64,000 nucleotides of DNA from Mesonia profundi (GTDB taxonomy: Bacteria > Bacteroidota > Bacteroidia > Flavobacteriales > Flavobacteriaceae): contig NZ_JAVHUL010000001.1 in NCBI RefSeq assembly GCF_031085155.1, forward strand, positions 62,001 through 126,000. Reading direction: 5' to 3'. A program made the position numbers and the translations under genes. The notes beneath the pieces were generated by a model. It searched no databases and was not told the DNA's origin. It saw only the letters and a program-made list of their open reading frames with translations. Of the stretch, positions 1 to 64,000 are shown piece by piece (the stretch's first letter is position 1; each line of letters begins with the position of its first letter).

Positions 1-343
1 GTCTTTTGGAGAAGCGCATATTTCTGCCTCTTTCAATAATATCATCGTTTCTTTAACTAATAAAGGTGGTGATGTTATTGCTTGGTCTTCAGCAGGGAAA
101 ATGGGCTTTAGAGGTAGTAAGAAAAATACTCCTTACGCTGCTCAATTAGCTGCAGAAGATGCAACAAAAGTAGCACATGAAGCTGGACTTAGAAAAGTGA
201 AAGTATATGTGAAAGGACCTGGTAATGGTAGAGAATCTGCTATCAGATCATTACATAATGCAGGAATTGAAGTGACTGAGATTATCGATATCACTCCAAT
301 ACCTCACAACGGATGTCGTCCTCCTAAGAGACGTAGAGTATAA
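1..343 (+). CDS. rpsK: 30S ribosomal protein S11, C-terminal part (5' end outside window)
   Basis: The reading frame is open from base 2 to the TAA at 341-343, so the gene enters from the left edge. An internal ATG at 101 is not the start, because typical S11 sequence ([13 protein letters not shown], then [20 protein letters not shown]) lies before it. The C-terminus [10 protein letters not shown] is the classic S11 end, which binds 16S rRNA in the platform of the small subunit. It is followed by rpsD, rpoA and rplQ, the usual end of the alpha operon. Identification is secure; only about the first 14 residues are missing. Confidence 0.97.
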
Positions 344-433
344 TATTAAAAGTATCAACAAGAGGGAGACTACGATTATCGAAGGATTAATACTAAGACC
401 TTAATTCATAATCACCTTCTAAAAAAATAAAAT

Positions 434-1039
434 ATGGCAAGATATACTGGTCCAAAAACTAAAATAGCCCGAAAATTCGGAGAAGCTATTTTTGGAGATG
501 ATAAATCTTTTGAAAAAAGAAATTATCCTCCAGGTCAGCACGGAAACAATAGACGCCGTGGTAAAAAATCTGAATACGCTATCCAATTAATGGAGAAGCA
601 AAAAGCAAAATATACTTATGGTATATTAGAGCGTCAATTCAGAAGCATGTTTAAAAAAGCAAATGCTGCTCAGGGTATTACTGGGGAAGTATTGTTGCAA
701 TTATGTGAGTCACGTTTAGACAACGTAGTATATAGAATGGGAGTTTCTCCTTCTAGAAGCGGAGCTAGACAATTAGTGTCACATAGACATATCACGGTGA
801 ATGGTGAACTTGTAAATATTCCTTCTTACCAGTTAAAAGCTGGAGATGTTGTAGGAGTAAGAGAGAAATCAAAATCCTTAACCGCTATTCAGTCTTCATT
901 AGAGAATTCTAGTGCAGTATATGAGTGGATTACTTGGAACGGAGAAAAGAAAGAAGGTACTTATGTATCTATTCCTTCTCGTATTCAGATTCCAGTAACT
1001 ATAAACGAACAACTCATCGTCGAATTGTATTCGAAATAA
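434..1039 (+). CDS. rpsD: 30S ribosomal protein S4
   Basis: This 201-residue protein has the length and the two-part structure of S4: an N-terminal RNA-binding region ([17 protein letters not shown]) and a central S4 RNA-binding domain ([32 protein letters not shown]) at about residues 90-155. S4 nucleates 16S rRNA assembly and in many bacteria represses its own operon. It lies 90 bp after rpsK and 22 bp before rpoA in the same orientation. The ATG at 434 gives the standard N-terminus. No Shine-Dalgarno sequence precedes it, as is usual for Bacteroidota. Confidence 0.98.
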
Positions 1040-1061
1040 TTTAATTGACAGAACTCAAAAT

Positions 1062-2054
1062 ATGGCCATACTAAATTTTCAGAAGCCCGATAAAGTTATC
1101 ATGATCGATTCAACCGAGTTTGAAGGGAAATTTGAATTTCGTCCTTTAGAACCGGGTTACGGATTAACAGTTGGTAACGCTTTAAGGAGAGTACTGTTAT
1201 CTTCTCTTGAAGGATTTGCAATCACTTCTTTACGTATAGAAGGAGTAGATCACGAATTTTCTACCATCGCTGGTGTTGTAGAAGATGTTACAGAGATTAT
1301 TTTGAACTTGAAGCAAGTGCGTTTCAAGAGACAAATAGAAGATATCGATAACGAAAGTGTTACGATCTCTTTATCTGGTAAAGATCAAATTACCGCTGGA
1401 GACTTCCAAAAATTCATTTCTGGATTTCAGGTTTTAAATCCAGATTTGGTACTTTGTAACCTTGAGAAAAGTGTGAACCTTAATATAGAACTTACTATCG
1501 ATAAAGGTAGAGGTTATGTTCCTGCAGAAGAGAACAAAAAAGGTAACGCTCCTTTAGGGACTATTTACACAGACTCTATTTATACGCCAATAAAAAACGT
1601 TAAATATAGTATTGAAAACTTTCGTGTAGAGCAAAAGACAGATTACGAAAAATTAGTTTTCGAAATTAGTACAGATGGTTCTATACATCCTAAAGATGCT
1701 TTAACTGAAGCTGCAAAGATTCTAATTCACCACTTTATGTTATTCTCTGATGAGAGAATTACTCTTGAAGCTGATGAAATCGCTCAAACTGAGACTTACG
1801 ATGAAGAATCTTTACATATGCGTCAATTACTTAAGACTAAATTGGTAGATCTAGATTTATCAGTAAGAGCGCTTAACTGTTTGAAGGCTGCAGAGGTTGA
1901 TACCTTAGGAGATTTAGTGTCCTATAACAAAAATGACTTGATGAAGTTCCGTAACTTCGGAAAGAAATCTTTAACCGAACTAGAAGAATTAGTGAATGTT
2001 AAAGGCCTTAATTTTGGAATGGACCTTTCAAAATATAAATTAGATAAAGATTAA
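1062..2054 (+). CDS. rpoA: DNA-directed RNA polymerase alpha subunit
   Basis: This 330-residue protein has the alpha-NTD with the dimerisation signature [20 protein letters not shown] near residues 30-50. After an acidic linker (TETYDEESL) comes the alpha-CTD with [20 protein letters not shown] and [15 protein letters not shown] at about residues 262-312, which contacts UP elements and activators. It assembles the beta and beta' subunits. It sits between rpsD and rplQ, co-oriented with short gaps, so it is very likely co-transcribed with them. Confidence 0.98.
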
Positions 2055-2118
2055 TACGTCATATTTTGCTCCTCGTCCAAAAGAGTTTGTAGCAAGATGA
2101 TGATTAAATAAAAATGTC

Positions 2119-2613
2119 ATGAGACACGGAAGAAAAATAAACCACTTAGGAAGAAAAACTGCGCATCGTAAAGCAATGCTTGCAAATATGGCAGCTTCTT
2201 TGATTGAACACAAACGCATCAACACTACCGTTGCAAAAGCGAAAGCTTTAAAGCAATTTGTTGAGCCTCTAGTAACAAAATCTAAAGAAGATACTACGCA
2301 CAACAGAAGACTTGTGTTTTCAAAATTGCGTGATAAATATGCTGTTTCAGAATTGTTTAGAGAAGTTGCACCTAAGGTAGGAGATAGGCCAGGAGGATAT
2401 ACTCGTATTATCAAATTAGGTAATCGTCTTGGAGATAATGCTGATATGGCACTTATCGAATTGGTAGACTTTAATGAAATTTACAACGTTTCAGGAGCTA
2501 CTAAGAAGAAATCTTCTACGCGTCGTAGTAGACGTGGGAAATCTTCAGCAAAAGCTACTGAAGCTAATCCAGAGACTACAAAAAAAGAAGATTCATCTAA
2601 GGAAGAAGAGTAA
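2119..2613 (+). CDS. rplQ: 50S ribosomal protein L17
   Basis: The N-terminal ~115 residues are canonical L17 ([20 protein letters not shown], then [19 protein letters not shown]). The remaining ~45 residues form a low-complexity basic then acidic tail ([18 protein letters not shown], ending [10 protein letters not shown]), which makes the protein longer (164 aa) than the ~120 aa of E. coli L17; such tails are common in Bacteroidota. It is the last gene of the ribosomal operon and is followed by a strong hairpin terminator. Confidence 0.97.
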
Positions 2614-2636
2614 GATGATTCTTAAATAAATATTTT

Positions 2637-2674
2637 AAAAAAGGATAAGCTCTAGCAGTTTATCCTTTTTTTTT
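2637..2674 (+). terminator. Intrinsic terminator after rplQ
   Basis: A 12-bp inverted repeat (AAAAAAGGATAA / TTATCCTTTTTT) with a ~10-nt loop is followed by an unbroken T run. It marks the end of the rpsK-rplQ transcription unit. Confidence 0.85.
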
Positions 2675-2705
2675 AACCTATTTATACATATCAACACCAC
2701 ACACC

Positions 2706-3818
2706 ATGAAGTATCAAATTCGTAAAAAAGCTATTTTATTACTAGAAGACGGCACTATCTTTTGGGGCAAAGTGATAGGAAATCAAGAAGGTAGTTCGTT
2801 TGGGGAAGTTTGTTTTAATACTGGGATGACAGGCTACCAAGAGATATTTACAGACCCTTCTTATTATGGTCAACTTATGGTCGCCACCAATGCACATATT
2901 GGTAATTATGGTACCGTAGCCGAAGAAGTAGAATCTGATGGAATAAAAATTTCAGGCTTAATTTGTAAAAATTTCAGCTATAATTATTCAAGAACAAAAG
3001 CTGATTTAAGTCTAGAGGAGTTTTTAGCAAACAACAACCTACTCGCAATTTCAGATGTAGATACGAGAGCCTTAGTAGCTTACATTAGAGATAACGGCGC
3101 TATGAATGCCGTGATAAGCACCAAGATAGATGATATCGATGCACTTAAGAAAGAGCTGGCAGATAAACCAAATATGGATGGTTTAGAATTGGCTTCTCAG
3201 GTATCAACGAAAGAATCTTATTTTGTAGGAGAAGAGAATGCTAAATATAAAATTGCGGCCTTAGATGTAGGGATAAAGAAAAATATTCTAAGAAACTTGG
3301 CGAGCAGAGATTGCTACATTAAGGTTTTCCCTTATAATGCTACCTACGAACAGATGAATGAGTTTAGTCCAGATGGATTTTTTCTTTCCAATGGTCCTGG
3401 AGATCCAGAGCCTCTTTCTGAAGCGATTCAGTTGGCGAAAAACATTTTACAAAACGATAGACCTTTATTTGGAATTTGTTTAGGTCACCAGGTAATTGCA
3501 ATGGCTAACGGAGTTTCTACCTATAAAATGCATAACGGACACCGAGGGATTAATCACCCTGTAAAGAACCTCGTGACAGGAAAAGGAGAAATCACTTCTC
3601 AAAATCATGGGTTTGCTGTAAATAAAGAAGAGTTAGAAGCGAATGAAAATCTAGAAATCACCCACATTCACCTTAATGATGATACGGTAGCAGGTTTAAG
3701 AATGAAGAATAAAAACTGTTTTTCGGTTCAATATCATCCAGAATCTAGTCCGGGGCCACACGATGCCTCATATTTATTCGATCAATTTATAGAAAATATC
3801 AACCAGTCTAAAGCTTAG
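2706..3818 (+). CDS. carA: Carbamoyl-phosphate synthase small (glutaminase) subunit
   Basis: This 370-residue protein has the CPSase small-chain N-terminal domain (LEDGTIFWG, FNTGMTGYQEIFTDPSY) and a C-terminal class I glutamine amidotransferase domain. The nucleophile is Cys258 in FGICLGHQ, and the His344/Glu346 pair lies in YHPESSPGPHD. It hydrolyses glutamine and passes ammonia to CarB for pyrimidine and arginine synthesis. The large subunit is not in this window. It follows the rplQ terminator and precedes eno by 48 bp. Confidence 0.97.
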   Translation: MKYQIRKKAILLLEDGTIFWGKVIGNQEGSSFGEVCFNTGMTGYQEIFTDPSYYGQLMVATNAHIGNYGTVAEEVESDGIKISGLICKNFSYNYSRTKADLSLEEFLANNNLLAISDVDTRALVAYIRDNGAMNAVISTKIDDIDALKKELADKPNMDGLELASQVSTKESYFVGEENAKYKIAALDVGIKKNILRNLASRDCYIKVFPYNATYEQMNEFSPDGFFLSNGPGDPEPLSEAIQLAKNILQNDRPLFGICLGHQVIAMANGVSTYKMHNGHRGINHPVKNLVTGKGEITSQNHGFAVNKEELEANENLEITHIHLNDDTVAGLRMKNKNCFSVQYHPESSPGPHDASYLFDQFIENINQSKA

Positions 3819-5153
<1,335 letters not shown>

Positions 5154-5172
5154 TTTTTGATATAAAATCAAT

Positions 5173-5207
5173 AAAAAAAGCTTTACCTCACCGTAAAGCT
5201 TTTTTTT
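5173..5207 (+). terminator. Intrinsic terminator after eno
   Basis: A stem of AAAGCTTTAC / GTAAAGCTTT with a short loop is flanked by A and T runs, so it could work in both directions. It lies 20 bp after the eno stop. Confidence 0.85.
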
Positions 5208-5348
5208 ATTTTTAAAAATGAAGCTCCTTAAGAATAAATTAACAGGCATACAGGCTCTTTGGCTAAATTTACAAGGGCATTTATTTAAAAATTAGGAGTA
5301 TTTTTTGTAAATTAGCAGCACTTAAAATTAAAAAATTAGATCAGATAT

Positions 5349-6638
5349 ATGTCAAATAAAGCTACTATAGAACTAGACGGAAAGAAATATGAATTTCCAG
5401 TGGTTGTAGGAACCGAGAATGAGGTTGCTATCGAGATTAAATCTTTACGTGCAGATACAGGAGGATTAATTACGTTAGATCCTGGATATAAAAATACAGG
5501 GTCGTGTAAAAGTGCAATTACGTTCTTAAATGGAGAAGAAGGGATTTTACGTTACCGCGGATATTCTATTGAAGAATTAGCAGATAAAGCAAGTTTCTTA
5601 GAGGTAGCATACTTATTAATTTTTGGAGAATTGCCAACACAAGAGCAATTGGACAAGCTTTACAAAGACATTAAAAAAGAGTCTCACGTAGATGAAGAGA
5701 TGAAGAAAATCTTAGATGGTTTTCCTAAGTCTGCGCACCCTATGGGAGTTTTATCTTCATTAACAAGTGCCTTAATTGCCTTCAACCCGAGTGCGGTTAA
5801 CGTAGAATCAGATGAAGAGATGTATAACGCCATTATTAAATTGCTAGCTAAATTTCCAGTTTTAGTGGCGTGGACTTTAAGAAAGAAAAACGGTCAACCG
5901 CTAGATTACGGAGATAGCTCTTTAGACTATGTAGACAACATTTTAAAAATGATGTTTAAGTCTCCACACGAAGAACATTATGATATTGACCCAGTGGTTT
6001 CTTCAGCATTAAACAAGTTATTGATCTTACATGCAGATCATGAACAAAACTGTTCTACATCAACGGTAAGAATCGTAGGTTCTTCTCACGCAGGATTGTT
6101 TGCTTCTATTTCTGCAGGTATTTCTGCTCTTTGGGGACCACTTCACGGTGGAGCTAATCAAGCAGTAATTGAAATGTTGGAAAACATTAAGGAAGATGGT
6201 GGCGATACTAAAAAGTATATGGGGAAAGCCAAAGACAAGGAAGATCCGTTCCGTTTAATGGGATTCGGACACCGTGTGTATAAGAACTTTGACCCACGTG
6301 CAAAAATCATTAAAAAATCTGCAGACCAAGTATTAGACCAATTAGGAGTAGAAGATCCTGTACTGGATATTGCTAAAGGTTTAGAAAAAGAAGCTTTAGA
6401 AGATAGCTACTTTGTAGATAGAAAATTATATCCAAACGTAGATTTCTATTCAGGAATTATCTACAGAGCTTTGGGAATTCCGACAGAAATGTTTACTGTG
6501 ATGTTCGCTTTAGGTAGATTGCCAGGTTGGATTGCTCAATGGAGAGAAATGCGTTTAGAAAAAGAACCTATTGGTCGACCAAGACAAGTATATACAGGAG
6601 AAAATTTAAGAGACTTTAAAGACATCTCAAAAAGATAA
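5349..6638 (+). CDS. gltA: Citrate synthase (type II, hexameric family)
   Basis: This 429-residue protein matches the Gram-negative type II citrate synthases, with the N-terminal beta domain (IELDGKKYEFPVVVG, then LDPGYKNTGSCKS). The catalytic triad appears as His266 in GPLHGGANQ, His308 in GFGHRVYK and Asp365 in VDFYSG. The C-terminus GRLPGWIAQWREM and GRPRQVYTG is conserved. It condenses oxaloacetate with acetyl-CoA to start the TCA cycle. It is a monocistronic unit between the eno terminator and its own terminator. Confidence 0.97.
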   Translation: MSNKATIELDGKKYEFPVVVGTENEVAIEIKSLRADTGGLITLDPGYKNTGSCKSAITFLNGEEGILRYRGYSIEELADKASFLEVAYLLIFGELPTQEQLDKLYKDIKKESHVDEEMKKILDGFPKSAHPMGVLSSLTSALIAFNPSAVNVESDEEMYNAIIKLLAKFPVLVAWTLRKKNGQPLDYGDSSLDYVDNILKMMFKSPHEEHYDIDPVVSSALNKLLILHADHEQNCSTSTVRIVGSSHAGLFASISAGISALWGPLHGGANQAVIEMLENIKEDGGDTKKYMGKAKDKEDPFRLMGFGHRVYKNFDPRAKIIKKSADQVLDQLGVEDPVLDIAKGLEKEALEDSYFVDRKLYPNVDFYSGIIYRALGIPTEMFTVMFALGRLPGWIAQWREMRLEKEPIGRPRQVYTGENLRDFKDISKR

Positions 6639-6660
6639 TTTTCCTTCAATAAGTAAAGTT

Positions 6661-6691
6661 AAAAGCTTCATAGAGATATGAAGCTTTTTTT
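6661..6691 (+). terminator. Intrinsic terminator after gltA
   Basis: AAAAGCTTCAT and ATGAAGCTTTTTTT form an 11-bp stem with a 6-nt loop and a T run. The terminator directly abuts the next gene's -7 box, a compact arrangement. Confidence 0.85.
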
Positions 6692-6698
6692 ATATTTG
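6691..6698 (+). promoter_or_regulatory. Bacteroidota-type -7 box (TATATTTG) for the DDAH-like gene
   Basis: TATATTTG is an exact match to the TAnnTTTG -7 element and lies 16 bp before the ATG at 6715. No convincing TTG -33 element is seen, because the upstream bases are occupied by the gltA terminator hairpin. Confidence 0.55.
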
Positions 6699-6714
6699 TA
6701 AAAATTTGAAAACC

Positions 6715-7629
6715 ATGTTGAAACTTCATATTACCAACGAAACTTCTAGGCTTAGAGCCGTAGTTTTGGGATTAGCAAATAGCAATGGACCAACGCCTAC
6801 CTTAGCGGAATCTTACGATCCAAAGTCAGCTCAATATATCAAGGCAGGAACCTATCCCATAGAAGAAGATATGGTGAAAGAAATGACTGCAGTTCAAAAA
6901 GTATTGGAGAAATATGATGTGAAGGTTTATAGACCAGAAATCATTGAAGACTATAATCAGATTTTTACCAGAGATATTGGGTTCGTAATTGAGGATATTT
7001 TTTTTAAAGCCAATATTTTACCAGATAGAGAACGAGAAATTGAAGCGATTCATGAAGTCATCGACCAAATTAATCCTAAAAAAGTACATCGCTTTCCAGA
7101 AGATCACCATATTGAAGGCGGAGATGTAATGCCTATAGGCGATCATATCTTTGTAGGAACGTATAGAGAAAGTGATTATAGCGAATACATTACGGCAAGA
7201 ACCAATATGAAAGCGGTAAAGGCATTGCAGGAAATGTTTCCTGATAAGAAAGTGAAATCCTTTAACCTTAGAAAATCGGGTACAGACCCTAGAATGAATG
7301 CTTTGCATTTAGATTGCTGTTTTCAACCAGTGGGGAAAGACAAAGCTATTATTCATAAAAATGGTTTTTTGGATGTAGAAGAATATGAGTGGTTGGTTAA
7401 TTTCTACGGAAAAGAAAACGTTTTTGAAATTGATAGCGATGAAATGTATGCGATGAACAGCAACATTTTTTCTATTGCTGAAGATGTAGTGATTTCTGAA
7501 AAAAACTTTACTAGATTAAACACGTGGCTAAGAGCACAAGGAATTACTGTAGAAGAAGTGCCTTATGCAGAAATTTCTAAACAGGAAGGTTTATTGCGTT
7601 GCTCTACATTGCCTTTAATACGAGATTAA
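6715..7629 (+). CDS. DDAH / arginine deiminase-family guanidine hydrolase
   Basis: This 304-residue protein of the amidinotransferase (pentein) fold has the ordered motifs FTRDIGFV, HIEGGDVM, the catalytic-type His198 in HLDCCF, and nucleophile Cys296 in LLRCSTLPL. Family members hydrolyse or transfer the guanidino group of arginine derivatives: dimethylarginine to citrulline, arginine deimination, or amidino transfer. The exact substrate cannot be told from the sequence. I start it at ATG 6715; an in-frame TTG at 6706 is possible but gives no better N-terminus. The next gene, ctlX, belongs to the same superfamily, which suggests linked arginine/citrulline metabolism. Confidence 0.85.
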   Translation: MLKLHITNETSRLRAVVLGLANSNGPTPTLAESYDPKSAQYIKAGTYPIEEDMVKEMTAVQKVLEKYDVKVYRPEIIEDYNQIFTRDIGFVIEDIFFKANILPDREREIEAIHEVIDQINPKKVHRFPEDHHIEGGDVMPIGDHIFVGTYRESDYSEYITARTNMKAVKALQEMFPDKKVKSFNLRKSGTDPRMNALHLDCCFQPVGKDKAIIHKNGFLDVEEYEWLVNFYGKENVFEIDSDEMYAMNSNIFSIAEDVVISEKNFTRLNTWLRAQGITVEEVPYAEISKQEGLLRCSTLPLIRD

Positions 7630-7630
7630 T

Positions 7631-7705
7631 GCGTTAGGGATTGAAATGGCATCCTTTTTCTTTTTTTTAAGAAAAAGATATAATGGAAAGCTCGCTCGAA
7701 CGCCC
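7631..7705. repeat. Structured intergenic element (GCGTT...AACGC)
   Basis: The gap between the two hydrolase genes holds an element that begins GCGTTAGGGATTGAAATGG, contains a perfect hairpin CTTTTTCTT / AAGAAAAAG, and ends with GGAAAGCTCGCTCGAACGCC. The outer GCGTT and AACGC can pair. From memory, very similar sequences (a GGATTGAA-(A/G)-CGG-like start and GGAAAGCCCG...AACGCC end) recur between genes in many Flavobacteriaceae; this is recollection, not a search. Only one copy is in this window. It may act as a terminator or processed RNA. Confidence 0.5.
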
Positions 7706-7721
7706 AAAAAAATAGAATAGA

Positions 7722-8657
7722 ATGAAACAAATAACGAATAGTATATTAATGATTCGTCCTGTAAATTTTAGGATGAATGAAGAGACGGCTGTAAATAATT
7801 ATTTTCAGAAGTCGATAGATGAAGAGCAGGAAGCAATTACGCTGAAGGCGCAGCAGGAGTTTGATGCGCTTGTAAGTAAGCTTAGAAAAGTAGGGGTAGA
7901 GGTGATTGTAGTTGATGATAAGCTAGAAAATGATACGCCAGACTCTATTTTCCCTAATAACTGGGTTTCTTTTCACGAGAACGGAAATATAGGTTTATAT
8001 CCTATGTTCGCAGAAAATAGAAGACGAGAGCGAAGAGAAGATATCTTTGTGACTTTAGAAGAAAAAGGTTTTGGCATCAACAATATAGTGGATTATACCG
8101 CAGGGGAAGCCGAGAATGTTTTCTTGGAAGGAACCGGAGTTTTATTGCTGGATCGCACCAACGAAAAAGCCTACTGTGCTTTATCTGAACGTGCTGACGA
8201 AGGTTTATTTATAGAGTTTTGTGAAGACTTTGAATATATGCCTGTGGTGTTTAACGCAAAACAAACGGTAAACGGGGAACGCAAAGCGATTTACCACACC
8301 AATGTGATGATGTGTTTAGCAGAAGATTTTGTGGTCATTTGTTTGGATACTATTGATGATGCTAAAGAACGCAAAAGAGTGATTGCGAGCTTTAAGCAGG
8401 ATGAAAAAGAAATCATCTCCATCACCGAAGCACAAATGCATCAATTTGCAGGTAATATGTTGCAAGTGCAAGGAGCTTTTGATAAAAAATACTTGGTGAT
8501 GAGTGCGACTGCTCATAAAAGCCTTACAGCTCAACAAGTAGAAGCCATTGAGAAACATTGTGAGATTTTAAGCAGTGACCTAGAAACGATAGAAACGTTG
8601 GGTGGTGGAAGTGCTCGTTGTATGATGGCAGAAATTTTCTTACCTAAGACCAACTAA
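7722..8657 (+). CDS. ctlX: Citrulline utilization hydrolase CtlX-type protein
   Basis: This 311-residue protein belongs to the CtlX branch (COG4874) of the amidinotransferase superfamily. Visible motifs are ILMIRPVNFRMNEETAVNN at the start, PDSIFPNNWVSFH, the acidic GEAENVFLEGTGVL segment, a His in QMHQFAGNML, and the probable nucleophile Cys300 in GGGSARCMMAEIFLP near the C-terminus. Its role in citrulline or arginine use is inferred from the family name only. The TAA stop at 8655-8657 abuts the start of a MITE-like element, so this gene ends exactly where the repeat begins. Confidence 0.85.
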   Translation: MKQITNSILMIRPVNFRMNEETAVNNYFQKSIDEEQEAITLKAQQEFDALVSKLRKVGVEVIVVDDKLENDTPDSIFPNNWVSFHENGNIGLYPMFAENRRRERREDIFVTLEEKGFGINNIVDYTAGEAENVFLEGTGVLLLDRTNEKAYCALSERADEGLFIEFCEDFEYMPVVFNAKQTVNGERKAIYHTNVMMCLAEDFVVICLDTIDDAKERKRVIASFKQDEKEIISITEAQMHQFAGNMLQVQGAFDKKYLVMSATAHKSLTAQQVEAIEKHCEILSSDLETIETLGGGSARCMMAEIFLPKTN

Positions 8658-8819
8658 TACCAAATTAAACAGATAATGTCGTAATTAAACCGTTTCTTTT
8701 ATACTTACTTTTCACTAAAAATTATTACCGTAACTAAGGCTATGCTAATTATTTTTAATTTCAATTAAGCAAAAAATAAATAAATTTCTTACTACGACAT
8801 TACTTATTTAAATTGGTAT
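8657..8819. mobile_element. MITE-like element copy 1 (163 bp, terminal inverted repeats)
   Basis: The left end ATACCAAATTAAACAG-ATAATGTCGTA and the reverse complement of the right end (ATACCAATTTAAAT, then AAGTAATGTCGTA) match over about 30 bp, so the element has imperfect terminal inverted repeats. A second copy in opposite orientation lies at 11751-11915, and right-half copies lie at 62945-63024 and, degraded, 58567-58650. It has no coding capacity. The right end overlaps the last codons of the minus-strand BCCT gene, and the left end touches the ctlX stop codon. No clear target-site duplication is visible. Confidence 0.75.
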
Positions 8820-10305
8820 AATCTTTCTTTTCACTAATGATGCTTTTTACTAAATTGATCCCAATACTTGCCGTTAAAAAAGCAAAAGGCAACGAAGTAA
8901 TGATTAAGAATTTTTGCATCGCGGTAAGTACGTCTCCTGCGGCAGAATAACTTGCCAGAATAAGAATCGCTTCCGTAAATAAAAATAAAGCAATAGCCCA
9001 AAGGAGTCGGTGAGATTTCTTTGGGTTTTCTTTTCCCTTATCGGTAAACATACTCAGTACAAAAATGGCGCTGTCTACAGAGGTGACGAGGAAACCAACC
9101 AACAATAAAATGGTGACGATAGAAGTAAATCCGCTTAACGGAAATGCTTTTAGATAAACAAACAAAGAGGTGAAAACGTTAGAAAATTCACCCTCATAAA
9201 CTCCCCAAGTTTCTATGAGTTGAAACGCCGAAGTTCCGAAGCTTGAAAACCATAAAAAGCTTCCAAAACATGGCAAGAATAAACTTCCGAAAATAAGTTG
9301 TCTAACCGTTCTTCCCTTAGAAATACGGGCGATAAAAATTCCGGTAAACGGAGCCCAAGACAACCAAAACGCCCAATAATAAAAGGTCCAATCGGTTAAA
9401 AATTCTTTTCCAGGATTGTGATCTCCCAAGGCTAAACTTAGCGGAATAAAATCGATCACATAATGGTAAGACGCGATAAAAAAGTTGCTAAAAATTTGGG
9501 CTAGGTCACCGTGAAACAAAATAAAACCCAGTAGTAGAATGATAATGATAATGTTTAGGTTAGAAATTTGTTTGATTCCTTTATGAATTCCGCGGTAGAC
9601 GGAAATAAAAGCGAGTAAAAAGATAAGGAAGGTAAATAGGTAAGCATAAATAGAAACCTCATTACCCAATAAAAACTGTAATCCGCCTTCTATTTGAGCC
9701 GTTCCCAAGGCAATCGCTGCGACAATTCCTACTACGGTGGTCATTACAGTTAGGTAATCTACACTTCGTATCACGTTGCTGGTTTTGGCAGAAGAAAAAC
9801 TATTACTCAGTAAAATACTTTCTTTACGGATGTAAGCATAAAACCCAATCACCAGTGCAAAAAACGCGTAAAACGCCCAAGCGGTAAATCCCCATTGGTA
9901 GAAGGTATATTCTAGAGCAATAATTTCTGGAGAACTTCCCGTTTGGATTGGTGGGTTTTGTTGCATAAACACGGGTTCTTGAACCGCGCGCAGTAAAATT
10001 CCTGCACCCATTCCCGCGCTGTAAAGCATTGCTGTCCAAGAGAAGAAACCATATTCGGGTGTTGAGCCTCCCAATCTTCTCTTTCCGAAAGGAGAAATCG
10101 CGATTACCAGTAAAAAAATAACGCATGCTAAGCCTAGCCATAAATAGAAGACGCCAAAACTATTGCGAATGCCAATGGAATACTGCTCGATGAGGGCATA
10201 AAATTGTTGTGGCGCAAGAGAAATGTATAGCGATAAAGCTAGGATGCTCAAAAAGGAAAAGCACAATAAATTGTTTTCTTTAAGGTAGGTGGTCATTTTA
10301 TTCAT
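8800..10305 (-). CDS. BCCT-family (betaine/choline/carnitine) transporter
   Basis: This 501-residue protein has about 12 hydrophobic segments. The BCCT signatures are the glycine stretch YSAGMGAGILLRAVQEP (~residues 95-110), the aromatic helix YQWGFTAWAFYAFFA, and FYYWAFWLSWAPFTGIFIA followed by RISKGRTVRQLI (~residues 310-340), corresponding to the substrate-box helix of BetP. It probably imports a quaternary ammonium osmolyte such as glycine betaine; the substrate is inferred. The last residues (YTNLNK-stop) are encoded by the inverted repeat of the MITE-like element. It starts 3 bp after the former stop of the upstream SDR pseudogene, implying an ancestral two-gene operon. Confidence 0.9.
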   Translation of the reverse strand: MNKMTTYLKENNLLCFSFLSILALSLYISLAPQQFYALIEQYSIGIRNSFGVFYLWLGLACVIFLLVIAISPFGKRRLGGSTPEYGFFSWTAMLYSAGMGAGILLRAVQEPVFMQQNPPIQTGSSPEIIALEYTFYQWGFTAWAFYAFFALVIGFYAYIRKESILLSNSFSSAKTSNVIRSVDYLTVMTTVVGIVAAIALGTAQIEGGLQFLLGNEVSIYAYLFTFLIFLLAFISVYRGIHKGIKQISNLNIIIIILLLGFILFHGDLAQIFSNFFIASYHYVIDFIPLSLALGDHNPGKEFLTDWTFYYWAFWLSWAPFTGIFIARISKGRTVRQLIFGSLFLPCFGSFLWFSSFGTSAFQLIETWGVYEGEFSNVFTSLFVYLKAFPLSGFTSIVTILLLVGFLVTSVDSAIFVLSMFTDKGKENPKKSHRLLWAIALFLFTEAILILASYSAAGDVLTAMQKFLIITSLPFAFLTASIGINLVKSIISEKKDYTNLNK

Positions 10306-10308
10306 TTG

Positions 10309-11732
10309 CTACTCTTTGGCGATACGTTCTAACATTCCTGCAAAGATAAAATAATGAAACGGAAGCATGCTGTACCAATACAGTCTACCCTAAATCCCCT
10401 TGGGTCTAAAGGTAGCAGTTTGGTGAACGATGCCTTTTTCATCGATGTAAAATTCTAACCAAGCTTCCCCGGGAACTTTCATTTCGGCAAAAAGCAAGAG
10501 ACGTTTTTTCTCCCGATCGGCTAAAAGAACTCGCCAAAAATCTAAAGAATCTCCTGCATAAATTTTATTGGGATGCGTTCTTCCTCTACGCAAACCAACT
10601 CCACCAGCCAATTTATCCATAAAGCCTCGTATTTTCCATAAGCGATTAGCGTAATACCAACCATTTCTCCCGCCGATGCTCCAAATTTTTTCTAAAGATT
10701 TTTTGGCATCATCACTTTTTGATTCCTGTTTGTCTACCAAACAGCCATGCGTAGGAACTTGTATGTATTTATTAAGATCGCTGGTGAATCTACCGCTTAC
10801 ACGAGAATCTTTCCAGCTGGAGACCACTTGATTTTGTTCTATTTTATCAAAAGCTGCTTTTATGGCTTCGGTATAAGTAAGCGGTTTTACTTTTAATATT
10901 TTTTCTAGTCGGTTATCTTTAGAGATGACTTCAACCTCCATACTATCCACCAAATTAGTGGCTAATTTATAAGAAGTAGAGGTCATAAAGTACAACCAAT
11001 ACGAAGATAATTTGGGTGATAAAAAAGGCACGCCTACAATATGCAAGTTAAGGTCTCTAATCTCGCAATACCTAAGCATCATGCTTTTGTAGGTCATCAC
11101 ATCAGGTCCTGCAATATCAAAAGATTCGTCAAAACATTCTTCTTTTCCCAAAGAGCGACTAAGGTATTCTAAGACATTTCTTATGGCGATGGGTTGTGTT
11201 TTGGTATTTACCCAAAGCGGTGTGATCATCGCCGGGAGTTTTTCGCACAAGTCCCTAATGATTTCAAAAGAAGAACTTCCCGAGCCTACAATAATCCCTG
11301 CTTGTAAGCGTGTAAGATGAAAATTTCCTTGAGAAAGCACCTGTCCTACTTTCTTACGAGATTCTAAATGTTTAGACATTTTGTCTTCATTTACCATTCC
11401 GGTAAGGTAAATCACTTGCTTTACGGAAAGGTTCTCTAGATAGGCATTAAAATTTTTAGCTGATTTTTCCTCGAGATCGTCAAAATCTTTGATAGAACCC
11501 GTCATAGAGTGAATCAAATAATAAGCTGCATCAATATCTTTAGGAAGTAAGTCTTTATCGACTTCTTTTAAAAATCAATTTCTACAATTTCTATTTTCTC
11601 TCGTATTTCTTTATCTACCGAGAGTCTATCTGCACTTCGCACCGCACACACCACTTCGTGATTCATTTCTAGGAGTAAAGGAAGGAGACGCATACCAATA
11701 TAGCCATTAGCGCCAGTTAAAAGAATTTTCAT
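10309..11732 (-). pseudogene. SDR / DUF2867 epimerase-like protein, inactivated twice
   Basis: On the minus strand an ATG at 11732 begins MKILLTGANGYIGMRLLPL, a Rossmann GxxGxxG start, but the frame stops after EIVEIDF (around 11571). One missing T in a T run shifts the frame; restoring it continues as FLKEVDKDLLPKDIDAAYYL into the long open frame ending at 10390. There an in-frame TAG follows FRPKGI, yet the family-type C-terminus GRLYWYSMLPFHYFIFAGM continues in the same frame to a stop at 10309. So the gene carries a frameshift and an amber codon. The intact product would resemble NAD(P)-binding oxidoreductases with a C-terminal DUF2867 domain. A shortened product from an internal start (11517) is possible but would lack the cofactor-binding loop. 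Confidence 0.85.
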
Positions 11733-11750
11733 ACTTTTTTTAGATGATTT

Positions 11751-11915
11751 ATACCAATTAAAATACGTAATATCGTATTAAGAAATTGATTTAATTTTCA
11801 TTTATTGAAATTCAATGATTAGATTAGGATAGCATTGGATAAGGTAGTAATTTTCAGCAAAAAATAAGCATAAAGGAAACGATTTATAGTCGGTCTTACC
11901 TGTTTAATTTGGTAT
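11751..11915. mobile_element. MITE-like element copy 2 (165 bp, inverted relative to copy 1)
   Basis: It starts ATACCAATTAAAATACGTAA and ends TACCTGTTTAATTTGGTAT. Its reverse complement aligns along nearly all of copy 1 (8657-8819), including the internal stretches CGTTTC.TTTAT.CTTA and GCTAT.CTAAT. It lies between the start of the SDR pseudogene (minus) and a small membrane-protein gene (plus). Together with copy 1 it brackets the BCCT/pseudogene block in opposite orientations. Confidence 0.75.
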
Positions 11916-11965
11916 TAAACATTAAATACTTAACTTTCCGCTAAAAGTTGAAACAAACTTCTACT

Positions 11966-12169
11966 ATGCAAAATACGTTAAAGGTTGTCTTATTGATTTT
12001 AGGAATGGCTCTTATTGGCTACGGACTTTATACCGTAATTTTTCCTCATATTTCTTTAGAAGATGGGGTTAGTCATATTTCGGCGAAAGCCGATCAAACC
12101 CAGAGTTTTGCCATGGTTTGTTTGGGGATTCTTACATTGGTTTGTGGCTTGGCTTTTAAGAAAAAATAG
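11966..12169 (+). CDS. Small two-helix membrane protein, function unknown
   Basis: This 67-residue protein starts at ATG 11966 (an in-frame TTG lies at 11948). It has two hydrophobic segments, LKVVLLILGMALIGYGLYTVIF (roughly residues 5-26) and FAMVCLGILTLVCGLAF (residues ~47-63), separated by a polar loop (SLEDGVSHISAKADQTQ), and ends KKK. No family is recognised. It is convergent with the marC-like gene, whose stop is only 2 bp away, with no terminator hairpin between them. Confidence 0.6.
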   Translation: MQNTLKVVLLILGMALIGYGLYTVIFPHISLEDGVSHISAKADQTQSFAMVCLGILTLVCGLAFKKK

Positions 12170-12171
12170 TT

Positions 12172-12804
12172 TTAATAAAGAGCGTCCTTTAAAACGATCA
12201 TTACCGAAGAGCTAATATATTCTATCCCAATAGCAATAACAATAAATCCAATAATTCTAGAAATGGCATTAATACCTGAAGCTCCCAGAAATTTCACGAT
12301 AAAATGAGCGCTTTTTAAGACTAGAAATGTGGCAAAACATACCACAGCAATTGCTGCAATAATGTATGTTTTTTCTATAAGCTGAGTATATTGTTCTTGC
12401 ATCCCAATAAGTAGGGATATAGATCCTGGACCAGCAAGCATAGGAATGGCAAGTGGTGTTAGAGAAACACTCTCACGTTGGTAAGCATCGGTCTTTACTT
12501 TTTTTCTATCCATACCTTTATGTTTGTTAAAACTTCCGGTAAGGAGGGCAAACCCTGAGGAAACAATAATTAGTCCGCCAGCAATTCTCAGAGACTCTAT
12601 ACTTATCCCAAAGAAATTTAAAAGGTATTTTCCCGTAAAGAAAGCAATCAATAAAATAACAAAAATATTGATAGCAGTGAGAAAAGAAGTTTTTGATTGT
12701 TCGGCTTTAGTGTCGTCTTTGGTGAGTCCCACAAAAATAGGAACCGTCCCCAACGGGTTCATTACAGAGAATAATGCGGCAAAAACATAAATAAATAGTG
12801 TCAT
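12172..12804 (-). CDS. MarC family integral membrane protein
   Basis: From ATG 12804 this gives a 210-residue, six-helix membrane protein. MarC/UPF0056 hallmarks are FAALFSVMNPLGTVPIFVGLT at the N-terminus, RIAGGLIIVSSGFALL, and LAIPMLAGPGSISLLIG, with a C-terminal helix GINAISRIIGFIVIAIGIEYI. The family was once linked to multiple antibiotic resistance but that role is not supported; a transport function is assumed. An upstream in-frame TTG at 12849 would add 15 residues but would place a polar extension before the first helix, so ATG 12804 is preferred. Confidence 0.88.
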   Translation of the reverse strand: MTLFIYVFAALFSVMNPLGTVPIFVGLTKDDTKAEQSKTSFLTAINIFVILLIAFFTGKYLLNFFGISIESLRIAGGLIIVSSGFALLTGSFNKHKGMDRKKVKTDAYQRESVSLTPLAIPMLAGPGSISLLIGMQEQYTQLIEKTYIIAAIAVVCFATFLVLKSAHFIVKFLGASGINAISRIIGFIVIAIGIEYISSSVMIVLKDALY

Positions 12805-12878
12805 CTTTTTTTGGGTAAAGATGCTTTGAAAAACTAGACTGCAGTTCAATAAATAATTAAATGAAGGTTATTAAAATG

Positions 12879-13307
12879 CTAATAATAACCTCGGTCTGTA
12901 GAGGTAGAATGATTCGCTTTAAAGGCTAATACCTTCTTGATGAATTGGTGTATTTTCTGGGTATCAGCTTTAATTTTTATAAAATGATGATCTCCATAAA
13001 TAGAATATTCTTCTGCTTTCCCTTTATATAAATTCAATTTGTAAAAGGGAATCACCAGCGCATAAGATTCTAGCAGCGATCTAAAACCGACGATAATTCC
13101 GTCTGGACGCATTTCGATATTACAAACATCCAGATACGAGTCTAAAATCAACAAGTTATGAATCTCGATACTGCACGAAGTGATGTATAATTTTCCACAA
13201 CCAATCCCCTTCATGTTAAAACGCTCTTTTAAGCTAAAAGGCTTTCCTACACTGGTGTCAATAGACTTGATGATTCTAGGATTCCGATAAGAAACATTAA
13301 ACAGCAT
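12879..13307 (-). CDS. Hypothetical protein, 142 residues
   Basis: No family is recognised. The protein has no signal peptide and no membrane helix, and looks like a small soluble alpha/beta protein: alternating beta-like segments (KLYITSCSIEIHNLLILDSYLDV, GIIVGFRSLLESYALVIPFYKLNLY, HFIKIKAD) end in a basic helix (TQKIHQFIKKVLAFKA). It lies 26 bp downstream of a thioredoxin-family gene on the same strand, so the two are probably co-transcribed, but this says little about its job. Confidence 0.65.
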   Translation of the reverse strand: MLFNVSYRNPRIIKSIDTSVGKPFSLKERFNMKGIGCGKLYITSCSIEIHNLLILDSYLDVCNIEMRPDGIIVGFRSLLESYALVIPFYKLNLYKGKAEEYSIYGDHHFIKIKADTQKIHQFIKKVLAFKANHSTSTDRGYY

Positions 13308-13333
13308 TTTGAAAAGAATAAGGTAAAAATTAA

Positions 13334-13789
13334 TTATTGTTTTTGAGTGTAAATTTTCCCGAGGTTCATAAACTCAGTAACTGATTTATATCCAGAAACC
13401 CGAGTTAAGATTCGGCCATTTCCTCCATCTAAATACAGTAAAGTAGGGTAGCTTCTTAAGCCAATACTTTTTGCAATTTCAGCACCTTCGCCTTTTTCCG
13501 CGTTAAGCGCTAAATTGATAAACTCCTTATTGTAGAATTCTCCCACGGTCTTATCGCGAAAGGTATTTTTCTTTAGCGCTTTACACACGCCGCACCAATT
13601 GGCATAAAGATAGACAAAAACCAATTTTTTTTCTTCTTTAGCCTTTTCTAAAGCTTCGTGATAATCTCCGTTATAAAAATCGATTCCTTTTCTAATTTCT
13701 GTTTTATCCTTCTCATTAGGCGTGGTAAAGCCATAGAAAACAAAAGCGAAAAGAACCGCCATAAGGATAGATGTAAAAGGAAGTTTCAT
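13334..13789 (-). CDS. Exported thioredoxin-family protein
   Basis: This 151-residue protein has an N-terminal hydrophobic segment (residues ~5-22, signal peptide or anchor) followed by a thioredoxin-like domain with the redox motif W-C66-G-V-C69-K and the cis-proline loop RSYPTLLYLDG. The motif and spacing fit the thioredoxin_7 / DUF255-like group, probably working in the periplasm on protein disulfides. It heads a probable two-gene unit with the hypothetical protein downstream and diverges from argS. Confidence 0.83.
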   Translation of the reverse strand: MKLPFTSILMAVLFAFVFYGFTTPNEKDKTEIRKGIDFYNGDYHEALEKAKEEKKLVFVYLYANWCGVCKALKKNTFRDKTVGEFYNKEFINLALNAEKGEGAEIAKSIGLRSYPTLLYLDGGNGRILTRVSGYKSVTEFMNLGKIYTQKQ

Positions 13790-13971
13790 AAGAGTCGAAG
13801 TATTAGTCTCCTCTGAGGTTATTCAGAAAAGCTTCTTAAATTTAAAGTTACATTTTCTTGAGAAGAACTACAAGTAACTAACAACATGAGTTTTTTAAGT
13901 CTAAACCTAAGAAATAACTCGTTTTAAAAAGGAAAGCTACGACGGAAGTTAGACAACTCTAATTTTTAAAT

Positions 13972-13979
13972 TATCTTTG
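13972..13979 (+). promoter_or_regulatory. -7 box (TATCTTTG) for argS
   Basis: TATCTTTG matches TAnnTTTG and lies 25 bp before the argS ATG at 14005. A clear TTG at the expected -33 distance is not seen. Confidence 0.5.
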
Positions 13980-14004
13980 CACCTCCAAATTTAAGTGAAT
14001 TTTC

Positions 14005-15774
14005 ATGCAAGCATTATTAGAACAGCACATCAAAGAAGCGCTCAACTCGCTACATCAAGTTAATTTAGAAAATGTTGAATTTCAGGCAACCCGCAAGGAG
14101 TTTGAAGGCGATGTGACCGTAGTGATTTTTCCTATGTTACGCCAGGTGAAGACCAACCCCGTGGCTTTAGGCGAAGCTATAGGAAGCTATTTAGTGGAAA
14201 ATGTGGATGTAGTAGAGCGATTTAATGTGGTGAAAGGTTTTTTAAACCTCGTGATTAATGATACGTTCTTTTTACAACAATTTAAAGAGATTAAGGATGA
14301 TGCTCATTTTGGATTTGTAAAATCTACCGAAGAATCTCCTAGCATTATGGTGGAGTATTCTTCTCCCAACACCAATAAACCTTTGCACTTAGGGCACGTC
14401 AGAAATAATTTATTGGGTTACGCTGTCGCGGAAATTTTAAAAGCTGCGGGGAATACCGTGTTCAAAACTCAAATTATCAATGACCGCGGAATTCATATTT
14501 GTAAAAGTATGCTGGCTTGGCAAAAGTATGGAAATGGAGAAACACCGCAAACCACCGGACTAAAAGGAGATAAGCTGGTTGGGAATTACTATGTAAAGTT
14601 TGATCAAGAATATAAAGCCCAAGTAGCCGAATTGCAAAAACACGGCAAGACAGAAGACGATGCAAAAGTGGAAGCTCCGTTATTGCTAGAGGCTAAAAAG
14701 ATGCTTCTTCAATGGGAGGCTGGAGATGAAGAAGTGGTGTCGCTTTGGAAGAAAATGAATCAGTGGGTGTATGATGGTTTTGAAATCACCTATAAGAATT
14801 TGGGCGTAGACTTCGATAAAAATTATTACGAAAGTGATACCTATCTTTTAGGGAAAGAAGTAGTTCAGGAAGGATTAGAAAAAGACGTATTCTTTAAAAA
14901 AGAAGATGGCAGTGTTTGGATTGATTTGACCGAGGAAGGTTTGGACGAGAAAATTGTTTTGCGATCTGATGGGACTGCGGTTTATATGACGCAAGATATA
15001 GGAACTGCTATTCAGCGTGTAAAAGATTACGCTATTAATGGGTTGGTTTATACCGTAGGAAATGAGCAGGATTACCACTTTAAAGTATTGTTTTTGATTC
15101 TTAAAAAACTGGGTTACGAATGGGCGAACCATTTATACCATTTAAGTTATGGAATGGTAGATCTACCTAGCGGAAAGATGAAAAGTAGAGAAGGTACCGT
15201 TGTTGATGCCGATGAACTGATGCAGGAAATGACAAAAACCGCTCAAACGATTTCTGAAGATTTGGGGAAACTAGAAGGTTATACCCAAGATGAAAAAGAG
15301 GAACTTTACGAGACGATAGGTTTGGGAGCGCTAAAATATTACATCCTAAAAGTAGATCCGCGAAAGCGTATTTTATTTAATCCTGAAGAATCTGTAGATT
15401 TTCAAGGAAATACTGGGCCGTTTATTCAATATACTTATGCGAGAATACAGTCTATTCTGCGTAAAGCAAATTTTGATTATGGCCAAGATGTAGTGGATTA
15501 TACCTTAGATCCTAAAGAGAAAGAGGTGATGAAGCAATTGCAATTGTTTCCAGAAGTGATTCAGCAGGCAGCAACGCAACACAGTCCGGCTTTAATCGCG
15601 AATTACACCTACGACTTAGTGAAAGAGTTTAATTCGTTCTATCAAAATGTAAGCATTTTGGGAACCGATGTAGAAATAGAAAAAGTATTTAGAGTGCAAC
15701 TCGCAAAAACAGTAGCACAAACCCTAAAAAATGCCTTCGGATTATTGGGAATTCAGGTTCCTGAAAGAATGTAA
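14005..15774 (+). CDS. argS: Arginyl-tRNA synthetase
   Basis: This 589-residue class I aminoacyl-tRNA synthetase has an N-terminal Add-1 domain (~1-110), the HIGH-type motif starting at His128 in HLGHVRNN, preceded by SSPNTNKPL, and the catalytic LPSGKMKSREGTVVDADEL region (~390). The C-terminal DALR anticodon-binding domain includes FIQYTYARIQSILRKA and ends LLGIQVPERM, the usual C-terminus. It charges tRNA-Arg. No obvious terminator follows it. Confidence 0.97.
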   Translation: MQALLEQHIKEALNSLHQVNLENVEFQATRKEFEGDVTVVIFPMLRQVKTNPVALGEAIGSYLVENVDVVERFNVVKGFLNLVINDTFFLQQFKEIKDDAHFGFVKSTEESPSIMVEYSSPNTNKPLHLGHVRNNLLGYAVAEILKAAGNTVFKTQIINDRGIHICKSMLAWQKYGNGETPQTTGLKGDKLVGNYYVKFDQEYKAQVAELQKHGKTEDDAKVEAPLLLEAKKMLLQWEAGDEEVVSLWKKMNQWVYDGFEITYKNLGVDFDKNYYESDTYLLGKEVVQEGLEKDVFFKKEDGSVWIDLTEEGLDEKIVLRSDGTAVYMTQDIGTAIQRVKDYAINGLVYTVGNEQDYHFKVLFLILKKLGYEWANHLYHLSYGMVDLPSGKMKSREGTVVDADELMQEMTKTAQTISEDLGKLEGYTQDEKEELYETIGLGALKYYILKVDPRKRILFNPEESVDFQGNTGPFIQYTYARIQSILRKANFDYGQDVVDYTLDPKEKEVMKQLQLFPEVIQQAATQHSPALIANYTYDLVKEFNSFYQNVSILGTDVEIEKVFRVQLAKTVAQTLKNAFGLLGIQVPERM

Positions 15775-15925
15775 TTTCCTTTCTTATTCTAAAGCGTCGG
15801 ACTCCGTTCAGATGGAGAGGAGTTTACATTGTGTTGGTAGTAAGCAAAAAAAAGCGCTACATAACTTTAAGAAGAAGATCAAAATAAAGATATTGCCTAA
15901 AGAATGAACAATGAAAATTAAGCTG

Positions 15926-15933
15926 TAAATTTG
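15926..15933 (+). promoter_or_regulatory. -7 box (TAAATTTG) upstream of the Fic gene
   Basis: TAAATTTG fits TAnnTTTG and ends 7 bp before the Fic ATG at 15941, which would give a leaderless or nearly leaderless mRNA. In such AT-rich sequence a chance match is possible. Confidence 0.4.
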
Positions 15934-15940
15934 AATTAAT

Positions 15941-16498
15941 ATGAAAAATACAGATAAAATAAGCTTAGAAAATGCTTATCGATTGTTTGAAACAGGAGAT
16001 ATCGGAAATATAGAAGTTGGTACTACCCAAGGTTTAAAACAAATTCATAAATATCTGTTTAATGATTTATATGACTTTGCAGGGATATTTCGGACGCAAA
16101 ACATATCAAAAGGAGGATTTAGATTTGCTAATTCCATGTATCTAAATGAAATATTAGTGAAAATTGAACAAATGCCAGAAAAGACATTTGAACAAATTGT
16201 CTCAAAATATGTCGAAATGAATATCGCTCACCCTTTTATAGAAGGAAATGGAAGGACTATGCGAATATGGCTTGATATGATCTTAAAGAAACAAATACGA
16301 AATGTTGTCAACTGGCAGTATGTTGACAAAACATTGTATGTACAAGCAATGGAAAGAAGTCCAGTTAATGAGTTAGAAATAAAAACATTGCTTTCCAATA
16401 ATTTGACAAAGGAAATTAACAGTAGAGAAGTTATCTTTAAAGGTATAGAGCAATCATATTATTTTGAAGGTTACGAAAAAGATGATAGCTACGAATAA
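15941..16498 (+). CDS. Class III Fic domain protein (AMP transferase) with C-terminal inhibitory helix
   Basis: This 185-residue single-domain Fic protein carries the catalytic motif H97-P-F-I-E-G-N-G-R105 and a preceding flap/target-docking region (GGFRFANS). Near the C-terminus (172-177) it has SYYFEG, which matches the class III inhibitory motif (S/T)xxxE(G/N); Glu176 would block ATP binding until the protein oligomer state or autoAMPylation relieves it. The Neisseria meningitidis NmFic is the model of this class. Fic enzymes transfer AMP to protein hydroxyls; the best-studied bacterial targets include GyrB/ParE. No separate antitoxin gene is next to it, as expected for class III. It sits between housekeeping argS and a TlpA-like gene. 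Confidence 0.9.
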
Positions 16499-16669
16499 TC
16501 ATAGGGTCAAATAGAAAATTGCGAAAATGCTGGTTAGCAACGACGTATAAAAATATCTCTGCTTCGGTTCGATTCTAGATTTGTTGTTTTGTACTTGTGC
16601 ATTTAGGATAAACTTTTTTTCGCCACACATCATTTATAATTTTGCTGTAAATAAACTACTAAGACCTAT

Positions 16670-17257
16670 ATGAAATTCAATTTTTTATTACTACTATTTC
16701 TTTGTTTTAGCTGCGAAAATACGACTCAAACATCTGAAGAAGAATCTAATCCTATTGACACATCTTCCCTTACTAAAATTCAAAGAATGGAGAGTGTATC
16801 GTATGGAAAAGAAAGTCCAGACGCCACATTAAAAGATAGTAATGAATCTACTATTGCAATTAAATCTTTCAGAGGAAAACTATTGGTAATTGATTTTTGG
16901 GCAACTTGGTGCTCACCTTGTTTAAAAGAAGCGCCAATCTTTAAAGAAATAGCCGAAAAATATAAAGATTCAAATGTTGAATTTATTACTATCTCCATAG
17001 ACCAAGATTATGAGGATTGGAAAAGTTATGTATTAGAAAAAAAATGGAATGGAAAAAATTATTGGTTTGGTATGCAGGAAGATAAGTCGCTATATTCATT
17101 CTTGTATTCAAATCACAAAGTGAATGAGGAGGAGGTAATATTAGTGAGACTTCCAAAATATGTAATAATATCACCAAACGGAAAAATTTTGAGTAATTCA
17201 GATTTAAGACCAAGCAAACCAGAGTTTGAGTTGGAAATTAAAAAGAATCTTAAATAA
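16670..17257 (+). CDS. TlpA-like thioredoxin-fold lipoprotein
   Basis: This 195-residue protein has a short signal peptide ending in a lipobox (LCFSC15, followed by ENTTQ), so it is probably a membrane-anchored lipoprotein. A redoxin domain follows: GKESPDATLKDSNE, then VIDFWATWCSPCLKEAPIF with Cys81/Cys84, and a cis-Pro-like region LPKYVIISPNGKIL. TlpA/ResA-type proteins act outside the cytoplasm in disulfide reduction, for example in cytochrome maturation. It lies 171 bp after the Fic gene in the same orientation, with no evident functional link. Confidence 0.85.
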   Translation: MKFNFLLLLFLCFSCENTTQTSEEESNPIDTSSLTKIQRMESVSYGKESPDATLKDSNESTIAIKSFRGKLLVIDFWATWCSPCLKEAPIFKEIAEKYKDSNVEFITISIDQDYEDWKSYVLEKKWNGKNYWFGMQEDKSLYSFLYSNHKVNEEEVILVRLPKYVIISPNGKILSNSDLRPSKPEFELEIKKNLK

Positions 17258-17416
17258 ATAAGTGTACACTTTATCGTGTTAAAACAAGGGCTTGCTGTCG
17301 GTTCTCAATCTTACATTTTTTTTATGAATTCTTCTCAAAGCCACTCATTCGTCTTAGTATAAATTGAGATTATAAGAAATTTTTTAAGCAGGCCTCTTCT
17401 TAGTTCTGCTATTCTA

Positions 17417-19714
17417 TTAAAACATAAGTCTAAAGATGAGGTTGGGCGTAATGCCTAAACCCTCTTGTTTCACCGTGAAGATTTTATCATTCCTTCTTTC
17501 ATAATACGTATTGACGATATTTTTGGTGTCTAAGACATTCCAGATTGAAATTCCCGCGTAAGCATTAATCTTTGGGTGTATAGGAAATTGCTTGCTGGCA
17601 GAAAAATCTACTCGCACATAAGAATCTAAATCTACACTGTTGGGAGCAAGGTAATCAAATTGGTTATTCGCCAAGCCTTCTGCACTAATGGGCGTATAAT
17701 GTTTCCCAGACCGCCACTTAACTCCGCCAGATATTTTTAGTTGATCATATTCGTAAGAGGTGGTAAAAGATAAAGAATTGGTGATTTCAATATTGCTGTC
17801 AAAAGCTTCTTCAGAGATAGATTTAAACGTATAGTCATTGTTGGTTAACGAGTAGCTAGCCCACGCATTGAGTCTTCCAAATCTTCTTTTTAATAAGAAA
17901 TCGATGCCTCGAATATAATAATCTCCAATTAAAGATGCGTATTCATATTGATCTTGAAACCCTTGACTTCTAGAGGTAATTCCTTTTATTTTTTTGGTGT
18001 AAGCTTCAGTACTCGCTAACCAGTTGTTTTTATGGTAATGTACTCCTAAAGATAATTGATAACTTTTAAGAATGGGCACCTCTTCTTGATCTGATAGCTG
18101 CCATCGTCTATTTTCGATTCCTAAAAAATCTTTCTGAAAATCGATGATCTGCGTACTAGACTGACTTTTAACCTCTCCCAGAAATTCAAAAGAAAGGTGC
18201 TCAACCACTTTTTGATTAAGGCTGAATCTAGGTTCAAACAAAAACAAATTGAACTCCTCGAAATAATTAAGTCGGGATCCTAACTGAACCGAGGTTCTAA
18301 GATCATTAGACTTAAAAGATAAGGTGGAGAATAAAGCATAATTGGTCGCGTAAAGTTGACTGAAATTCCCCGACAAGGGATTGGTCATTTTTTGCACATT
18401 ATCAATTCTGGTCTTTATAAAATCGAGTCCGTTTTCCCATTGCAAGCTGGGATCTAGCTTCCAAGAAGTAATAAACTTAAAGCTGTTTTCTATCACATCG
18501 TTTTCTTGGGCTAAATCTTGGGAAGTAATCGCATTGGCATTTTTTGAATCTAAGCGATAATCAGAAAAGTAATATTGAAGCTTTGTTTTAAATACATCGC
18601 TCCAAGCTCTTTTATAAAAAAGCCCGACTCCAAGACTGCTTTGAGAAAGCTTGCTGGTTTTGGTATTCACTTGATTATCGACCATAGCATTTTCCAAAAA
18701 GCTTAAATCATTGTCTAGATAAATTACATTAAAACGGAAAAAATCCTTTTTAGAAGCTTGGTACAGCCACCTTAGACTAAGGTCATAAAATGAAAACTCA
18801 TCGTTGCTCTTTACACTTTGTTCGTTGTCTGTAATCTCTGTATTTTGAAAAGCCCTATCGTAATATTGGTTGTAGGTAGGTGTTTTAAAAACTCCGTTAA
18901 TAGAGCTTCTAGCCGCTATTTTAACCGAGGAGTTTTTAAAAACGGGAACATCTACCAAGCCATAAACACTTAAGTAATTAACACCTGCTTCGGCATGAAA
19001 ATCTTTTTCTATTTGATCACTGGTAGCAAGAGATATAATTCCTGAAACACTATTTCCGTAAGCGGAATTGGTTCCGTTTTTAATTAAAGAAACCCGTTGC
19101 GTCATATACGGATTGATGGCAGAAATAAGTCCGAAAAAGTGCCCCGATTGGTACATCCTAATTCCATCCCACAAGACTAGGTTTTGATCTTGCGTACCTC
19201 CTCTAATATTGAGGTCAGATATTTTTTCATTAATACTTTCTACACCGGGCAAGGCTCTAAGCGTTTGGAGTGCATCGGGTTCAATGAGCCCGGGAAGTAC
19301 GCCAAAGTTGTCAAAATTAACTTCAAACGTACCTTGATCTTTTTTACTAATACCGCGTGCTAGATAATTGGAGATGAGAATGGTTTCCAGTTCTTCAATT
19401 TTCTCTGGAGTAAGAATGCTCCTCTTTTTTGTTATGGCAATAAATTTGTCGGAGACGATTTTAAAAACAAGAGAGGTATTTGCTTCAAGAAAACCAAGAA
19501 TGTCTATAAAAGGCATTTCTTTGTTATAAAGAGGTACGTAAACCTCTTTTATATCATGATCTGCATAAGAAAAATTGTATTTGTAATTGGTCTCCAATTC
19601 TATAATTACCTGAGGTAAAGCAATAGAATCTTTGGTTGTTTGTGCGTTTAGCGCACTACAACAAAAACAAATTAGGATAAGTAAGTAGGTGTATAATTTT
19701 TTACTCACGGGCAC
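17417..19714 (-). CDS. TonB-dependent outer-membrane receptor with STN signalling domain
   Basis: This 765-residue protein starts at GTG 19714 (a second GTG at 19708 is equally possible; both precede the signal peptide KKLYTYLLILICFCCSALNAQ). An STN (secretin/TonB short N-terminal) domain covers ~30-95, then a plug domain follows with LQTLRALPGVES and SDLNIRGGTQDQNLVLWDGI (~145-245), then a C-terminal beta-barrel ending in LIFRLMF with a terminal aromatic. The STN domain and the overlapping fecR gene (14 bp) indicate cell-surface signalling as in FecA. No SusD partner is adjacent, so the substrate (siderophore, peptide or other) is unknown. Confidence 0.9.
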   Translation of the reverse strand: MPVSKKLYTYLLILICFCCSALNAQTTKDSIALPQVIIELETNYKYNFSYADHDIKEVYVPLYNKEMPFIDILGFLEANTSLVFKIVSDKFIAITKKRSILTPEKIEELETILISNYLARGISKKDQGTFEVNFDNFGVLPGLIEPDALQTLRALPGVESINEKISDLNIRGGTQDQNLVLWDGIRMYQSGHFFGLISAINPYMTQRVSLIKNGTNSAYGNSVSGIISLATSDQIEKDFHAEAGVNYLSVYGLVDVPVFKNSSVKIAARSSINGVFKTPTYNQYYDRAFQNTEITDNEQSVKSNDEFSFYDLSLRWLYQASKKDFFRFNVIYLDNDLSFLENAMVDNQVNTKTSKLSQSSLGVGLFYKRAWSDVFKTKLQYYFSDYRLDSKNANAITSQDLAQENDVIENSFKFITSWKLDPSLQWENGLDFIKTRIDNVQKMTNPLSGNFSQLYATNYALFSTLSFKSNDLRTSVQLGSRLNYFEEFNLFLFEPRFSLNQKVVEHLSFEFLGEVKSQSSTQIIDFQKDFLGIENRRWQLSDQEEVPILKSYQLSLGVHYHKNNWLASTEAYTKKIKGITSRSQGFQDQYEYASLIGDYYIRGIDFLLKRRFGRLNAWASYSLTNNDYTFKSISEEAFDSNIEITNSLSFTTSYEYDQLKISGGVKWRSGKHYTPISAEGLANNQFDYLAPNSVDLDSYVRVDFSASKQFPIHPKINAYAGISIWNVLDTKNIVNTYYERRNDKIFTVKQEGLGITPNLIFRLMF

Positions 19715-20606
19715 TTACGATGATCTCGTCTTTTTGAATACTATAGTCTAATCCAAACGGCAAAGTGACAGATTTTATTGCTGTTTCTATGTCTTTATGG
19801 GTAAAACTACCAGTAAACAATTTTTCTTGATCTAAAGTAAGGTTTTTAGTTTGAATTTTAACCGCGTATTGTCTTTCAAATTCTTTAAAAACTTCCCTTA
19901 ACGGAATACTTTTAAACGTACTTTTTCCTCGTAACCAACTAGAGCTATTGTCAAAATTCTCATATTGATTGAGTTGCTGATCGCGAAATGCAAGACTTTT
20001 TCCTGCAGAAAGCTTTATGGTTTCATTATTAATTTTCACTTCTACCAAACCTTCATAACAATCTACTTGTATAGATTCTTCTCGCTGCCTCACATTAAAC
20101 TGCGTTCCAAGTACGGTAACTTCGCCTAAGTTGGTAATCACGGTGAATTTTTTCCCTTTAGCGACTTTAAAAAAAGCTTCTCCTGCTAAATGAATTTCCC
20201 TGTTTCCAGTCCAATTATCTTTAGAGTAAGAAATAGAAGAATTCGCATTTAAAACTACTTCTGAGTGATCGGGCAAACTCACTTGCTTGGTCACCTTTGC
20301 TAGGGTGTCAATATCGGTATAATTAGAATGGAAAAATAGAAAGTAAGATCCAATAGCGATCACTAAAATCGCGGCGATTCTAGGAAATCTGCTTAACCAA
20401 ATATTCTTGGTTTTTTTCTCTTGTTTCTCTTTCTTTAGGTTTTCTAAGCCCTCTGTAATATCTACTTCTGGAGCTTTAAAATGGGCGGCTTTCTCTGCGA
20501 TCTTCTTATAATCGTCAAAGCCTTCAATCCCTTGTAAAAATTGAATTTCTTCTGTAGATAAAGTTTCATTATCTAACCACTTCTTTATGATTTCTTCTTC
20601 TTTCAT
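19701..20606 (-). CDS. FecR-family anti-sigma factor
   Basis: This 301-residue protein has an N-terminal cytoplasmic segment (MKEEEIIKKWLDNETLSTEEI), one transmembrane helix (roughly residues 75-98, FPRIAAILVIAIGSYFLFF), a periplasmic FecR domain (LPDHSEVVLNANSSISY, EIHLAGEAFFKVAKGK, TVLGTQFNVR) and a C-terminal DUF4974 domain (PLREVFKEFERQYAVKI, FTGSFTHKDIETAIKSV). It should hold the upstream ECF sigma factor inactive until the TonB receptor binds ligand. Its end overlaps the receptor start, supporting translational coupling. Confidence 0.93.
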   Translation of the reverse strand: MKEEEIIKKWLDNETLSTEEIQFLQGIEGFDDYKKIAEKAAHFKAPEVDITEGLENLKKEKQEKKTKNIWLSRFPRIAAILVIAIGSYFLFFHSNYTDIDTLAKVTKQVSLPDHSEVVLNANSSISYSKDNWTGNREIHLAGEAFFKVAKGKKFTVITNLGEVTVLGTQFNVRQREESIQVDCYEGLVEVKINNETIKLSAGKSLAFRDQQLNQYENFDNSSSWLRGKSTFKSIPLREVFKEFERQYAVKIQTKNLTLDQEKLFTGSFTHKDIETAIKSVTLPFGLDYSIQKDEIIVSARE

Positions 20607-20659
20607 GCCTTATTTTCTACCTATAGAACAACTACTAGCTTATTTTTCCTACTCTATTT

Positions 20660-21175
20660 TTAAATTCCTTTGATTTCTTTACGGATTTTTTTTAGGGCGC
20701 CATAAATTCTTTTTTCAACAGCTTTTTGAGAAATATCGAGAATCTCGGCGATTTCTCTGTGTTTTTTGCCTTCCGTACGGTTGAGTAAAAAAGCAACCCG
20801 TTGAGCTTCGGTAAGGGTGGCAAGCGCTTTTTGGTATTTTTCAAGGTATTCTTTTTCTTCTAATAAATACTGCGGGTCTTGGTGATCTTGGTGTTTGGTT
20901 TTTTTCTTTTCATATTTCAAAACCACTTTTTGATGTTTTACCTCATTCAACATAAGGTTATTGGCGACGGTAAAAAGAAAACTTTTTGCTTTGCTTGGAG
21001 GAACTTTCTTGCAGTTTTGCCATAATTTTACAAAAGCTTCCTGCATTTTATCTTCGGGCTGAAGCACCTCTCCAAACTTGTAGTAAAGAAAGTCATGAAT
21101 GTTTTTAGCATGTTTTTGATACAAACTAGCAAAAACACTTTCTTGGCAAACATGCTCGTGTAGATCTTTAGCCAT
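20660..21175 (-). CDS. ECF-type RNA polymerase sigma factor
   Basis: This 171-residue sigma-70 family protein has region 2 (FASLYQKHAKNIHDFLYYKFG, EDKMQEAFVKLWQN) and region 4 with a helix-turn-helix (LTEAQRVAFLLNRTEGKKHREIAEILDISQKAVEKRIYGALKKIR read in parts, ~110-165). It is the first gene of an ECF-FecR-TonB receptor operon and probably autoactivates it. The upstream region shows no TAnnTTTG box on the minus strand, consistent with recognition by a different sigma factor. Confidence 0.93.
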   Translation of the reverse strand: MAKDLHEHVCQESVFASLYQKHAKNIHDFLYYKFGEVLQPEDKMQEAFVKLWQNCKKVPPSKAKSFLFTVANNLMLNEVKHQKVVLKYEKKKTKHQDHQDPQYLLEEKEYLEKYQKALATLTEAQRVAFLLNRTEGKKHREIAEILDISQKAVEKRIYGALKKIRKEIKGI

Positions 21176-21371
21176 TAAGTTGAGGTTTTTTTGTAAAATT
21201 AATAAAAAATATGAGTTGTCTATTAGGAGTTTTAGGAAATGTATTGTTTTATAGATGATTACCTATGGGAAATGCAAAAAGAATTTTAATTTCTTTGGCT
21301 TTTATAAAACTAGACCTTTTGTGAAAGTCTAAACACCGCAGAGAGTAAATAGTTTTTTGTTGTTTTAGTTT

Positions 21372-21403
21372 AAAGACCACTGTATTACTCAGTGGTCTTT
21401 TTT
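21372..21403 (+). terminator. Orphan intrinsic terminator upstream of ffh
   Basis: AAAGACCACTG and CAGTGGTCTTT form a perfect 11-bp stem around a 7-nt loop, followed by T6. On the plus strand nothing coding precedes it within the gap, so it may end a small RNA, or on the minus strand act as a leader attenuator of the ECF operon. Confidence 0.7.
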
Positions 21404-21460
21404 ATGAATACGTTTTGCTATTTTCCTGCATTAAGACTTTATAGTTAAACATCTAATCCT

Positions 21461-21468
21461 TAACTTTG
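21461..21468 (+). promoter_or_regulatory. -7 box (TAACTTTG) for ffh
   Basis: TAACTTTG matches TAnnTTTG and lies 26 bp before the ffh ATG. No clear TTG at -33. Confidence 0.5.
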
Positions 21469-21494
21469 CAATTCCTAAAAATAGAAGAAAGCCT

Positions 21495-22823
21495 ATGTTT
21501 GATAATTTAAGTGATAAGCTAGATAAAGCATTACACGTCCTAAAAGGACACGGACAAATTACGGAGGTTAACGTAGCAGAAACGTTAAAAGAAGTACGTC
21601 GTGCTTTAGTAGACGCCGATGTGAATTACAAAATTGCCAAAGAGTTTACAAGTACAGTAAAGGAAAAGGCTCTAGGGGAAGATGTATTAACTAGTCTTAA
21701 ACCGGGACAGTTAATGGTTAAGCTTGTAAAAGATGAGCTTATTCAATTAATGGGAGGTGATGTCGCAGGAATCAATCTTTCTGGGGATCCTAGCATTATT
21801 TTAATGTCGGGACTTCAAGGTAGTGGTAAAACCACCTTTTCTGGTAAACTAGCCAACTTCTTAAAAACAAAAAAGACAAAAAAGCCTCTTTTAGTAGCTT
21901 GTGATGTTTACCGTCCAGCGGCGATAGACCAGTTACACGTGGTAGGAGAGCAGATAGGAGTAGAGGTATATTCAGATAGAGATACCAAAGATCCTGTAAA
22001 AATATCTCAAGATGCGATTGCTTACGCAAAAGAGCATGGATTTAATGTCGTGATTATTGATACAGCAGGACGTTTGGCTGTAGATGAGGTGATGATGACC
22101 GAGATTTCTAATATCCATAAAGCAATTCAGCCTCAAGAAACACTTTTCGTAGTAGATTCTATGACGGGTCAGGATGCTGTGAATACCGCAAAATCATTTA
22201 ACGATGTATTGAATTTTGATGGGGTTATCTTAACCAAATTAGATGGTGATACACGTGGGGGAGCTGCGATTTCTATTAAATCTGTAGTGAATAAACCTAT
22301 TAAGTTTATTGGTACGGGTGAAAAAATGGAAGCCATTGATGTGTTCTATCCAGAACGTATGGCCGACCGTATTTTAGGAATGGGGGATGTGGTTTCTTTA
22401 GTGGAGAGAGCACAAGAGCAATACGATGAAGAAGAAGCGAGAAATTTGCAAAAGAAAATCGCTAAGAACCAATTTGGTTTTGATGATTTCTTAAAGCAAA
22501 TCCAGCAGGTAAAAAAGATGGGGAACATGAAAGACCTTGTCGGAATGATTCCTGGTGCTGGAAAAATGATGAAAGATATAGATATTGATGATGATGCTTT
22601 TAAACATATTGAAGCTATCATTCATTCGATGACCCTAGAGGAAAGAACACAACCTTCTTTGATTAACGCAAGTAGAAAAAAGAGAATAGGAAAAGGTTCT
22701 GGAACTTCGGTAACGCAAGTAAATCAGCTGTTAAAACAATTTGAGCAGATGAGCAAAATGATGAAGATGATGCAAGGCGGCGGCGGTAAAAAAATGATGC
22801 AGATGATGAAAGGAATGAAGTAA
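21495..22823 (+). CDS. ffh: Signal recognition particle protein Ffh
   Basis: This 442-residue SRP54-type GTPase has an N domain (1-~90), then a G domain with P-loop GLQGSGKTTF (Gly109 region), DVYRPAAIDQL, DTAGRL and TKLDGDTRGGA. A methionine-rich M domain (MIPGAGKMM, then MSKMMKMMQ and KKMMQMMKGMK at the C-terminus) binds signal peptides and 4.5S RNA. It targets membrane and secreted proteins to the translocon. Complete and canonical; it has its own terminator. Confidence 0.98.
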   Translation: MFDNLSDKLDKALHVLKGHGQITEVNVAETLKEVRRALVDADVNYKIAKEFTSTVKEKALGEDVLTSLKPGQLMVKLVKDELIQLMGGDVAGINLSGDPSIILMSGLQGSGKTTFSGKLANFLKTKKTKKPLLVACDVYRPAAIDQLHVVGEQIGVEVYSDRDTKDPVKISQDAIAYAKEHGFNVVIIDTAGRLAVDEVMMTEISNIHKAIQPQETLFVVDSMTGQDAVNTAKSFNDVLNFDGVILTKLDGDTRGGAAISIKSVVNKPIKFIGTGEKMEAIDVFYPERMADRILGMGDVVSLVERAQEQYDEEEARNLQKKIAKNQFGFDDFLKQIQQVKKMGNMKDLVGMIPGAGKMMKDIDIDDDAFKHIEAIIHSMTLEERTQPSLINASRKKRIGKGSGTSVTQVNQLLKQFEQMSKMMKMMQGGGGKKMMQMMKGMK

Positions 22824-22833
22824 CATACTATTT

Positions 22834-22864
22834 AGGGCTAAAGAGCAAAATCTTTAGCCTTTTT
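22834..22864 (+). terminator. Intrinsic terminator after ffh
   Basis: AGGGCTAAAGA and TCTTTAGCCT form an ~11-bp stem with a 6-nt loop and T5. It ends just before the folD ATG at 22878, so folD must be read from a promoter in or near this hairpin or by read-through. Confidence 0.8.
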
Positions 22865-22877
22865 AATTCTTATAAGA

Positions 22878-23768
22878 ATGACAATTTTAGACGGTAAAAA
22901 AGTAAGCAACGACATTAAAGATGAAATTGCTGCAGAAGTTTCTAAGATGAAACAAAAAGGGGAGAAAGTTCCTCATCTTGCTGCGATTATTGTAGGAAAT
23001 GATGGCGCGAGCAAAACCTATGTAAATAGCAAAGTGAGAGCTTGTGAACGCGTAGGCTTTGAGTCTACCATGGTAAGAATGTCCAGCACGACAAGTGAAA
23101 TAGAATTGTTGGAAAAAATTAAGGAGCTGAACGAAGATGATGCTATTGACGGCTTTATTGTTCAGTTGCCACTGCCTCCACAAATTAATACCCAACAAGT
23201 ATTAATGGCGGTAGATCCAGATAAAGATGTAGATGGTTTTCATCCTACTAACTTTGGGAAGATGTCTTTGGATATGACCTCATTTATCCCTGCAACCCCT
23301 TTTGGGATTTTAGAACTTCTAGAACGCTATGATATTCCTACTAAAGGAAAACATACTGTAGTGATAGGAAGAAGTCATATTGTAGGGAGACCTATGAGTA
23401 TTCTCATGGGAAGAATGGGCTTTCCTGGCAACTCTACCGTTACGTTAACACACAAATACACCAAAAACATTACACAAATTACTTCTCAAGCAGATATTAT
23501 TATTGTTGCGGTAGGAATTCCACATTTCTTAAAAGCTGAAATGATTAAAGATGATGCCGTGGTAATTGATGTAGGAATTACAAGAGTACCTGATGAAACT
23601 GCAAAAAAAGGATATGTAATTACAGGAGATGCAGATTTTGATAATGTAAAAAAGAAAACCTCTTATATTACTCCGGTTCCAGGAGGAGTTGGTCCCATGA
23701 CCATTGCGATGTTGTTAAAAAACACTCTCTTGGCAAGAGATCGTCATCGGTTGAGACAAAATAAATAG
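22878..23768 (+). CDS. folD: Bifunctional methylenetetrahydrofolate dehydrogenase / cyclohydrolase
   Basis: This 296-residue FolD has the substrate-binding SKTYVNSKVRACERVGF motif (Tyr/Lys catalytic pair), the DGFIVQLPLPPQIN signature, PDKDVDGFHPTNFGKM, the Rossmann segment VVIGRSHIVGRPMS, and the C-terminal TPVPGGVGPMTIAML. It interconverts 5,10-methylene- and 10-formyl-THF for purine synthesis and one-carbon metabolism. It follows ffh by 54 bp across a hairpin. Confidence 0.97.
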   Translation: MTILDGKKVSNDIKDEIAAEVSKMKQKGEKVPHLAAIIVGNDGASKTYVNSKVRACERVGFESTMVRMSSTTSEIELLEKIKELNEDDAIDGFIVQLPLPPQINTQQVLMAVDPDKDVDGFHPTNFGKMSLDMTSFIPATPFGILELLERYDIPTKGKHTVVIGRSHIVGRPMSILMGRMGFPGNSTVTLTHKYTKNITQITSQADIIIVAVGIPHFLKAEMIKDDAVVIDVGITRVPDETAKKGYVITGDADFDNVKKKTSYITPVPGGVGPMTIAMLLKNTLLARDRHRLRQNK

Positions 23769-23779
23769 CGAGCATAAAG

Positions 23780-23805
23780 AAAGCCTCCATTTGGAGGCTT
23801 TTTTT
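23780..23805. terminator. Bidirectional terminator between folD and the DUF1232 gene
   Basis: AAAGCCTCCA and TGGAGGCTTT form a tight stem-loop with flanking T7. It lies between convergent folD and the DUF1232 gene, 1 bp from the latter's stop. Confidence 0.8.
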
Positions 23806-23806
23806 A

Positions 23807-24214
23807 TTAGGTATTGTCTGCTTCTTCAATTTTCCAATCGAGGTAATTGTGCAAATCTGTTTCAACAAATTTGAGAGCAAAAGTGAGCACACTCAAATCG
23901 TCTATATAACCTAGAACTGGAATAAAATCTGGAACCAGATCTAAGGGGTTAAGAATATATAAAAGCGAAAATATAATAGATCCTATGGTGAACCAAGGAA
24001 CTTCGGTATATAGACCGTTTTTATAATCCTTCAGCATTTTTAGCATCAGCTTTGTCAAAGACGCATATTTCTCAAGAATGCCAGAGTTAGCAATTTTCTC
24101 TTCGATATCCTCTTCTTTAGAAATAGTCACATCCATATCTTCGCGAGAGGTTTTTGAAGCTTGCTTTTTTACATAAGCTTCATCAATTTTCTTTTCTTTA
24201 TTAAAAATTCCCAT
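23807..24214 (-). CDS. YkvA / DUF1232 family protein
   Basis: This 135-residue protein carries the DUF1232 core at ~85-120, a hydrophobic segment with the signature LNPLDLVPDFIPVLGYIDD, preceded by a charged ~75-residue N-terminal region (FNKEKKIDEAYVKKQ). The family is widespread, probably membrane-associated, and of unknown function. It starts 2 bp after the AI-2E permease gene, so it is the last gene of the minus-strand string beginning near 27647. Confidence 0.85.
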   Translation of the reverse strand: MGIFNKEKKIDEAYVKKQASKTSREDMDVTISKEEDIEEKIANSGILEKYASLTKLMLKMLKDYKNGLYTEVPWFTIGSIIFSLLYILNPLDLVPDFIPVLGYIDDLSVLTFALKFVETDLHNYLDWKIEEADNT

Positions 24215-24216
24215 AA

Positions 24217-25281
24217 TTATAATGTTTTAGATTCTGTTTTATTGTCTACTTCTTTTGGTATTGGCTTATGAGTATTACTTTTTCCGTATTCTTTTTTATA
24301 AATCTTAACGATCAATAAAAATAAAGAAATTAGAAGAGGACCAAAAATAAGTCCGATAAATCCAAATAATGGTACTCCCACCACTACTCCAAGTAGGGTT
24401 ATTAGGGGGTGCACATCAGACAATTTTCTTAATACATAAAGTCTGATGATATTATCAGTACTTCCTACAACAACGATTCCATAAATTAAAATAGCGATGG
24501 CTTGCCAATTATGCCCCTGAGCAAATAATAATATAGCTACCGGGAAAATTCCTATGGCGGTTCCTACAAACGGGATCATAGATCCTATAGTAGTAATGAC
24601 AAACCAGAAGAAAGGATCGGTTACTCCAAAAATAAGAAAGCCTATCAAGGCGATAATTCCTTGGCAAATTGCTACTAAAGGAATTCCAATCGCATTGGCT
24701 TTTACCATTTCGGTACTTTCTTTTCCAATAAGACTTAAGTTTTCAGAGTTTAAAGGAACATATTCATTCATGGTTTCTCTAACTTGCTTTCTGTTAGTGA
24801 GCATGTAGTAGAGAAGAAAATACATGATTCCTATGGCTATGAAAGCATCAAAGGTACCACCAGCAACACTTTGTAAGTTGTTAGAAACCCAACTGCCAAT
24901 CTCACTGGCATTAATTTCTTTGGTGAAATTGTAATTTACGGCGTGTTCCCAATCACTCATTTGTTGCTTGATTGCATTCACTACCTTTTCGGAATTGTTT
25001 ACTGCTTTACCTATTTTTGAAGTAAGCATCAATACAATCCCTGCCGTTGGAATTAAAATTCCTATAAAGGAGAAAGCCATTAATGTTCCTGCTGCTAAAT
25101 CTTGATTCCAACCTCTTTTTAAAAGTTTGGTCATCCACTTTTTTAGAAGGACATAAAAAGTAATTGCTCCAAGGACACCAGATAGGTAAGGAGCCATTTC
25201 TGCAAAAATAAGATATCCTAATACTACGATAAGTAGTAAAATGAATAATTGTCTAACAAATTCTGGTTGTAGTCTTTTCAT
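24217..25281 (-). CDS. AI-2E family transporter (PerM-like permease)
   Basis: This 354-residue membrane protein has about eight hydrophobic segments and the UPF0118/AI-2E exporter pattern: three N-terminal helices (LFILLLIVVLGYLIFAEMAPYLSG), a soluble insert (~65-150), and the C-terminal set with GFIGLIFGPLLISLFLLIVKIY and IPFVGTAIGIFPVAILLF. Members have been linked to AI-2 export or Na+/H+ exchange; the substrate here is unknown. It ends in a polar tail (PIPKEVDNKTESKTL). It is packed with 2-3 bp gaps in the minus-strand string. Confidence 0.88.
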   Translation of the reverse strand: MKRLQPEFVRQLFILLLIVVLGYLIFAEMAPYLSGVLGAITFYVLLKKWMTKLLKRGWNQDLAAGTLMAFSFIGILIPTAGIVLMLTSKIGKAVNNSEKVVNAIKQQMSDWEHAVNYNFTKEINASEIGSWVSNNLQSVAGGTFDAFIAIGIMYFLLYYMLTNRKQVRETMNEYVPLNSENLSLIGKESTEMVKANAIGIPLVAICQGIIALIGFLIFGVTDPFFWFVITTIGSMIPFVGTAIGIFPVAILLFAQGHNWQAIAILIYGIVVVGSTDNIIRLYVLRKLSDVHPLITLLGVVVGVPLFGFIGLIFGPLLISLFLLIVKIYKKEYGKSNTHKPIPKEVDNKTESKTL

Positions 25282-25284
25282 ATA

Positions 25285-25707
25285 TTAGGAAGCAAATAGT
25301 TGGTCTGGGTCTTTAAAAGCTTTAAATTCTAGGGCATTACCACAAGGGTCGTAGAAAAACATGGTCATTTGTTCTCCTGTTTTTCCTTTAAACCTTATAT
25401 AAGGTTCAATCTCAAACTGAACATCTCTTTGCTTTAATTGATCTGCAAAAGATTCAAAAATTTCCCAAGGAAGAACTACTCCAAAATGAGGAACAGGTAC
25501 ATTTTTTCCATCAATGGAACTTTGCGTAGAAGCACGATGCTCACCTTCGTCTAAATGGATCACCAATTGGTGACCAAAAAAATCATAATCTACCCAATGG
25601 TCGCTGCTTCTTCCTTCTTTAAAATGTAGCGTTTTGGTGTAAAAGACCCTCGCCTTTTGTAGGTCGTCCACAGGGATCGCTAAATGGAATGGTGGTACTT
25701 TTCTCAT
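25285..25707 (-). CDS. VOC superfamily (glyoxalase-like) protein
   Basis: This 140-residue protein has the paired beta-alpha-beta-beta-beta arrangement of the vicinal oxygen chelate fold: FHLAIPVDDLQKARVFYTKTL at the N-terminus and FFYDPCGNALEFKAF at the C-terminus. Candidate metal ligands are His8 and the Glu in LEFKAF. It could be a dioxygenase-like or glyoxalase-like enzyme; the substrate cannot be told. It is co-transcribed with neighbours (3-4 bp gaps). Confidence 0.85.
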   Translation of the reverse strand: MRKVPPFHLAIPVDDLQKARVFYTKTLHFKEGRSSDHWVDYDFFGHQLVIHLDEGEHRASTQSSIDGKNVPVPHFGVVLPWEIFESFADQLKQRDVQFEIEPYIRFKGKTGEQMTMFFYDPCGNALEFKAFKDPDQLFAS

Positions 25708-25711
25708 AAAC

Positions 25712-25951
25712 TTAATTATTTCTTAAGGCTTTAATTAGTTCTTTCTTGTTCATTTTGGAACGATTTTTAATACCTACATTCTTGGCTTGCTCATAAAGCT
25801 CTTGTTTAGTCCATGCTTCATACTTTTTAGCTTCGCCTCCTTTTTTACCAGCATTTGGAGTATTAGCAATTCTGGCAGATTTCTCTTTACTATAGCCTTT
25901 ATCTCTTAAAGCTTTATATTGATCTTCATTTTTGATTCTTGGCTTTTCCAT
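25712..25951 (-). CDS. Small Rho-N / SAP-like domain protein
   Basis: This 79-residue basic protein has an N-terminal conserved block (EDQYKALRDKGYSKEKSARIAN, then TPNAGKKGGEAKKYE) and a C-terminal helix-extended-helix motif (WTKQELYEQAKNVGIKNRSKMNKKELIKALRNN in two parts) resembling the Rho N-terminal/SAP nucleic-acid-binding motif. The combination is frequent in Bacteroidota and Proteobacteria as an uncharacterised small protein, possibly DNA- or RNA-binding. It ends 4 bp before the VOC gene. Confidence 0.78.
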   Translation of the reverse strand: MEKPRIKNEDQYKALRDKGYSKEKSARIANTPNAGKKGGEAKKYEAWTKQELYEQAKNVGIKNRSKMNKKELIKALRNN

Positions 25952-25999
25952 TTTTAGTTAAAGTTACCAAGATCAAACGATAAAACCCTTAAAAATATG

Positions 26000-26800
26000 T
26001 TAGTTTTTTCTTCTGTTTTTTGCAGACCTAATATATTTTTTAGGAGCATCTTGCTCTGACGTCTTTGAGGAATCATCCTCTGTTTTGGTGGATGTGGAAA
26101 CGATTTGACTCAGTTCTTCAAGCTCCTTCTCTGTAAGATCCCTATATTCTCCCACAGCCACATCCAAAGGAATATTTAAGACTCTAACTCGTTTTAGTTG
26201 TACCACTTCATAGTTTAGGTATTCGCACATACGTCTAATTTGTCTATTGAGACCTTGTGTAAGGATCAGTTTAAATTCGTGAGAACCTATTTTCTCTACT
26301 TCACATTTTTTGGTCACCGTATCTAAAATAGGAATTCCGTTAGACATTCTTTCTATAAAAGCTTCGGTAACGGGACGGTTTACTTTCACTAGGTATTCTT
26401 TTCCGTGATTGTTTCTAGAGCGTAGAATTTTATTAACGATATCTCCGTCATTAGTTAGTAGAATAAGGCCTTCACTGGGTTTATCAAGCCTTCCAATAGG
26501 GAAGATACGACTAGGATAATTAATGTAATCTATAATATTGTCTTTTTCTACACGAGTATCGGTAGTGCATACAATGCCTACAGGTTTATGAAACGCAATA
26601 TAAACAGGCTTTTCTTTGGGAGAAATTAATTCGCCTAGAACTCTAACTTCATCTCCTTCAGAAATTTTTGCTCCCATTTCGGGAACACTTCCATTAATGG
26701 TAACTTTACCTTCTTCTATGAGTTGATCTGCCTTTCTTCTAGAGCAGTAACCGGCTCCACTAAGGTATTTGTTGATTCTGATGAGGTTTTCTTGAGACAA
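26000..26800 (-). CDS. rluF: 23S rRNA pseudouridine synthase, RluF-like
   Basis: This 266-residue protein has an N-terminal S4 RNA-binding domain (IRINKYLSGAGYCSRRKADQL) and an RsuA/RluB/E/F-type catalytic domain with the Asp motif FPIGRLDKPSEGLILLTNDG. The end of the domain (LTQGLNRQIRRMCEYLNYEV) and the spacing resemble RluF (U2604). A low-complexity tail (KTEDDSSKTSEQDAPKKYI) follows. The only start before the S4 domain is TTG at 26800; no in-frame ATG precedes it. It lies 10 bp after the hydrolase gene. Confidence 0.87.
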   Translation of the reverse strand: MSQENLIRINKYLSGAGYCSRRKADQLIEEGKVTINGSVPEMGAKISEGDEVRVLGELISPKEKPVYIAFHKPVGIVCTTDTRVEKDNIIDYINYPSRIFPIGRLDKPSEGLILLTNDGDIVNKILRSRNNHGKEYLVKVNRPVTEAFIERMSNGIPILDTVTKKCEVEKIGSHEFKLILTQGLNRQIRRMCEYLNYEVVQLKRVRVLNIPLDVAVGEYRDLTEKELEELSQIVSTSTKTEDDSSKTSEQDAPKKYIRSAKNRRKN

Positions 26801-26810
26801 AATGTATGAT

Positions 26811-27647
26811 TTAATGATTTATAAAAGAAAGCATGTGTTGGTAAACTTGCTCATTGTTTAGCGAGTGCCCGCCGCCTTCGGTAATAATTAATTCAGAGTT
26901 TTTCCATTCTTTATGAATTGCTTTGGAAGCAGCAATAGGAGCTATTTTATCATATTGATCATGAATTATAAGTCCGGGTTTCTTCACCTTTTTTGCAAAC
27001 TTGGCAATAGAAAAATCTTCAAACTTATAACCTAACTCTTTATAAAAATGCTCTTCTAAGGTTTTCATCACTCGAGGCTTTAGCTGAAGTAGTTTTTGGT
27101 AGTCGCTCATGATTGCGGAAAGCTCTGATGGAGGTCCTAGCAATATCAACTTTTCTACGTCATTTTTAAACTGATGTTGATGATAAATCGTAGACATAGC
27201 ACCAATACTATGACCAATAATCATTGCGGGAGAAATATGGTTGACCACTTCTTGTATGGCGTTTGCATACAAAGGAACATTAATCAGTCTTCCTTCAGAA
27301 TAACCGTGAGCGGGAGCATCAAAAGCAAAAACATCATAATTTTCTTTTTGAAGTTTTTTTATAAAGTCTTCCCAACGATGTGTATTGCTTTCCCAACCGT
27401 GAACCAATAGAATTTTCTTATTATTTCCTGGCCATCGGTAGGTTTGTATTTTTTTTTCCTGAAAAAGAATCACTTCATCTTTAGCCTTATCTAAAAAGGC
27501 TTCTTGCTCTGGCTTCACTTTTCCTTTACGTGGGGCACAAAAGAGGTCGAAAGCTTTTAAGGCTACTTTTTTAGGCTGAATTAGGTGCTGTGAATTAAAC
27601 TGCATCCCAATGATTCTAGGTAGGTATTTTTTAAACTTTTTTTTCAT
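26811..27647 (-). CDS. Alpha/beta hydrolase
   Basis: This 278-residue alpha/beta-hydrolase fold protein has the oxyanion motif LLVHGWESNTHRW (~90), nucleophile elbow GHSIGAMS (~145), acid in IIHDQYDKIAPI (~238) and catalytic His in EGGGHSLNN (~263). There is no signal peptide; a basic N-terminus (MKKKFKKYLPRIIG) precedes. The substrate is unknown; esterase or lipase-like activity is likely. It may start the minus-strand string running down to 23807. Confidence 0.88.
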   Translation of the reverse strand: MKKKFKKYLPRIIGMQFNSQHLIQPKKVALKAFDLFCAPRKGKVKPEQEAFLDKAKDEVILFQEKKIQTYRWPGNNKKILLVHGWESNTHRWEDFIKKLQKENYDVFAFDAPAHGYSEGRLINVPLYANAIQEVVNHISPAMIIGHSIGAMSTIYHQHQFKNDVEKLILLGPPSELSAIMSDYQKLLQLKPRVMKTLEEHFYKELGYKFEDFSIAKFAKKVKKPGLIIHDQYDKIAPIAASKAIHKEWKNSELIITEGGGHSLNNEQVYQHMLSFINH

Positions 27648-27675
27648 TCGGTAAGCCAGAAAAATTAATGTGATT

Positions 27676-27861
27676 TTACACCTCGTCCGTATCTTTTTTT
27701 CTCTTTACAATTCCAATCCCTGCAAGAAAAAATATAAGTCCAATAATAGCAAAAGCCCAAGGACTCATGCCTATATTCATCTCTCCAAAAATTCCGAAAA
27801 TGCCAAGAACTAAGCAAATCATTCCAGCAACGGTAAGTATGATTCCTAATATTTTAATCAT
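27676..27861 (-). CDS. Small two-helix membrane protein
   Basis: This 61-residue protein has two hydrophobic helices (IKILGIILTVAGMICLVLGIFGIF and AFAIIGLIFFLAGIGIV) joined by a short loop (GEMNIGMSPW) and a basic tail KRKKDTDEV. No named family is recognised, but such small proteins are common. It stands 28 bp upstream of the hydrolase gene in the same orientation. Confidence 0.65.
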   Translation of the reverse strand: MIKILGIILTVAGMICLVLGIFGIFGEMNIGMSPWAFAIIGLIFFLAGIGIVKRKKDTDEV

Positions 27862-27943
27862 CGTAATATGTATTGGTTAGAAAGCTAAAGTTATGGATTA
27901 CTCGTTTCAACTCTTCTTTAATTAACATTTTCTAAAGGAAAAA

Positions 27944-28558
27944 TTAATTTTTAGACGATTTTTTAATGATAGACATGGCAGTATCTTCTCCATAAAAGCC
28001 TAAAACACTAAGTTTTTCTTTAGTGTTATAATTTTGAAACCACAAAGAAATAATCTTTCTAATTTCTGGATAGTGTATAGAAAGACTATCAAAATCCTTA
28101 ACAGGAAAAATTTGAAACTCTTTCAGAGCAGGAACCGCAATAATCTTATTTTTAAGTAATCCGTTATCACTAAGTCTTAAAACTCCAATGGGAATGACTT
28201 TTATCAAGCTTCCGCTAGGTTGACTTTCTGCTAAGACAAGAATGTTTAAAGCTTCGGCTTCTTCAGTATTTTTTATGTTGGAATAGGTAGAAGGAATAAA
28301 TCCGTAGTTTCCTATATAAGGCAAAAAATTAATGCTTTTAGGTTGCCCATTAATGGAGTCGGTTATAAATTCTTTCTGCTCTCTATTGTATTTAATTTTT
28401 TTGTTGGTACCCGCGGGAATTTCTATGACAGCTTGTAAAGTGTCATTCACAAATGTAGGTAAATGATAATAATCTATGGGGTCTTTAGCAAATTGCTTAG
28501 GCGATTCCTCGCAACCTATAAAAGCTACAAGAATAAAAAACAGGCTGAGGTATTTCAA
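27944..28558 (-). CDS. Lipoprotein with inorganic pyrophosphatase fold, key residues lost
   Basis: This 204-residue protein begins at TTG 28558 with a lipoprotein signal (MKYLSLFFILVAFIGC16). The mature part resembles soluble family I pyrophosphatase: AVIEIPAGTNKKIKY, PYIGNYGFIPSTY, ALNILVLAES, PIGVLRLSDNG, NKIIAVPALKEF and a C-terminal helix with WFQNY. Against E. coli PPase numbering, E20 (E46), K29 (K56), Y55 (Y85), D97 (D131), K104 (K138) and Y141 (Y177) are kept, but E31 is N58, R43 is S68, D65/D67/D70 are E100/E102/N105, D102 is K136 and K142 is N178. Loss of most metal ligands suggests a non-catalytic or altered enzyme at the cell envelope. It follows another lipoprotein gene by 19 bp. 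Confidence 0.8.
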   Translation of the reverse strand: MKYLSLFFILVAFIGCEESPKQFAKDPIDYYHLPTFVNDTLQAVIEIPAGTNKKIKYNREQKEFITDSINGQPKSINFLPYIGNYGFIPSTYSNIKNTEEAEALNILVLAESQPSGSLIKVIPIGVLRLSDNGLLKNKIIAVPALKEFQIFPVKDFDSLSIHYPEIRKIISLWFQNYNTKEKLSVLGFYGEDTAMSIIKKSSKN

Positions 28559-28577
28559 ATAAGGGAAGTTTTAGGGG

Positions 28578-29138
28578 TTATTTCCAGCCAATCCAAAAAT
28601 GCTTAATCTTGGCATCGTCAGGTATTTGGCTAGGCTCAATAGGAATGTCGGTATTATAGCGGGCGTCACCCTTAATGTACTCTTTGTCTATGGTGATGTA
28701 AGAATCAATCTCATCCAAAAAAATAACGGCGGTACGTAAGGTGTTCTCAATTCTAGAAATCCTGTAATGCGTCGTAATGTCTTTAAACGTGCTTTCTACC
28801 GTTAAGCCTTCGCTAGTTTTGTACCTTTTGTCTTTAATTTGAATATTCCCAATGGTACTGGTGCTGTCAAATTCTTTTGCAGGGTTCAATATGAGAAGAA
28901 TATTTCCTTCTTTATCATAAATTAAGACCTCGTTTCTTCTTGAGAAACCATTATCAACCAAATTTCTTACAATAGAATCTTCTTTAAAAACTGAATCTAT
29001 ATCTTTTAATTGGGTCTTAGTATTCAAATAACCAATCTTACCTTCAGAAATTAAAAAGGGATTTTCTTCTTTCTCTTTAGCGCAAGAAATAATCAGTAAA
29101 ATAAATAAGCAGCCAGCTAAGATAGGTTTTTGAGACAT
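28578..29138 (-). CDS. Putative lipoprotein, function unknown
   Basis: From ATG 29138 this gives 186 residues (a TTG lies 6 bp upstream). The N-terminus has a signal peptide with a lipobox-like end (LFILLIISC, followed by AKEKEENP). The mature protein is mostly beta-predicted, with repeated hydrophilic strands (GNIQIKDKRYKTSEGLTVES, IDSYITIDKEYIKG), and ends in KIKHFWIGWK. No family is recognised. It directly precedes the pyrophosphatase-like lipoprotein, so the two are probably expressed together. Confidence 0.65.
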   Translation of the reverse strand: MSQKPILAGCLFILLIISCAKEKEENPFLISEGKIGYLNTKTQLKDIDSVFKEDSIVRNLVDNGFSRRNEVLIYDKEGNILLILNPAKEFDSTSTIGNIQIKDKRYKTSEGLTVESTFKDITTHYRISRIENTLRTAVIFLDEIDSYITIDKEYIKGDARYNTDIPIEPSQIPDDAKIKHFWIGWK

Positions 29139-29259
29139 AGTCAATTAGTTTTAATAGTAACAAGAGGTAAAAGTAAGAATAGTATTTTTCTCTTAGAAAT
29201 TTATTGATTATAATCTTTAAGCTTTTAAGCTATTTATTAAAGTTTTAATAAGGATTAAC

Positions 29260-29267
29260 TATCTTTG
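29260..29267 (+). promoter_or_regulatory. -7 box (TATCTTTG) for queE
   Basis: TATCTTTG matches TAnnTTTG and ends 6 bp before the ATG at 29274, implying a leaderless mRNA. This also argues against an in-frame TTG at 29265, which falls inside the box. Confidence 0.6.
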
Positions 29268-29273
29268 CAGGCT

Positions 29274-29906
29274 ATGAAGAAAGAAGAGATAGAGAAGCTG
29301 GTGGAGCAGGGAGAGATGCTTCCGTTAATGGAAGAGTTTTACACTATTCAGGGAGAAGGCTTTCATAAAGGAACGGCAGCTTATTTTATAAGAATAGGAG
29401 GCTGTGACGTAGGTTGCCATTGGTGTGATGTAAAAGAGAGTTGGGATGCAGAGAAGCACCCGCCTACCGCGACTAAAACCATTGTAGATAACGCCTTATC
29501 TTATAGTGATACCATTGTGATCACAGGAGGAGAGCCGCTTACTTGGGATATGACCAAAATTACACACGCGTTAAAAGAGCGAGGCGCAAAAATCCATATA
29601 GAAACCTCTGGAGCTTATCCTTTAACTGGAGTTTGGGATTGGATTTGTCTTTCTCCTAAAAAGTTGAAATTACCTACCGCCGAAATTTCAAAGAAAGCAC
29701 ATGAATTAAAAGTGATTGTGTTTAATAAACATGATTTCGCTTTCGCAGAAAAACAAGCAGAAAAGGTAAGTGAAAATTGTATTCTTTATTTGCAACCGGA
29801 GTGGAGTGTGAGAGATAAAATAGTTCCCTTAATTGTAGATTATGTGATGAAAAACCCGAAGTGGAAAGTGTCACTGCAAACACACAAATATTTGAATATA
29901 CCTTAA
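29274..29906 (+). CDS. queE: 7-carboxy-7-deazaguanine synthase
   Basis: This 210-residue radical-SAM enzyme has the QueE start EEFYTIQGEGFHKGTAAYFIR and the cluster motif CDVGCHWC (C-x3-C-x2-C) followed by DVKESW, then VITGGEPL and IETSGAYPL. It converts 6-carboxytetrahydropterin to CDG in queuosine biosynthesis. The ATG at 29274 is preferred because the -7 box covers the upstream TTG. No other queuosine gene is adjacent; folE (GTP cyclohydrolase, first step) is ~13 kb away. Confidence 0.93.
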   Translation: MKKEEIEKLVEQGEMLPLMEEFYTIQGEGFHKGTAAYFIRIGGCDVGCHWCDVKESWDAEKHPPTATKTIVDNALSYSDTIVITGGEPLTWDMTKITHALKERGAKIHIETSGAYPLTGVWDWICLSPKKLKLPTAEISKKAHELKVIVFNKHDFAFAEKQAEKVSENCILYLQPEWSVRDKIVPLIVDYVMKNPKWKVSLQTHKYLNIP

Positions 29907-29908
29907 AT

Positions 29909-29943
29909 AAAAAGCCGTTTTAAATAATTTAAAACGGCTTTTT
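29909..29943. terminator. Bidirectional terminator between queE and the DUF2911 gene
   Basis: AAAAAGCCGTTTTAAAT and ATTTAAAACGGCTTTTT pair almost completely with a minimal loop. The stem is flanked by A and T runs and lies between convergent genes. Confidence 0.85.
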
Positions 29944-29962
29944 GTATGAGTATCAACGCTAA

Positions 29963-30502
29963 CTATTCGACGTTTTTAAAAGGAATTTCAACATAGGTAT
30001 TGTCCCATCCCATAAGTAAGTTAGCTCCGTTGGTGATAGGTTGAAATGCCATGGAGAACTCTTCAATAGGAGCTGCAGCAGTTCTTGCAGGAGCTTTAAT
30101 TCTCATTAAATCTTTATCTGGATCGTAATTATTAGCAGTTCCCCAAACGTGAACCTTCTTGTTTAAAATAATGGTCCATTCGGTCTTATTGGGAATGGTG
30201 TATAGCGTGTAGGTTCCAGAAGGAATGTTCTGTCCCATAACCGTCATATCATTGTAGATAGTGACCTCTGTAGCTTCATTAGCTCCAGTTCTCCAGATTT
30301 CGCCATAAGGGACGAGGCTTCCAAAGATCTCTCTGTCGTTTTTACTAGGTCTACTGTAAATAACTCTAGCCATAGGAGAGTGATTTTCATTTCTAATGAT
30401 GGTGACATCCATCGGACTTTTATCAATGTCAGAAAAATCTTGCGCATTTAGTGTCGACGTCGAAAAAAAGACTACAAACAAGAGGTAAATTAAATTTTTC
30501 AT
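29963..30502 (-). CDS. DUF2911 domain exported protein
   Basis: This 179-residue protein has a signal peptide (MKNLIYLLFVVFFSTSTLNAQ) and a DUF2911 domain: MARVIYSRPSKNDREIFG, LVPYGEIWRTGANEATEV, and PSGTYTLYTIPNKTEWTIIL. The family is widespread in Bacteroidota, predicted to be secreted or periplasmic, and of unknown function. It stands alone between the queE terminator and gyrB. Confidence 0.9.
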   Translation of the reverse strand: MKNLIYLLFVVFFSTSTLNAQDFSDIDKSPMDVTIIRNENHSPMARVIYSRPSKNDREIFGSLVPYGEIWRTGANEATEVTIYNDMTVMGQNIPSGTYTLYTIPNKTEWTIILNKKVHVWGTANNYDPDKDLMRIKAPARTAAAPIEEFSMAFQPITNGANLLMGWDNTYVEIPFKNVE

Positions 30503-30659
30503 AAAAATATATTTTAGTAAATGTAACTTTTTATTTTTTTTTACGGAATAAATTATGGCTTAAGTTTTAAATATGAAAATAATAAAGCTATTATAGTTAA
30601 TTGTTAATAACTTAAACCATTGAAGAAAGTAATGATTTCCGTAAGAGGAAGGCTTTCTC

Positions 30660-30667
30660 TATATTTG
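30660..30667 (+). promoter_or_regulatory. -7 box (TATATTTG) for gyrB
   Basis: TATATTTG matches TAnnTTTG exactly, 25 bp before the gyrB ATG at 30693. Confidence 0.5.
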
Positions 30668-30680
30668 TTTCTAGTAGTAA

Positions 30681-32630
<1,950 letters not shown>

Positions 32631-32651
32631 ATAATCATAATATATGACCTG

Positions 32652-32686
32652 AAAAAAGTCCATATTTCTTTAAATATGGGCTTTTT
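32652..32686 (+). terminator. Intrinsic terminator after gyrB
   Basis: The stem pairs GTCCATATTT with AAATATGGGC (one G-T pair) around a 4-nt loop, and flanking A and T runs extend it. Confidence 0.8.
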
Positions 32687-33078
32687 CTTTTTAAATTCAT
32701 ATCTTCAAGCCATGATTTAAGTAAAAATGAGTTTGAGCTCTTTTCTCTTGCTTTTTTCTGTTATCATTTTCGTTTAAAGTGATTTCAGTGAATTAACAAG
32801 AATATCCTAAAAGACGTGACCAAATTTGATGAGTTTAGTTTTTATGAAGGAATTGCTTATTTTTTTTGCAGAAGTAGATCTTAGTCTAAAATTGCTTTAA
32901 CTGACAGAAATCTAAGTCATTTTTTAGGATTTTATAGATAAAAATAAGAACTTAGAAGCGCCTCCACTCTAAACGCAATGATAAGCGCTCTAGTGTGAGC
33001 TTTAATTAAGCCCAGAATAATCGAGAATTTTTTAAGCTTGCTCTAGGGATTGGATATGAATCATTTAAAATAGATAGT
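32687..33078. other. Non-coding spacer before the DUF6588 gene
   Basis: About 390 bp contain no credible open frame, tRNA or repeat copy. No TAnnTTTG box close to the 33079 start was recognised. It is AT-rich, and the only notable base composition is a more GC-rich patch near 32955-33000. Confidence 0.5.
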
Positions 33079-34086
33079 ATGAAAAAGTTAATTTTAATCA
33101 TTTGTATACTGGCGGGAGCTCAGCTTTCTGCTCAAAATAGTATTCAGGAATTATTAAACGCAGGAGTTGATGATGCCCAAACATTTATGAGCTCGTATTT
33201 TAAACCTGGTGCTGCAGGGGCTCTTTATGCGGCTAATTCGGGTTGGTATAATTCCGCGAAAGCGAAAAAATTCTTAGGTTTTGAAATTTCTATAGTTGGG
33301 AATATGTCCTTCGTTGGAGATGATCAGAAGAGTTTTATCTTAGATGTAGACGACTACAATAATATTAGGTTGCCTTCGGGTCAAAATCAAATAGAAGTCG
33401 CTACCGTTTTTGGAGTGAATCATCCAGATGCGACCGTGTTAATTAATTATATCATGCCTAATGGAAGTACAGAAACAGTTGAAATAGAACTTCCCCAGGG
33501 AGCAATTAATCAAACTTTAGATGCGGTGCCAGCTGCTTTTTTGCAAGGTTCTGTAGGCTTGTTTAAAGGTTTTGAGGTGAAAGCTAGATTTGCACCAAAA
33601 GTTAAATATGATGAGGTAAGCGCTGGTCTTTATGGAGCAGCACTTCAGTATGAGATTACCAGTTTGTTGCCTGCAGATAAATTATTTCCCGTTGCCGTTT
33701 CTGCTTTAATAGGATACACGCATTTTGATGCTAGTTATGATTTAGACCACACGTCTATCCAGGCAGCTGACCCTAATATAAATACAAGCATGTCTAGTTT
33801 TAATTTCTCGGCTATAGCTTCTACCAACCTCCCTATAATCAATTTTTATGGTGGCTTAAACTATATGACTGGAAATGCTAAAACGAATCTTGACGGAGAA
33901 TATACCTTTACGGAAGGAGCGCTTCAAGGGCAAACCATTAAAGATCCTTTACGTATAGAAAACAGCGTAGATGGAGTTTCGGCAACTTTAGGATTTAAAT
34001 TGAAATTAGCTTTTATTGGTTTGAATGCTTCTTATAGCTTTCAAGAATATGATGCGGTTAGTGTAGGACTTAATTTTGGGCTGTAA
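33079..34086 (+). CDS. DUF6588-type outer-membrane beta-barrel protein
   Basis: This 335-residue protein has a signal peptide (MKKLILIICILAGAQLSAQ) followed by SIQELLNAGVDDAQTFMSSY and a series of amphipathic beta-strand segments with repeated small and aromatic residues, ending in SVGLNFGL, typical of a barrel-terminal strand. DUF6588 proteins are exported, Bacteroidota-specific and uncharacterised. It is a single-gene unit; no terminator hairpin is evident after it. Confidence 0.75.
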   Translation: MKKLILIICILAGAQLSAQNSIQELLNAGVDDAQTFMSSYFKPGAAGALYAANSGWYNSAKAKKFLGFEISIVGNMSFVGDDQKSFILDVDDYNNIRLPSGQNQIEVATVFGVNHPDATVLINYIMPNGSTETVEIELPQGAINQTLDAVPAAFLQGSVGLFKGFEVKARFAPKVKYDEVSAGLYGAALQYEITSLLPADKLFPVAVSALIGYTHFDASYDLDHTSIQAADPNINTSMSSFNFSAIASTNLPIINFYGGLNYMTGNAKTNLDGEYTFTEGALQGQTIKDPLRIENSVDGVSATLGFKLKLAFIGLNASYSFQEYDAVSVGLNFGL

Positions 34087-34230
34087 CCTAAAGTCTCTTA
34101 GCTGGTTTTGAGGAATAATATTTCTTTTTATCCTAATTTTAGGAGGCATTTAACCTTAGAATTGGCTAAAAAAGCAAAAGCTTTTCGTATTTTAGCAACT
34201 TTAAAATTAATCACATAAAATTATAATATA

Positions 34231-35157
34231 ATGAAAGTTACAGTTGTAGGTGCAGGGGCCGTTGGCGCAAGTTGTGCAGAGTATATCGCTATTAAAAACT
34301 TTGCTTCAGAAGTAGTCTTGTTAGATATTAAAGAAGATTATGCTGAAGGTAAAGCTATGGATTTGATGCAAACTGCATCTTTAAATGGTTTTGATACGAA
34401 AATTATCGGAAGCACGAATGATTATTCAAAAACTGCAGGTAGTGATATCGCTGTAATTACAAGTGGAATTCCGCGTAAACCAGGAATGACGCGGGAAGAA
34501 TTGATAGGTATTAATGCTGGAATTGTAAAGGAGGTTTCTTCAAACATCATTAAGCATTCACCAGATGTGACCATTATCGTGGTGAGTAACCCCATGGATA
34601 CGATGACTTATTTGGTACATAAAACCACAGGTTTGCCAAAGAATAGAATTATAGGTATGGGCGGTGCTTTAGATAGTGCTCGTTTTAAGTACCGTCTAGC
34701 GGAAGCTCTAGAGGCGCCAATCTCTGATGTGGACGGAATGGTAATTGGAGGTCATAGTGATAAAGGAATGGTGCCGTTAACGCGTTTGGCAACTAGAAAC
34801 TCTGTGTTGGTATCTGAATTTATTTCAGAAGATCGATTAAATCAAGTTTCTGAAGATACTAAAGTAGGCGGAGCAACCTTAACTAAAATGTTAGGAACAA
34901 GTGCTTGGTACGCACCAGGAGCAGCAGTTTCTGGATTGGTACAAGCCATTGCTTGTGATCAAAAGAAAATTTTCCCTTGTTCCACCTTACTTTCAGGAGA
35001 GTATGGATTAGATGATTTGTGCATTGGAGTTCCTGTGGTATTAGGAAAAGGAGGAATTGAAAAAATTGTAGAGATTAAGCTAGATGAAGCCGAAGCAAAT
35101 AAATTGAAAGAAAGTGCTGAAGGAGTTAAGAAAACCAACAGTCTTTTAGAGTTATAA
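34231..35157 (+). CDS. mdh: Malate dehydrogenase
   Basis: This 308-residue LDH/MDH-fold protein has the NAD-binding start MKVTVVGAGAVGASCAEY, the NAD-selecting acidic residue in VVLLDIKE, the substrate loop GIPRKPGMTREEL with arginines, VSNPMDTMTYL, and the catalytic His in VIGGHSDKGMVPL. Replacement of the LDH Gln by Arg in the loop supports malate specificity. It oxidises malate to oxaloacetate, the partner step to the citrate synthase encoded at 5.3 kb. Confidence 0.95.
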   Translation: MKVTVVGAGAVGASCAEYIAIKNFASEVVLLDIKEDYAEGKAMDLMQTASLNGFDTKIIGSTNDYSKTAGSDIAVITSGIPRKPGMTREELIGINAGIVKEVSSNIIKHSPDVTIIVVSNPMDTMTYLVHKTTGLPKNRIIGMGGALDSARFKYRLAEALEAPISDVDGMVIGGHSDKGMVPLTRLATRNSVLVSEFISEDRLNQVSEDTKVGGATLTKMLGTSAWYAPGAAVSGLVQAIACDQKKIFPCSTLLSGEYGLDDLCIGVPVVLGKGGIEKIVEIKLDEAEANKLKESAEGVKKTNSLLEL

Positions 35158-35182
35158 GCATCTATTTAAAAGCTTAAAAAGT

Positions 35183-35220
35183 AAAGCCTATGGAGACGAA
35201 AGTTTCCATAGGCTTTTTTT
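35183..35220 (+). terminator. Intrinsic terminator after mdh
   Basis: AAAGCCTATGGA and TCCATAGGCTTT form a 12-bp stem with a 10-nt loop, followed by T7. Confidence 0.88.
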
Positions 35221-35244
35221 GTGAAATTTATCTTAAAAAAACTA

Positions 35245-35275
35245 TTGCCATTTCTTTTTTGAAACCCTATATTTG
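35245..35275 (+). promoter_or_regulatory. Promoter of secDF (TTG-N20-TATATTTG)
   Basis: A TTG at 35245-35247 and TATATTTG at 35268-35275 are 20 bp apart, fitting the Bacteroidota -33/-7 consensus. It is the clearest complete promoter in the window. The secDF ATG is at 35316, giving a ~35-nt leader. Confidence 0.65.
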
Positions 35276-35315
35276 TCCGTTTTTAAAATGAGATTAATAA
35301 ATAATTTAAGTAATA

Positions 35316-38300
35316 ATGCAGAATAAGGGAATCATAAAGCTGTTCGCAATTTTATTCGGATTGGTAAGTATTTACCAATTATCGTTTACTTTTATCGCTA
35401 ATAGTGTAGAAGACGATGCGGAAGCTTTTGCAGCTCAAAGAATAAGCAGTGACGTGGAAGACTATCATGCTCTTAGAGAGATAGAACAAACGAGGTACTT
35501 AGATTCTATAGGGAATAATGAAATTATTTCGGGAATCACTTACAACACTGCCAAAGATAAAGAGCTGAACAAAGGTTTGGATTTAAAAGGAGGGATCAAT
35601 GTGATCTTGCAAATATCTGTAAAAGATATTTTACGCGAGCTTGCTAATAACTCCAAAGATCCTGCTTTTAGTAAAGCTTTAGCTGGAGCTGATGAATTGC
35701 AAAAAACGAGTCAGGATGATTATGTAGACCTGTTTTTTGAAGCTTTTGAAGAAATTCCTGATGCGCGTTTAGCCTCTCCCGATATTTTTGCAAATAAAAA
35801 CTTAAGCGACGATATTACTTACGATATGACCAATGCGCAAGTAAAGCCTGTCATTCGTAAGAGAATTGACGAGAGTATTACTTCTGCTTTTGAAGTATTA
35901 AGAAAGCGTATCGATAAGTTTGGGGTAACGCAGCCTAATATCCAACGTTTAGGAAACTCTGGTAGAATTCTAGTAGAATTACCAGGAGCTAAGGATATTG
36001 AACGTGTAAAAGGTTTATTGCAAAGTACAGCACAATTAGAATTTTGGCATGTATTTAAAGGACAAGAATTAGCGCCTTTTATTAGTCAAGCAGATAGTAG
36101 ATTAAGAGACATCTTAAAGCCTACGGAAGAAACTACAAAAGCAAGCGACTCTACAGCTATAGATTCTACAAAAGCTTCTGAAGAAGATGACATCGAAGAT
36201 TTATTAGCAAATGCTGAAGATGAAGAGCAAGGGGATGATATTACCAAAACAAATCCTCTTATTGGATTGATTAAAGCAGGGGGAGGACAAGGTCCTGTAA
36301 TTGCTACTTTCTCTGTCAAAGATACCGCCTTAGTAGGGAAGTATTTAAGAATGTCACAAGTAAGGTCTTTATTACCAGCAGAACAGCGTTACGCAAAATT
36401 TGTATGGGGTAAATCTTCAGATGCAGATGAGTTAATCGATTTATATGCTTTAAAAGCAAACAAAACAAATCAGCCAGACCTTAGTGGTGGGGTGATTACC
36501 AATGCAACGCAGACTTACGATCAGTATGGGGGAGTTGCAGTTTCTATGGAAATGAATGGAAAAGGAGCTAAAAGCTGGGAAGAAATGACCACCGTAGCTT
36601 TTAATAATCGTTCTCAGATAGCTATTGTTTTAGATGATATTGTTTACTCTGCCCCGGGGCTTTCAACAGGTCCAATATCTGGAGGTAGAAGTGAGATTAC
36701 AGGAGATTTTAGTGTAGCTGAGGGTCAAGATTTAGCAAACGTATTAAGAGCAGGTAAGTTACCAGCCTCTGCAGATATTGTACAAAGTGAAGTAGTAGGT
36801 CCGTCCTTAGGGCAGGAAGCTATAGATAGTGGTATTTTATCTTTCGCCATCGCTTTAGGCTTTGTATTGATTTGGATGTTCTTCTATTATGGAAAAGCGG
36901 GTCTTTTTGCAGATATTGCATTAGCGGTAAATATCTTGTTTATTTTTGGAATATTAGCAGGATTAGGAGCGGTGCTTACGCTTCCTGGAATTGCAGGTAT
37001 TGTATTAACCATTGGTATGTCAGTAGATGCTAACGTACTTATCTTCGAACGAATAAGAGAGGAGCTAGCCAAAGGGAAAGCTCAGGTCGATGCGATTAAA
37101 GATGGGTTTAGCAATGCGCTTTCCTCTATTCTTGATGCGAACATAACCACTGGTTTAACGGGGATCATCTTATTGATTTTTGGAACGGGACCTATTAAAG
37201 GTTTCGCAACTACTTTATTAATTGGTATTTGTACCTCTTTATTTACAGCGATTTTTATCACGCGTCTGTTTATTGATAAATATGGTAAAAATGGTAAATC
37301 TTTAGATTTCTCTACAGCGGCAACAAAGAATTTGTTTCAGAATGTAGCGATCAAATTTATCGCGAAAAGAAAAATTGCTTACATTATTTCTGCGGTTGCA
37401 ATTGTATTCAGTTTAGGGTCTCTATTTGTAAACGGTCTTAATCAAGGGGTCGATTTTGTTGGAGGAAGAACCTATACCGTGAGATTTGAGAAGACAGTGA
37501 ATGCTACTGATATTGAAAAGAAATTAGTAGAGACTTTTGGAAGTGCTGAAGCAAAAACTTTTGGGGCAGACAATCAGTTAAAAATCACCACTAAATATAA
37601 AGTGGAAGAAGAAGGAACCGAAGTAGATAATGAGATTTCAAGAAAATTATTTGAAACCCTTCAGCAAGACTTACCTAAAAACATAACCTATGAGCAGTTT
37701 AATGTTGCTACTGGGGGAGAAAGTGAAGTAGGGGTAATGTCTTCTATGAAAGTAGGACCAACCATCGCAGATGATATTAAGAAAGCATCGATCTGGGCAG
37801 TATTAGGTTCATTAATTGTAGTATTCTTATACATCTTATTTAGATTTAGAAGATGGCAATTTAGTTTGGGTGCGGTGATTGCAGTTTTCCACGATGTATT
37901 AATCATCTTAGGAGTGTTTTCTATCTTTAGAAACTATATGCCTTTTAGTATGGAAATCGATCAAGCTTTTATCGCTGCGATTCTTACGGTAGTAGGTTAT
38001 TCCCTGAATGATACCGTGGTTGTATTCGATAGAATTAGGGAGTACTTTAACGAGCATAAGACTTGGGCATTTAGCAAAACGATTAATGCGGCATTAAACA
38101 GTACCATTAGTAGAACTGTAAATACCTCTTTAACAACATTAATCGTGTTGTTAGCGATCTTTATCTTTGGAGGAGAAAGCATTAGAGGATTTATGTTTGC
38201 CTTAATCATTGGGGTTGTTGTAGGTACTTACTCTTCATTGTTTATTGCAACACCAGTAATGTACGATACCGCTAAAAATAAGAGTGAAGACTTATTAGCT

Positions 38301-38342
38301 AAGAAGGAAGAAGAAGTTGAAGAGGAAGAGGATGTGATCTAA
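35316..38342 (+). CDS. secDF: Fused protein translocase subunit SecDF
   Basis: This 1008-residue fusion joins SecD (residues ~1-660) and SecF (~690-1000). SecD shows DLKGGINVILQI, a large periplasmic P1 domain with ELPGAKDIERVKGLL, and helices with IGMSVDANVLIFERIREEL. SecF shows GVDFVGGRTYTVRF and GYSLNDTVVVFDRIREYF. It uses the proton gradient to help pull exported proteins out of SecYEG. An acidic low-complexity insert (~270-315, SEEDDIEDLLANAEDEEQGDD) breaks P1, and the tail is acidic (KKEEEVEEEEDVI). Fused SecDF is normal for Bacteroidota. Confidence 0.97.
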   Translation: MQNKGIIKLFAILFGLVSIYQLSFTFIANSVEDDAEAFAAQRISSDVEDYHALREIEQTRYLDSIGNNEIISGITYNTAKDKELNKGLDLKGGINVILQISVKDILRELANNSKDPAFSKALAGADELQKTSQDDYVDLFFEAFEEIPDARLASPDIFANKNLSDDITYDMTNAQVKPVIRKRIDESITSAFEVLRKRIDKFGVTQPNIQRLGNSGRILVELPGAKDIERVKGLLQSTAQLEFWHVFKGQELAPFISQADSRLRDILKPTEETTKASDSTAIDSTKASEEDDIEDLLANAEDEEQGDDITKTNPLIGLIKAGGGQGPVIATFSVKDTALVGKYLRMSQVRSLLPAEQRYAKFVWGKSSDADELIDLYALKANKTNQPDLSGGVITNATQTYDQYGGVAVSMEMNGKGAKSWEEMTTVAFNNRSQIAIVLDDIVYSAPGLSTGPISGGRSEITGDFSVAEGQDLANVLRAGKLPASADIVQSEVVGPSLGQEAIDSGILSFAIALGFVLIWMFFYYGKAGLFADIALAVNILFIFGILAGLGAVLTLPGIAGIVLTIGMSVDANVLIFERIREELAKGKAQVDAIKDGFSNALSSILDANITTGLTGIILLIFGTGPIKGFATTLLIGICTSLFTAIFITRLFIDKYGKNGKSLDFSTAATKNLFQNVAIKFIAKRKIAYIISAVAIVFSLGSLFVNGLNQGVDFVGGRTYTVRFEKTVNATDIEKKLVETFGSAEAKTFGADNQLKITTKYKVEEEGTEVDNEISRKLFETLQQDLPKNITYEQFNVATGGESEVGVMSSMKVGPTIADDIKKASIWAVLGSLIVVFLYILFRFRRWQFSLGAVIAVFHDVLIILGVFSIFRNYMPFSMEIDQAFIAAILTVVGYSLNDTVVVFDRIREYFNEHKTWAFSKTINAALNSTISRTVNTSLTTLIVLLAIFIFGGESIRGFMFALIIGVVVGTYSSLFIATPVMYDTAKNKSEDLLAKKEEEVEEEEDVI

Positions 38343-38362
38343 TTCCGATTTACTTATAGAAC

Positions 38363-38393
38363 AAAAAAGCCATCAATTTTGATGGCTTTTTTT
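38363..38393 (+). terminator. Intrinsic terminator after secDF
   Basis: AAAAAAGCCATCA and TGATGGCTTTTTTT pair around a short AT loop. It lies 20 bp after the secDF stop. Confidence 0.87.
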
Positions 38394-38447
38394 ATGGAAA
38401 AATCAGAAAGTGATGCTGATGTTTTTTTGCTTGTAAATGGTAAATAT

Positions 38448-38470
38448 GGCACGAGCTTTAAGCTCGCGCC
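38448..38470. repeat. REP-like palindrome, outer left
   Basis: The core CGAGCTTTAAGCTCG is a perfect palindrome, flanked by GGCA and CGCC. Related copies are at 39269-39290 and 58841-58863. Confidence 0.75.
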
Positions 38471-38585
38471 AGCGACAGGTAGATACCATTTAACTTTGAA
38501 CTTTGCTTGCGCGGTAGCTACTTGTAGTATTGATTCTTAATTCTGTTGGGTTGAGTCAAGTCCGTACTAATACAATACTTCTGTT

Positions 38586-38606
38586 GGCGCGGGCGTCTCG
38601 CCCGTG
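38586..38606. repeat. REP-like palindrome, inner left
   Basis: GGCGCGGGCGTCTCGCCCGTG contains the stem CGGGCG / CGCCCG with a TCT loop. It matches the pattern of 39311-39331 (CGAGCG / CGCTCG). It lies 26 bp past the transposase stop. Confidence 0.75.
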
Positions 38607-38631
38607 TTTCTCATACAAATCTGGCACTATA

Positions 38632-39192
38632 TCATCTATCCCAAAAACCAATAGCATCAATTTCAATAACCGCATCAAGTGCTGCATAATTTTTGGCGCT
38701 GCTGTGTTTCCATTCCCAGGGTTTTGTAACCAATCCAGCTTTTACGGGATTGTTATGTATATAATTAACTTTTTGTTTGATAACGTGCGGACTCCATAAT
38801 TCTATAGGATGGTTGTTCTGTTGCCAAAACTGATAGTTTTTTATATTACTATTTTTTTCTCCAGCACGTTTAAACATCGATAGCATCCATTCTCGTCTAC
38901 TTTCCTTGGGATGGGCTATAATACTTTCAATCATCTTTTTTGAGGTAAAACCCTTGAAGTCTCTCAACAATCCAGAAGGATTTTCGTTATCGTCTCGGAA
39001 TATCAGATGTATATGGCTAGGCATAATGCAATACGCAAAAAGAAGCATCCCTTTGTTTTTCCGGCAATAGTCTAAACTATCTGTGATTACATTAAAATAG
39101 GCCTCTCTAGTAAAAACGTCAATCCAGTTGATAACTGCAAATGATATAAAATATGCAGCATTAGGATTGTGAAATTTATATTTCCTGCTCAT
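38632..39192 (-). CDS. REP-associated tyrosine transposase (RAYT, TnpA_REP)
   Basis: From ATG 39192 this gives 186 residues of the Y1/HUH transposase family: metal-binding HUH motif H60-I-H62 in CIMPSHIHLIFRDDNE, and catalytic Tyr144 in KVNYIHNNPVKAGLV followed by WEWKHSSAKNY. RAYTs are single-copy, domesticated relatives of IS200/IS605 that are thought to move or maintain REP palindromes. Here two GC-rich palindromes lie on each side of the gene, as expected. All motif residues are present, so it is probably functional. An upstream TTG (39213) overlaps the -7 box and is rejected as start. Confidence 0.92.
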   Translation of the reverse strand: MSRKYKFHNPNAAYFISFAVINWIDVFTREAYFNVITDSLDYCRKNKGMLLFAYCIMPSHIHLIFRDDNENPSGLLRDFKGFTSKKMIESIIAHPKESRREWMLSMFKRAGEKNSNIKNYQFWQQNNHPIELWSPHVIKQKVNYIHNNPVKAGLVTKPWEWKHSSAKNYAALDAVIEIDAIGFWDR

Positions 39193-39210
39193 AGTATTTT
39201 TGATTATGAT

Positions 39211-39218
39211 CAAAGATA
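39211..39218 (-). promoter_or_regulatory. -7 box (TATCTTTG on minus strand) for the RAYT gene
   Basis: CAAAGATA on the plus strand is TATCTTTG on the minus strand, 18 bp before the ATG at 39192. Confidence 0.5.
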
Positions 39219-39268
39219 CTGTAAGTTAGGCTTTTAGTAATGGTTTTAATTGTTTAGAGGCTGCGTAA

Positions 39269-39290
39269 GCACGAGCTACAAGCTCGCGCC
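39269..39290. repeat. REP-like palindrome, inner right
   Basis: The core CGAGCTACAAGCTCG is flanked by GCA and CGCC, so it is the same unit as 38448-38470 with only the loop changed (TTTA to TACA). Confidence 0.75.
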
Positions 39291-39310
39291 AACGGAGGTT
39301 TCCATGGCTA

Positions 39311-39331
39311 GCGCGAGCGTCTCGCTCGGGC
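39311..39331. repeat. REP-like palindrome, outer right
   Basis: GCGCGAGCGTCTCGCTCGGGC has the stem CGAGCG / CGCTCG with a TCT loop, like 38586-38606 but with A-T pairs replacing G-C pairs on both arms. It is separated from 39290 by 20 bp, forming a paired (BIME-like) unit. Confidence 0.75.
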
Positions 39332-39350
39332 AAACTAGTATAAGCTCCCT

Positions 39351-39845
39351 TTAATCTAAATAGAAAATAACAGAATCTCCTTCCCTAATATTCCAATGCT
39401 TGGCTAGACCTCCATTAATTTCTAAAACGTATTTAGCTGGAGCTTGAGAAGGAATAGGAGTTTCATCAAAAGGCTTTGCGTCGCGTTGAATGTCTACCAC
39501 TTTGTTATTTTTATTGATATATACCAAATCTAGAGCGATATGGGTATTTTTCATATAAAAGTTCGGGCGGGGCCTTTCCTCTTCGTAGATGAAAAGCATG
39601 CCTCTATCTTCTTGCATCGTTTTGCGATACATCAATCCGGTTTGTTGTTCGTAAGAACTCACGGCAGTTTCAATTTCGAGCTGCTTTAGAGTATCTCTTT
39701 CTGAGTTTAGAAAATAGAGCTCGCCGTCTTTTTTGAAAGTGATCTCGGCGGTGGTGACGGGTTTATTCTTAGCATCTTCGTTACATGCCGTAAAGAGCAA
39801 AACAATTCCGCCTACGAGCGTAAAACTTCTAAGTATTTTTATCAT
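39351..39845 (-). CDS. DUF192 domain lipoprotein
   Basis: From ATG 39845 this gives 164 residues with a lipoprotein signal (IKILRSFTLVGGIVLLFTAC21). The DUF192 domain shows YEQQTGLMYRKTMQEDRGMLF, FYMKNTHIALDLVYINK, and APAKYVLEINGGLAKHW. The family is exported and of unknown function. The start is 4 bp from the lgt stop, so the lipoprotein is probably co-transcribed with the enzyme (Lgt) that lipidates it. Confidence 0.9.
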   Translation of the reverse strand: MIKILRSFTLVGGIVLLFTACNEDAKNKPVTTAEITFKKDGELYFLNSERDTLKQLEIETAVSSYEQQTGLMYRKTMQEDRGMLFIYEEERPRPNFYMKNTHIALDLVYINKNNKVVDIQRDAKPFDETPIPSQAPAKYVLEINGGLAKHWNIREGDSVIFYLD

Positions 39846-39849
39846 AGTA

Positions 39850-40677
39850 TTATGCGGTAGTTGGAGTAGTATTCGTTTTTCTGAAGATAAGGTATAAGCC
39901 AAAAAGTATAAAAGGAAGACTTAACCATTGCCCGGTATTTAAGGCCCAAGCAGCTCTGTCTTCTACTTGTGCTTCTTTTATAAATTCTACAAAGAATCTA
40001 ATGGACCATAATAAGACTAACCAGACACCAAATATATAGCCTAATTTTTCTCTTTTGTTGGTTTTCCAGTAGAGGTACCAAACAACAATAAAGACAATCA
40101 CGTAGCAAGCTGCCTCATAAAGCTGTGCAGGGTGACGCGGAAAGCTCTCTCCTAGTTGCTTAAAGATAACGCCGTAATCTGTACCTGTTGGTTTTCCTAT
40201 AATTTCTGAATTGATAAAGTTTCCAATTCTAATAAAAACTCCGCCACTCGCTACAGGAATCACAATCCGATCTAGAATCCATAGCATCGGTTTCTTGACC
40301 ACGTTTTTGGAGTAGAAATACATCGCTATAATCACACCGATAGCTGCTCCGTGACTCGCTAAACCTTGAAATCCTGTGAATTCAAATGTCGGGACAAACC
40401 TTGCGGGTAAGATGATGGATAAAGGATCTTCGAGAAAAAGTTCGGGTTGGTAAAAAATAACGTGACCCAATCTTGCCCCAAGCAATACCGCAATTACGGT
40501 GTACATAAAGATGGCATCCAGCTCTTTTTGGCCCATACGTTCCCGTTCGAAGATGCTTTTCATCAAGTACCAGCCTAGGGTAAAGGCGACTAAATACATA
40601 AGGCTGTAATACCTAATCATAAAAAAGCCTAAATCGATTCCTTTAGAAGGATCCCAAACAATAGCGTTTGCTAACAT
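39850..40677 (-). CDS. lgt: Prolipoprotein diacylglyceryl transferase
   Basis: This 275-residue membrane protein has about seven helices and Lgt motifs: RYYSLMYLVAFTLGW at the N-terminus, LGARLGHVIFYQPE, the signature GGVFIRIGNFINSEIIGKPT (catalytic-region Arg and Asn), and FPRHPAQLYEA. It transfers diacylglycerol from phosphatidylglycerol to the lipobox cysteine of prolipoproteins, of which this window encodes at least four. It lies upstream of the DUF192 gene. Confidence 0.96.
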   Translation of the reverse strand: MLANAIVWDPSKGIDLGFFMIRYYSLMYLVAFTLGWYLMKSIFERERMGQKELDAIFMYTVIAVLLGARLGHVIFYQPELFLEDPLSIILPARFVPTFEFTGFQGLASHGAAIGVIIAMYFYSKNVVKKPMLWILDRIVIPVASGGVFIRIGNFINSEIIGKPTGTDYGVIFKQLGESFPRHPAQLYEAACYVIVFIVVWYLYWKTNKREKLGYIFGVWLVLLWSIRFFVEFIKEAQVEDRAAWALNTGQWLSLPFILFGLYLIFRKTNTTPTTA

Positions 40678-40725
40678 GAGCTGTGGTTTAAATTTGAAGT
40701 GGTAAAGATAAAAATATGAATTTGT

Positions 40726-40992
40726 TTACACGGAGTTTCTTTCAGTTTTATGTTTAGCGTCTTTTGGGGGCACAGGATCATATCCTGAAGCTCCCCAAGG
40801 ATGACATCTTGCGATTCTTTTTACAGAAAGAACAAGGCCTTTAAAAAGCCCGTGTGTTATAAAAGCTTCTTTCGCATACGACGAGCACGTAGGCTGAAAC
40901 CTGCAGGAAGCTGGCGTTAATGGAGAAATATAATTCTGGTAGATTTTAATAATACCTAAAAAGGGAGCGATTAAAATCTTTTGAAGGTTCAT
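40726..40992 (-). CDS. yidD: Membrane protein insertion efficiency factor YidD
   Basis: This 88-residue protein has the conserved YidD block [31 protein letters not shown], and [17 protein letters not shown] with its conserved cysteines. It assists YidC-dependent membrane insertion. The gene starts 9 bp after cysS and lies upstream of lgt in the same direction, so cysS-yidD-lgt-DUF192 may be one unit. Confidence 0.94.
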
Positions 40993-41001
40993 GAGATTGT
41001 T

Positions 41002-42492
41002 TTATAAGGTATACGAAGTTCCTTCCCGACTGTCTTTAAGCTCAATATTTAAATGGGCCAACTCATCTCTAATTTGATCACTCAGTGCAAAATCTCTATT
41101 GAGGCGTGCTTTTTTTCTCAATTCGATAAGAAGCTCTACCAAGTTTTCCATGCGACTGGTGTCATCATTGGTCGTCTTGCTTTGACTGGTCATAGGAACT
41201 AAACCTAGAATATCAAACGCAAATTCGTGCATGCTTTGATGTAGTAATTCTTGATCCTCTTTGGTGATGCTTGCTTTTTCTGCAGCGATCGAATTGATTT
41301 GTTTTACCGCATCAAATAATTTGGCGATGAGAATAGGACTGTTAAAATCATCGTTCATCGCGTCATAGCATTCTTGCTTCCAAGTTTTAAAATCAAAGTT
41401 AGAACTCTTGTGAGGTTTTAACTGCGGAATAAGTGCAATAGCATCCATCAAGCGCTGGAAACCTTTTTCGGCAGCGGTTAAAGCTTCGTCAGAAAAATCT
41501 AAAATGCTGCGGTAATTGGCTTGAAGCATAAAGAAGCGAGCTACAGACGGGCTGTAAGCTTTAGAGAGCACGTCGTTGTTTCCGGTAAATAAATCTTTAG
41601 GAAGAATATTGTTTCCGGTACTCTTCGCCATTTTTTTTCCGTTAAGGGTAAGCATATTCGCGTGCATCCAATAATTTACAGGATCTTTTCCGCTGGCTGC
41701 TTTTCCTTGCGCGATTTCACATTCGTGGTGCGGGAATTTTAAATCCATTCCGCCGCCGTGAATATCAAATTCTTCACCCAAATATTTGGTACTCATTACG
41801 GTACATTCTAAATGCCAACCAGGAAAACCAACGCTCCACGGGGAAGGCCAGCGCATAATGTGCTGGGGTTCGGCTTTTTTCCAAAGGGCAAAATCCTGCG
41901 GATTCTTTTTATCGGTTTGTGCCGCTAGTTCTCGGGTATTGGCAATCATATCCTCTAGCTTTCTTCCGCTAAGGATACCGTATTGATTAGATTCGTTATA
42001 TTTTATCACGTCAAAATAAACAGAACCATTAGCTTCATAAGCCAAGCCTTTGTCTATAATGTCTTTAATGATTTCAATTTGCTCCACAATATGACCCGTA
42101 GCTGTCGGCTCAATACTAGGAGGGATGTTGTTAAATTTTTGTAGGGTGTTATGAAAGTCGACTGTATATTTTTGAACCACTTCCATAGGTTCAATTTTTT
42201 CTAAACGCGCTTTCTTGGCGATACGATCTTCTCCAGTTTCGGCATCATCTTCTAAGTGACCTGCATCGGTAATATTTCTTACATAGCGCACTTTATAGCC
42301 CAAATGCTTTAAATACCTAAACACGAGGTCGAAAGAAATAAAAGTTCTACAGTTTCCTAAGTGTACTTTATTGTATACGGTAGGGCCGCAAACATACATG
42401 CCTACGTAGCCTTCGGTAATCGATTGAAACACTTCTTTCTCGCCTTTAAGAGAATTGTAAATCTTTAATTCTTGATCTTGGTATAAAGCCAT
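41002..42492 (-). CDS. cysS: Cysteinyl-tRNA synthetase
   Basis: This 496-residue class I synthetase has the zinc-binding Cys in [16 protein letters not shown] (HIGH motif as HLGN), a second zinc site in [10 protein letters not shown] with HHECEIAQ, and the KMSKS-type loop [10 protein letters not shown]. The C-terminal DALR region includes [14 protein letters not shown] and [20 protein letters not shown]. It charges tRNA-Cys. Complete and typical. Confidence 0.97.
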
Positions 42493-42543
42493 AAACTTAG
42501 TAATTGATTTTAATACTCACTTTGATTCCAAAACTTAGCTTTT

Positions 42544-42645
42544 GTCACTTTCGAAACTTCGGGCGAGCGGAGTTAAAAGGTTAAAAAAAGCATCTCGACT
42601 CCCCACCAGAATGAATTCTTTCGGGCTGGCGCTCGAAGCGACATC
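42544..42645. repeat. Two degenerate copies of a TCGA-rich palindromic repeat
   Basis: GTCACTTTCGA and CGAGCGGAGT (42544-42573) resemble the two arms of the palindrome at 63918-63943 with extra bases between. A reverse-oriented copy at 42591-42645 has CTCGACTCC and GCGCTCGAAGCGAC split by ~26 bp holding its own small hairpin (AGAATGAATTCT). They fill the gap between cysS and folE. Origin from one family is inferred by eye. Confidence 0.45.
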
Positions 42646-42742
42646 AAAACTATTATTGTATTACATTGGACGCTAAGTCGACATTAATAATTGATTTTTA
42701 ATTGCTACTGAAGAGTTTGGTTTCCGCAGTTCTTCTTGGGAT

Positions 42743-43420
42743 TTAAAAATCGGTATCCATATTGATATAATCTAGAAACTCTCTTTTGGTCGCTGCTTCT
42801 TTAAACTGACCTCCAAATTCACTTGTAACCGTGCTACTTTCAATATCGCGAATTCCTCTACTGTTTACGCAAAGGTGTTTGGCATCAATCACACATGCCA
42901 CGTCTTTAGTTCCTAATACGGCTTGTAATTCTTGTACAATTTGCATGGTTAAGCGCTCCTGTACTTGTGGTCGCTTAGCAAAATAATCAACAATCCGATT
43001 CATTTTAGAGAGACCAACAACGGTTCCGTTAGAGATATAAGCGACGTGAGCTCTTCCTACAATTGGTAGTAAGTGATGCTCGCACGTAGAATAAACCGTG
43101 ATGTTTTTCTCTACGAGCATTTCGCCGTACTTGTAGTTATTATCAAATACAGACGCTTTTGGTTTGCGTTGTGGGTGCAAACCAGAGAAAATTTCTTGTA
43201 CAAACATTTTGGCCACCCGCTTAGGGGTCCCTTTAAGACTGTCATCGGTAAGGTCCATTCCTAGGGTTTCTAGAATATGGTTCACATCTTTTTCAATGAG
43301 ATCCATCTTCTCCTCGTCAGACATATCAAAAGCATTCTCTCTAACAGGGTTCTCTGTACTCGATGCAATATGGTTGTCACCAAATTCTTCTATAGTATCC
43401 AATATCTTATCTATTTTCAT
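42743..43420 (-). CDS. folE: GTP cyclohydrolase I
   Basis: This 225-residue FolE has the signature FSGLHPQRKPKASVF, the zinc ligands in STCEHHLLPIVGRAHVAYI (Cys, His) and the second Cys in DAKHLCVNSRGI, plus LSKMNRIVDYFAKRPQVQERLT. It converts GTP to 7,8-dihydroneopterin triphosphate for folate and, with QueE downstream, queuosine. The N-terminal ~40 residues are a family-variable extension. It has its own -7 box. Confidence 0.96.
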   Translation of the reverse strand: MKIDKILDTIEEFGDNHIASSTENPVRENAFDMSDEEKMDLIEKDVNHILETLGMDLTDDSLKGTPKRVAKMFVQEIFSGLHPQRKPKASVFDNNYKYGEMLVEKNITVYSTCEHHLLPIVGRAHVAYISNGTVVGLSKMNRIVDYFAKRPQVQERLTMQIVQELQAVLGTKDVACVIDAKHLCVNSRGIRDIESSTVTSEFGGQFKEAATKREFLDYINMDTDF

Positions 43421-43451
43421 GAATCAAATCTGCTTCATCAGTTTAAGGATG

Positions 43452-43459
43452 CAAAGATA
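43452..43459 (-). promoter_or_regulatory. -7 box (TATCTTTG on minus strand) for folE
   Basis: CAAAGATA on the plus strand reads TATCTTTG on the minus strand, 31 bp before the folE ATG at 43420. Confidence 0.5.
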
Positions 43460-43705
43460 AAGAATTTCCTTTTTAAATAAACTGATTCTAGAGCTAACTT
43501 AATAAATGAGAGAATTTAACTTTATTTTAATAAAATTTTGTTATTTTTCACGCTTCAATCCAAATTTGAATGCCCCAAATAATTCAAATCTTTTTGCACT
43601 TAGTTTTGGTTATAGGGGGAGATTTGTAAGTAGGATTGTTGTATAAATAGAAAACCCTAGTGAGGCTCTCGCTTTTGATGAGACTCTACATATGAAACCT
43701 ACCTT

Positions 43706-46700
43706 ATGAAAGCAAAACTACTACTGCTATCTGTCCTTTTTAGTCTCTCTTCTTATGAAACATTTGCTCAGAATGTGATTAGTGGAACGGATACGAATGT
43801 CTCTCAATGTACGGACAATTTTTATGATAATGGAGGTCCTAATGGAGGTTATGCTGATATTGATGGAGGTGGAACAGAGATAGTTACTATATGTTCAGAT
43901 GATCCAAATTTGGTGACTCAGGTGGAGTTTACCTCTTTTATGTTAGCTGCTGGTGATGTTTTTAATGTTTATGATGGAGATTCTACTGGAGCTCCATTAA
44001 TGGGAGCTTATACAAATGGTAATAATCCAGGAACGGTTTTCGCTTCGGGGAATAACGCTTCAGGATGCTTAACCTTTGAGTTTGTGACTGATGGTGCTTT
44101 TTCACCTTTAGCAGGTTGGAAGGCTGTCATTTCTTGTAGAGAGCCTTGCGAACCTATAGATCTAGAAATAATTAATGTGACGCCCGGAGAATTAGTAGGA
44201 GATACTTATAATATAGGACAAGGTCAGGTGATTACTTTTGAAGGGGAGGCTGATTTTTTAGGTGCAGATCCTACGGGAGCCACGTATGAGTGGGGTTTTG
44301 ATAATGGCCAATCAGGTACTGGTGCAACAGCAACTACCACGTATAATAACACAGGGGTTTATGATGTGGTTTTAACGCTTACTACCGCAGATGGTTGTAT
44401 GACTACGGTTACGCAGCAGGTAGAGGTCTTTTCTAATTTTATTGATGTAGATGATACCTATACAGATAGTGAACTGGTAGATTTACTTATTAGTGGGACC
44501 TGTGCCAATTATTCTAATATATCCTCAGTAACCAATACTTCCAATAAACAATATGGTTATTTTACAGCGCAATATTCAGATTTTCCTTTCCAAGACGGAA
44601 TTGTGATTAGTACGGGTTTTGCCGCTAATGCAGAAGGACCAAATGCCTTTCTTAATCTTGATAGCACCGGTACAGGAAGTGATCCAGATCTAGATGCAGA
44701 GTTGAATACAGGTAACTCCTTAAATGATAGAGCTTATATCCAATTCGACTTTGTTCCTTATGTAAGTGAAATCAATTTTAATTTTATTTTTGCATCAGAA
44801 GAATATAGAGGTACTTTCGCTTGTACGTATTCAGATTCGTTTGCCTTTTTATTAACTGATTCTGCCGGAAATACCACCAATTTAGCGGTGCTTCCAAATA
44901 CAACAACTCCTATTACGGTGCCAAATGTACATCCAGCAAATAATCAATGTGGTGCAGTTAACGAACAATACTTTGGTCAATTTAATGGACAAACAGATTC
45001 TGCTATCGGATTTGAAGGACAAACTGTTGCTTTAACGGCTACAGGAACTGTAAACCCTGGGGAAACCTATACGATTAAATTAGTAGTGGCAGATGAAAGA
45101 GATACGAGCCACGATAGTGCTGTGTTTTTAGAGGCAGGAAGTTTTGAGCTTGGGGCTAATCTAGGAACCGATGTGGTTTTAGATAATGAGGAGTTGGAGA
45201 TTCCTGTGCCTTGTGAAGGGGATGTAATCCTTATAGATCCTTTTCAAAATGTAGACCTTGTGCCAGGAGCTACTTTTACTTGGTTTTTTAATGGCGAGGT
45301 GATTCCTGGAGAAACCGGAGAAACTTTAGAGGTAACGGAAGAAGGTACGTATGGAATAGAAGTTTTCTTTACGGAAGATTGTACGGGAGAAGATGAGATT
45401 TTTGTAGAATTTTTAATCACTCCAGATCCCTTAGAGTTTAACCCGGTTGATATAATCGAATGTAATCCAGGGCAACCATCGCTCGATGTTAATTTAACTC
45501 AAAATGATTCAGAAGTCTTGGGGAATCAAGATCCAGCAGGTTTTATAATTACGTATCATAATTCACAGCAGGAAGCGGAAGATGGAGTAAATCCTATCAT
45601 AGATCCAGCACAATACAATGTGGCAGCTGGAGCTCCAGAAGTTGTTTTTGTGAGGATTGAAGGAACAGAAAGTAACGATGATTCTGTGTGTTATCAAGTA
45701 GGTTCTTTTGAAGTTTCTTTAGAAGGAATAAGCATCGGTCAGAATATGGAAGACCTAGAAGAATGTGATGATGATAATGATGGAGATGCTATTTTTGACT
45801 TAACGGAAAATGAAGTCTTAGCATTGGATGGCCTAGATGCGAATAATTACACCGTAACATATTACGAGACTCAAAATGCGGCAGATTTAGGTACCCCAGC
45901 AATTCCAGCGCCAACGGCATATGAGAATGTAAATAACAATCCACAAGAGATATTTGTGAGAGTTCAAGATGATAATGATGAAGACTGTAATGATACAGGA
46001 TCGTTTTTTATTGAAAGTTTTGCGGTAGGGGAAGTGAACCCCGTGGAAGATATGGAAGCTTGCAGTCTTTCAACACCCATAGAATTTAATTTAACGACCA
46101 ACACGCCTTTAGTGTTGGGATCTCAAGACCCTGCAGATTTTGCAGTGACTTATTTTGCTACACAAGCAGAGGCTAATGCGGGTACGCCTGCCATTGCAGA
46201 TCCTGCCAATTACAGTCCGATAAATGGAGAAGGTCAAACCATCTACATACGCATAGAAAATGTAAACAACACAACGTGTTATAACCTCACGAATTTTAAT
46301 TTAATCGTGAATGAAGTACGTATAGGCGCTGTAACGGACAAAGAAGAATGTGACGGCGGAAATACAGGTTTAGCTACGTTTGATTTAACCGATAGCGATA
46401 TGGAAGCTTTGGATGGTCAAAGTCCTTTAGACTACGAGGTAACGTATTACGAGACACAAGCCGCGGCCGATGCAGGCACCCCAGCTATTGCAGACCCAAC
46501 GAACTATGAAAATGTTATCTCTAATCCACAACCCATTTATGTACGAGTAAATGTAGATGGAGATGCCGACTGTTACTTAACGGAAAGCTTTATGATTGAA
46601 GCGACGGCTTCTGCGCCAATTAATGCTCCTACACCATTGGTGGCTTGTGATACCGACAATGATGGATTCTATAACCAGTTTATTCTTACCGATAAAGATG

Positions 46701-49700
46701 ATCAGATTACGGGTGGCAATCCAGCCGTAACGGTAAGCTACCACTTAACCCAAAGTGATGCCGATAACGGAGTGAGCGCAGTTAACTCCCCATATGCCAA
46801 TGTGGAACCTTATAACCAAACGATTTATGTACGCGTAGAAGATACTGTTAACGGATGTGTTTTACAAGAAACCTTAGAACTAGAAGTTTACGACAGTCCT
46901 CAAATTGTAGCACCAGAGCCATTGGAGATGTGTGATGATGATCTAGACGAACAAGCTATTTTTGATTTAACGCAAGTAGAAGAAGAAGTATTAGACGGTT
47001 TAGATCCCAATAGTTATGACATCACCTACCACGAAGATGAGCAAGAAGCCGAAGACGGTGTAAACCCTATAGGGAATGCAGGATCTTATGAAAATGCATC
47101 CAATCCTCAAACGATTTGGATTCGTGTAACCGATCCTAATACCCCAACAGGCTGTTATAATGTAGTCGAATTAGAATTAATAGTCAATCCCTTGCCGGTA
47201 GCGGTACAACCTACCAACTTAGAGTTGTGTGATGATGAGTTAAGCGGAAGTGATACCGATGAACTTAGTGTGTTTGACCTTACGGTAAAAGACGGAGAAA
47301 TTACAGCAGGAGATAACTCTATTGAAGTGATTTGGTATGAAACCCCAGCCGATCTTCAAGCAGGAATTCAAATCCCAAATCCAACGGAATACACCAATAT
47401 CATTAGCACCAACCAAACTGTTGTAGCTTTATTGGTAGATGAAAACGGATGTAGTGTAACGATCACCCTTACCCTAGTAGTGAACCCTTTACCTTCACCA
47501 ACCCCTACAGATCAATTAGAGCCTTACGAATTATGTGATGACGATAACGATGGCTTTGTAGAATTTGACTTAGATACTCAAGAAGATATCATCGCCAATG
47601 GAGAAGCCGATGTAGAAATCACTTACTATGCTACCCCAGAAGGTGCAGAAAGTGGCTTGGTTGAAAACCAAATAGGACCTCTATACGAAAACGTACAGAT
47701 CAATCAACAAACCATTTACGCTAGAGCAACCAATATCATTACCGGTTGTTACCGTTGGGTAAGTTTAGACTTAGTGGTGACTCCACTTCCAGAGATTGAA
47801 GGCCCTTTAGAGGATATCTTTGCATGTGATGCCACAGGCGATACCTTCCAGAACTTTGATATTACTCAAAATGAAGAAGTTATTTATGGTACACAAGACA
47901 CGAGTTTGTACACCATCTCTTATTATGAAAGTGAAACCAATGCCATAGATGAAGTAAACCCTATTAGTACGCCAACCAACTATTCTAATGGCGGGATAAG
48001 CCCTTTAACCATTTGGGTACGCTTAGAAGATAACGATACCGAATGTTTCCGTATCGCTAGTTTTGATTTAATTACAGGAGAAACCCCAGAGGTGTTTAAC
48101 CCGCAACCTTTAGAAGCTTGTGATGATAGTGCTACCACGCCAACCGATGAGATAGGCTTGTTTGATTTAACCCAAACAATCCCAGAAATCACTAATGAAG
48201 TAAGCAACCTAGAGGTGTTTTTCTACGAAAGTGTAACCGATATGGATAATGATAATTTCATTACTCCAGCCGATGCTTACCAGAATATTGACAATCCGCA
48301 AACGCTTCAAGTAAAAGTGGTAAGCGATGAAGGCTGTGAAGCATTTACGACCCTTACCCTAGTGGTAAACCCTAATCCTAGTATAGAAGAAGAATTAGAT
48401 CCTATAGAAGTATGTGATATTGATAATGATGGTTTTGCTGACTTTGATTTAGAAGCCGAGACTGTAGGAATCTTAAACGGAGAGCCTAATGTAAGCATCA
48501 CCTACCATACGACTTTGGCCAATGCAGAGAATGGCGTAGATGCGATTGATACCACAGAGCTTTACACCAACGTAAATATCAATATACAAACCATTTACGT
48601 AAGAGCAGAAAACACAGGAGTTACAGGAAATGGAACCAACTGTTATGTGACCCGTCCATTAGAGCTTATCGTGATTCCTTCTCCCGTATTGGAGCCAGAA
48701 GGATTAGAAGACTTATATGTATGTGATGACGCTAGTGCCAATGGTTTTGCTGTCTTTGATTTAACGCAAAACGAAGACTTGATGTTTGGAGACCAAGACC
48801 CTACGAACCTTGTGATTACGTATCACGAAGATTTGGCAGCGGCAGAAAACGGTACGCCACGAATTCTAGTCCCTACAATCTATACCAATATTGAAAACCC
48901 TCAAATGATTTGGGTGCGTATAGAAAATACCGAAACCGGTTGTATAGACGTTTTTGTATTAACTGATGAAAACACCTTTATGTTATATGTAGAGGAGATT
49001 CCAGAATTGACTCAGCCTACGCCGCTTCAGATGTGTGATGACGATTATGAAAATGATCCTTTATCTCAAGTAGAGTTTGATTTAACGGTAAAAGAGAGCG
49101 AGATTTTAGATATGGATCCGGTGCCCGATAACTATGTGTTTACCTATTATGCTTCCGCAGAAGATCAAGCTTCAGGAACACCAATAGATACTCCAGAAGC
49201 TTATGTAAACGCAGAAAATCCGCAAACGATATTTATAGAAGTAGCCGATACCAATACAGAGAACTCTTGTATCAACGAGATTACGCTCACCATCGAAGTA
49301 TTGCCATTGCCTACACCTTCCGAAGAAAGTTTGGAAGCCCTGCGTCAAGAACAATGTGATGAGGACAATGATGGAGTAGCAGCAGATCCTTTTGACTTAA
49401 CCCAGAGTGGCGATTTAATCTCTGACGGAGAAAATGTAGTGATTAGTTACTATAAGACCGAAGACGCAGCCAATGAAGAAGATGCAACAGAGCTGATAGG
49501 CACTCCGGAAGCTTATGTAAACGAGCCAGCCTACAATACGCTGAATGCTGACGGAACCCCAACCAATATCCAACTAATTTATGCCCGCGTAGATAGTGGA
49601 GCCGCAGGAAACTTCTGTTATGTGTTGGTTCCTTTTGAACTGATTGTTTACCCAGAACCGGTACTTAACCCCGCAGGGACTCCGTTTGGATACACCCTAT

Positions 49701-51127
49701 GTGAAGATGGCAGTAGTGGAACAGCAGCTATAGAACTTTCAGACATTGCAGGAAACCTTTATGATGCAACTTTTGAAGCCGATGCAGATCCAGATACGCA
49801 AGCAGACCCAACGGTTTTAATTCCATTATTGGATCAAGACCCAGCGACCAATGCGAATCAAGATTTAGACATCAACAACTATATTTTCACCTATTACTTT
49901 AGTTTAGCCGATGCCGAGGCAGGCGCTAATGTTATTCCAAACGGTTTTGCGATCAGTGATGATACCACCATCTGGGTAGAGATAAGCAATAGCTTTGGCT
50001 GTGTTAGTGATGAGTTTGGAGAAATTTTAGTGCAAGTAGAGCCGCGTCCAAGTATAGACGATACGCCCTTGGTGATTGATGATTTATGTTCAGACGAGCA
50101 AGGCGGAAACACCGCAACGATAGATCTAACGCAGTATAGCGATCAGATCAATCCGGGAGCACCGGCCGATACGCAAATCAACTACTATGCAAGTATGCAG
50201 GATTACCTAGATGGTTTAGTGATCGAGACGCCTTCAGATTATACAACAGAAAGCAATCCGCAAACGATTATTGCTGAAGTGATTTATACCACCAGTTTAT
50301 GTGAATCCGCAACGGTAAAAGAAATCACGCTAGAGGTAAATGAAACCCCAACGGTAGACATTACTTCGTATGATGGAACGGTGATTTGTTATGATAGCAA
50401 TCCAGCCACCGAGGTGATAGGCGGAAACTACGATCCAGTGATTATTGATACCGGATTAAACGAGCTTACCTACGATTTTGTATGGACGATAGACGGCGTA
50501 GATCAAAACAATAACAGCGCAAGCTTTGAGGTAACCGAGCCCGGACTTGTAGTGGTAGAAGTAACCAATACCACGACTCCAGGAATGTGTAGCACCAGCA
50601 GTGAGGCTTTATTCTTTGAGAATAACCCACCAGAATTTCAGGCTACAATAGAGACGATATCTTTTAATGGATCCCATTCTGTATTGATTAGCAATGTAAC
50701 CGGAAATGGAGACTATGAATTTAGTGTAGACAACGGTCCTTGGACGGCGCTAGGCGAAGATGGTACTTTAACCATAGACGGTTTAGCAGGCGGAGAACAC
50801 GAGATTATAGGAAGAGATCAAGGCGGCTGTGGAGCTACTCTACAAACCATCTCGTTCATTGATTATCCAGAGTTCTTTACCCCTAATGAAGATGGGTATA
50901 ACGACCGTTGGAACATCCTAGGACTCTCCAATCAATTAGATGCTAAGATTTATATCTTTGACCGTTACGGAAAACTACTCAAACAACTAAGTCCAAACGG
51001 CGAAGGCTGGGATGGAACCTTTAATGGAACCGCAATGCCATCTAACGACTATTGGTTTAGAGTAGAATACACCGATATTGATGGTACCAGAAAAGAGTTT
51101 AAAGCCAACTTTACTTTAAAGAGGTAA
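43706..51127 (+). CDS. Giant type IX-secreted surface protein A (CUB - PKD - choice-of-anchor L - 16 repeat units - CTD)
   Basis: This 2473-residue protein begins with a signal peptide (~1-22, ends ETFAQ). Domains in order: a CUB-like domain (~23-145); a PKD-like domain (~150-240, YEWGFDNGQSG, NNTGVYDVVLTL); a choice-of-anchor L domain (~250-487, FPFQDGIVISTGFA, FIFASEEYRG); an Ig-like segment (~500-575); about 16 units of 80-125 residues (~578-2210), each usually opening with a Cys-Asp-rich loop (CDTDNDG, CDDDNDG) and FDLT and closing with a Cys; further Ig-like sequence; and a gliding-motility C-terminal domain (FFTPNEDGYNDRWNI, YIFDRYGKLLKQL), i.e. a type B T9SS sorting signal. It is probably an adhesin or extracellular matrix/filament protein. 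From residue ~781 it is identical to protein B. Confidence 0.92.
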   Translation: MKAKLLLLSVLFSLSSYETFAQNVISGTDTNVSQCTDNFYDNGGPNGGYADIDGGGTEIVTICSDDPNLVTQVEFTSFMLAAGDVFNVYDGDSTGAPLMGAYTNGNNPGTVFASGNNASGCLTFEFVTDGAFSPLAGWKAVISCREPCEPIDLEIINVTPGELVGDTYNIGQGQVITFEGEADFLGADPTGATYEWGFDNGQSGTGATATTTYNNTGVYDVVLTLTTADGCMTTVTQQVEVFSNFIDVDDTYTDSELVDLLISGTCANYSNISSVTNTSNKQYGYFTAQYSDFPFQDGIVISTGFAANAEGPNAFLNLDSTGTGSDPDLDAELNTGNSLNDRAYIQFDFVPYVSEINFNFIFASEEYRGTFACTYSDSFAFLLTDSAGNTTNLAVLPNTTTPITVPNVHPANNQCGAVNEQYFGQFNGQTDSAIGFEGQTVALTATGTVNPGETYTIKLVVADERDTSHDSAVFLEAGSFELGANLGTDVVLDNEELEIPVPCEGDVILIDPFQNVDLVPGATFTWFFNGEVIPGETGETLEVTEEGTYGIEVFFTEDCTGEDEIFVEFLITPDPLEFNPVDIIECNPGQPSLDVNLTQNDSEVLGNQDPAGFIITYHNSQQEAEDGVNPIIDPAQYNVAAGAPEVVFVRIEGTESNDDSVCYQVGSFEVSLEGISIGQNMEDLEECDDDNDGDAIFDLTENEVLALDGLDANNYTVTYYETQNAADLGTPAIPAPTAYENVNNNPQEIFVRVQDDNDEDCNDTGSFFIESFAVGEVNPVEDMEACSLSTPIEFNLTTNTPLVLGSQDPADFAVTYFATQAEANAGTPAIADPANYSPINGEGQTIYIRIENVNNTTCYNLTNFNLIVNEVRIGAVTDKEECDGGNTGLATFDLTDSDMEALDGQSPLDYEVTYYETQAAADAGTPAIADPTNYENVISNPQPIYVRVNVDGDADCYLTESFMIEATASAPINAPTPLVACDTDNDGFYNQFILTDKDDQITGGNPAVTVSYHLTQSDADNGVSAVNSPYANVEPYNQTIYVRVEDTVNGCVLQETLELEVYDSPQIVAPEPLEMCDDDLDEQAIFDLTQVEEEVLDGLDPNSYDITYHEDEQEAEDGVNPIGNAGSYENASNPQTIWIRVTDPNTPTGCYNVVELELIVNPLPVAVQPTNLELCDDELSGSDTDELSVFDLTVKDGEITAGDNSIEVIWYETPADLQAGIQIPNPTEYTNIISTNQTVVALLVDENGCSVTITLTLVVNPLPSPTPTDQLEPYELCDDDNDGFVEFDLDTQEDIIANGEADVEITYYATPEGAESGLVENQIGPLYENVQINQQTIYARATNIITGCYRWVSLDLVVTPLPEIEGPLEDIFACDATGDTFQNFDITQNEEVIYGTQDTSLYTISYYESETNAIDEVNPISTPTNYSNGGISPLTIWVRLEDNDTECFRIASFDLITGETPEVFNPQPLEACDDSATTPTDEIGLFDLTQTIPEITNEVSNLEVFFYESVTDMDNDNFITPADAYQNIDNPQTLQVKVVSDEGCEAFTTLTLVVNPNPSIEEELDPIEVCDIDNDGFADFDLEAETVGILNGEPNVSITYHTTLANAENGVDAIDTTELYTNVNINIQTIYVRAENTGVTGNGTNCYVTRPLELIVIPSPVLEPEGLEDLYVCDDASANGFAVFDLTQNEDLMFGDQDPTNLVITYHEDLAAAENGTPRILVPTIYTNIENPQMIWVRIENTETGCIDVFVLTDENTFMLYVEEIPELTQPTPLQMCDDDYENDPLSQVEFDLTVKESEILDMDPVPDNYVFTYYASAEDQASGTPIDTPEAYVNAENPQTIFIEVADTNTENSCINEITLTIEVLPLPTPSEESLEALRQEQCDEDNDGVAADPFDLTQSGDLISDGENVVISYYKTEDAANEEDATELIGTPEAYVNEPAYNTLNADGTPTNIQLIYARVDSGAAGNFCYVLVPFELIVYPEPVLNPAGTPFGYTLCEDGSSGTAAIELSDIAGNLYDATFEADADPDTQADPTVLIPLLDQDPATNANQDLDINNYIFTYYFSLADAEAGANVIPNGFAISDDTTIWVEISNSFGCVSDEFGEILVQVEPRPSIDDTPLVIDDLCSDEQGGNTATIDLTQYSDQINPGAPADTQINYYASMQDYLDGLVIETPSDYTTESNPQTIIAEVIYTTSLCESATVKEITLEVNETPTVDITSYDGTVICYDSNPATEVIGGNYDPVIIDTGLNELTYDFVWTIDGVDQNNNSASFEVTEPGLVVVEVTNTTTPGMCSTSSEALFFENNPPEFQATIETISFNGSHSVLISNVTGNGDYEFSVDNGPWTALGEDGTLTIDGLAGGEHEIIGRDQGGCGATLQTISFIDYPEFFTPNEDGYNDRWNILGLSNQLDAKIYIFDRYGKLLKQLSPNGEGWDGTFNGTAMPSNDYWFRVEYTDIDGTRKEFKANFTLKR

Positions 51128-51200
51128 AGAGCTAAAAGCTTAACTACATAGACCGCCGTCTTTCAACTATTTGTGGAGAGACGGCGGTCTTTTTGGTGGG
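46045..51200 (+). repeat. Long direct repeat, copy 1 (5,156 bp)
   Basis: From GGAAGATATGGAAGCTTGCA at 46045 to the TTGGTGGG after the terminator, the sequence recurs at 53378-58533 at a constant offset of 7,333 bp with no indels. The only differences I found are four synonymous changes within 19 bp (46111, 46121, 46122, 46129). Upstream and downstream of these borders the similarity ends abruptly. Confidence 0.93.
51150..51195 (+). terminator. Strong terminator after giant gene A
   Basis: AGACCGCCGTCT and AGACGGCGGTCT form a perfect 12-bp GC-rich stem with a 17-nt loop and T5. It is part of the direct repeat, so each giant gene carries an identical terminator. Confidence 0.9.
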
Positions 51201-51407
51201 TGAAAAGAGAGAAGCTTGTAGAGATTCAAAAGAAAGTATAATTTTTTTCTCGTTTAGGGGTAGGAAATATACTTTGTAAGTTGTTTTATGGATAGAAATT
51301 AGATTTATTTTTTTAAAATTTAGCATAAGGCTAACATTTGACTCTATTTTTATTAAATTTCGCGGCTAAAGCGGTTAAAGAGACAAATAATTATTACCCC
51401 AATACTT

Positions 51408-54400
51408 ATGAAGAATATATACTTACTACTGTTTGCTTTGCTTCCCATTTCATTGTTTTCACAAAATGTGATCATGGGAGATGCAGATGTAGATCAATGC
51501 TCGGGAATTTTTTATGACAATGGAGGACCTGGAGGTTATAATGATAATGAAGGAGTCCCTCAAGTAATTACCATTTGTCCAGATCAACTCGGTCAAGTGA
51601 CAGAACTAGATTTTACTGAATTTTTATTGGGAGGAGACGATGAAGTAAATATTTATGATGGGGATTCTACGGGAGCTCCATTAATAGGGACTTATTTAAA
51701 TGGTAATAATCCAGGACTTGTATTTGCTTCTTCCATAAATACATCACGTTGTTTAACCGTAGAGTTTGTGCCAGATGGAAACTTTTCGCCATTAGCGGGT
51801 TGGGAAGCTACCATAAGTTGTAGAGAAGAGTGTCAGGATATAGATGTTTCTGTCTCTAATGTTACGCCATCAACCCTAAACGGAACTGTTTTTGAAGTAC
51901 CTTTCAGTACTGAAATCACTTTCGAAAGTGATGTCATTTTTGAAGATGATGGAACTAACGCTCAATATGAATGGGATTTTGGAGATGGTAATACCGCAAC
52001 GGGAGAAACGAGTCAAAATATATATACTCAATTAGGAGTTTATGAGGTAGTGCTAACGGTCACAGATAATAATGATTGTGTTTATTCCACAAGCATACAA
52101 GTAGAAGTCATACTAGATGTAAATGATCCAGGTCCAGGTTGTCCAAATGTTAATGTAAACCCGGCAGACAATATAGAAATTGAAGAGGATGGTAATTATA
52201 CAATAACCTGTGGGGAAACCTCTACCGTATTGTCTGCAGAGTATCTAGTTACAGGGGAGTCCACTTCTTATGCCGTGAGCGACATACCCTATGCCCCTCC
52301 CTTTCCATTTACAGGAGCCACAGGGAATGCTCAAGATATAGGTAGTGATGACGGTTGGTCTTCAATCATAGACCTTGGTTTTGATTTTTGTTTTTTTAAT
52401 AATACCTATGATAATGTGCTAATTACAGATAATGGCGCGTTAACCTTTGATATTCAGGGTGTTGTTCCGGGAGGAAATTATTCACCTAGTTCAGGTAGTG
52501 GATATTCGTTTGATGAACAGATTCCTTTTGATCCTGGAGCTTATGGTCCTCCTTATGTAAATGCAATTTTTGGTGTTTTACAGGATTTACACCCAGGTAG
52601 TTCGGAAACACCAGATGATTTTTCAATCAACTATGAATTGATAGGATCAGCTCCTTGTAGAACCTTAGTTTTTAATATTTATAATGCAGCTCTTTATAGT
52701 TGTGGTGGTTCTGAAGGTTTTCAAACGAGTCAAATGGTTCTTTATGAAACCACCAATGTAATTGATGTCTATGTAAAGAATAGAACTTCGTGTACTACTT
52801 TCAATTCTGGATCTGGATTAATTGGAATTCAAAATCAAGATGGTACAGAAGCTTTTACGCCTCCAGGGAGAAATACAGGTACTTGGAGCGCTACAGAAGA
52901 GGCTTGGAGGTTCACTCCTAATGGTACCTCAAATGTTGACTTTGCTTGGTATGATGAAGGGGGGAATTTTATAAGTAATGATGCTGATTTGGAAGTTAGT
53001 CCAACTGAACCAACCACATATACAGCCGAAGTTGAATATACGAATTGCAATGGAGATATCGTTACAGATTCTAAAGAAGTGACTGTACAGTTAGATGAAC
53101 CTTATATAGTAGATCTAGGTCAAGATATAAGTGAATGTGATGTAGATGCTCCTATAACTTTAGAAGTGAGTTTAACTTCCTCAGAATATGAGCTTACAGA
53201 CCTCAATTATGAATGGTTTTTTGAGGGTGTTAGTATTCCTGGAGAAGTTTCTCCTACTTTAGAGGTTTCTGAAACCGGTGAATATACAGTAGAAACATCT
53301 GTAGATGGAACAAACTGTACTTCTTCTGATAGTATAAATGTTACTTTTTATGATACTCCTGAAATAGAAAGTTCTCCGGAAGATATGGAAGCTTGCAGTC
53401 TTTCAACACCCATAGAATTTAATTTAACGACCAACACGCCTTTGGTGTTGGGAAGTCAAGATCCTGCAGATTTTGCAGTGACTTATTTTGCTACACAAGC
53501 AGAGGCTAATGCGGGTACGCCTGCCATTGCAGATCCTGCCAATTACAGTCCGATAAATGGAGAAGGTCAAACCATCTACATACGCATAGAAAATGTAAAC
53601 AACACAACGTGTTATAACCTCACGAATTTTAATTTAATCGTGAATGAAGTACGTATAGGCGCTGTAACGGACAAAGAAGAATGTGACGGCGGAAATACAG
53701 GTTTAGCTACGTTTGATTTAACCGATAGCGATATGGAAGCTTTGGATGGTCAAAGTCCTTTAGACTACGAGGTAACGTATTACGAGACACAAGCCGCGGC
53801 CGATGCAGGCACCCCAGCTATTGCAGACCCAACGAACTATGAAAATGTTATCTCTAATCCACAACCCATTTATGTACGAGTAAATGTAGATGGAGATGCC
53901 GACTGTTACTTAACGGAAAGCTTTATGATTGAAGCGACGGCTTCTGCGCCAATTAATGCTCCTACACCATTGGTGGCTTGTGATACCGACAATGATGGAT
54001 TCTATAACCAGTTTATTCTTACCGATAAAGATGATCAGATTACGGGTGGCAATCCAGCCGTAACGGTAAGCTACCACTTAACCCAAAGTGATGCCGATAA
54101 CGGAGTGAGCGCAGTTAACTCCCCATATGCCAATGTGGAACCTTATAACCAAACGATTTATGTACGCGTAGAAGATACTGTTAACGGATGTGTTTTACAA
54201 GAAACCTTAGAACTAGAAGTTTACGACAGTCCTCAAATTGTAGCACCAGAGCCATTGGAGATGTGTGATGATGATCTAGACGAACAAGCTATTTTTGATT
54301 TAACGCAAGTAGAAGAAGAAGTATTAGACGGTTTAGATCCCAATAGTTATGACATCACCTACCACGAAGATGAGCAAGAAGCCGAAGACGGTGTAAACCC

Positions 54401-57400
54401 TATAGGGAATGCAGGATCTTATGAAAATGCATCCAATCCTCAAACGATTTGGATTCGTGTAACCGATCCTAATACCCCAACAGGCTGTTATAATGTAGTC
54501 GAATTAGAATTAATAGTCAATCCCTTGCCGGTAGCGGTACAACCTACCAACTTAGAGTTGTGTGATGATGAGTTAAGCGGAAGTGATACCGATGAACTTA
54601 GTGTGTTTGACCTTACGGTAAAAGACGGAGAAATTACAGCAGGAGATAACTCTATTGAAGTGATTTGGTATGAAACCCCAGCCGATCTTCAAGCAGGAAT
54701 TCAAATCCCAAATCCAACGGAATACACCAATATCATTAGCACCAACCAAACTGTTGTAGCTTTATTGGTAGATGAAAACGGATGTAGTGTAACGATCACC
54801 CTTACCCTAGTAGTGAACCCTTTACCTTCACCAACCCCTACAGATCAATTAGAGCCTTACGAATTATGTGATGACGATAACGATGGCTTTGTAGAATTTG
54901 ACTTAGATACTCAAGAAGATATCATCGCCAATGGAGAAGCCGATGTAGAAATCACTTACTATGCTACCCCAGAAGGTGCAGAAAGTGGCTTGGTTGAAAA
55001 CCAAATAGGACCTCTATACGAAAACGTACAGATCAATCAACAAACCATTTACGCTAGAGCAACCAATATCATTACCGGTTGTTACCGTTGGGTAAGTTTA
55101 GACTTAGTGGTGACTCCACTTCCAGAGATTGAAGGCCCTTTAGAGGATATCTTTGCATGTGATGCCACAGGCGATACCTTCCAGAACTTTGATATTACTC
55201 AAAATGAAGAAGTTATTTATGGTACACAAGACACGAGTTTGTACACCATCTCTTATTATGAAAGTGAAACCAATGCCATAGATGAAGTAAACCCTATTAG
55301 TACGCCAACCAACTATTCTAATGGCGGGATAAGCCCTTTAACCATTTGGGTACGCTTAGAAGATAACGATACCGAATGTTTCCGTATCGCTAGTTTTGAT
55401 TTAATTACAGGAGAAACCCCAGAGGTGTTTAACCCGCAACCTTTAGAAGCTTGTGATGATAGTGCTACCACGCCAACCGATGAGATAGGCTTGTTTGATT
55501 TAACCCAAACAATCCCAGAAATCACTAATGAAGTAAGCAACCTAGAGGTGTTTTTCTACGAAAGTGTAACCGATATGGATAATGATAATTTCATTACTCC
55601 AGCCGATGCTTACCAGAATATTGACAATCCGCAAACGCTTCAAGTAAAAGTGGTAAGCGATGAAGGCTGTGAAGCATTTACGACCCTTACCCTAGTGGTA
55701 AACCCTAATCCTAGTATAGAAGAAGAATTAGATCCTATAGAAGTATGTGATATTGATAATGATGGTTTTGCTGACTTTGATTTAGAAGCCGAGACTGTAG
55801 GAATCTTAAACGGAGAGCCTAATGTAAGCATCACCTACCATACGACTTTGGCCAATGCAGAGAATGGCGTAGATGCGATTGATACCACAGAGCTTTACAC
55901 CAACGTAAATATCAATATACAAACCATTTACGTAAGAGCAGAAAACACAGGAGTTACAGGAAATGGAACCAACTGTTATGTGACCCGTCCATTAGAGCTT
56001 ATCGTGATTCCTTCTCCCGTATTGGAGCCAGAAGGATTAGAAGACTTATATGTATGTGATGACGCTAGTGCCAATGGTTTTGCTGTCTTTGATTTAACGC
56101 AAAACGAAGACTTGATGTTTGGAGACCAAGACCCTACGAACCTTGTGATTACGTATCACGAAGATTTGGCAGCGGCAGAAAACGGTACGCCACGAATTCT
56201 AGTCCCTACAATCTATACCAATATTGAAAACCCTCAAATGATTTGGGTGCGTATAGAAAATACCGAAACCGGTTGTATAGACGTTTTTGTATTAACTGAT
56301 GAAAACACCTTTATGTTATATGTAGAGGAGATTCCAGAATTGACTCAGCCTACGCCGCTTCAGATGTGTGATGACGATTATGAAAATGATCCTTTATCTC
56401 AAGTAGAGTTTGATTTAACGGTAAAAGAGAGCGAGATTTTAGATATGGATCCGGTGCCCGATAACTATGTGTTTACCTATTATGCTTCCGCAGAAGATCA
56501 AGCTTCAGGAACACCAATAGATACTCCAGAAGCTTATGTAAACGCAGAAAATCCGCAAACGATATTTATAGAAGTAGCCGATACCAATACAGAGAACTCT
56601 TGTATCAACGAGATTACGCTCACCATCGAAGTATTGCCATTGCCTACACCTTCCGAAGAAAGTTTGGAAGCCCTGCGTCAAGAACAATGTGATGAGGACA
56701 ATGATGGAGTAGCAGCAGATCCTTTTGACTTAACCCAGAGTGGCGATTTAATCTCTGACGGAGAAAATGTAGTGATTAGTTACTATAAGACCGAAGACGC
56801 AGCCAATGAAGAAGATGCAACAGAGCTGATAGGCACTCCGGAAGCTTATGTAAACGAGCCAGCCTACAATACGCTGAATGCTGACGGAACCCCAACCAAT
56901 ATCCAACTAATTTATGCCCGCGTAGATAGTGGAGCCGCAGGAAACTTCTGTTATGTGTTGGTTCCTTTTGAACTGATTGTTTACCCAGAACCGGTACTTA
57001 ACCCCGCAGGGACTCCGTTTGGATACACCCTATGTGAAGATGGCAGTAGTGGAACAGCAGCTATAGAACTTTCAGACATTGCAGGAAACCTTTATGATGC
57101 AACTTTTGAAGCCGATGCAGATCCAGATACGCAAGCAGACCCAACGGTTTTAATTCCATTATTGGATCAAGACCCAGCGACCAATGCGAATCAAGATTTA
57201 GACATCAACAACTATATTTTCACCTATTACTTTAGTTTAGCCGATGCCGAGGCAGGCGCTAATGTTATTCCAAACGGTTTTGCGATCAGTGATGATACCA
57301 CCATCTGGGTAGAGATAAGCAATAGCTTTGGCTGTGTTAGTGATGAGTTTGGAGAAATTTTAGTGCAAGTAGAGCCGCGTCCAAGTATAGACGATACGCC

Positions 57401-58460
57401 CTTGGTGATTGATGATTTATGTTCAGACGAGCAAGGCGGAAACACCGCAACGATAGATCTAACGCAGTATAGCGATCAGATCAATCCGGGAGCACCGGCC
57501 GATACGCAAATCAACTACTATGCAAGTATGCAGGATTACCTAGATGGTTTAGTGATCGAGACGCCTTCAGATTATACAACAGAAAGCAATCCGCAAACGA
57601 TTATTGCTGAAGTGATTTATACCACCAGTTTATGTGAATCCGCAACGGTAAAAGAAATCACGCTAGAGGTAAATGAAACCCCAACGGTAGACATTACTTC
57701 GTATGATGGAACGGTGATTTGTTATGATAGCAATCCAGCCACCGAGGTGATAGGCGGAAACTACGATCCAGTGATTATTGATACCGGATTAAACGAGCTT
57801 ACCTACGATTTTGTATGGACGATAGACGGCGTAGATCAAAACAATAACAGCGCAAGCTTTGAGGTAACCGAGCCCGGACTTGTAGTGGTAGAAGTAACCA
57901 ATACCACGACTCCAGGAATGTGTAGCACCAGCAGTGAGGCTTTATTCTTTGAGAATAACCCACCAGAATTTCAGGCTACAATAGAGACGATATCTTTTAA
58001 TGGATCCCATTCTGTATTGATTAGCAATGTAACCGGAAATGGAGACTATGAATTTAGTGTAGACAACGGTCCTTGGACGGCGCTAGGCGAAGATGGTACT
58101 TTAACCATAGACGGTTTAGCAGGCGGAGAACACGAGATTATAGGAAGAGATCAAGGCGGCTGTGGAGCTACTCTACAAACCATCTCGTTCATTGATTATC
58201 CAGAGTTCTTTACCCCTAATGAAGATGGGTATAACGACCGTTGGAACATCCTAGGACTCTCCAATCAATTAGATGCTAAGATTTATATCTTTGACCGTTA
58301 CGGAAAACTACTCAAACAACTAAGTCCAAACGGCGAAGGCTGGGATGGAACCTTTAATGGAACCGCAATGCCATCTAACGACTATTGGTTTAGAGTAGAA
58401 TACACCGATATTGATGGTACCAGAAAAGAGTTTAAAGCCAACTTTACTTTAAAGAGGTAA
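51408..58460 (+). CDS. Giant type IX-secreted surface protein B (CUB - PKD - different tip domain - 14 shared repeat units - CTD)
   Basis: This 2350-residue paralogue has a signal peptide (MKNIYLLLFALLPISLFS), a CUB-like domain (~19-140, FYDNGGPGGYND, YDGDSTGAPLIG) and a PKD domain (~145-232, YEWDFGDGNTATGE). A distinct tip follows (~245-520) with WSSIIDLGFDFCFFNNTYDN, ITDNGALTFDIQG and PPYVNAIFGVLQDLHPG, resembling choice-of-anchor/nidogen-like extracellular domains, not the anchor-L domain of protein A. Ig-like sequence (~525-650) leads to residue ~658, after which it is identical to protein A: 14 Cys-bracketed units, Ig-like region and the type B T9SS sorting domain. It starts 281 bp after gene A and lies past its terminator, so it is a separate unit. 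Confidence 0.92.
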   Translation: MKNIYLLLFALLPISLFSQNVIMGDADVDQCSGIFYDNGGPGGYNDNEGVPQVITICPDQLGQVTELDFTEFLLGGDDEVNIYDGDSTGAPLIGTYLNGNNPGLVFASSINTSRCLTVEFVPDGNFSPLAGWEATISCREECQDIDVSVSNVTPSTLNGTVFEVPFSTEITFESDVIFEDDGTNAQYEWDFGDGNTATGETSQNIYTQLGVYEVVLTVTDNNDCVYSTSIQVEVILDVNDPGPGCPNVNVNPADNIEIEEDGNYTITCGETSTVLSAEYLVTGESTSYAVSDIPYAPPFPFTGATGNAQDIGSDDGWSSIIDLGFDFCFFNNTYDNVLITDNGALTFDIQGVVPGGNYSPSSGSGYSFDEQIPFDPGAYGPPYVNAIFGVLQDLHPGSSETPDDFSINYELIGSAPCRTLVFNIYNAALYSCGGSEGFQTSQMVLYETTNVIDVYVKNRTSCTTFNSGSGLIGIQNQDGTEAFTPPGRNTGTWSATEEAWRFTPNGTSNVDFAWYDEGGNFISNDADLEVSPTEPTTYTAEVEYTNCNGDIVTDSKEVTVQLDEPYIVDLGQDISECDVDAPITLEVSLTSSEYELTDLNYEWFFEGVSIPGEVSPTLEVSETGEYTVETSVDGTNCTSSDSINVTFYDTPEIESSPEDMEACSLSTPIEFNLTTNTPLVLGSQDPADFAVTYFATQAEANAGTPAIADPANYSPINGEGQTIYIRIENVNNTTCYNLTNFNLIVNEVRIGAVTDKEECDGGNTGLATFDLTDSDMEALDGQSPLDYEVTYYETQAAADAGTPAIADPTNYENVISNPQPIYVRVNVDGDADCYLTESFMIEATASAPINAPTPLVACDTDNDGFYNQFILTDKDDQITGGNPAVTVSYHLTQSDADNGVSAVNSPYANVEPYNQTIYVRVEDTVNGCVLQETLELEVYDSPQIVAPEPLEMCDDDLDEQAIFDLTQVEEEVLDGLDPNSYDITYHEDEQEAEDGVNPIGNAGSYENASNPQTIWIRVTDPNTPTGCYNVVELELIVNPLPVAVQPTNLELCDDELSGSDTDELSVFDLTVKDGEITAGDNSIEVIWYETPADLQAGIQIPNPTEYTNIISTNQTVVALLVDENGCSVTITLTLVVNPLPSPTPTDQLEPYELCDDDNDGFVEFDLDTQEDIIANGEADVEITYYATPEGAESGLVENQIGPLYENVQINQQTIYARATNIITGCYRWVSLDLVVTPLPEIEGPLEDIFACDATGDTFQNFDITQNEEVIYGTQDTSLYTISYYESETNAIDEVNPISTPTNYSNGGISPLTIWVRLEDNDTECFRIASFDLITGETPEVFNPQPLEACDDSATTPTDEIGLFDLTQTIPEITNEVSNLEVFFYESVTDMDNDNFITPADAYQNIDNPQTLQVKVVSDEGCEAFTTLTLVVNPNPSIEEELDPIEVCDIDNDGFADFDLEAETVGILNGEPNVSITYHTTLANAENGVDAIDTTELYTNVNINIQTIYVRAENTGVTGNGTNCYVTRPLELIVIPSPVLEPEGLEDLYVCDDASANGFAVFDLTQNEDLMFGDQDPTNLVITYHEDLAAAENGTPRILVPTIYTNIENPQMIWVRIENTETGCIDVFVLTDENTFMLYVEEIPELTQPTPLQMCDDDYENDPLSQVEFDLTVKESEILDMDPVPDNYVFTYYASAEDQASGTPIDTPEAYVNAENPQTIFIEVADTNTENSCINEITLTIEVLPLPTPSEESLEALRQEQCDEDNDGVAADPFDLTQSGDLISDGENVVISYYKTEDAANEEDATELIGTPEAYVNEPAYNTLNADGTPTNIQLIYARVDSGAAGNFCYVLVPFELIVYPEPVLNPAGTPFGYTLCEDGSSGTAAIELSDIAGNLYDATFEADADPDTQADPTVLIPLLDQDPATNANQDLDINNYIFTYYFSLADAEAGANVIPNGFAISDDTTIWVEISNSFGCVSDEFGEILVQVEPRPSIDDTPLVIDDLCSDEQGGNTATIDLTQYSDQINPGAPADTQINYYASMQDYLDGLVIETPSDYTTESNPQTIIAEVIYTTSLCESATVKEITLEVNETPTVDITSYDGTVICYDSNPATEVIGGNYDPVIIDTGLNELTYDFVWTIDGVDQNNNSASFEVTEPGLVVVEVTNTTTPGMCSTSSEALFFENNPPEFQATIETISFNGSHSVLISNVTGNGDYEFSVDNGPWTALGEDGTLTIDGLAGGEHEIIGRDQGGCGATLQTISFIDYPEFFTPNEDGYNDRWNILGLSNQLDAKIYIFDRYGKLLKQLSPNGEGWDGTFNGTAMPSNDYWFRVEYTDIDGTRKEFKANFTLKR

Positions 58461-58533
58461 AGAGCTAAAAGCTTAACTACATAGACCGCCGTCTTTCAAC
58501 TATTTGTGGAGAGACGGCGGTCTTTTTGGTGGG
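53378..58533 (+). repeat. Long direct repeat, copy 2 (5,156 bp)
   Basis: This is the second copy of 46045-51200. The synonymous differences fall at 53444, 53454, 53455 and 53462 (Leu TTA/TTG, Ser TCT/AGT, Asp GAC/GAT). The copy covers the shared stalk, the C-terminal domain, the stop codon and the terminator of giant gene B. Confidence 0.93.
58483..58528 (+). terminator. Strong terminator after giant gene B
   Basis: This is identical to the hairpin at 51150-51195, carried by the long direct repeat. Confidence 0.9.
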
Positions 58534-58566
58534 AGGATAATCAATGTGAAATTAACTATGGCATTG

Positions 58567-58650
58567 ATATGCTACTACCGATTTAATTTTTTAATGTCGT
58601 ATAGAAAATGAACGAGTTTAAATGCGACATTACATGGTTAGTTTGGTTAT
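58567..58650. mobile_element. Degraded right half of the MITE-like element
   Basis: ATATGCTACTACC, TTTAATTTTTTAATG and the end TGCGACATTACATGGTTAG, TTTGGTTAT follow the order of the right half of copy 1 (CTATGCTAATT ... TACGACATTAC ... TTGGTAT) with many substitutions. No left half is seen. Confidence 0.4.
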
Positions 58651-58840
58651 AAGTATAATAAAGTTAAAAGAAAGCTTCTCACGAACTCAAAAAACAGCTT
58701 TGAGTCCTCGTCAAGGCTCGACTGTGTCAGATGCCGAAAACGCTTTTTTAGGTTAGTAGAAATACCTGCTAAAAAAAAGAGTTAATCTTGGTTAGTGTAT
58801 TTTAATTGCGGATGCTCGTATCAAGAAAATAATAGAGTGA

Positions 58841-58863
58841 GGCACGAGTTGCAAACTCGCGCC
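58841..58863. repeat. Solitary REP-like palindrome
   Basis: The core CGAGTTGCAAACTCG is flanked by GGCA and CGCC, the same flanks as 38448-38470. Relative to that copy, one stem pair has changed C-G to T-A on both arms, a compensatory change. Confidence 0.7.
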
Positions 58864-58937
58864 ATTGGAGAGCTTTTAAAGATTTAGAGTATCCTATTCT
58901 CTAAGTTTGTAAGCTTTTCTTGGTGAAGTATAGGAAT

Positions 58938-58968
58938 AAAAAACTCCCCTAAAAAGAGGAGTTTTTTT
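58938..58968. terminator. Terminator downstream of the acyl-CoA synthetase gene
   Basis: AAAACTCC and GGAGTTTT pair around a 10-nt A-rich loop, with A and T runs on both sides. It lies 16 bp past the stop of the minus-strand synthetase gene. Confidence 0.8.
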
Positions 58969-58983
58969 GAATAAATAGAAAGT

Positions 58984-60765
58984 TTACTGAAGACCGTAAA
59001 TTTCATTATATAAGTCAATGTATTTTTCTTTGATGTTTTTTCTTTTCATTTTCATCGTCGGGGTAAGATGATTATCCTCTACAGACCACACATCTGGAGT
59101 TAGTTCAAACTTTTTCACTCTTTCCCAATGTCCAAAACGTTCATTGTAAAAATCTACTTCCTTTTGAACTCTATCCATAACCTCTGTTGATTTACAAAGA
59201 TCTTTGTGAGAGGAGCCAATATCGATATTTTTGCGTTTAGCCCAATCTTCAATAAATTCAAAATTAGGTTGAATTAGAGCAGCTGGCATTTTTTGTCCTT
59301 CGCCCACGACCATAATTTGCTCGATAAATCGAGATTGTTTCATAATGTTTTCAATCAATTGCGGAGCTACATATTTCCCCCCAGAAGTTTTAAACATCTC
59401 TTTTTTACGATCGGTAATCTTTAAAAATCCATCTTTGTCAAGCTCTCCGATATCTCCCGTATGAAAAAATCCATCTTCTAAAACTTCTTCTGTCTTTTCT
59501 TTGTCTTTAAAATAACCCAGCATTACCTGCGGGCCTTTTACTAAAATCTCTCCGTCTTTAGCTATTTTTACTTCGGTTTCAGGAATAGGTTTTCCTACAG
59601 TTCCTACTTTAAAACCTCTGTCTCGCATGTCGTTTACCGCGATTACAGGAGAAGTTTCTGTTAACCCATAACCTTCCATCACCGCAATTCCAGCTGCATT
59701 AAAAACACGAGCTAATCGAGGTTGTAGAGCAGCACTTCCTGAAGCGATTACTTTTATATTTCCGCCAAGGGCATCTTGCCATTTACTAAAAATTAATTTT
59801 TTGGCTACTTTAAGCTTGGTTTCGTACCACCACCCATTTTCTTCATAGGGTTTATATTCTAAGCCTAGTTCTACCGCCCAGTAAAACAATTTCTTTTTGA
59901 TTCCTGTAAGCGAAGAACCTTTGGCGATAATCTTATCGTAAACCTTTTCTAGCACTCTAGGTACGGCCGACATTACATCTGGCTTGACCTCTTTTAAGTT
60001 GTCACTTATCTTGTCAATAGATTCCGCAAAGTAAATACTAGCGCCGTTATATTGATACATATAAAGAAGCATACGCTCATAAATATGACATACGGGGAGG
60101 AAACTCATCGCAACGCTTTCTTTTTGCTCTAGGGGAAGACGTGTAGAACTGTTTACTGCATTACTCACTATATTTTTATGAGAAAGCATGACTCCTTTAG
60201 GTTTTCCAGTAGTTCCCGAAGTATAAATAATGGTCGCTAAATCGTCTTCTGTAATTTGAGCTTTAATTGAATCTAGTTCTTCTTGATTGCTATCATCTTC
60301 TCCTAATTCTAAAAGTTCTTTCCAGCTTTTTGTTCCTTTTATATCATCAAAACTGTAGATTTCTTTAAGGGAAGGAATTTGATCTTTAACTTTATTTACC
60401 TTGTCTAATACTTCTTTATCTGAAACAAAGCAATATTTAGATTCGCTATGGTTGAGTACATAGGCATATTCATCTTCAGAAATGCTTGGGTAAATAGGAA
60501 CATCTTGTGCTCCAGTTTGTAGAATACCAATATCCATAATATTCCACTCCGTACGATTGGAAGTAGAAATAATGGCGATATTGTCTTTACGGTTAATGCC
60601 TAAGCGAAGCAGAGCCCTACTTATTTTGTTGGCTTTAGCTATATATTCTTCCGTAGAAGTGGCAATCCAATCGTCTCCGTATTTGGTTACCAGTGATTTT
60701 TCTAATTTGAAATTTTCCAACTGATAGTATGGAAAATCAAAAAGGCGTTTTACTTCAGTCATCAT
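58984..60765 (-). CDS. Long-chain acyl-CoA synthetase (AMP-forming)
   Basis: This 593-residue member of the adenylate-forming family has the P-loop-like YTSGTTGKPKGVMLSH (~185), GYGLTETSPVIAVND (~365), and the hinge/A8 region HTGDIGELDKDGFLKITDRK with KEMFKTSGGKYVAPQ (~440-470). There is no membrane segment. The length and the YGLTETSP and FKTSGG motifs match FadD15/ACSL-type enzymes that activate long-chain fatty acids for lipid synthesis or beta-oxidation. It starts ATG-ATG at 60765/60762; either is possible. It is monocistronic between two terminators. Confidence 0.93.
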   Translation of the reverse strand: MMTEVKRLFDFPYYQLENFKLEKSLVTKYGDDWIATSTEEYIAKANKISRALLRLGINRKDNIAIISTSNRTEWNIMDIGILQTGAQDVPIYPSISEDEYAYVLNHSESKYCFVSDKEVLDKVNKVKDQIPSLKEIYSFDDIKGTKSWKELLELGEDDSNQEELDSIKAQITEDDLATIIYTSGTTGKPKGVMLSHKNIVSNAVNSSTRLPLEQKESVAMSFLPVCHIYERMLLYMYQYNGASIYFAESIDKISDNLKEVKPDVMSAVPRVLEKVYDKIIAKGSSLTGIKKKLFYWAVELGLEYKPYEENGWWYETKLKVAKKLIFSKWQDALGGNIKVIASGSAALQPRLARVFNAAGIAVMEGYGLTETSPVIAVNDMRDRGFKVGTVGKPIPETEVKIAKDGEILVKGPQVMLGYFKDKEKTEEVLEDGFFHTGDIGELDKDGFLKITDRKKEMFKTSGGKYVAPQLIENIMKQSRFIEQIMVVGEGQKMPAALIQPNFEFIEDWAKRKNIDIGSSHKDLCKSTEVMDRVQKEVDFYNERFGHWERVKKFELTPDVWSVEDNHLTPTMKMKRKNIKEKYIDLYNEIYGLQ

Positions 60766-60812
60766 AAAAAGGAGTTATTATCATGCAAAATATGAAAATA
60801 ACTCCTCTTTTT
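60766..60812 (-). terminator. Terminator of the glycosyltransferase gene
   Basis: GGAGTTATT and AATAACTCC pair, flanked by A5 and T5. It lies between two minus-strand genes and ends the upstream glycosyltransferase transcript, directly before the synthetase start. Confidence 0.75.
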
Positions 60813-60942
60813 ATGTTTATTTCTAATAAAAACTATCTATACGTAAACTAAATCGTTATGGTTCAGCTTGATTCCTAGTGAAATCTGTAATTTCAGGATG
60901 AATATTCGGAAGTAAATCTGAGGATCACCAAGCTTTTACTCT

Positions 60943-62379
60943 CTATGCTTTAGCTGCTTCAGTAGCCTTAGGCAACTCTCTGGTTAACCATCCTCTTCTA
61001 CTTGCTGTAGCAATGGCATAAGGAGTAATCCAAAATAAAGTAAAGGTATAAAAGATACTATAAGGATATGCCCAAAACGATTCTAGTACAGTATGTTTCT
61101 TCGCGTAAAATAGTGCTTGAAAACTTGAGAACACTAAGATACTGATCAATGCTGATGTAATAAACAATAGCGGATAAGAGACAATAAAGAACAACATCAA
61201 TATGACCATAGGGTACGATAATAGAATCTTAGACCATTGATTTAATAACAAGATACGAGTTCCTGCTTTTGGTCCTTCTCTAAAATTACCAAAGGCAAAT
61301 TTACTCATCGCAATGTTTTCTCTCACATTACTTCTTTCCCAACGAATAAACATTTTGTAAAGGTTGGTATAACGTTCTGGAATATTCGTGTACACATAAG
61401 CATTACGTTGAAAAAGTACTTTGTAACCCTGCTTTAAAATCATATTCGTCATAGCGCGATCTTCTCCAATATCTGAAGGTTGCCCGTTAAAAGTTTGGGT
61501 AATCCAATCTTGTAGACAATTAAAAACCGCATCTTTACGGTAAGCGGCCAAAGCACCTGGAGTACATAAAACAGAACCTAAGGCACTTTGTGCAGAACGT
61601 ACAAACTCAAAACTAAACGCAAAACTAACGTTCAACATCTTAGGAATAAGCGCTTTCTTGTTGTTTAGTACTCTTACATTTCCGGCTACAGCACCACATT
61701 CTTCGTTATTCACAAATGGACTGGCCATATTACGTAAAGTATTTTCTTTTACAATAGAATCACTATCTACGGTAATAAATACATCTCCTGTACCTAAATT
61801 AAATCCACGGTAAAGCGCATGTCTTTTTCCTTTATTTTCAGGTTGTTGGTAGATAGCAAGACGGTCTCCCAATTCTTCTTTCGCTTTCTTCATCCAATCC
61901 CAAGTATCATCTTTACTACCGTCATCAATAGAGATTAACTGTATTTTTTCCTGCGGATAGTTGCTTTCAGCCAAACTAATTAAAGTTTTCCAAACTAGTT
62001 CCCCTTCGTTATAAGCAGGAACGATGATGCTAATGAATGGAAGTTGCTCATCTGAAACAGAATCTACCACTTTATATTTAAAATACAATACCAATAGGTA
62101 CACCAAGAAACCAAGGTGAGTAGCCAATAAAGCTATCCCTCCAATTCTTAAGGCGTTCCCCCAAAAGTTATTCATTCTTTCCAAGTGAATTTCTTCAAAA
62201 TAAGGGTAGAAGAAATAGGTTACCACTACTGCGGAAATAAGAAGTAAGAAAGTTCCGGCAAGAATGAGAAGCTTTTTAGAATTGTTTTCTATATTTTCAT
62301 CCTCAATAGATCCGTTGGAAGTTTCTGAAAATCCCTTAGATTCTATAATGGTCGGTTTATTTTTCGAAGTATTGTTCAT
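60943..62379 (-). CDS. Membrane-bound family 2 glycosyltransferase
   Basis: This 478-residue processive GT2-type enzyme starts with a polar N-terminus (~1-30), then two helices (LLILAGTFLLLISAVVVTYFF, IGGIALLATHLGFLVYLLVLYF). The GT-A domain shows ISIIVPAYNEGELVWKTL, SIDDGSKDDTW, the DxD-type TVDSDSIV, and GEDRAMTNMIL with a RWERSNVREN acceptor/processivity motif. C-terminal helices follow. It resembles hyaluronan/chitin synthase (NodC-like) enzymes, so it probably makes or exports a cell-surface polysaccharide; the sugar is unknown. No polysaccharide gene cluster is adjacent. Confidence 0.88.
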   Translation of the reverse strand: MNNTSKNKPTIIESKGFSETSNGSIEDENIENNSKKLLILAGTFLLLISAVVVTYFFYPYFEEIHLERMNNFWGNALRIGGIALLATHLGFLVYLLVLYFKYKVVDSVSDEQLPFISIIVPAYNEGELVWKTLISLAESNYPQEKIQLISIDDGSKDDTWDWMKKAKEELGDRLAIYQQPENKGKRHALYRGFNLGTGDVFITVDSDSIVKENTLRNMASPFVNNEECGAVAGNVRVLNNKKALIPKMLNVSFAFSFEFVRSAQSALGSVLCTPGALAAYRKDAVFNCLQDWITQTFNGQPSDIGEDRAMTNMILKQGYKVLFQRNAYVYTNIPERYTNLYKMFIRWERSNVRENIAMSKFAFGNFREGPKAGTRILLLNQWSKILLSYPMVILMLFFIVSYPLLFITSALISILVFSSFQALFYAKKHTVLESFWAYPYSIFYTFTLFWITPYAIATASRRGWLTRELPKATEAAKA

Positions 62380-63161
62380 ATTATTTTTCTATTTACTTTT
62401 ACTAAGTCAATATCAGTGCCATAGGCTCAGGCCTTGAAATACAAGGGGTTCTGAAATAGAAAAATCAATCGAGTGTGGATATTTTCTACACTTATGTGGA
62501 ATCAAACCTCAAAATAAGCTTAAATGCCGATGTTTTTGAAAAGTCGGAAAAAAACTAAAACCTATCCTAAAAGCAAAAAGCTCAAAGTTTTTTACGACTC
62601 CAAGCTTTTTGCATTATTGTTTTAAATTTTTAGAGGTCAGTAGTTAAATACCTACTTTTACTATAGTCTAACGTATTGATTTTAATCTATTTAAAATACA
62701 TTTTATTCTCAGTTGGGCTTAGTGTGGCAAATATACTTTGCCATAGTATGCTACTTATAAGACTATTAATTACTTTAAAATAAAACCATAGTAAAAACAT
62801 ATCTAATACATACTGCATCCACAGTTTTTGTGGTAAAATCTGGTTTCACTGTGTATAGAGTGTGGACTCAGTATGGGTTCGATATAATGTATCTATGGGA
62901 GGGTTATTCTTTAAACCAGCTTTTACCTCGAATGTAGATGGAGTGTATGCTAATTATATTTAATTTCAATTGAGCATAAAATATTTCAATCTCTTAATAC
63001 GATATTACATATTTAAACTGGTATTTAATGAGTTTTACTTCAGAATAAACAGGTAGCAAAACAAAGCTACCATATTTAATAACCTTATAGAAAAAATGAT
63101 ACGTATAGATAAAATTAATCAGAAAGAATTAATAGGCACTTAATCACTGACCTTTTTAGAT
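62380..63161. other. Long non-coding spacer between glycosyltransferase and purL genes
   Basis: About 780 bp contain no credible gene. The visible structures are a 10-bp inverted repeat GCAAAAAGCT / AGCTTTTTGC at 62573-62612 and a right-half MITE-like copy at 62945-63024. No obvious terminator lies directly after purL (lower coordinates). The rest is AT-rich without features I can name. Confidence 0.5.
62945..63024. mobile_element. Right half of the MITE-like element (80 bp)
   Basis: This stretch aligns along its full 80 bp with bases 8740-8819 of copy 1: shared TATGCTAATTAT, TTTAATTTCAATT, ATA(C)GA(C/T)ATTAC and TATTTAAA(C/T)TGGTAT. No left inverted repeat is found ~165 bp upstream, so the element is truncated. 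Confidence 0.65.
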
Positions 63162-64000
63162 CTATTTATTTTCTAACCACTTTCGTGCATTGACAAAAGC
63201 TTCTAACCAAGGCGTAACTTCGTCATTCTTGCGTTCTGAAGGATAGTTTGCCCAGTTCCACGTAAAAGTAGAACGTTCTAAGTGAGGCATCATTACCAAA
63301 TGTCTTCCCGAATCATCAGTAAGCATCGCCGTATTAAAATCTGAGCCATTCGGGTTGGCAGGATAGGCATCGTAGCCATATTTCCCTACAATGTTGTACT
63401 TCTCTTCGGCATAAGGGAAACTAAATTTACCTTCTCCATGTGCAGACCAGATTCCTAATTTACTACCAGAGAGACTGCTTAGCATCACCGATTTATTTTC
63501 TTTAATTTCTACCGAAGTAAAATTACATTCAAATTTATGAGAGTCGTTATGTAACATTTTAGGCTTTTCACTGTGCTCAGGATTGATTAATCCTAACTCA
63601 ATAAACAACTGACAACCGTTACAAACTCCCAAAGAAAGCGTGTCTTCCCGATCAAAGAATTTCTTTAAAGCCGTGTTTGCTTTTTCGTTGTATAAAAAGG
63701 CGCCGGCCCAACCTTTGGCACTTCCCAACACATCCGAATTGGAGAATCCTCCCACGGCAGCGATAAACTGAATGTCTTCCAAAGTCTCTCTTCCGCTAAT
63801 CAAATCGGTCATATGAACGTCTTTTACGTCAAAACCGGCCAAGTGCATCGCACGCGCCATTTCACGCTCAGAGTTAGATCCTTTCTCCCGAATAATCGCT
63901 CCTTTTATTTTTTTCTTGTCACTTCGAGCGGAGTCGAGAAGTCCTGTAAATCCTTTTGGAAACTCATACGAAAGCGCTTGTTTTTTATAATTCTCAAAAC
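63162..64000 (-). CDS. purL: Phosphoribosylformylglycinamidine synthase, C-terminal glutaminase part (5' end outside window)
   Basis: The minus-strand frame is open from the right edge to the stop at 63162, so about 279 C-terminal residues of this large (~1200 aa) enzyme are visible. An ATG at 63860 is internal: AIIREKGSNSEREMARAMH, the start of the class I amidotransferase domain, runs across it. The nucleophile Cys is in SLGVCNGCQ and the His/Glu pair in MPHLERSTF. It makes FGAM from FGAR in purine synthesis. The linker just before this domain (GLLDSARSDKKKIKG) is encoded by a palindromic repeat (63918-63943). Confidence 0.95.
   Translation of the reverse strand, partial: FENYKKQALSYEFPKGFTGLLDSARSDKKKIKGAIIREKGSNSEREMARAMHLAGFDVKDVHMTDLISGRETLEDIQFIAAVGGFSNSDVLGSAKGWAGAFLYNEKANTALKKFFDREDTLSLGVCNGCQLFIELGLINPEHSEKPKMLHNDSHKFECNFTSVEIKENKSVMLSSLSGSKLGIWSAHGEGKFSFPYAEEKYNIVGKYGYDAYPANPNGSDFNTAMLTDDSGRHLVMMPHLERSTFTWNWANYPSERKNDEVTPWLEAFVNARKWLENK
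63918..63943. repeat. TCGA-rich palindromic repeat inside purL
   Basis: The 26-bp unit has arms ACTTCGAGCGGAGT and CGAGAAGT; read on the minus strand it is CTTCTCGACTCC then GCTCGAAGTGAC. From memory this palindrome is a frequent intergenic repeat in Flavobacteriaceae. Here it is in frame in purL and codes for LLDSARSD. Degenerate relatives lie at 42544-42645. Confidence 0.6.

Follow-up and report, generated by a model that had tools for sequence, protein, structure and literature searches.

Near-identical stalks beneath divergent tips in giant T9SS type B surface proteins of Flavobacteriaceae suggest concerted evolution

Results and Discussion

The window analyzed here, a stretch of 64,000 nucleotides from Mesonia profundi, carries two adjacent genes for giant T9SS type B surface proteins whose tips differ and whose stalks are almost the same DNA. 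We consider it probable, at roughly 0.85, that two old tips sit on one stalk-plus-sorting-domain segment that is kept near-identical within the genome by interlocus gene conversion (concerted evolution). Four observations made in this study bear on this reading: the tract itself, its recurrence across genera, the grouping of stalks by genome, and the recurrence of tip types. The genes, their parts and the synteny anchors are the following:

41002..42492, minus strand: cysS, synteny anchor (TIGR00435); the same in G132, G092, G212 and G115 (other genera)
42743..43420, minus strand: folE, synteny anchor (TIGR00063/NF006824); adjoins the A-type gene in G002, G003, G005, G006, G008, G013 and G014
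43706..51127, plus strand: gene A, T9SS type B surface protein, 2,473 aa (ORF)
43706..46044, plus strand: tip A, unique; type also in G132_3, G212_1 and G115_2 (other genera)
44492..45145, plus strand: choice-of-anchor L domain of tip A, aa 263-480 (NF038133)
46045..51200, plus strand: homogenised tract, copy 1 (stalk, sorting domain, stop and terminator); 4 mismatches in 5,156 bp
50858..51124, plus strand: type B sorting domain of A, aa 2385-2473 (TIGR04131)
51151..51195, plus strand: hairpin plus T-run terminator, copy 1, within the tract
51408..58460, plus strand: gene B, T9SS type B surface protein, 2,350 aa, with another tip and the same stalk (ORF)
51408..53377, plus strand: tip B, unique; type also in G132_1, G268_1, G212_3 and UlvMAG_1
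53378..58533, plus strand: homogenised tract, copy 2 (offset comparison)
58191..58457, plus strand: type B sorting domain of B, aa 2262-2350, identical to that of A (TIGR04131)
58484..58528, plus strand: hairpin plus T-run terminator, copy 2 (offset 7,333)

Two genes and one tract

Gene A encodes an N-terminal module (CUB-like in our own reading, matched by no model), a PKD domain, a choice-of-anchor L domain, a stalk of repeats of about 95 aa and a type B sorting domain, with matches to PKD_4 and CHU_C in Pfam, to NF038133 (1.7e-43) and to TIGR04131 (2.1e-35). Gene B matches PKD_4 (8.7e-14) and TIGR04131 (1.4e-35). The TIGR04131 scores (120.7 bits for A and 121.3 for B, cut-off 35) place a type B sorting domain in both proteins and support their earlier description as type IX-secreted surface proteins; by eye, both N-termini resemble signal peptides. 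The stalk repeats matched no Pfam or NCBIfam model at E up to 0.1, and the middle module of tip B gave a poor predicted structure (pLDDT 61, from five sequences).

Compared position by position at an offset of 7,333, the two copies of the tract, each 5,156 bp, show no indels and four mismatches (46111, 46121, 46122 and 46129 in copy 1 numbering), all silent and all confined to the first 85 bp, and from 46130 to 51200 there are 5,071 bp without any difference. Together, 46121 and 46122 set the serine codon TCT against AGT, which is a two-step change. None of 5,000 random placements of four differences reached an exact run of 5,071 bp. The tract begins at codon 780 of gene A and codon 657 of gene B and stops 73 nt 3' of each stop codon, immediately after a hairpin terminator (z -5.0), and outside the tract the identity at the same offset is 16-39% per 100 bp. 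Diversifying tip gives way abruptly to homogenised stalk. The offset comparison and a codon check thus confirm what the sequence-only reading had described, a collinear 5.16-kb repeat without indels and with four synonymous substitutions that takes in stalk codons, stop and terminator. A genome search with a 601-bp piece of the stalk returned these two near-identical copies only, both on contig C1.

That reading had offered recent duplication or ongoing gene conversion as the cause. A single recent tandem duplication, after which one tip was replaced or changed very fast, would fit the direct tandem repeat with its fixed offset and almost no differences, and also the N-terminal module that A and B have in common at 51% aa identity. 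We nevertheless regard it as very unlikely, because tip A and tip B have their counterparts in different tip types of other genera and near-identical stalks recur in many genomes, also between distant loci; the two-step TCT/AGT difference at the start of the tract argues against it as well, as does M. aquimarina, in which the folE locus on contig C2 has an A-type tip and contig C3 carries a tip of type B that matches at 57% along its whole length. Gene conversion is the part of the proposal that is supported, and plain recent duplication is insufficient, although the tandem arrangement itself could be young in the source species.

Near-identical stalks across the family

The source assembly is a Mesonia draft of 76 contigs, and an assembler that collapsed one stalk and used it twice could produce such a pattern. 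The position of all four differences within 85 bp of unique sequence fits this artefact, as does the breaking of relatives' contigs inside the adhesin gene at the folE locus, which runs off a contig end in all seven draft Mesonia genomes fetched. A short-read assembler could have merged small differences in the interior of the tract, and its exact interior identity may be overstated if the draft is short-read. However, two unique sequences enter the window stalk and two leave it, so two copies are needed, and the stated depth of a stand-alone W. marincola stalk contig is 785x, versus 223x for NODE_9. The pattern is also seen in single-contig genomes, in some of which the tract contains real differences, and artefact as the whole story is rejected on this ground; we hold it to be extremely unlikely. 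The concern about misassembly is in this way answered for the phenomenon and not for every base of the window.

Fifteen single-contig Flavobacteriaceae genomes, sampled as one genome per species, gave two or more stalk matches, and 14 of them, representing 13 genus codes of the family, carry near-identical stalks. In these 14 genomes the stalk DNA of T9SS type B adhesin genes is 91-100% identical over 3.5-5.4 kb, and the tips, compared in all but G101, reach at most 62% aa identity by best local alignment or do not match at all. The exception, G341, has two stalk matches that share no DNA, and five further single-contig genomes have one stalk match only. Near-identical stalks also join loci hundreds of kilobases apart, as in G268, where an exact stalk of 5,420 bp occurs in inverted copies about 735 kb apart. 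Two Mesonia genomes, G004 and G015, have one complete copy each. In M. mobilis an exact 5,336-bp stalk is found at four contig ends, and the stalk frame runs off an end at 45 of the 75 loci collected. Homogenised stalks may explain such breaks in draft assemblies, and the folE-locus breaks in the seven draft Mesonia genomes and the M. mobilis contig ends speak for them in turn.

The longest exact run exceeds all 5,000 random placements in seven of nine pairs, with G212_1/G212_3 (248 of 5,000) and G092 (5 of 5,000) being weaker. More than half of the differences fall in the outer tenths of the tract in 9 of 10 matched pairs, and K. algicida is weaker here (49 of 149 differences), but mismatches at tract ends arise by construction because BLAST extends into diverged flanks.

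Stalks group by genome, tips by type

In the stalk tree, each of the 14 genomes with several chosen copies forms one clade (14/14), and none of 200 label shuffles gave a score as low as that observed. This first tree left out the third K. algicida gene, two further genes each of Kordia sp. and Ulvibacter, the W. marincola pair, the partial second gene of M. aquimarina, and G101. With 11 left-out rows added, 11 of 17 groups remain one clade. The stalks that fall outside are the two of W. marincola, that of the partial M. aquimarina gene and those of additional neighbours in the two Kordia genomes and the Ulvibacter MAG, indicating that equalisation does not reach all stalks of a genome. Tip types A, B and T2 are found again in genera whose stalks show 34-76% identity. 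The shared segment thus groups by genome and the variable segment by type, which is the pattern expected of concerted evolution, with exceptions among the added rows.

The two Kordia species show the same within one genus. Three orthologous tip pairs of K. algicida and Kordia sp. 2-867 are 60-84% identical (aa), and tips within one species are 27-42% identical. The stalks are 92.5-98% identical (nt) within a species, and between species orthologous stalks (78-79%) are about as similar as non-orthologous ones (72-79%). Neighbouring genes built on a different stalk type, L115:18110-22939 in K. algicida and its counterpart in Kordia sp., do pair by orthology and serve as a natural control. Taken together, the likeness of stalks within genomes, the tip types shared across genera and the Kordia result point to concerted evolution.

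Under this explanation, homologous recombination, presumably of the RecA type, would copy stalk DNA between tandem or dispersed copies, over a segment that runs from the tip/stalk junction to shortly beyond the stop codon. The length and identity of the stalks would themselves keep recombination going, and the tips would escape homogenisation and keep diverging because they are too different to recombine. A mobile element is not favored, because the copies lie in gene neighbourhoods that are found again in other genera (folE/cysS/lgt; nifU with SprF).

The sequence-only reading had further named the locus a candidate for phase or antigenic variation; as a rival explanation, recombination between stalks would switch or delete tips. 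Direct repeats are able to recombine, and a crossover between these two would, as was pointed out, remove 7,333 bp so that only tip A is retained, but nothing in the data shows this to happen. A 1.9-Mb inversion flanked by adhesin/PorP repeats in F. psychrophilum (PMC5808330) and the alteration of H. pylori bab genes by gene conversion (PMC3960876) are also in line with this proposal. On the other side, the tip at the folE locus carries a choice-of-anchor L domain in eight of the eight Mesonia genomes examined there (the source genome and seven others), although the domain is common, with three further genes of the same genome matching at 36-44%. No second near-identical copy of tip A or tip B is present in the assembly, in which the best other match is 53%. 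Since the tips lie at the 5' end together with the start codon, exchange within identical dispersed stalks changes no protein. We therefore find phase or antigenic variation unsupported here and very unlikely. Frequent tip exchange at the folE locus was also considered, and none was seen among the 8 Mesonia genomes examined (of 16).

A common shuttle

A PorP/SprF gene directly downstream is common, though not universal, for T9SS type B cargo; directly downstream of gene B there is instead an acyl-CoA ligase gene on the opposite strand. The source genome has three PorP/SprF genes, two on C22, one on C2 and none on C1, and that on C2 is the stalk-type orthologue. A single stalk-type PorP/SprF gene adjoins nifU, without an adhesin, in 15 of the 16 Mesonia genomes. 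In nine of 13 single-contig genomes one stalk locus, and no other, is followed by SprF, and the examined flanks of G171, G315 and G355 contain none. Location and orthology suggest that one SprF shuttle may serve several tips. The best reason for the persistence of gene conversion might then be that one PorP/SprF shuttle carries all copies and favors one sorting-domain sequence, which would account better for the identical sorting domain than for the whole identical stalk. A cell could in this way own several specificities with one stalk and one shuttle, and the differently tipped genes are natural tip swaps that can be used for binding tests.

Comparison with known systems

Concerted evolution of adhesins is already on record for a single pathogen species, H. 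pylori (PMC3960876), and in the present data it seems to recur among giant T9SS surface proteins across one family. Like A and B, babA/babB and homA/homB are surface adhesin paralogues; their 3' segment is alike within a strain and their 5' and middle segments are alike between strains, with gene conversion between loci (PMC3960876). The bab genes belong to another phylum and protein family, BabA is about 80 kDa, the account concerns one species, and conversion there affects expression and binding (PMC3960876), unlike here, where the pattern extends over many genera and what the genes have in common is 5 kb coding for an extracellular stalk and the secretion signal. In P. gingivalis, hagA, rgpA and kgp are likewise T9SS cargo, and identical segments within as well as between these genes break short-read assemblies, but that case concerns one species, and there cleaved adhesin domains, adjacent to protease domains, make up the shared parts (PMC5266723); in A and B, no Pfam or NCBIfam match to cleaved adhesin or DUF2436 domains was found at E up to 0.1. 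The F. johnsoniae protein Fjoh_1677 is an unlinked SprF-like shuttle that carries several type B cargoes (PMC12618676), but its three orphan substrates have CTDs over 44% identical rather than near-identical stalks, and gene conversion does not enter the portion of that account cited here (PMC12618676). A search of the open-access literature for the shared-stalk pattern in Flavobacteriaceae brought up the F. psychrophilum inversion and the P. gingivalis work but no general account, which does not imply its absence in print.

Aureispira GhpA is also a giant T9SS-exported protein of Ig-like beads (PDB 9fl*/9g8b), and its grappling hook is a heptamer (PMC13319060, PMC11205867). The best structural matches of our stalk model are to GhpA (Z 7.1-8.2, rmsd 4.8-6.0), although Z near 8 is common for strings of beads. 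A profile of 18 stalk sequences gave no matches among PDB sequences, GhpA included, at E up to 1, although a sequence relation may nonetheless exist. An unlikely reading is that stalks stay identical because proteins with different tips co-assemble: A and B, and their counterparts in other genomes, would bundle by way of identical Ig-like bead stalks into mixed-tip filaments resembling the GhpA heptamer, with one SprF loading all; if so, gene conversion would keep a modular multi-tool appendage assembling.

In F. psychrophilum, of the same bacterial family, a 10-kb inverted repeat (adhesin, PorP/SprF and outer-membrane protein) places T9SS adhesins at two sites, but the cited portion of that report presents the repeat as the flanks of an inversion and not as a shared stalk with different tips (PMC5808330). 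The second repeat of our source genome, on contig C22, has the gene layout of the F. psychrophilum repeat (PMC5808330).

Structure of the two genes and their common stalk

Each of the two adjacent giant surface-protein genes consists of a unique N-terminal part, the tip, and a repeat region common to both, the stalk, with a sorting domain at its end.

43706-51127: gene A, giant gene adjacent to B
51408-58460: gene B, giant gene adjacent to A

Compared position by position, A and B have 5,156 bp in common at an offset of 7,333, with four differences that are all silent and confined to the first 85 bp, which upholds the near-perfect collinear repeat of the sequence-only reading. The tract starts at the junction of tip and stalk and ends 73 nt beyond the stop codon, directly after the terminator. 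A Pfam/NCBIfam scan placed PKD and type B T9SS sorting domains in both proteins, as expected for the type IX-secreted surface proteins that had been proposed, and a choice-of-anchor L domain additionally in A. The stalk is covered by no Pfam or NCBIfam model up to E 0.1, and a sequence-profile search with it returned no matches. In a model of three repeats (18 sequences, pLDDT 93) the stalk is predicted to form a string of Ig-like beads. Structurally, it best matches fragments of GhpA, the grappling hook protein of Aureispira (Z 7.1-8.2, rmsd 4.8-6.0); titin and NCAM come near GhpA in Z (7.3-7.6), with a larger rmsd of 8-13. Near the locus lies a gene for a REP-associated tyrosine transposase (NF047646; 38632-39213, minus strand), without visible link to the repeat.

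Stalk identity within other genomes

We searched a stalk from family genome G212 against 396 family genomes (cut-off E 1e-80, at most two matches scored per genome) and found it in 93, the query being so distant that the genome of the window itself falls short of the cut-off. Twenty of the 93 are single-contig genomes, with one match each in G137, G189, G269, G318 and G402, and two listed matches in 14, all of which were compared. Thirteen of these have 3.5-5.4 kb in common at 91-100% (G055, G082, G092, G132, G171, G185, G212, G268, G307, G315, G349, Kordia algicida G355 and G406), and the copies of G341 have no DNA in common. In G101, which gave one match in this search and a second elsewhere from another search, 4,112 bp are common at 95.5%. 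Misassembly, a worry attached to the original repeat, is thus made less probable by stalk sharing in 14 of 15 single-contig genomes, although a single contig is no proof of long reads and the K. algicida record is a scaffold. The stalks of Altibacter lentus (G115, ~10 contigs) are 98.1% identical.

One stalk gene of G101 (stretch L179, 5381-11181) is split into two frames of 871 and 1,074 codons, which may reflect a disrupted gene or an error in sequencing. G268 (stretches L171 and L172) carries an exact 5,420-bp inverted repeat with a PorP/SprF gene inside and copies ~735 kb apart, which could, by analogy, support a large inversion like that of F. psychrophilum.

B was matched in all 16 Mesonia genomes searched, the window's own among them. 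On the fetched stretches, with matches of at least 80 bp at 88% or more, the stalk is shared within the genome in 10 of the 16, the window counted in. M. mobilis has an exact 5,336-bp stalk at four contig ends and M. phycicola an exact 4,496 bp on two contigs; G003, G008 and G014 have 1.2-2.9 kb in common at 88-97%, and G001, G002, G006 and G010 only 100-370 bp, mostly at contig ends. G004 and G015 each hold a single complete stalk gene, and G009, G011, G012 and G013 yield no copy comparison because their contigs end inside the gene. The gene neighbouring folE runs off its contig in all seven congeners where it was fetched, breaks that resemble the behaviour of repeats in short-read assemblies; P. 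gingivalis authors tell of similar ones for hagA, rgpA and kgp (PMC5266723). At five contig ends of G010 (C15, C14, C11, C6 and C1) there are type B sorting domains of ~94 aa that closely resemble one another, and the listed pairwise DNA matches (227-353 bp at 88-98%) suggest several copies of one collapsed stalk.

Stalks group by genome and tips by type

A tree built from 37 chosen stalks places every one of the 14 genomes with at least two copies in a single clade, with 13 changes, the minimum possible, a value reached by none of 200 label shuffles. With 11 rows added (48 in all), 11 of 17 groups form one clade, and the tree requires 21 changes against a minimum of 16. The exceptions are the two stalks of W. 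marincola, a partial gene of M. aquimarina, the front half of the split G101 gene and, in both Kordia species and an Ulvibacter MAG, neighbours whose stalk is of another kind. One of these neighbours, the third gene of K. algicida (L115:18110-22939), groups with its counterpart in Kordia sp., indicating that an adjacent gene with a different stalk follows the line of descent instead of being homogenised. In the Ulvibacter MAG, a giant gene with an internal tandem array (L123, 17749-25297; period ~540 bp, 91-99% identity) adjoins genes that have the common stalk.

Stalk identity is 93-100% within genomes versus 34-55% between genera (76% for G092/G212). The tips show the opposite pattern, with types that link different genera. 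The anchor-L type is common to Mesonia A, G132_3 (a stalk gene of G132), G212_1 and G115_2, the B type to Mesonia B, G132_1, G268_1 and G212_3, and a third type to G268_2, G092_2 and G212_2 (54-69%). The N-terminal module is a partial exception (51% between A and B, ~40% to other genera). Between the two Kordia species, three orthologous tip pairs are 60-84% identical in amino acids, versus 27-42% for tips within a species, and orthologous stalks (78-79% in nucleotides) are no closer than non-orthologous ones (72-79%), while within each species stalk identity is 92.5-98%.

Probable interlocus gene conversion

The simplest process that would equalise dispersed and inverted copies while sparing tips and flanks is interlocus gene conversion, and the clustering of stalks by genome and of tips by type supports its earlier proposal. 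The spread of stalk differences also agrees with it, being beyond all 5,000 random placements in seven of nine pairs (5 of 5,000 for G092 and 248 of 5,000 for G212_1/3), although the alignment procedure itself concentrates differences at the ends. No equalisation with A and B is seen in other T9SS-B genes of the genome to which the window belongs (the four listed match at 36-49%). The pattern has the same form as in H. pylori babA/babB, whose 3' ends are described as alike within a strain and 5' and middle parts as alike between strains (PMC3960876). It differs in breadth and in the shared part, which in A and B, unlike babA/babB, comprises a stalk of ~1,690 residues along with the secretion signal. 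Phase variation, for which the locus had been named a candidate, found no support here; it is possible at the tandem A/B pair.

Loci and the PorP/SprF shuttle

In those Mesonia genomes that were examined, a stalk gene lies at the folE/cysS/lgt locus. Outside Mesonia, stalk genes are found at the cysS locus of G132, G092 (two), G212 (two) and G115. Another locus, adjoining nifU and with PorP/SprF downstream, has one or two in G132, G212, G115 and G268. Across the downstream flanks of stalk loci in 13 single-contig genomes (G101 left out), a same-strand SprF follows exactly one stalk locus in nine, directly in G055, G092, G132, G212, G307 and G406 and at ~1.5 kb in G082, G185 and G349. G268 has SprF at both copies, within the identical tract, and SprF is absent from the examined flanks of G171, G315 and G355. 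The Mesonia SprF is orthologous to these (54-60%). In 15 of 16 genomes it is separated from nifU by 208-288 nt, and no adhesin gene intervenes; G013 gave no match. In the window's genome it is found as follows.

Contig C2, 64090-66249 (L224): SprF of the stalk type, alone by nifU, no adhesin gene between

In F. johnsoniae, type B cargo is reported to depend on an SprF-like shuttle that matches it, and three orphan cargoes to be carried by a single orphan shuttle (PMC12618676). From gene location and orthology, we infer that A and B may be served by one SprF.

The same genome has a second repeat, on contig C22 (L223), with tandem copies at 23287-27180 and 30722-34615 (3,894 bp at 98.95%). It contains the 3' part of a further giant gene, PorP/SprF (TIGR03519) and a PorE-like/OmpA-like protein, a gene layout like that of the F. 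psychrophilum inverted repeat.
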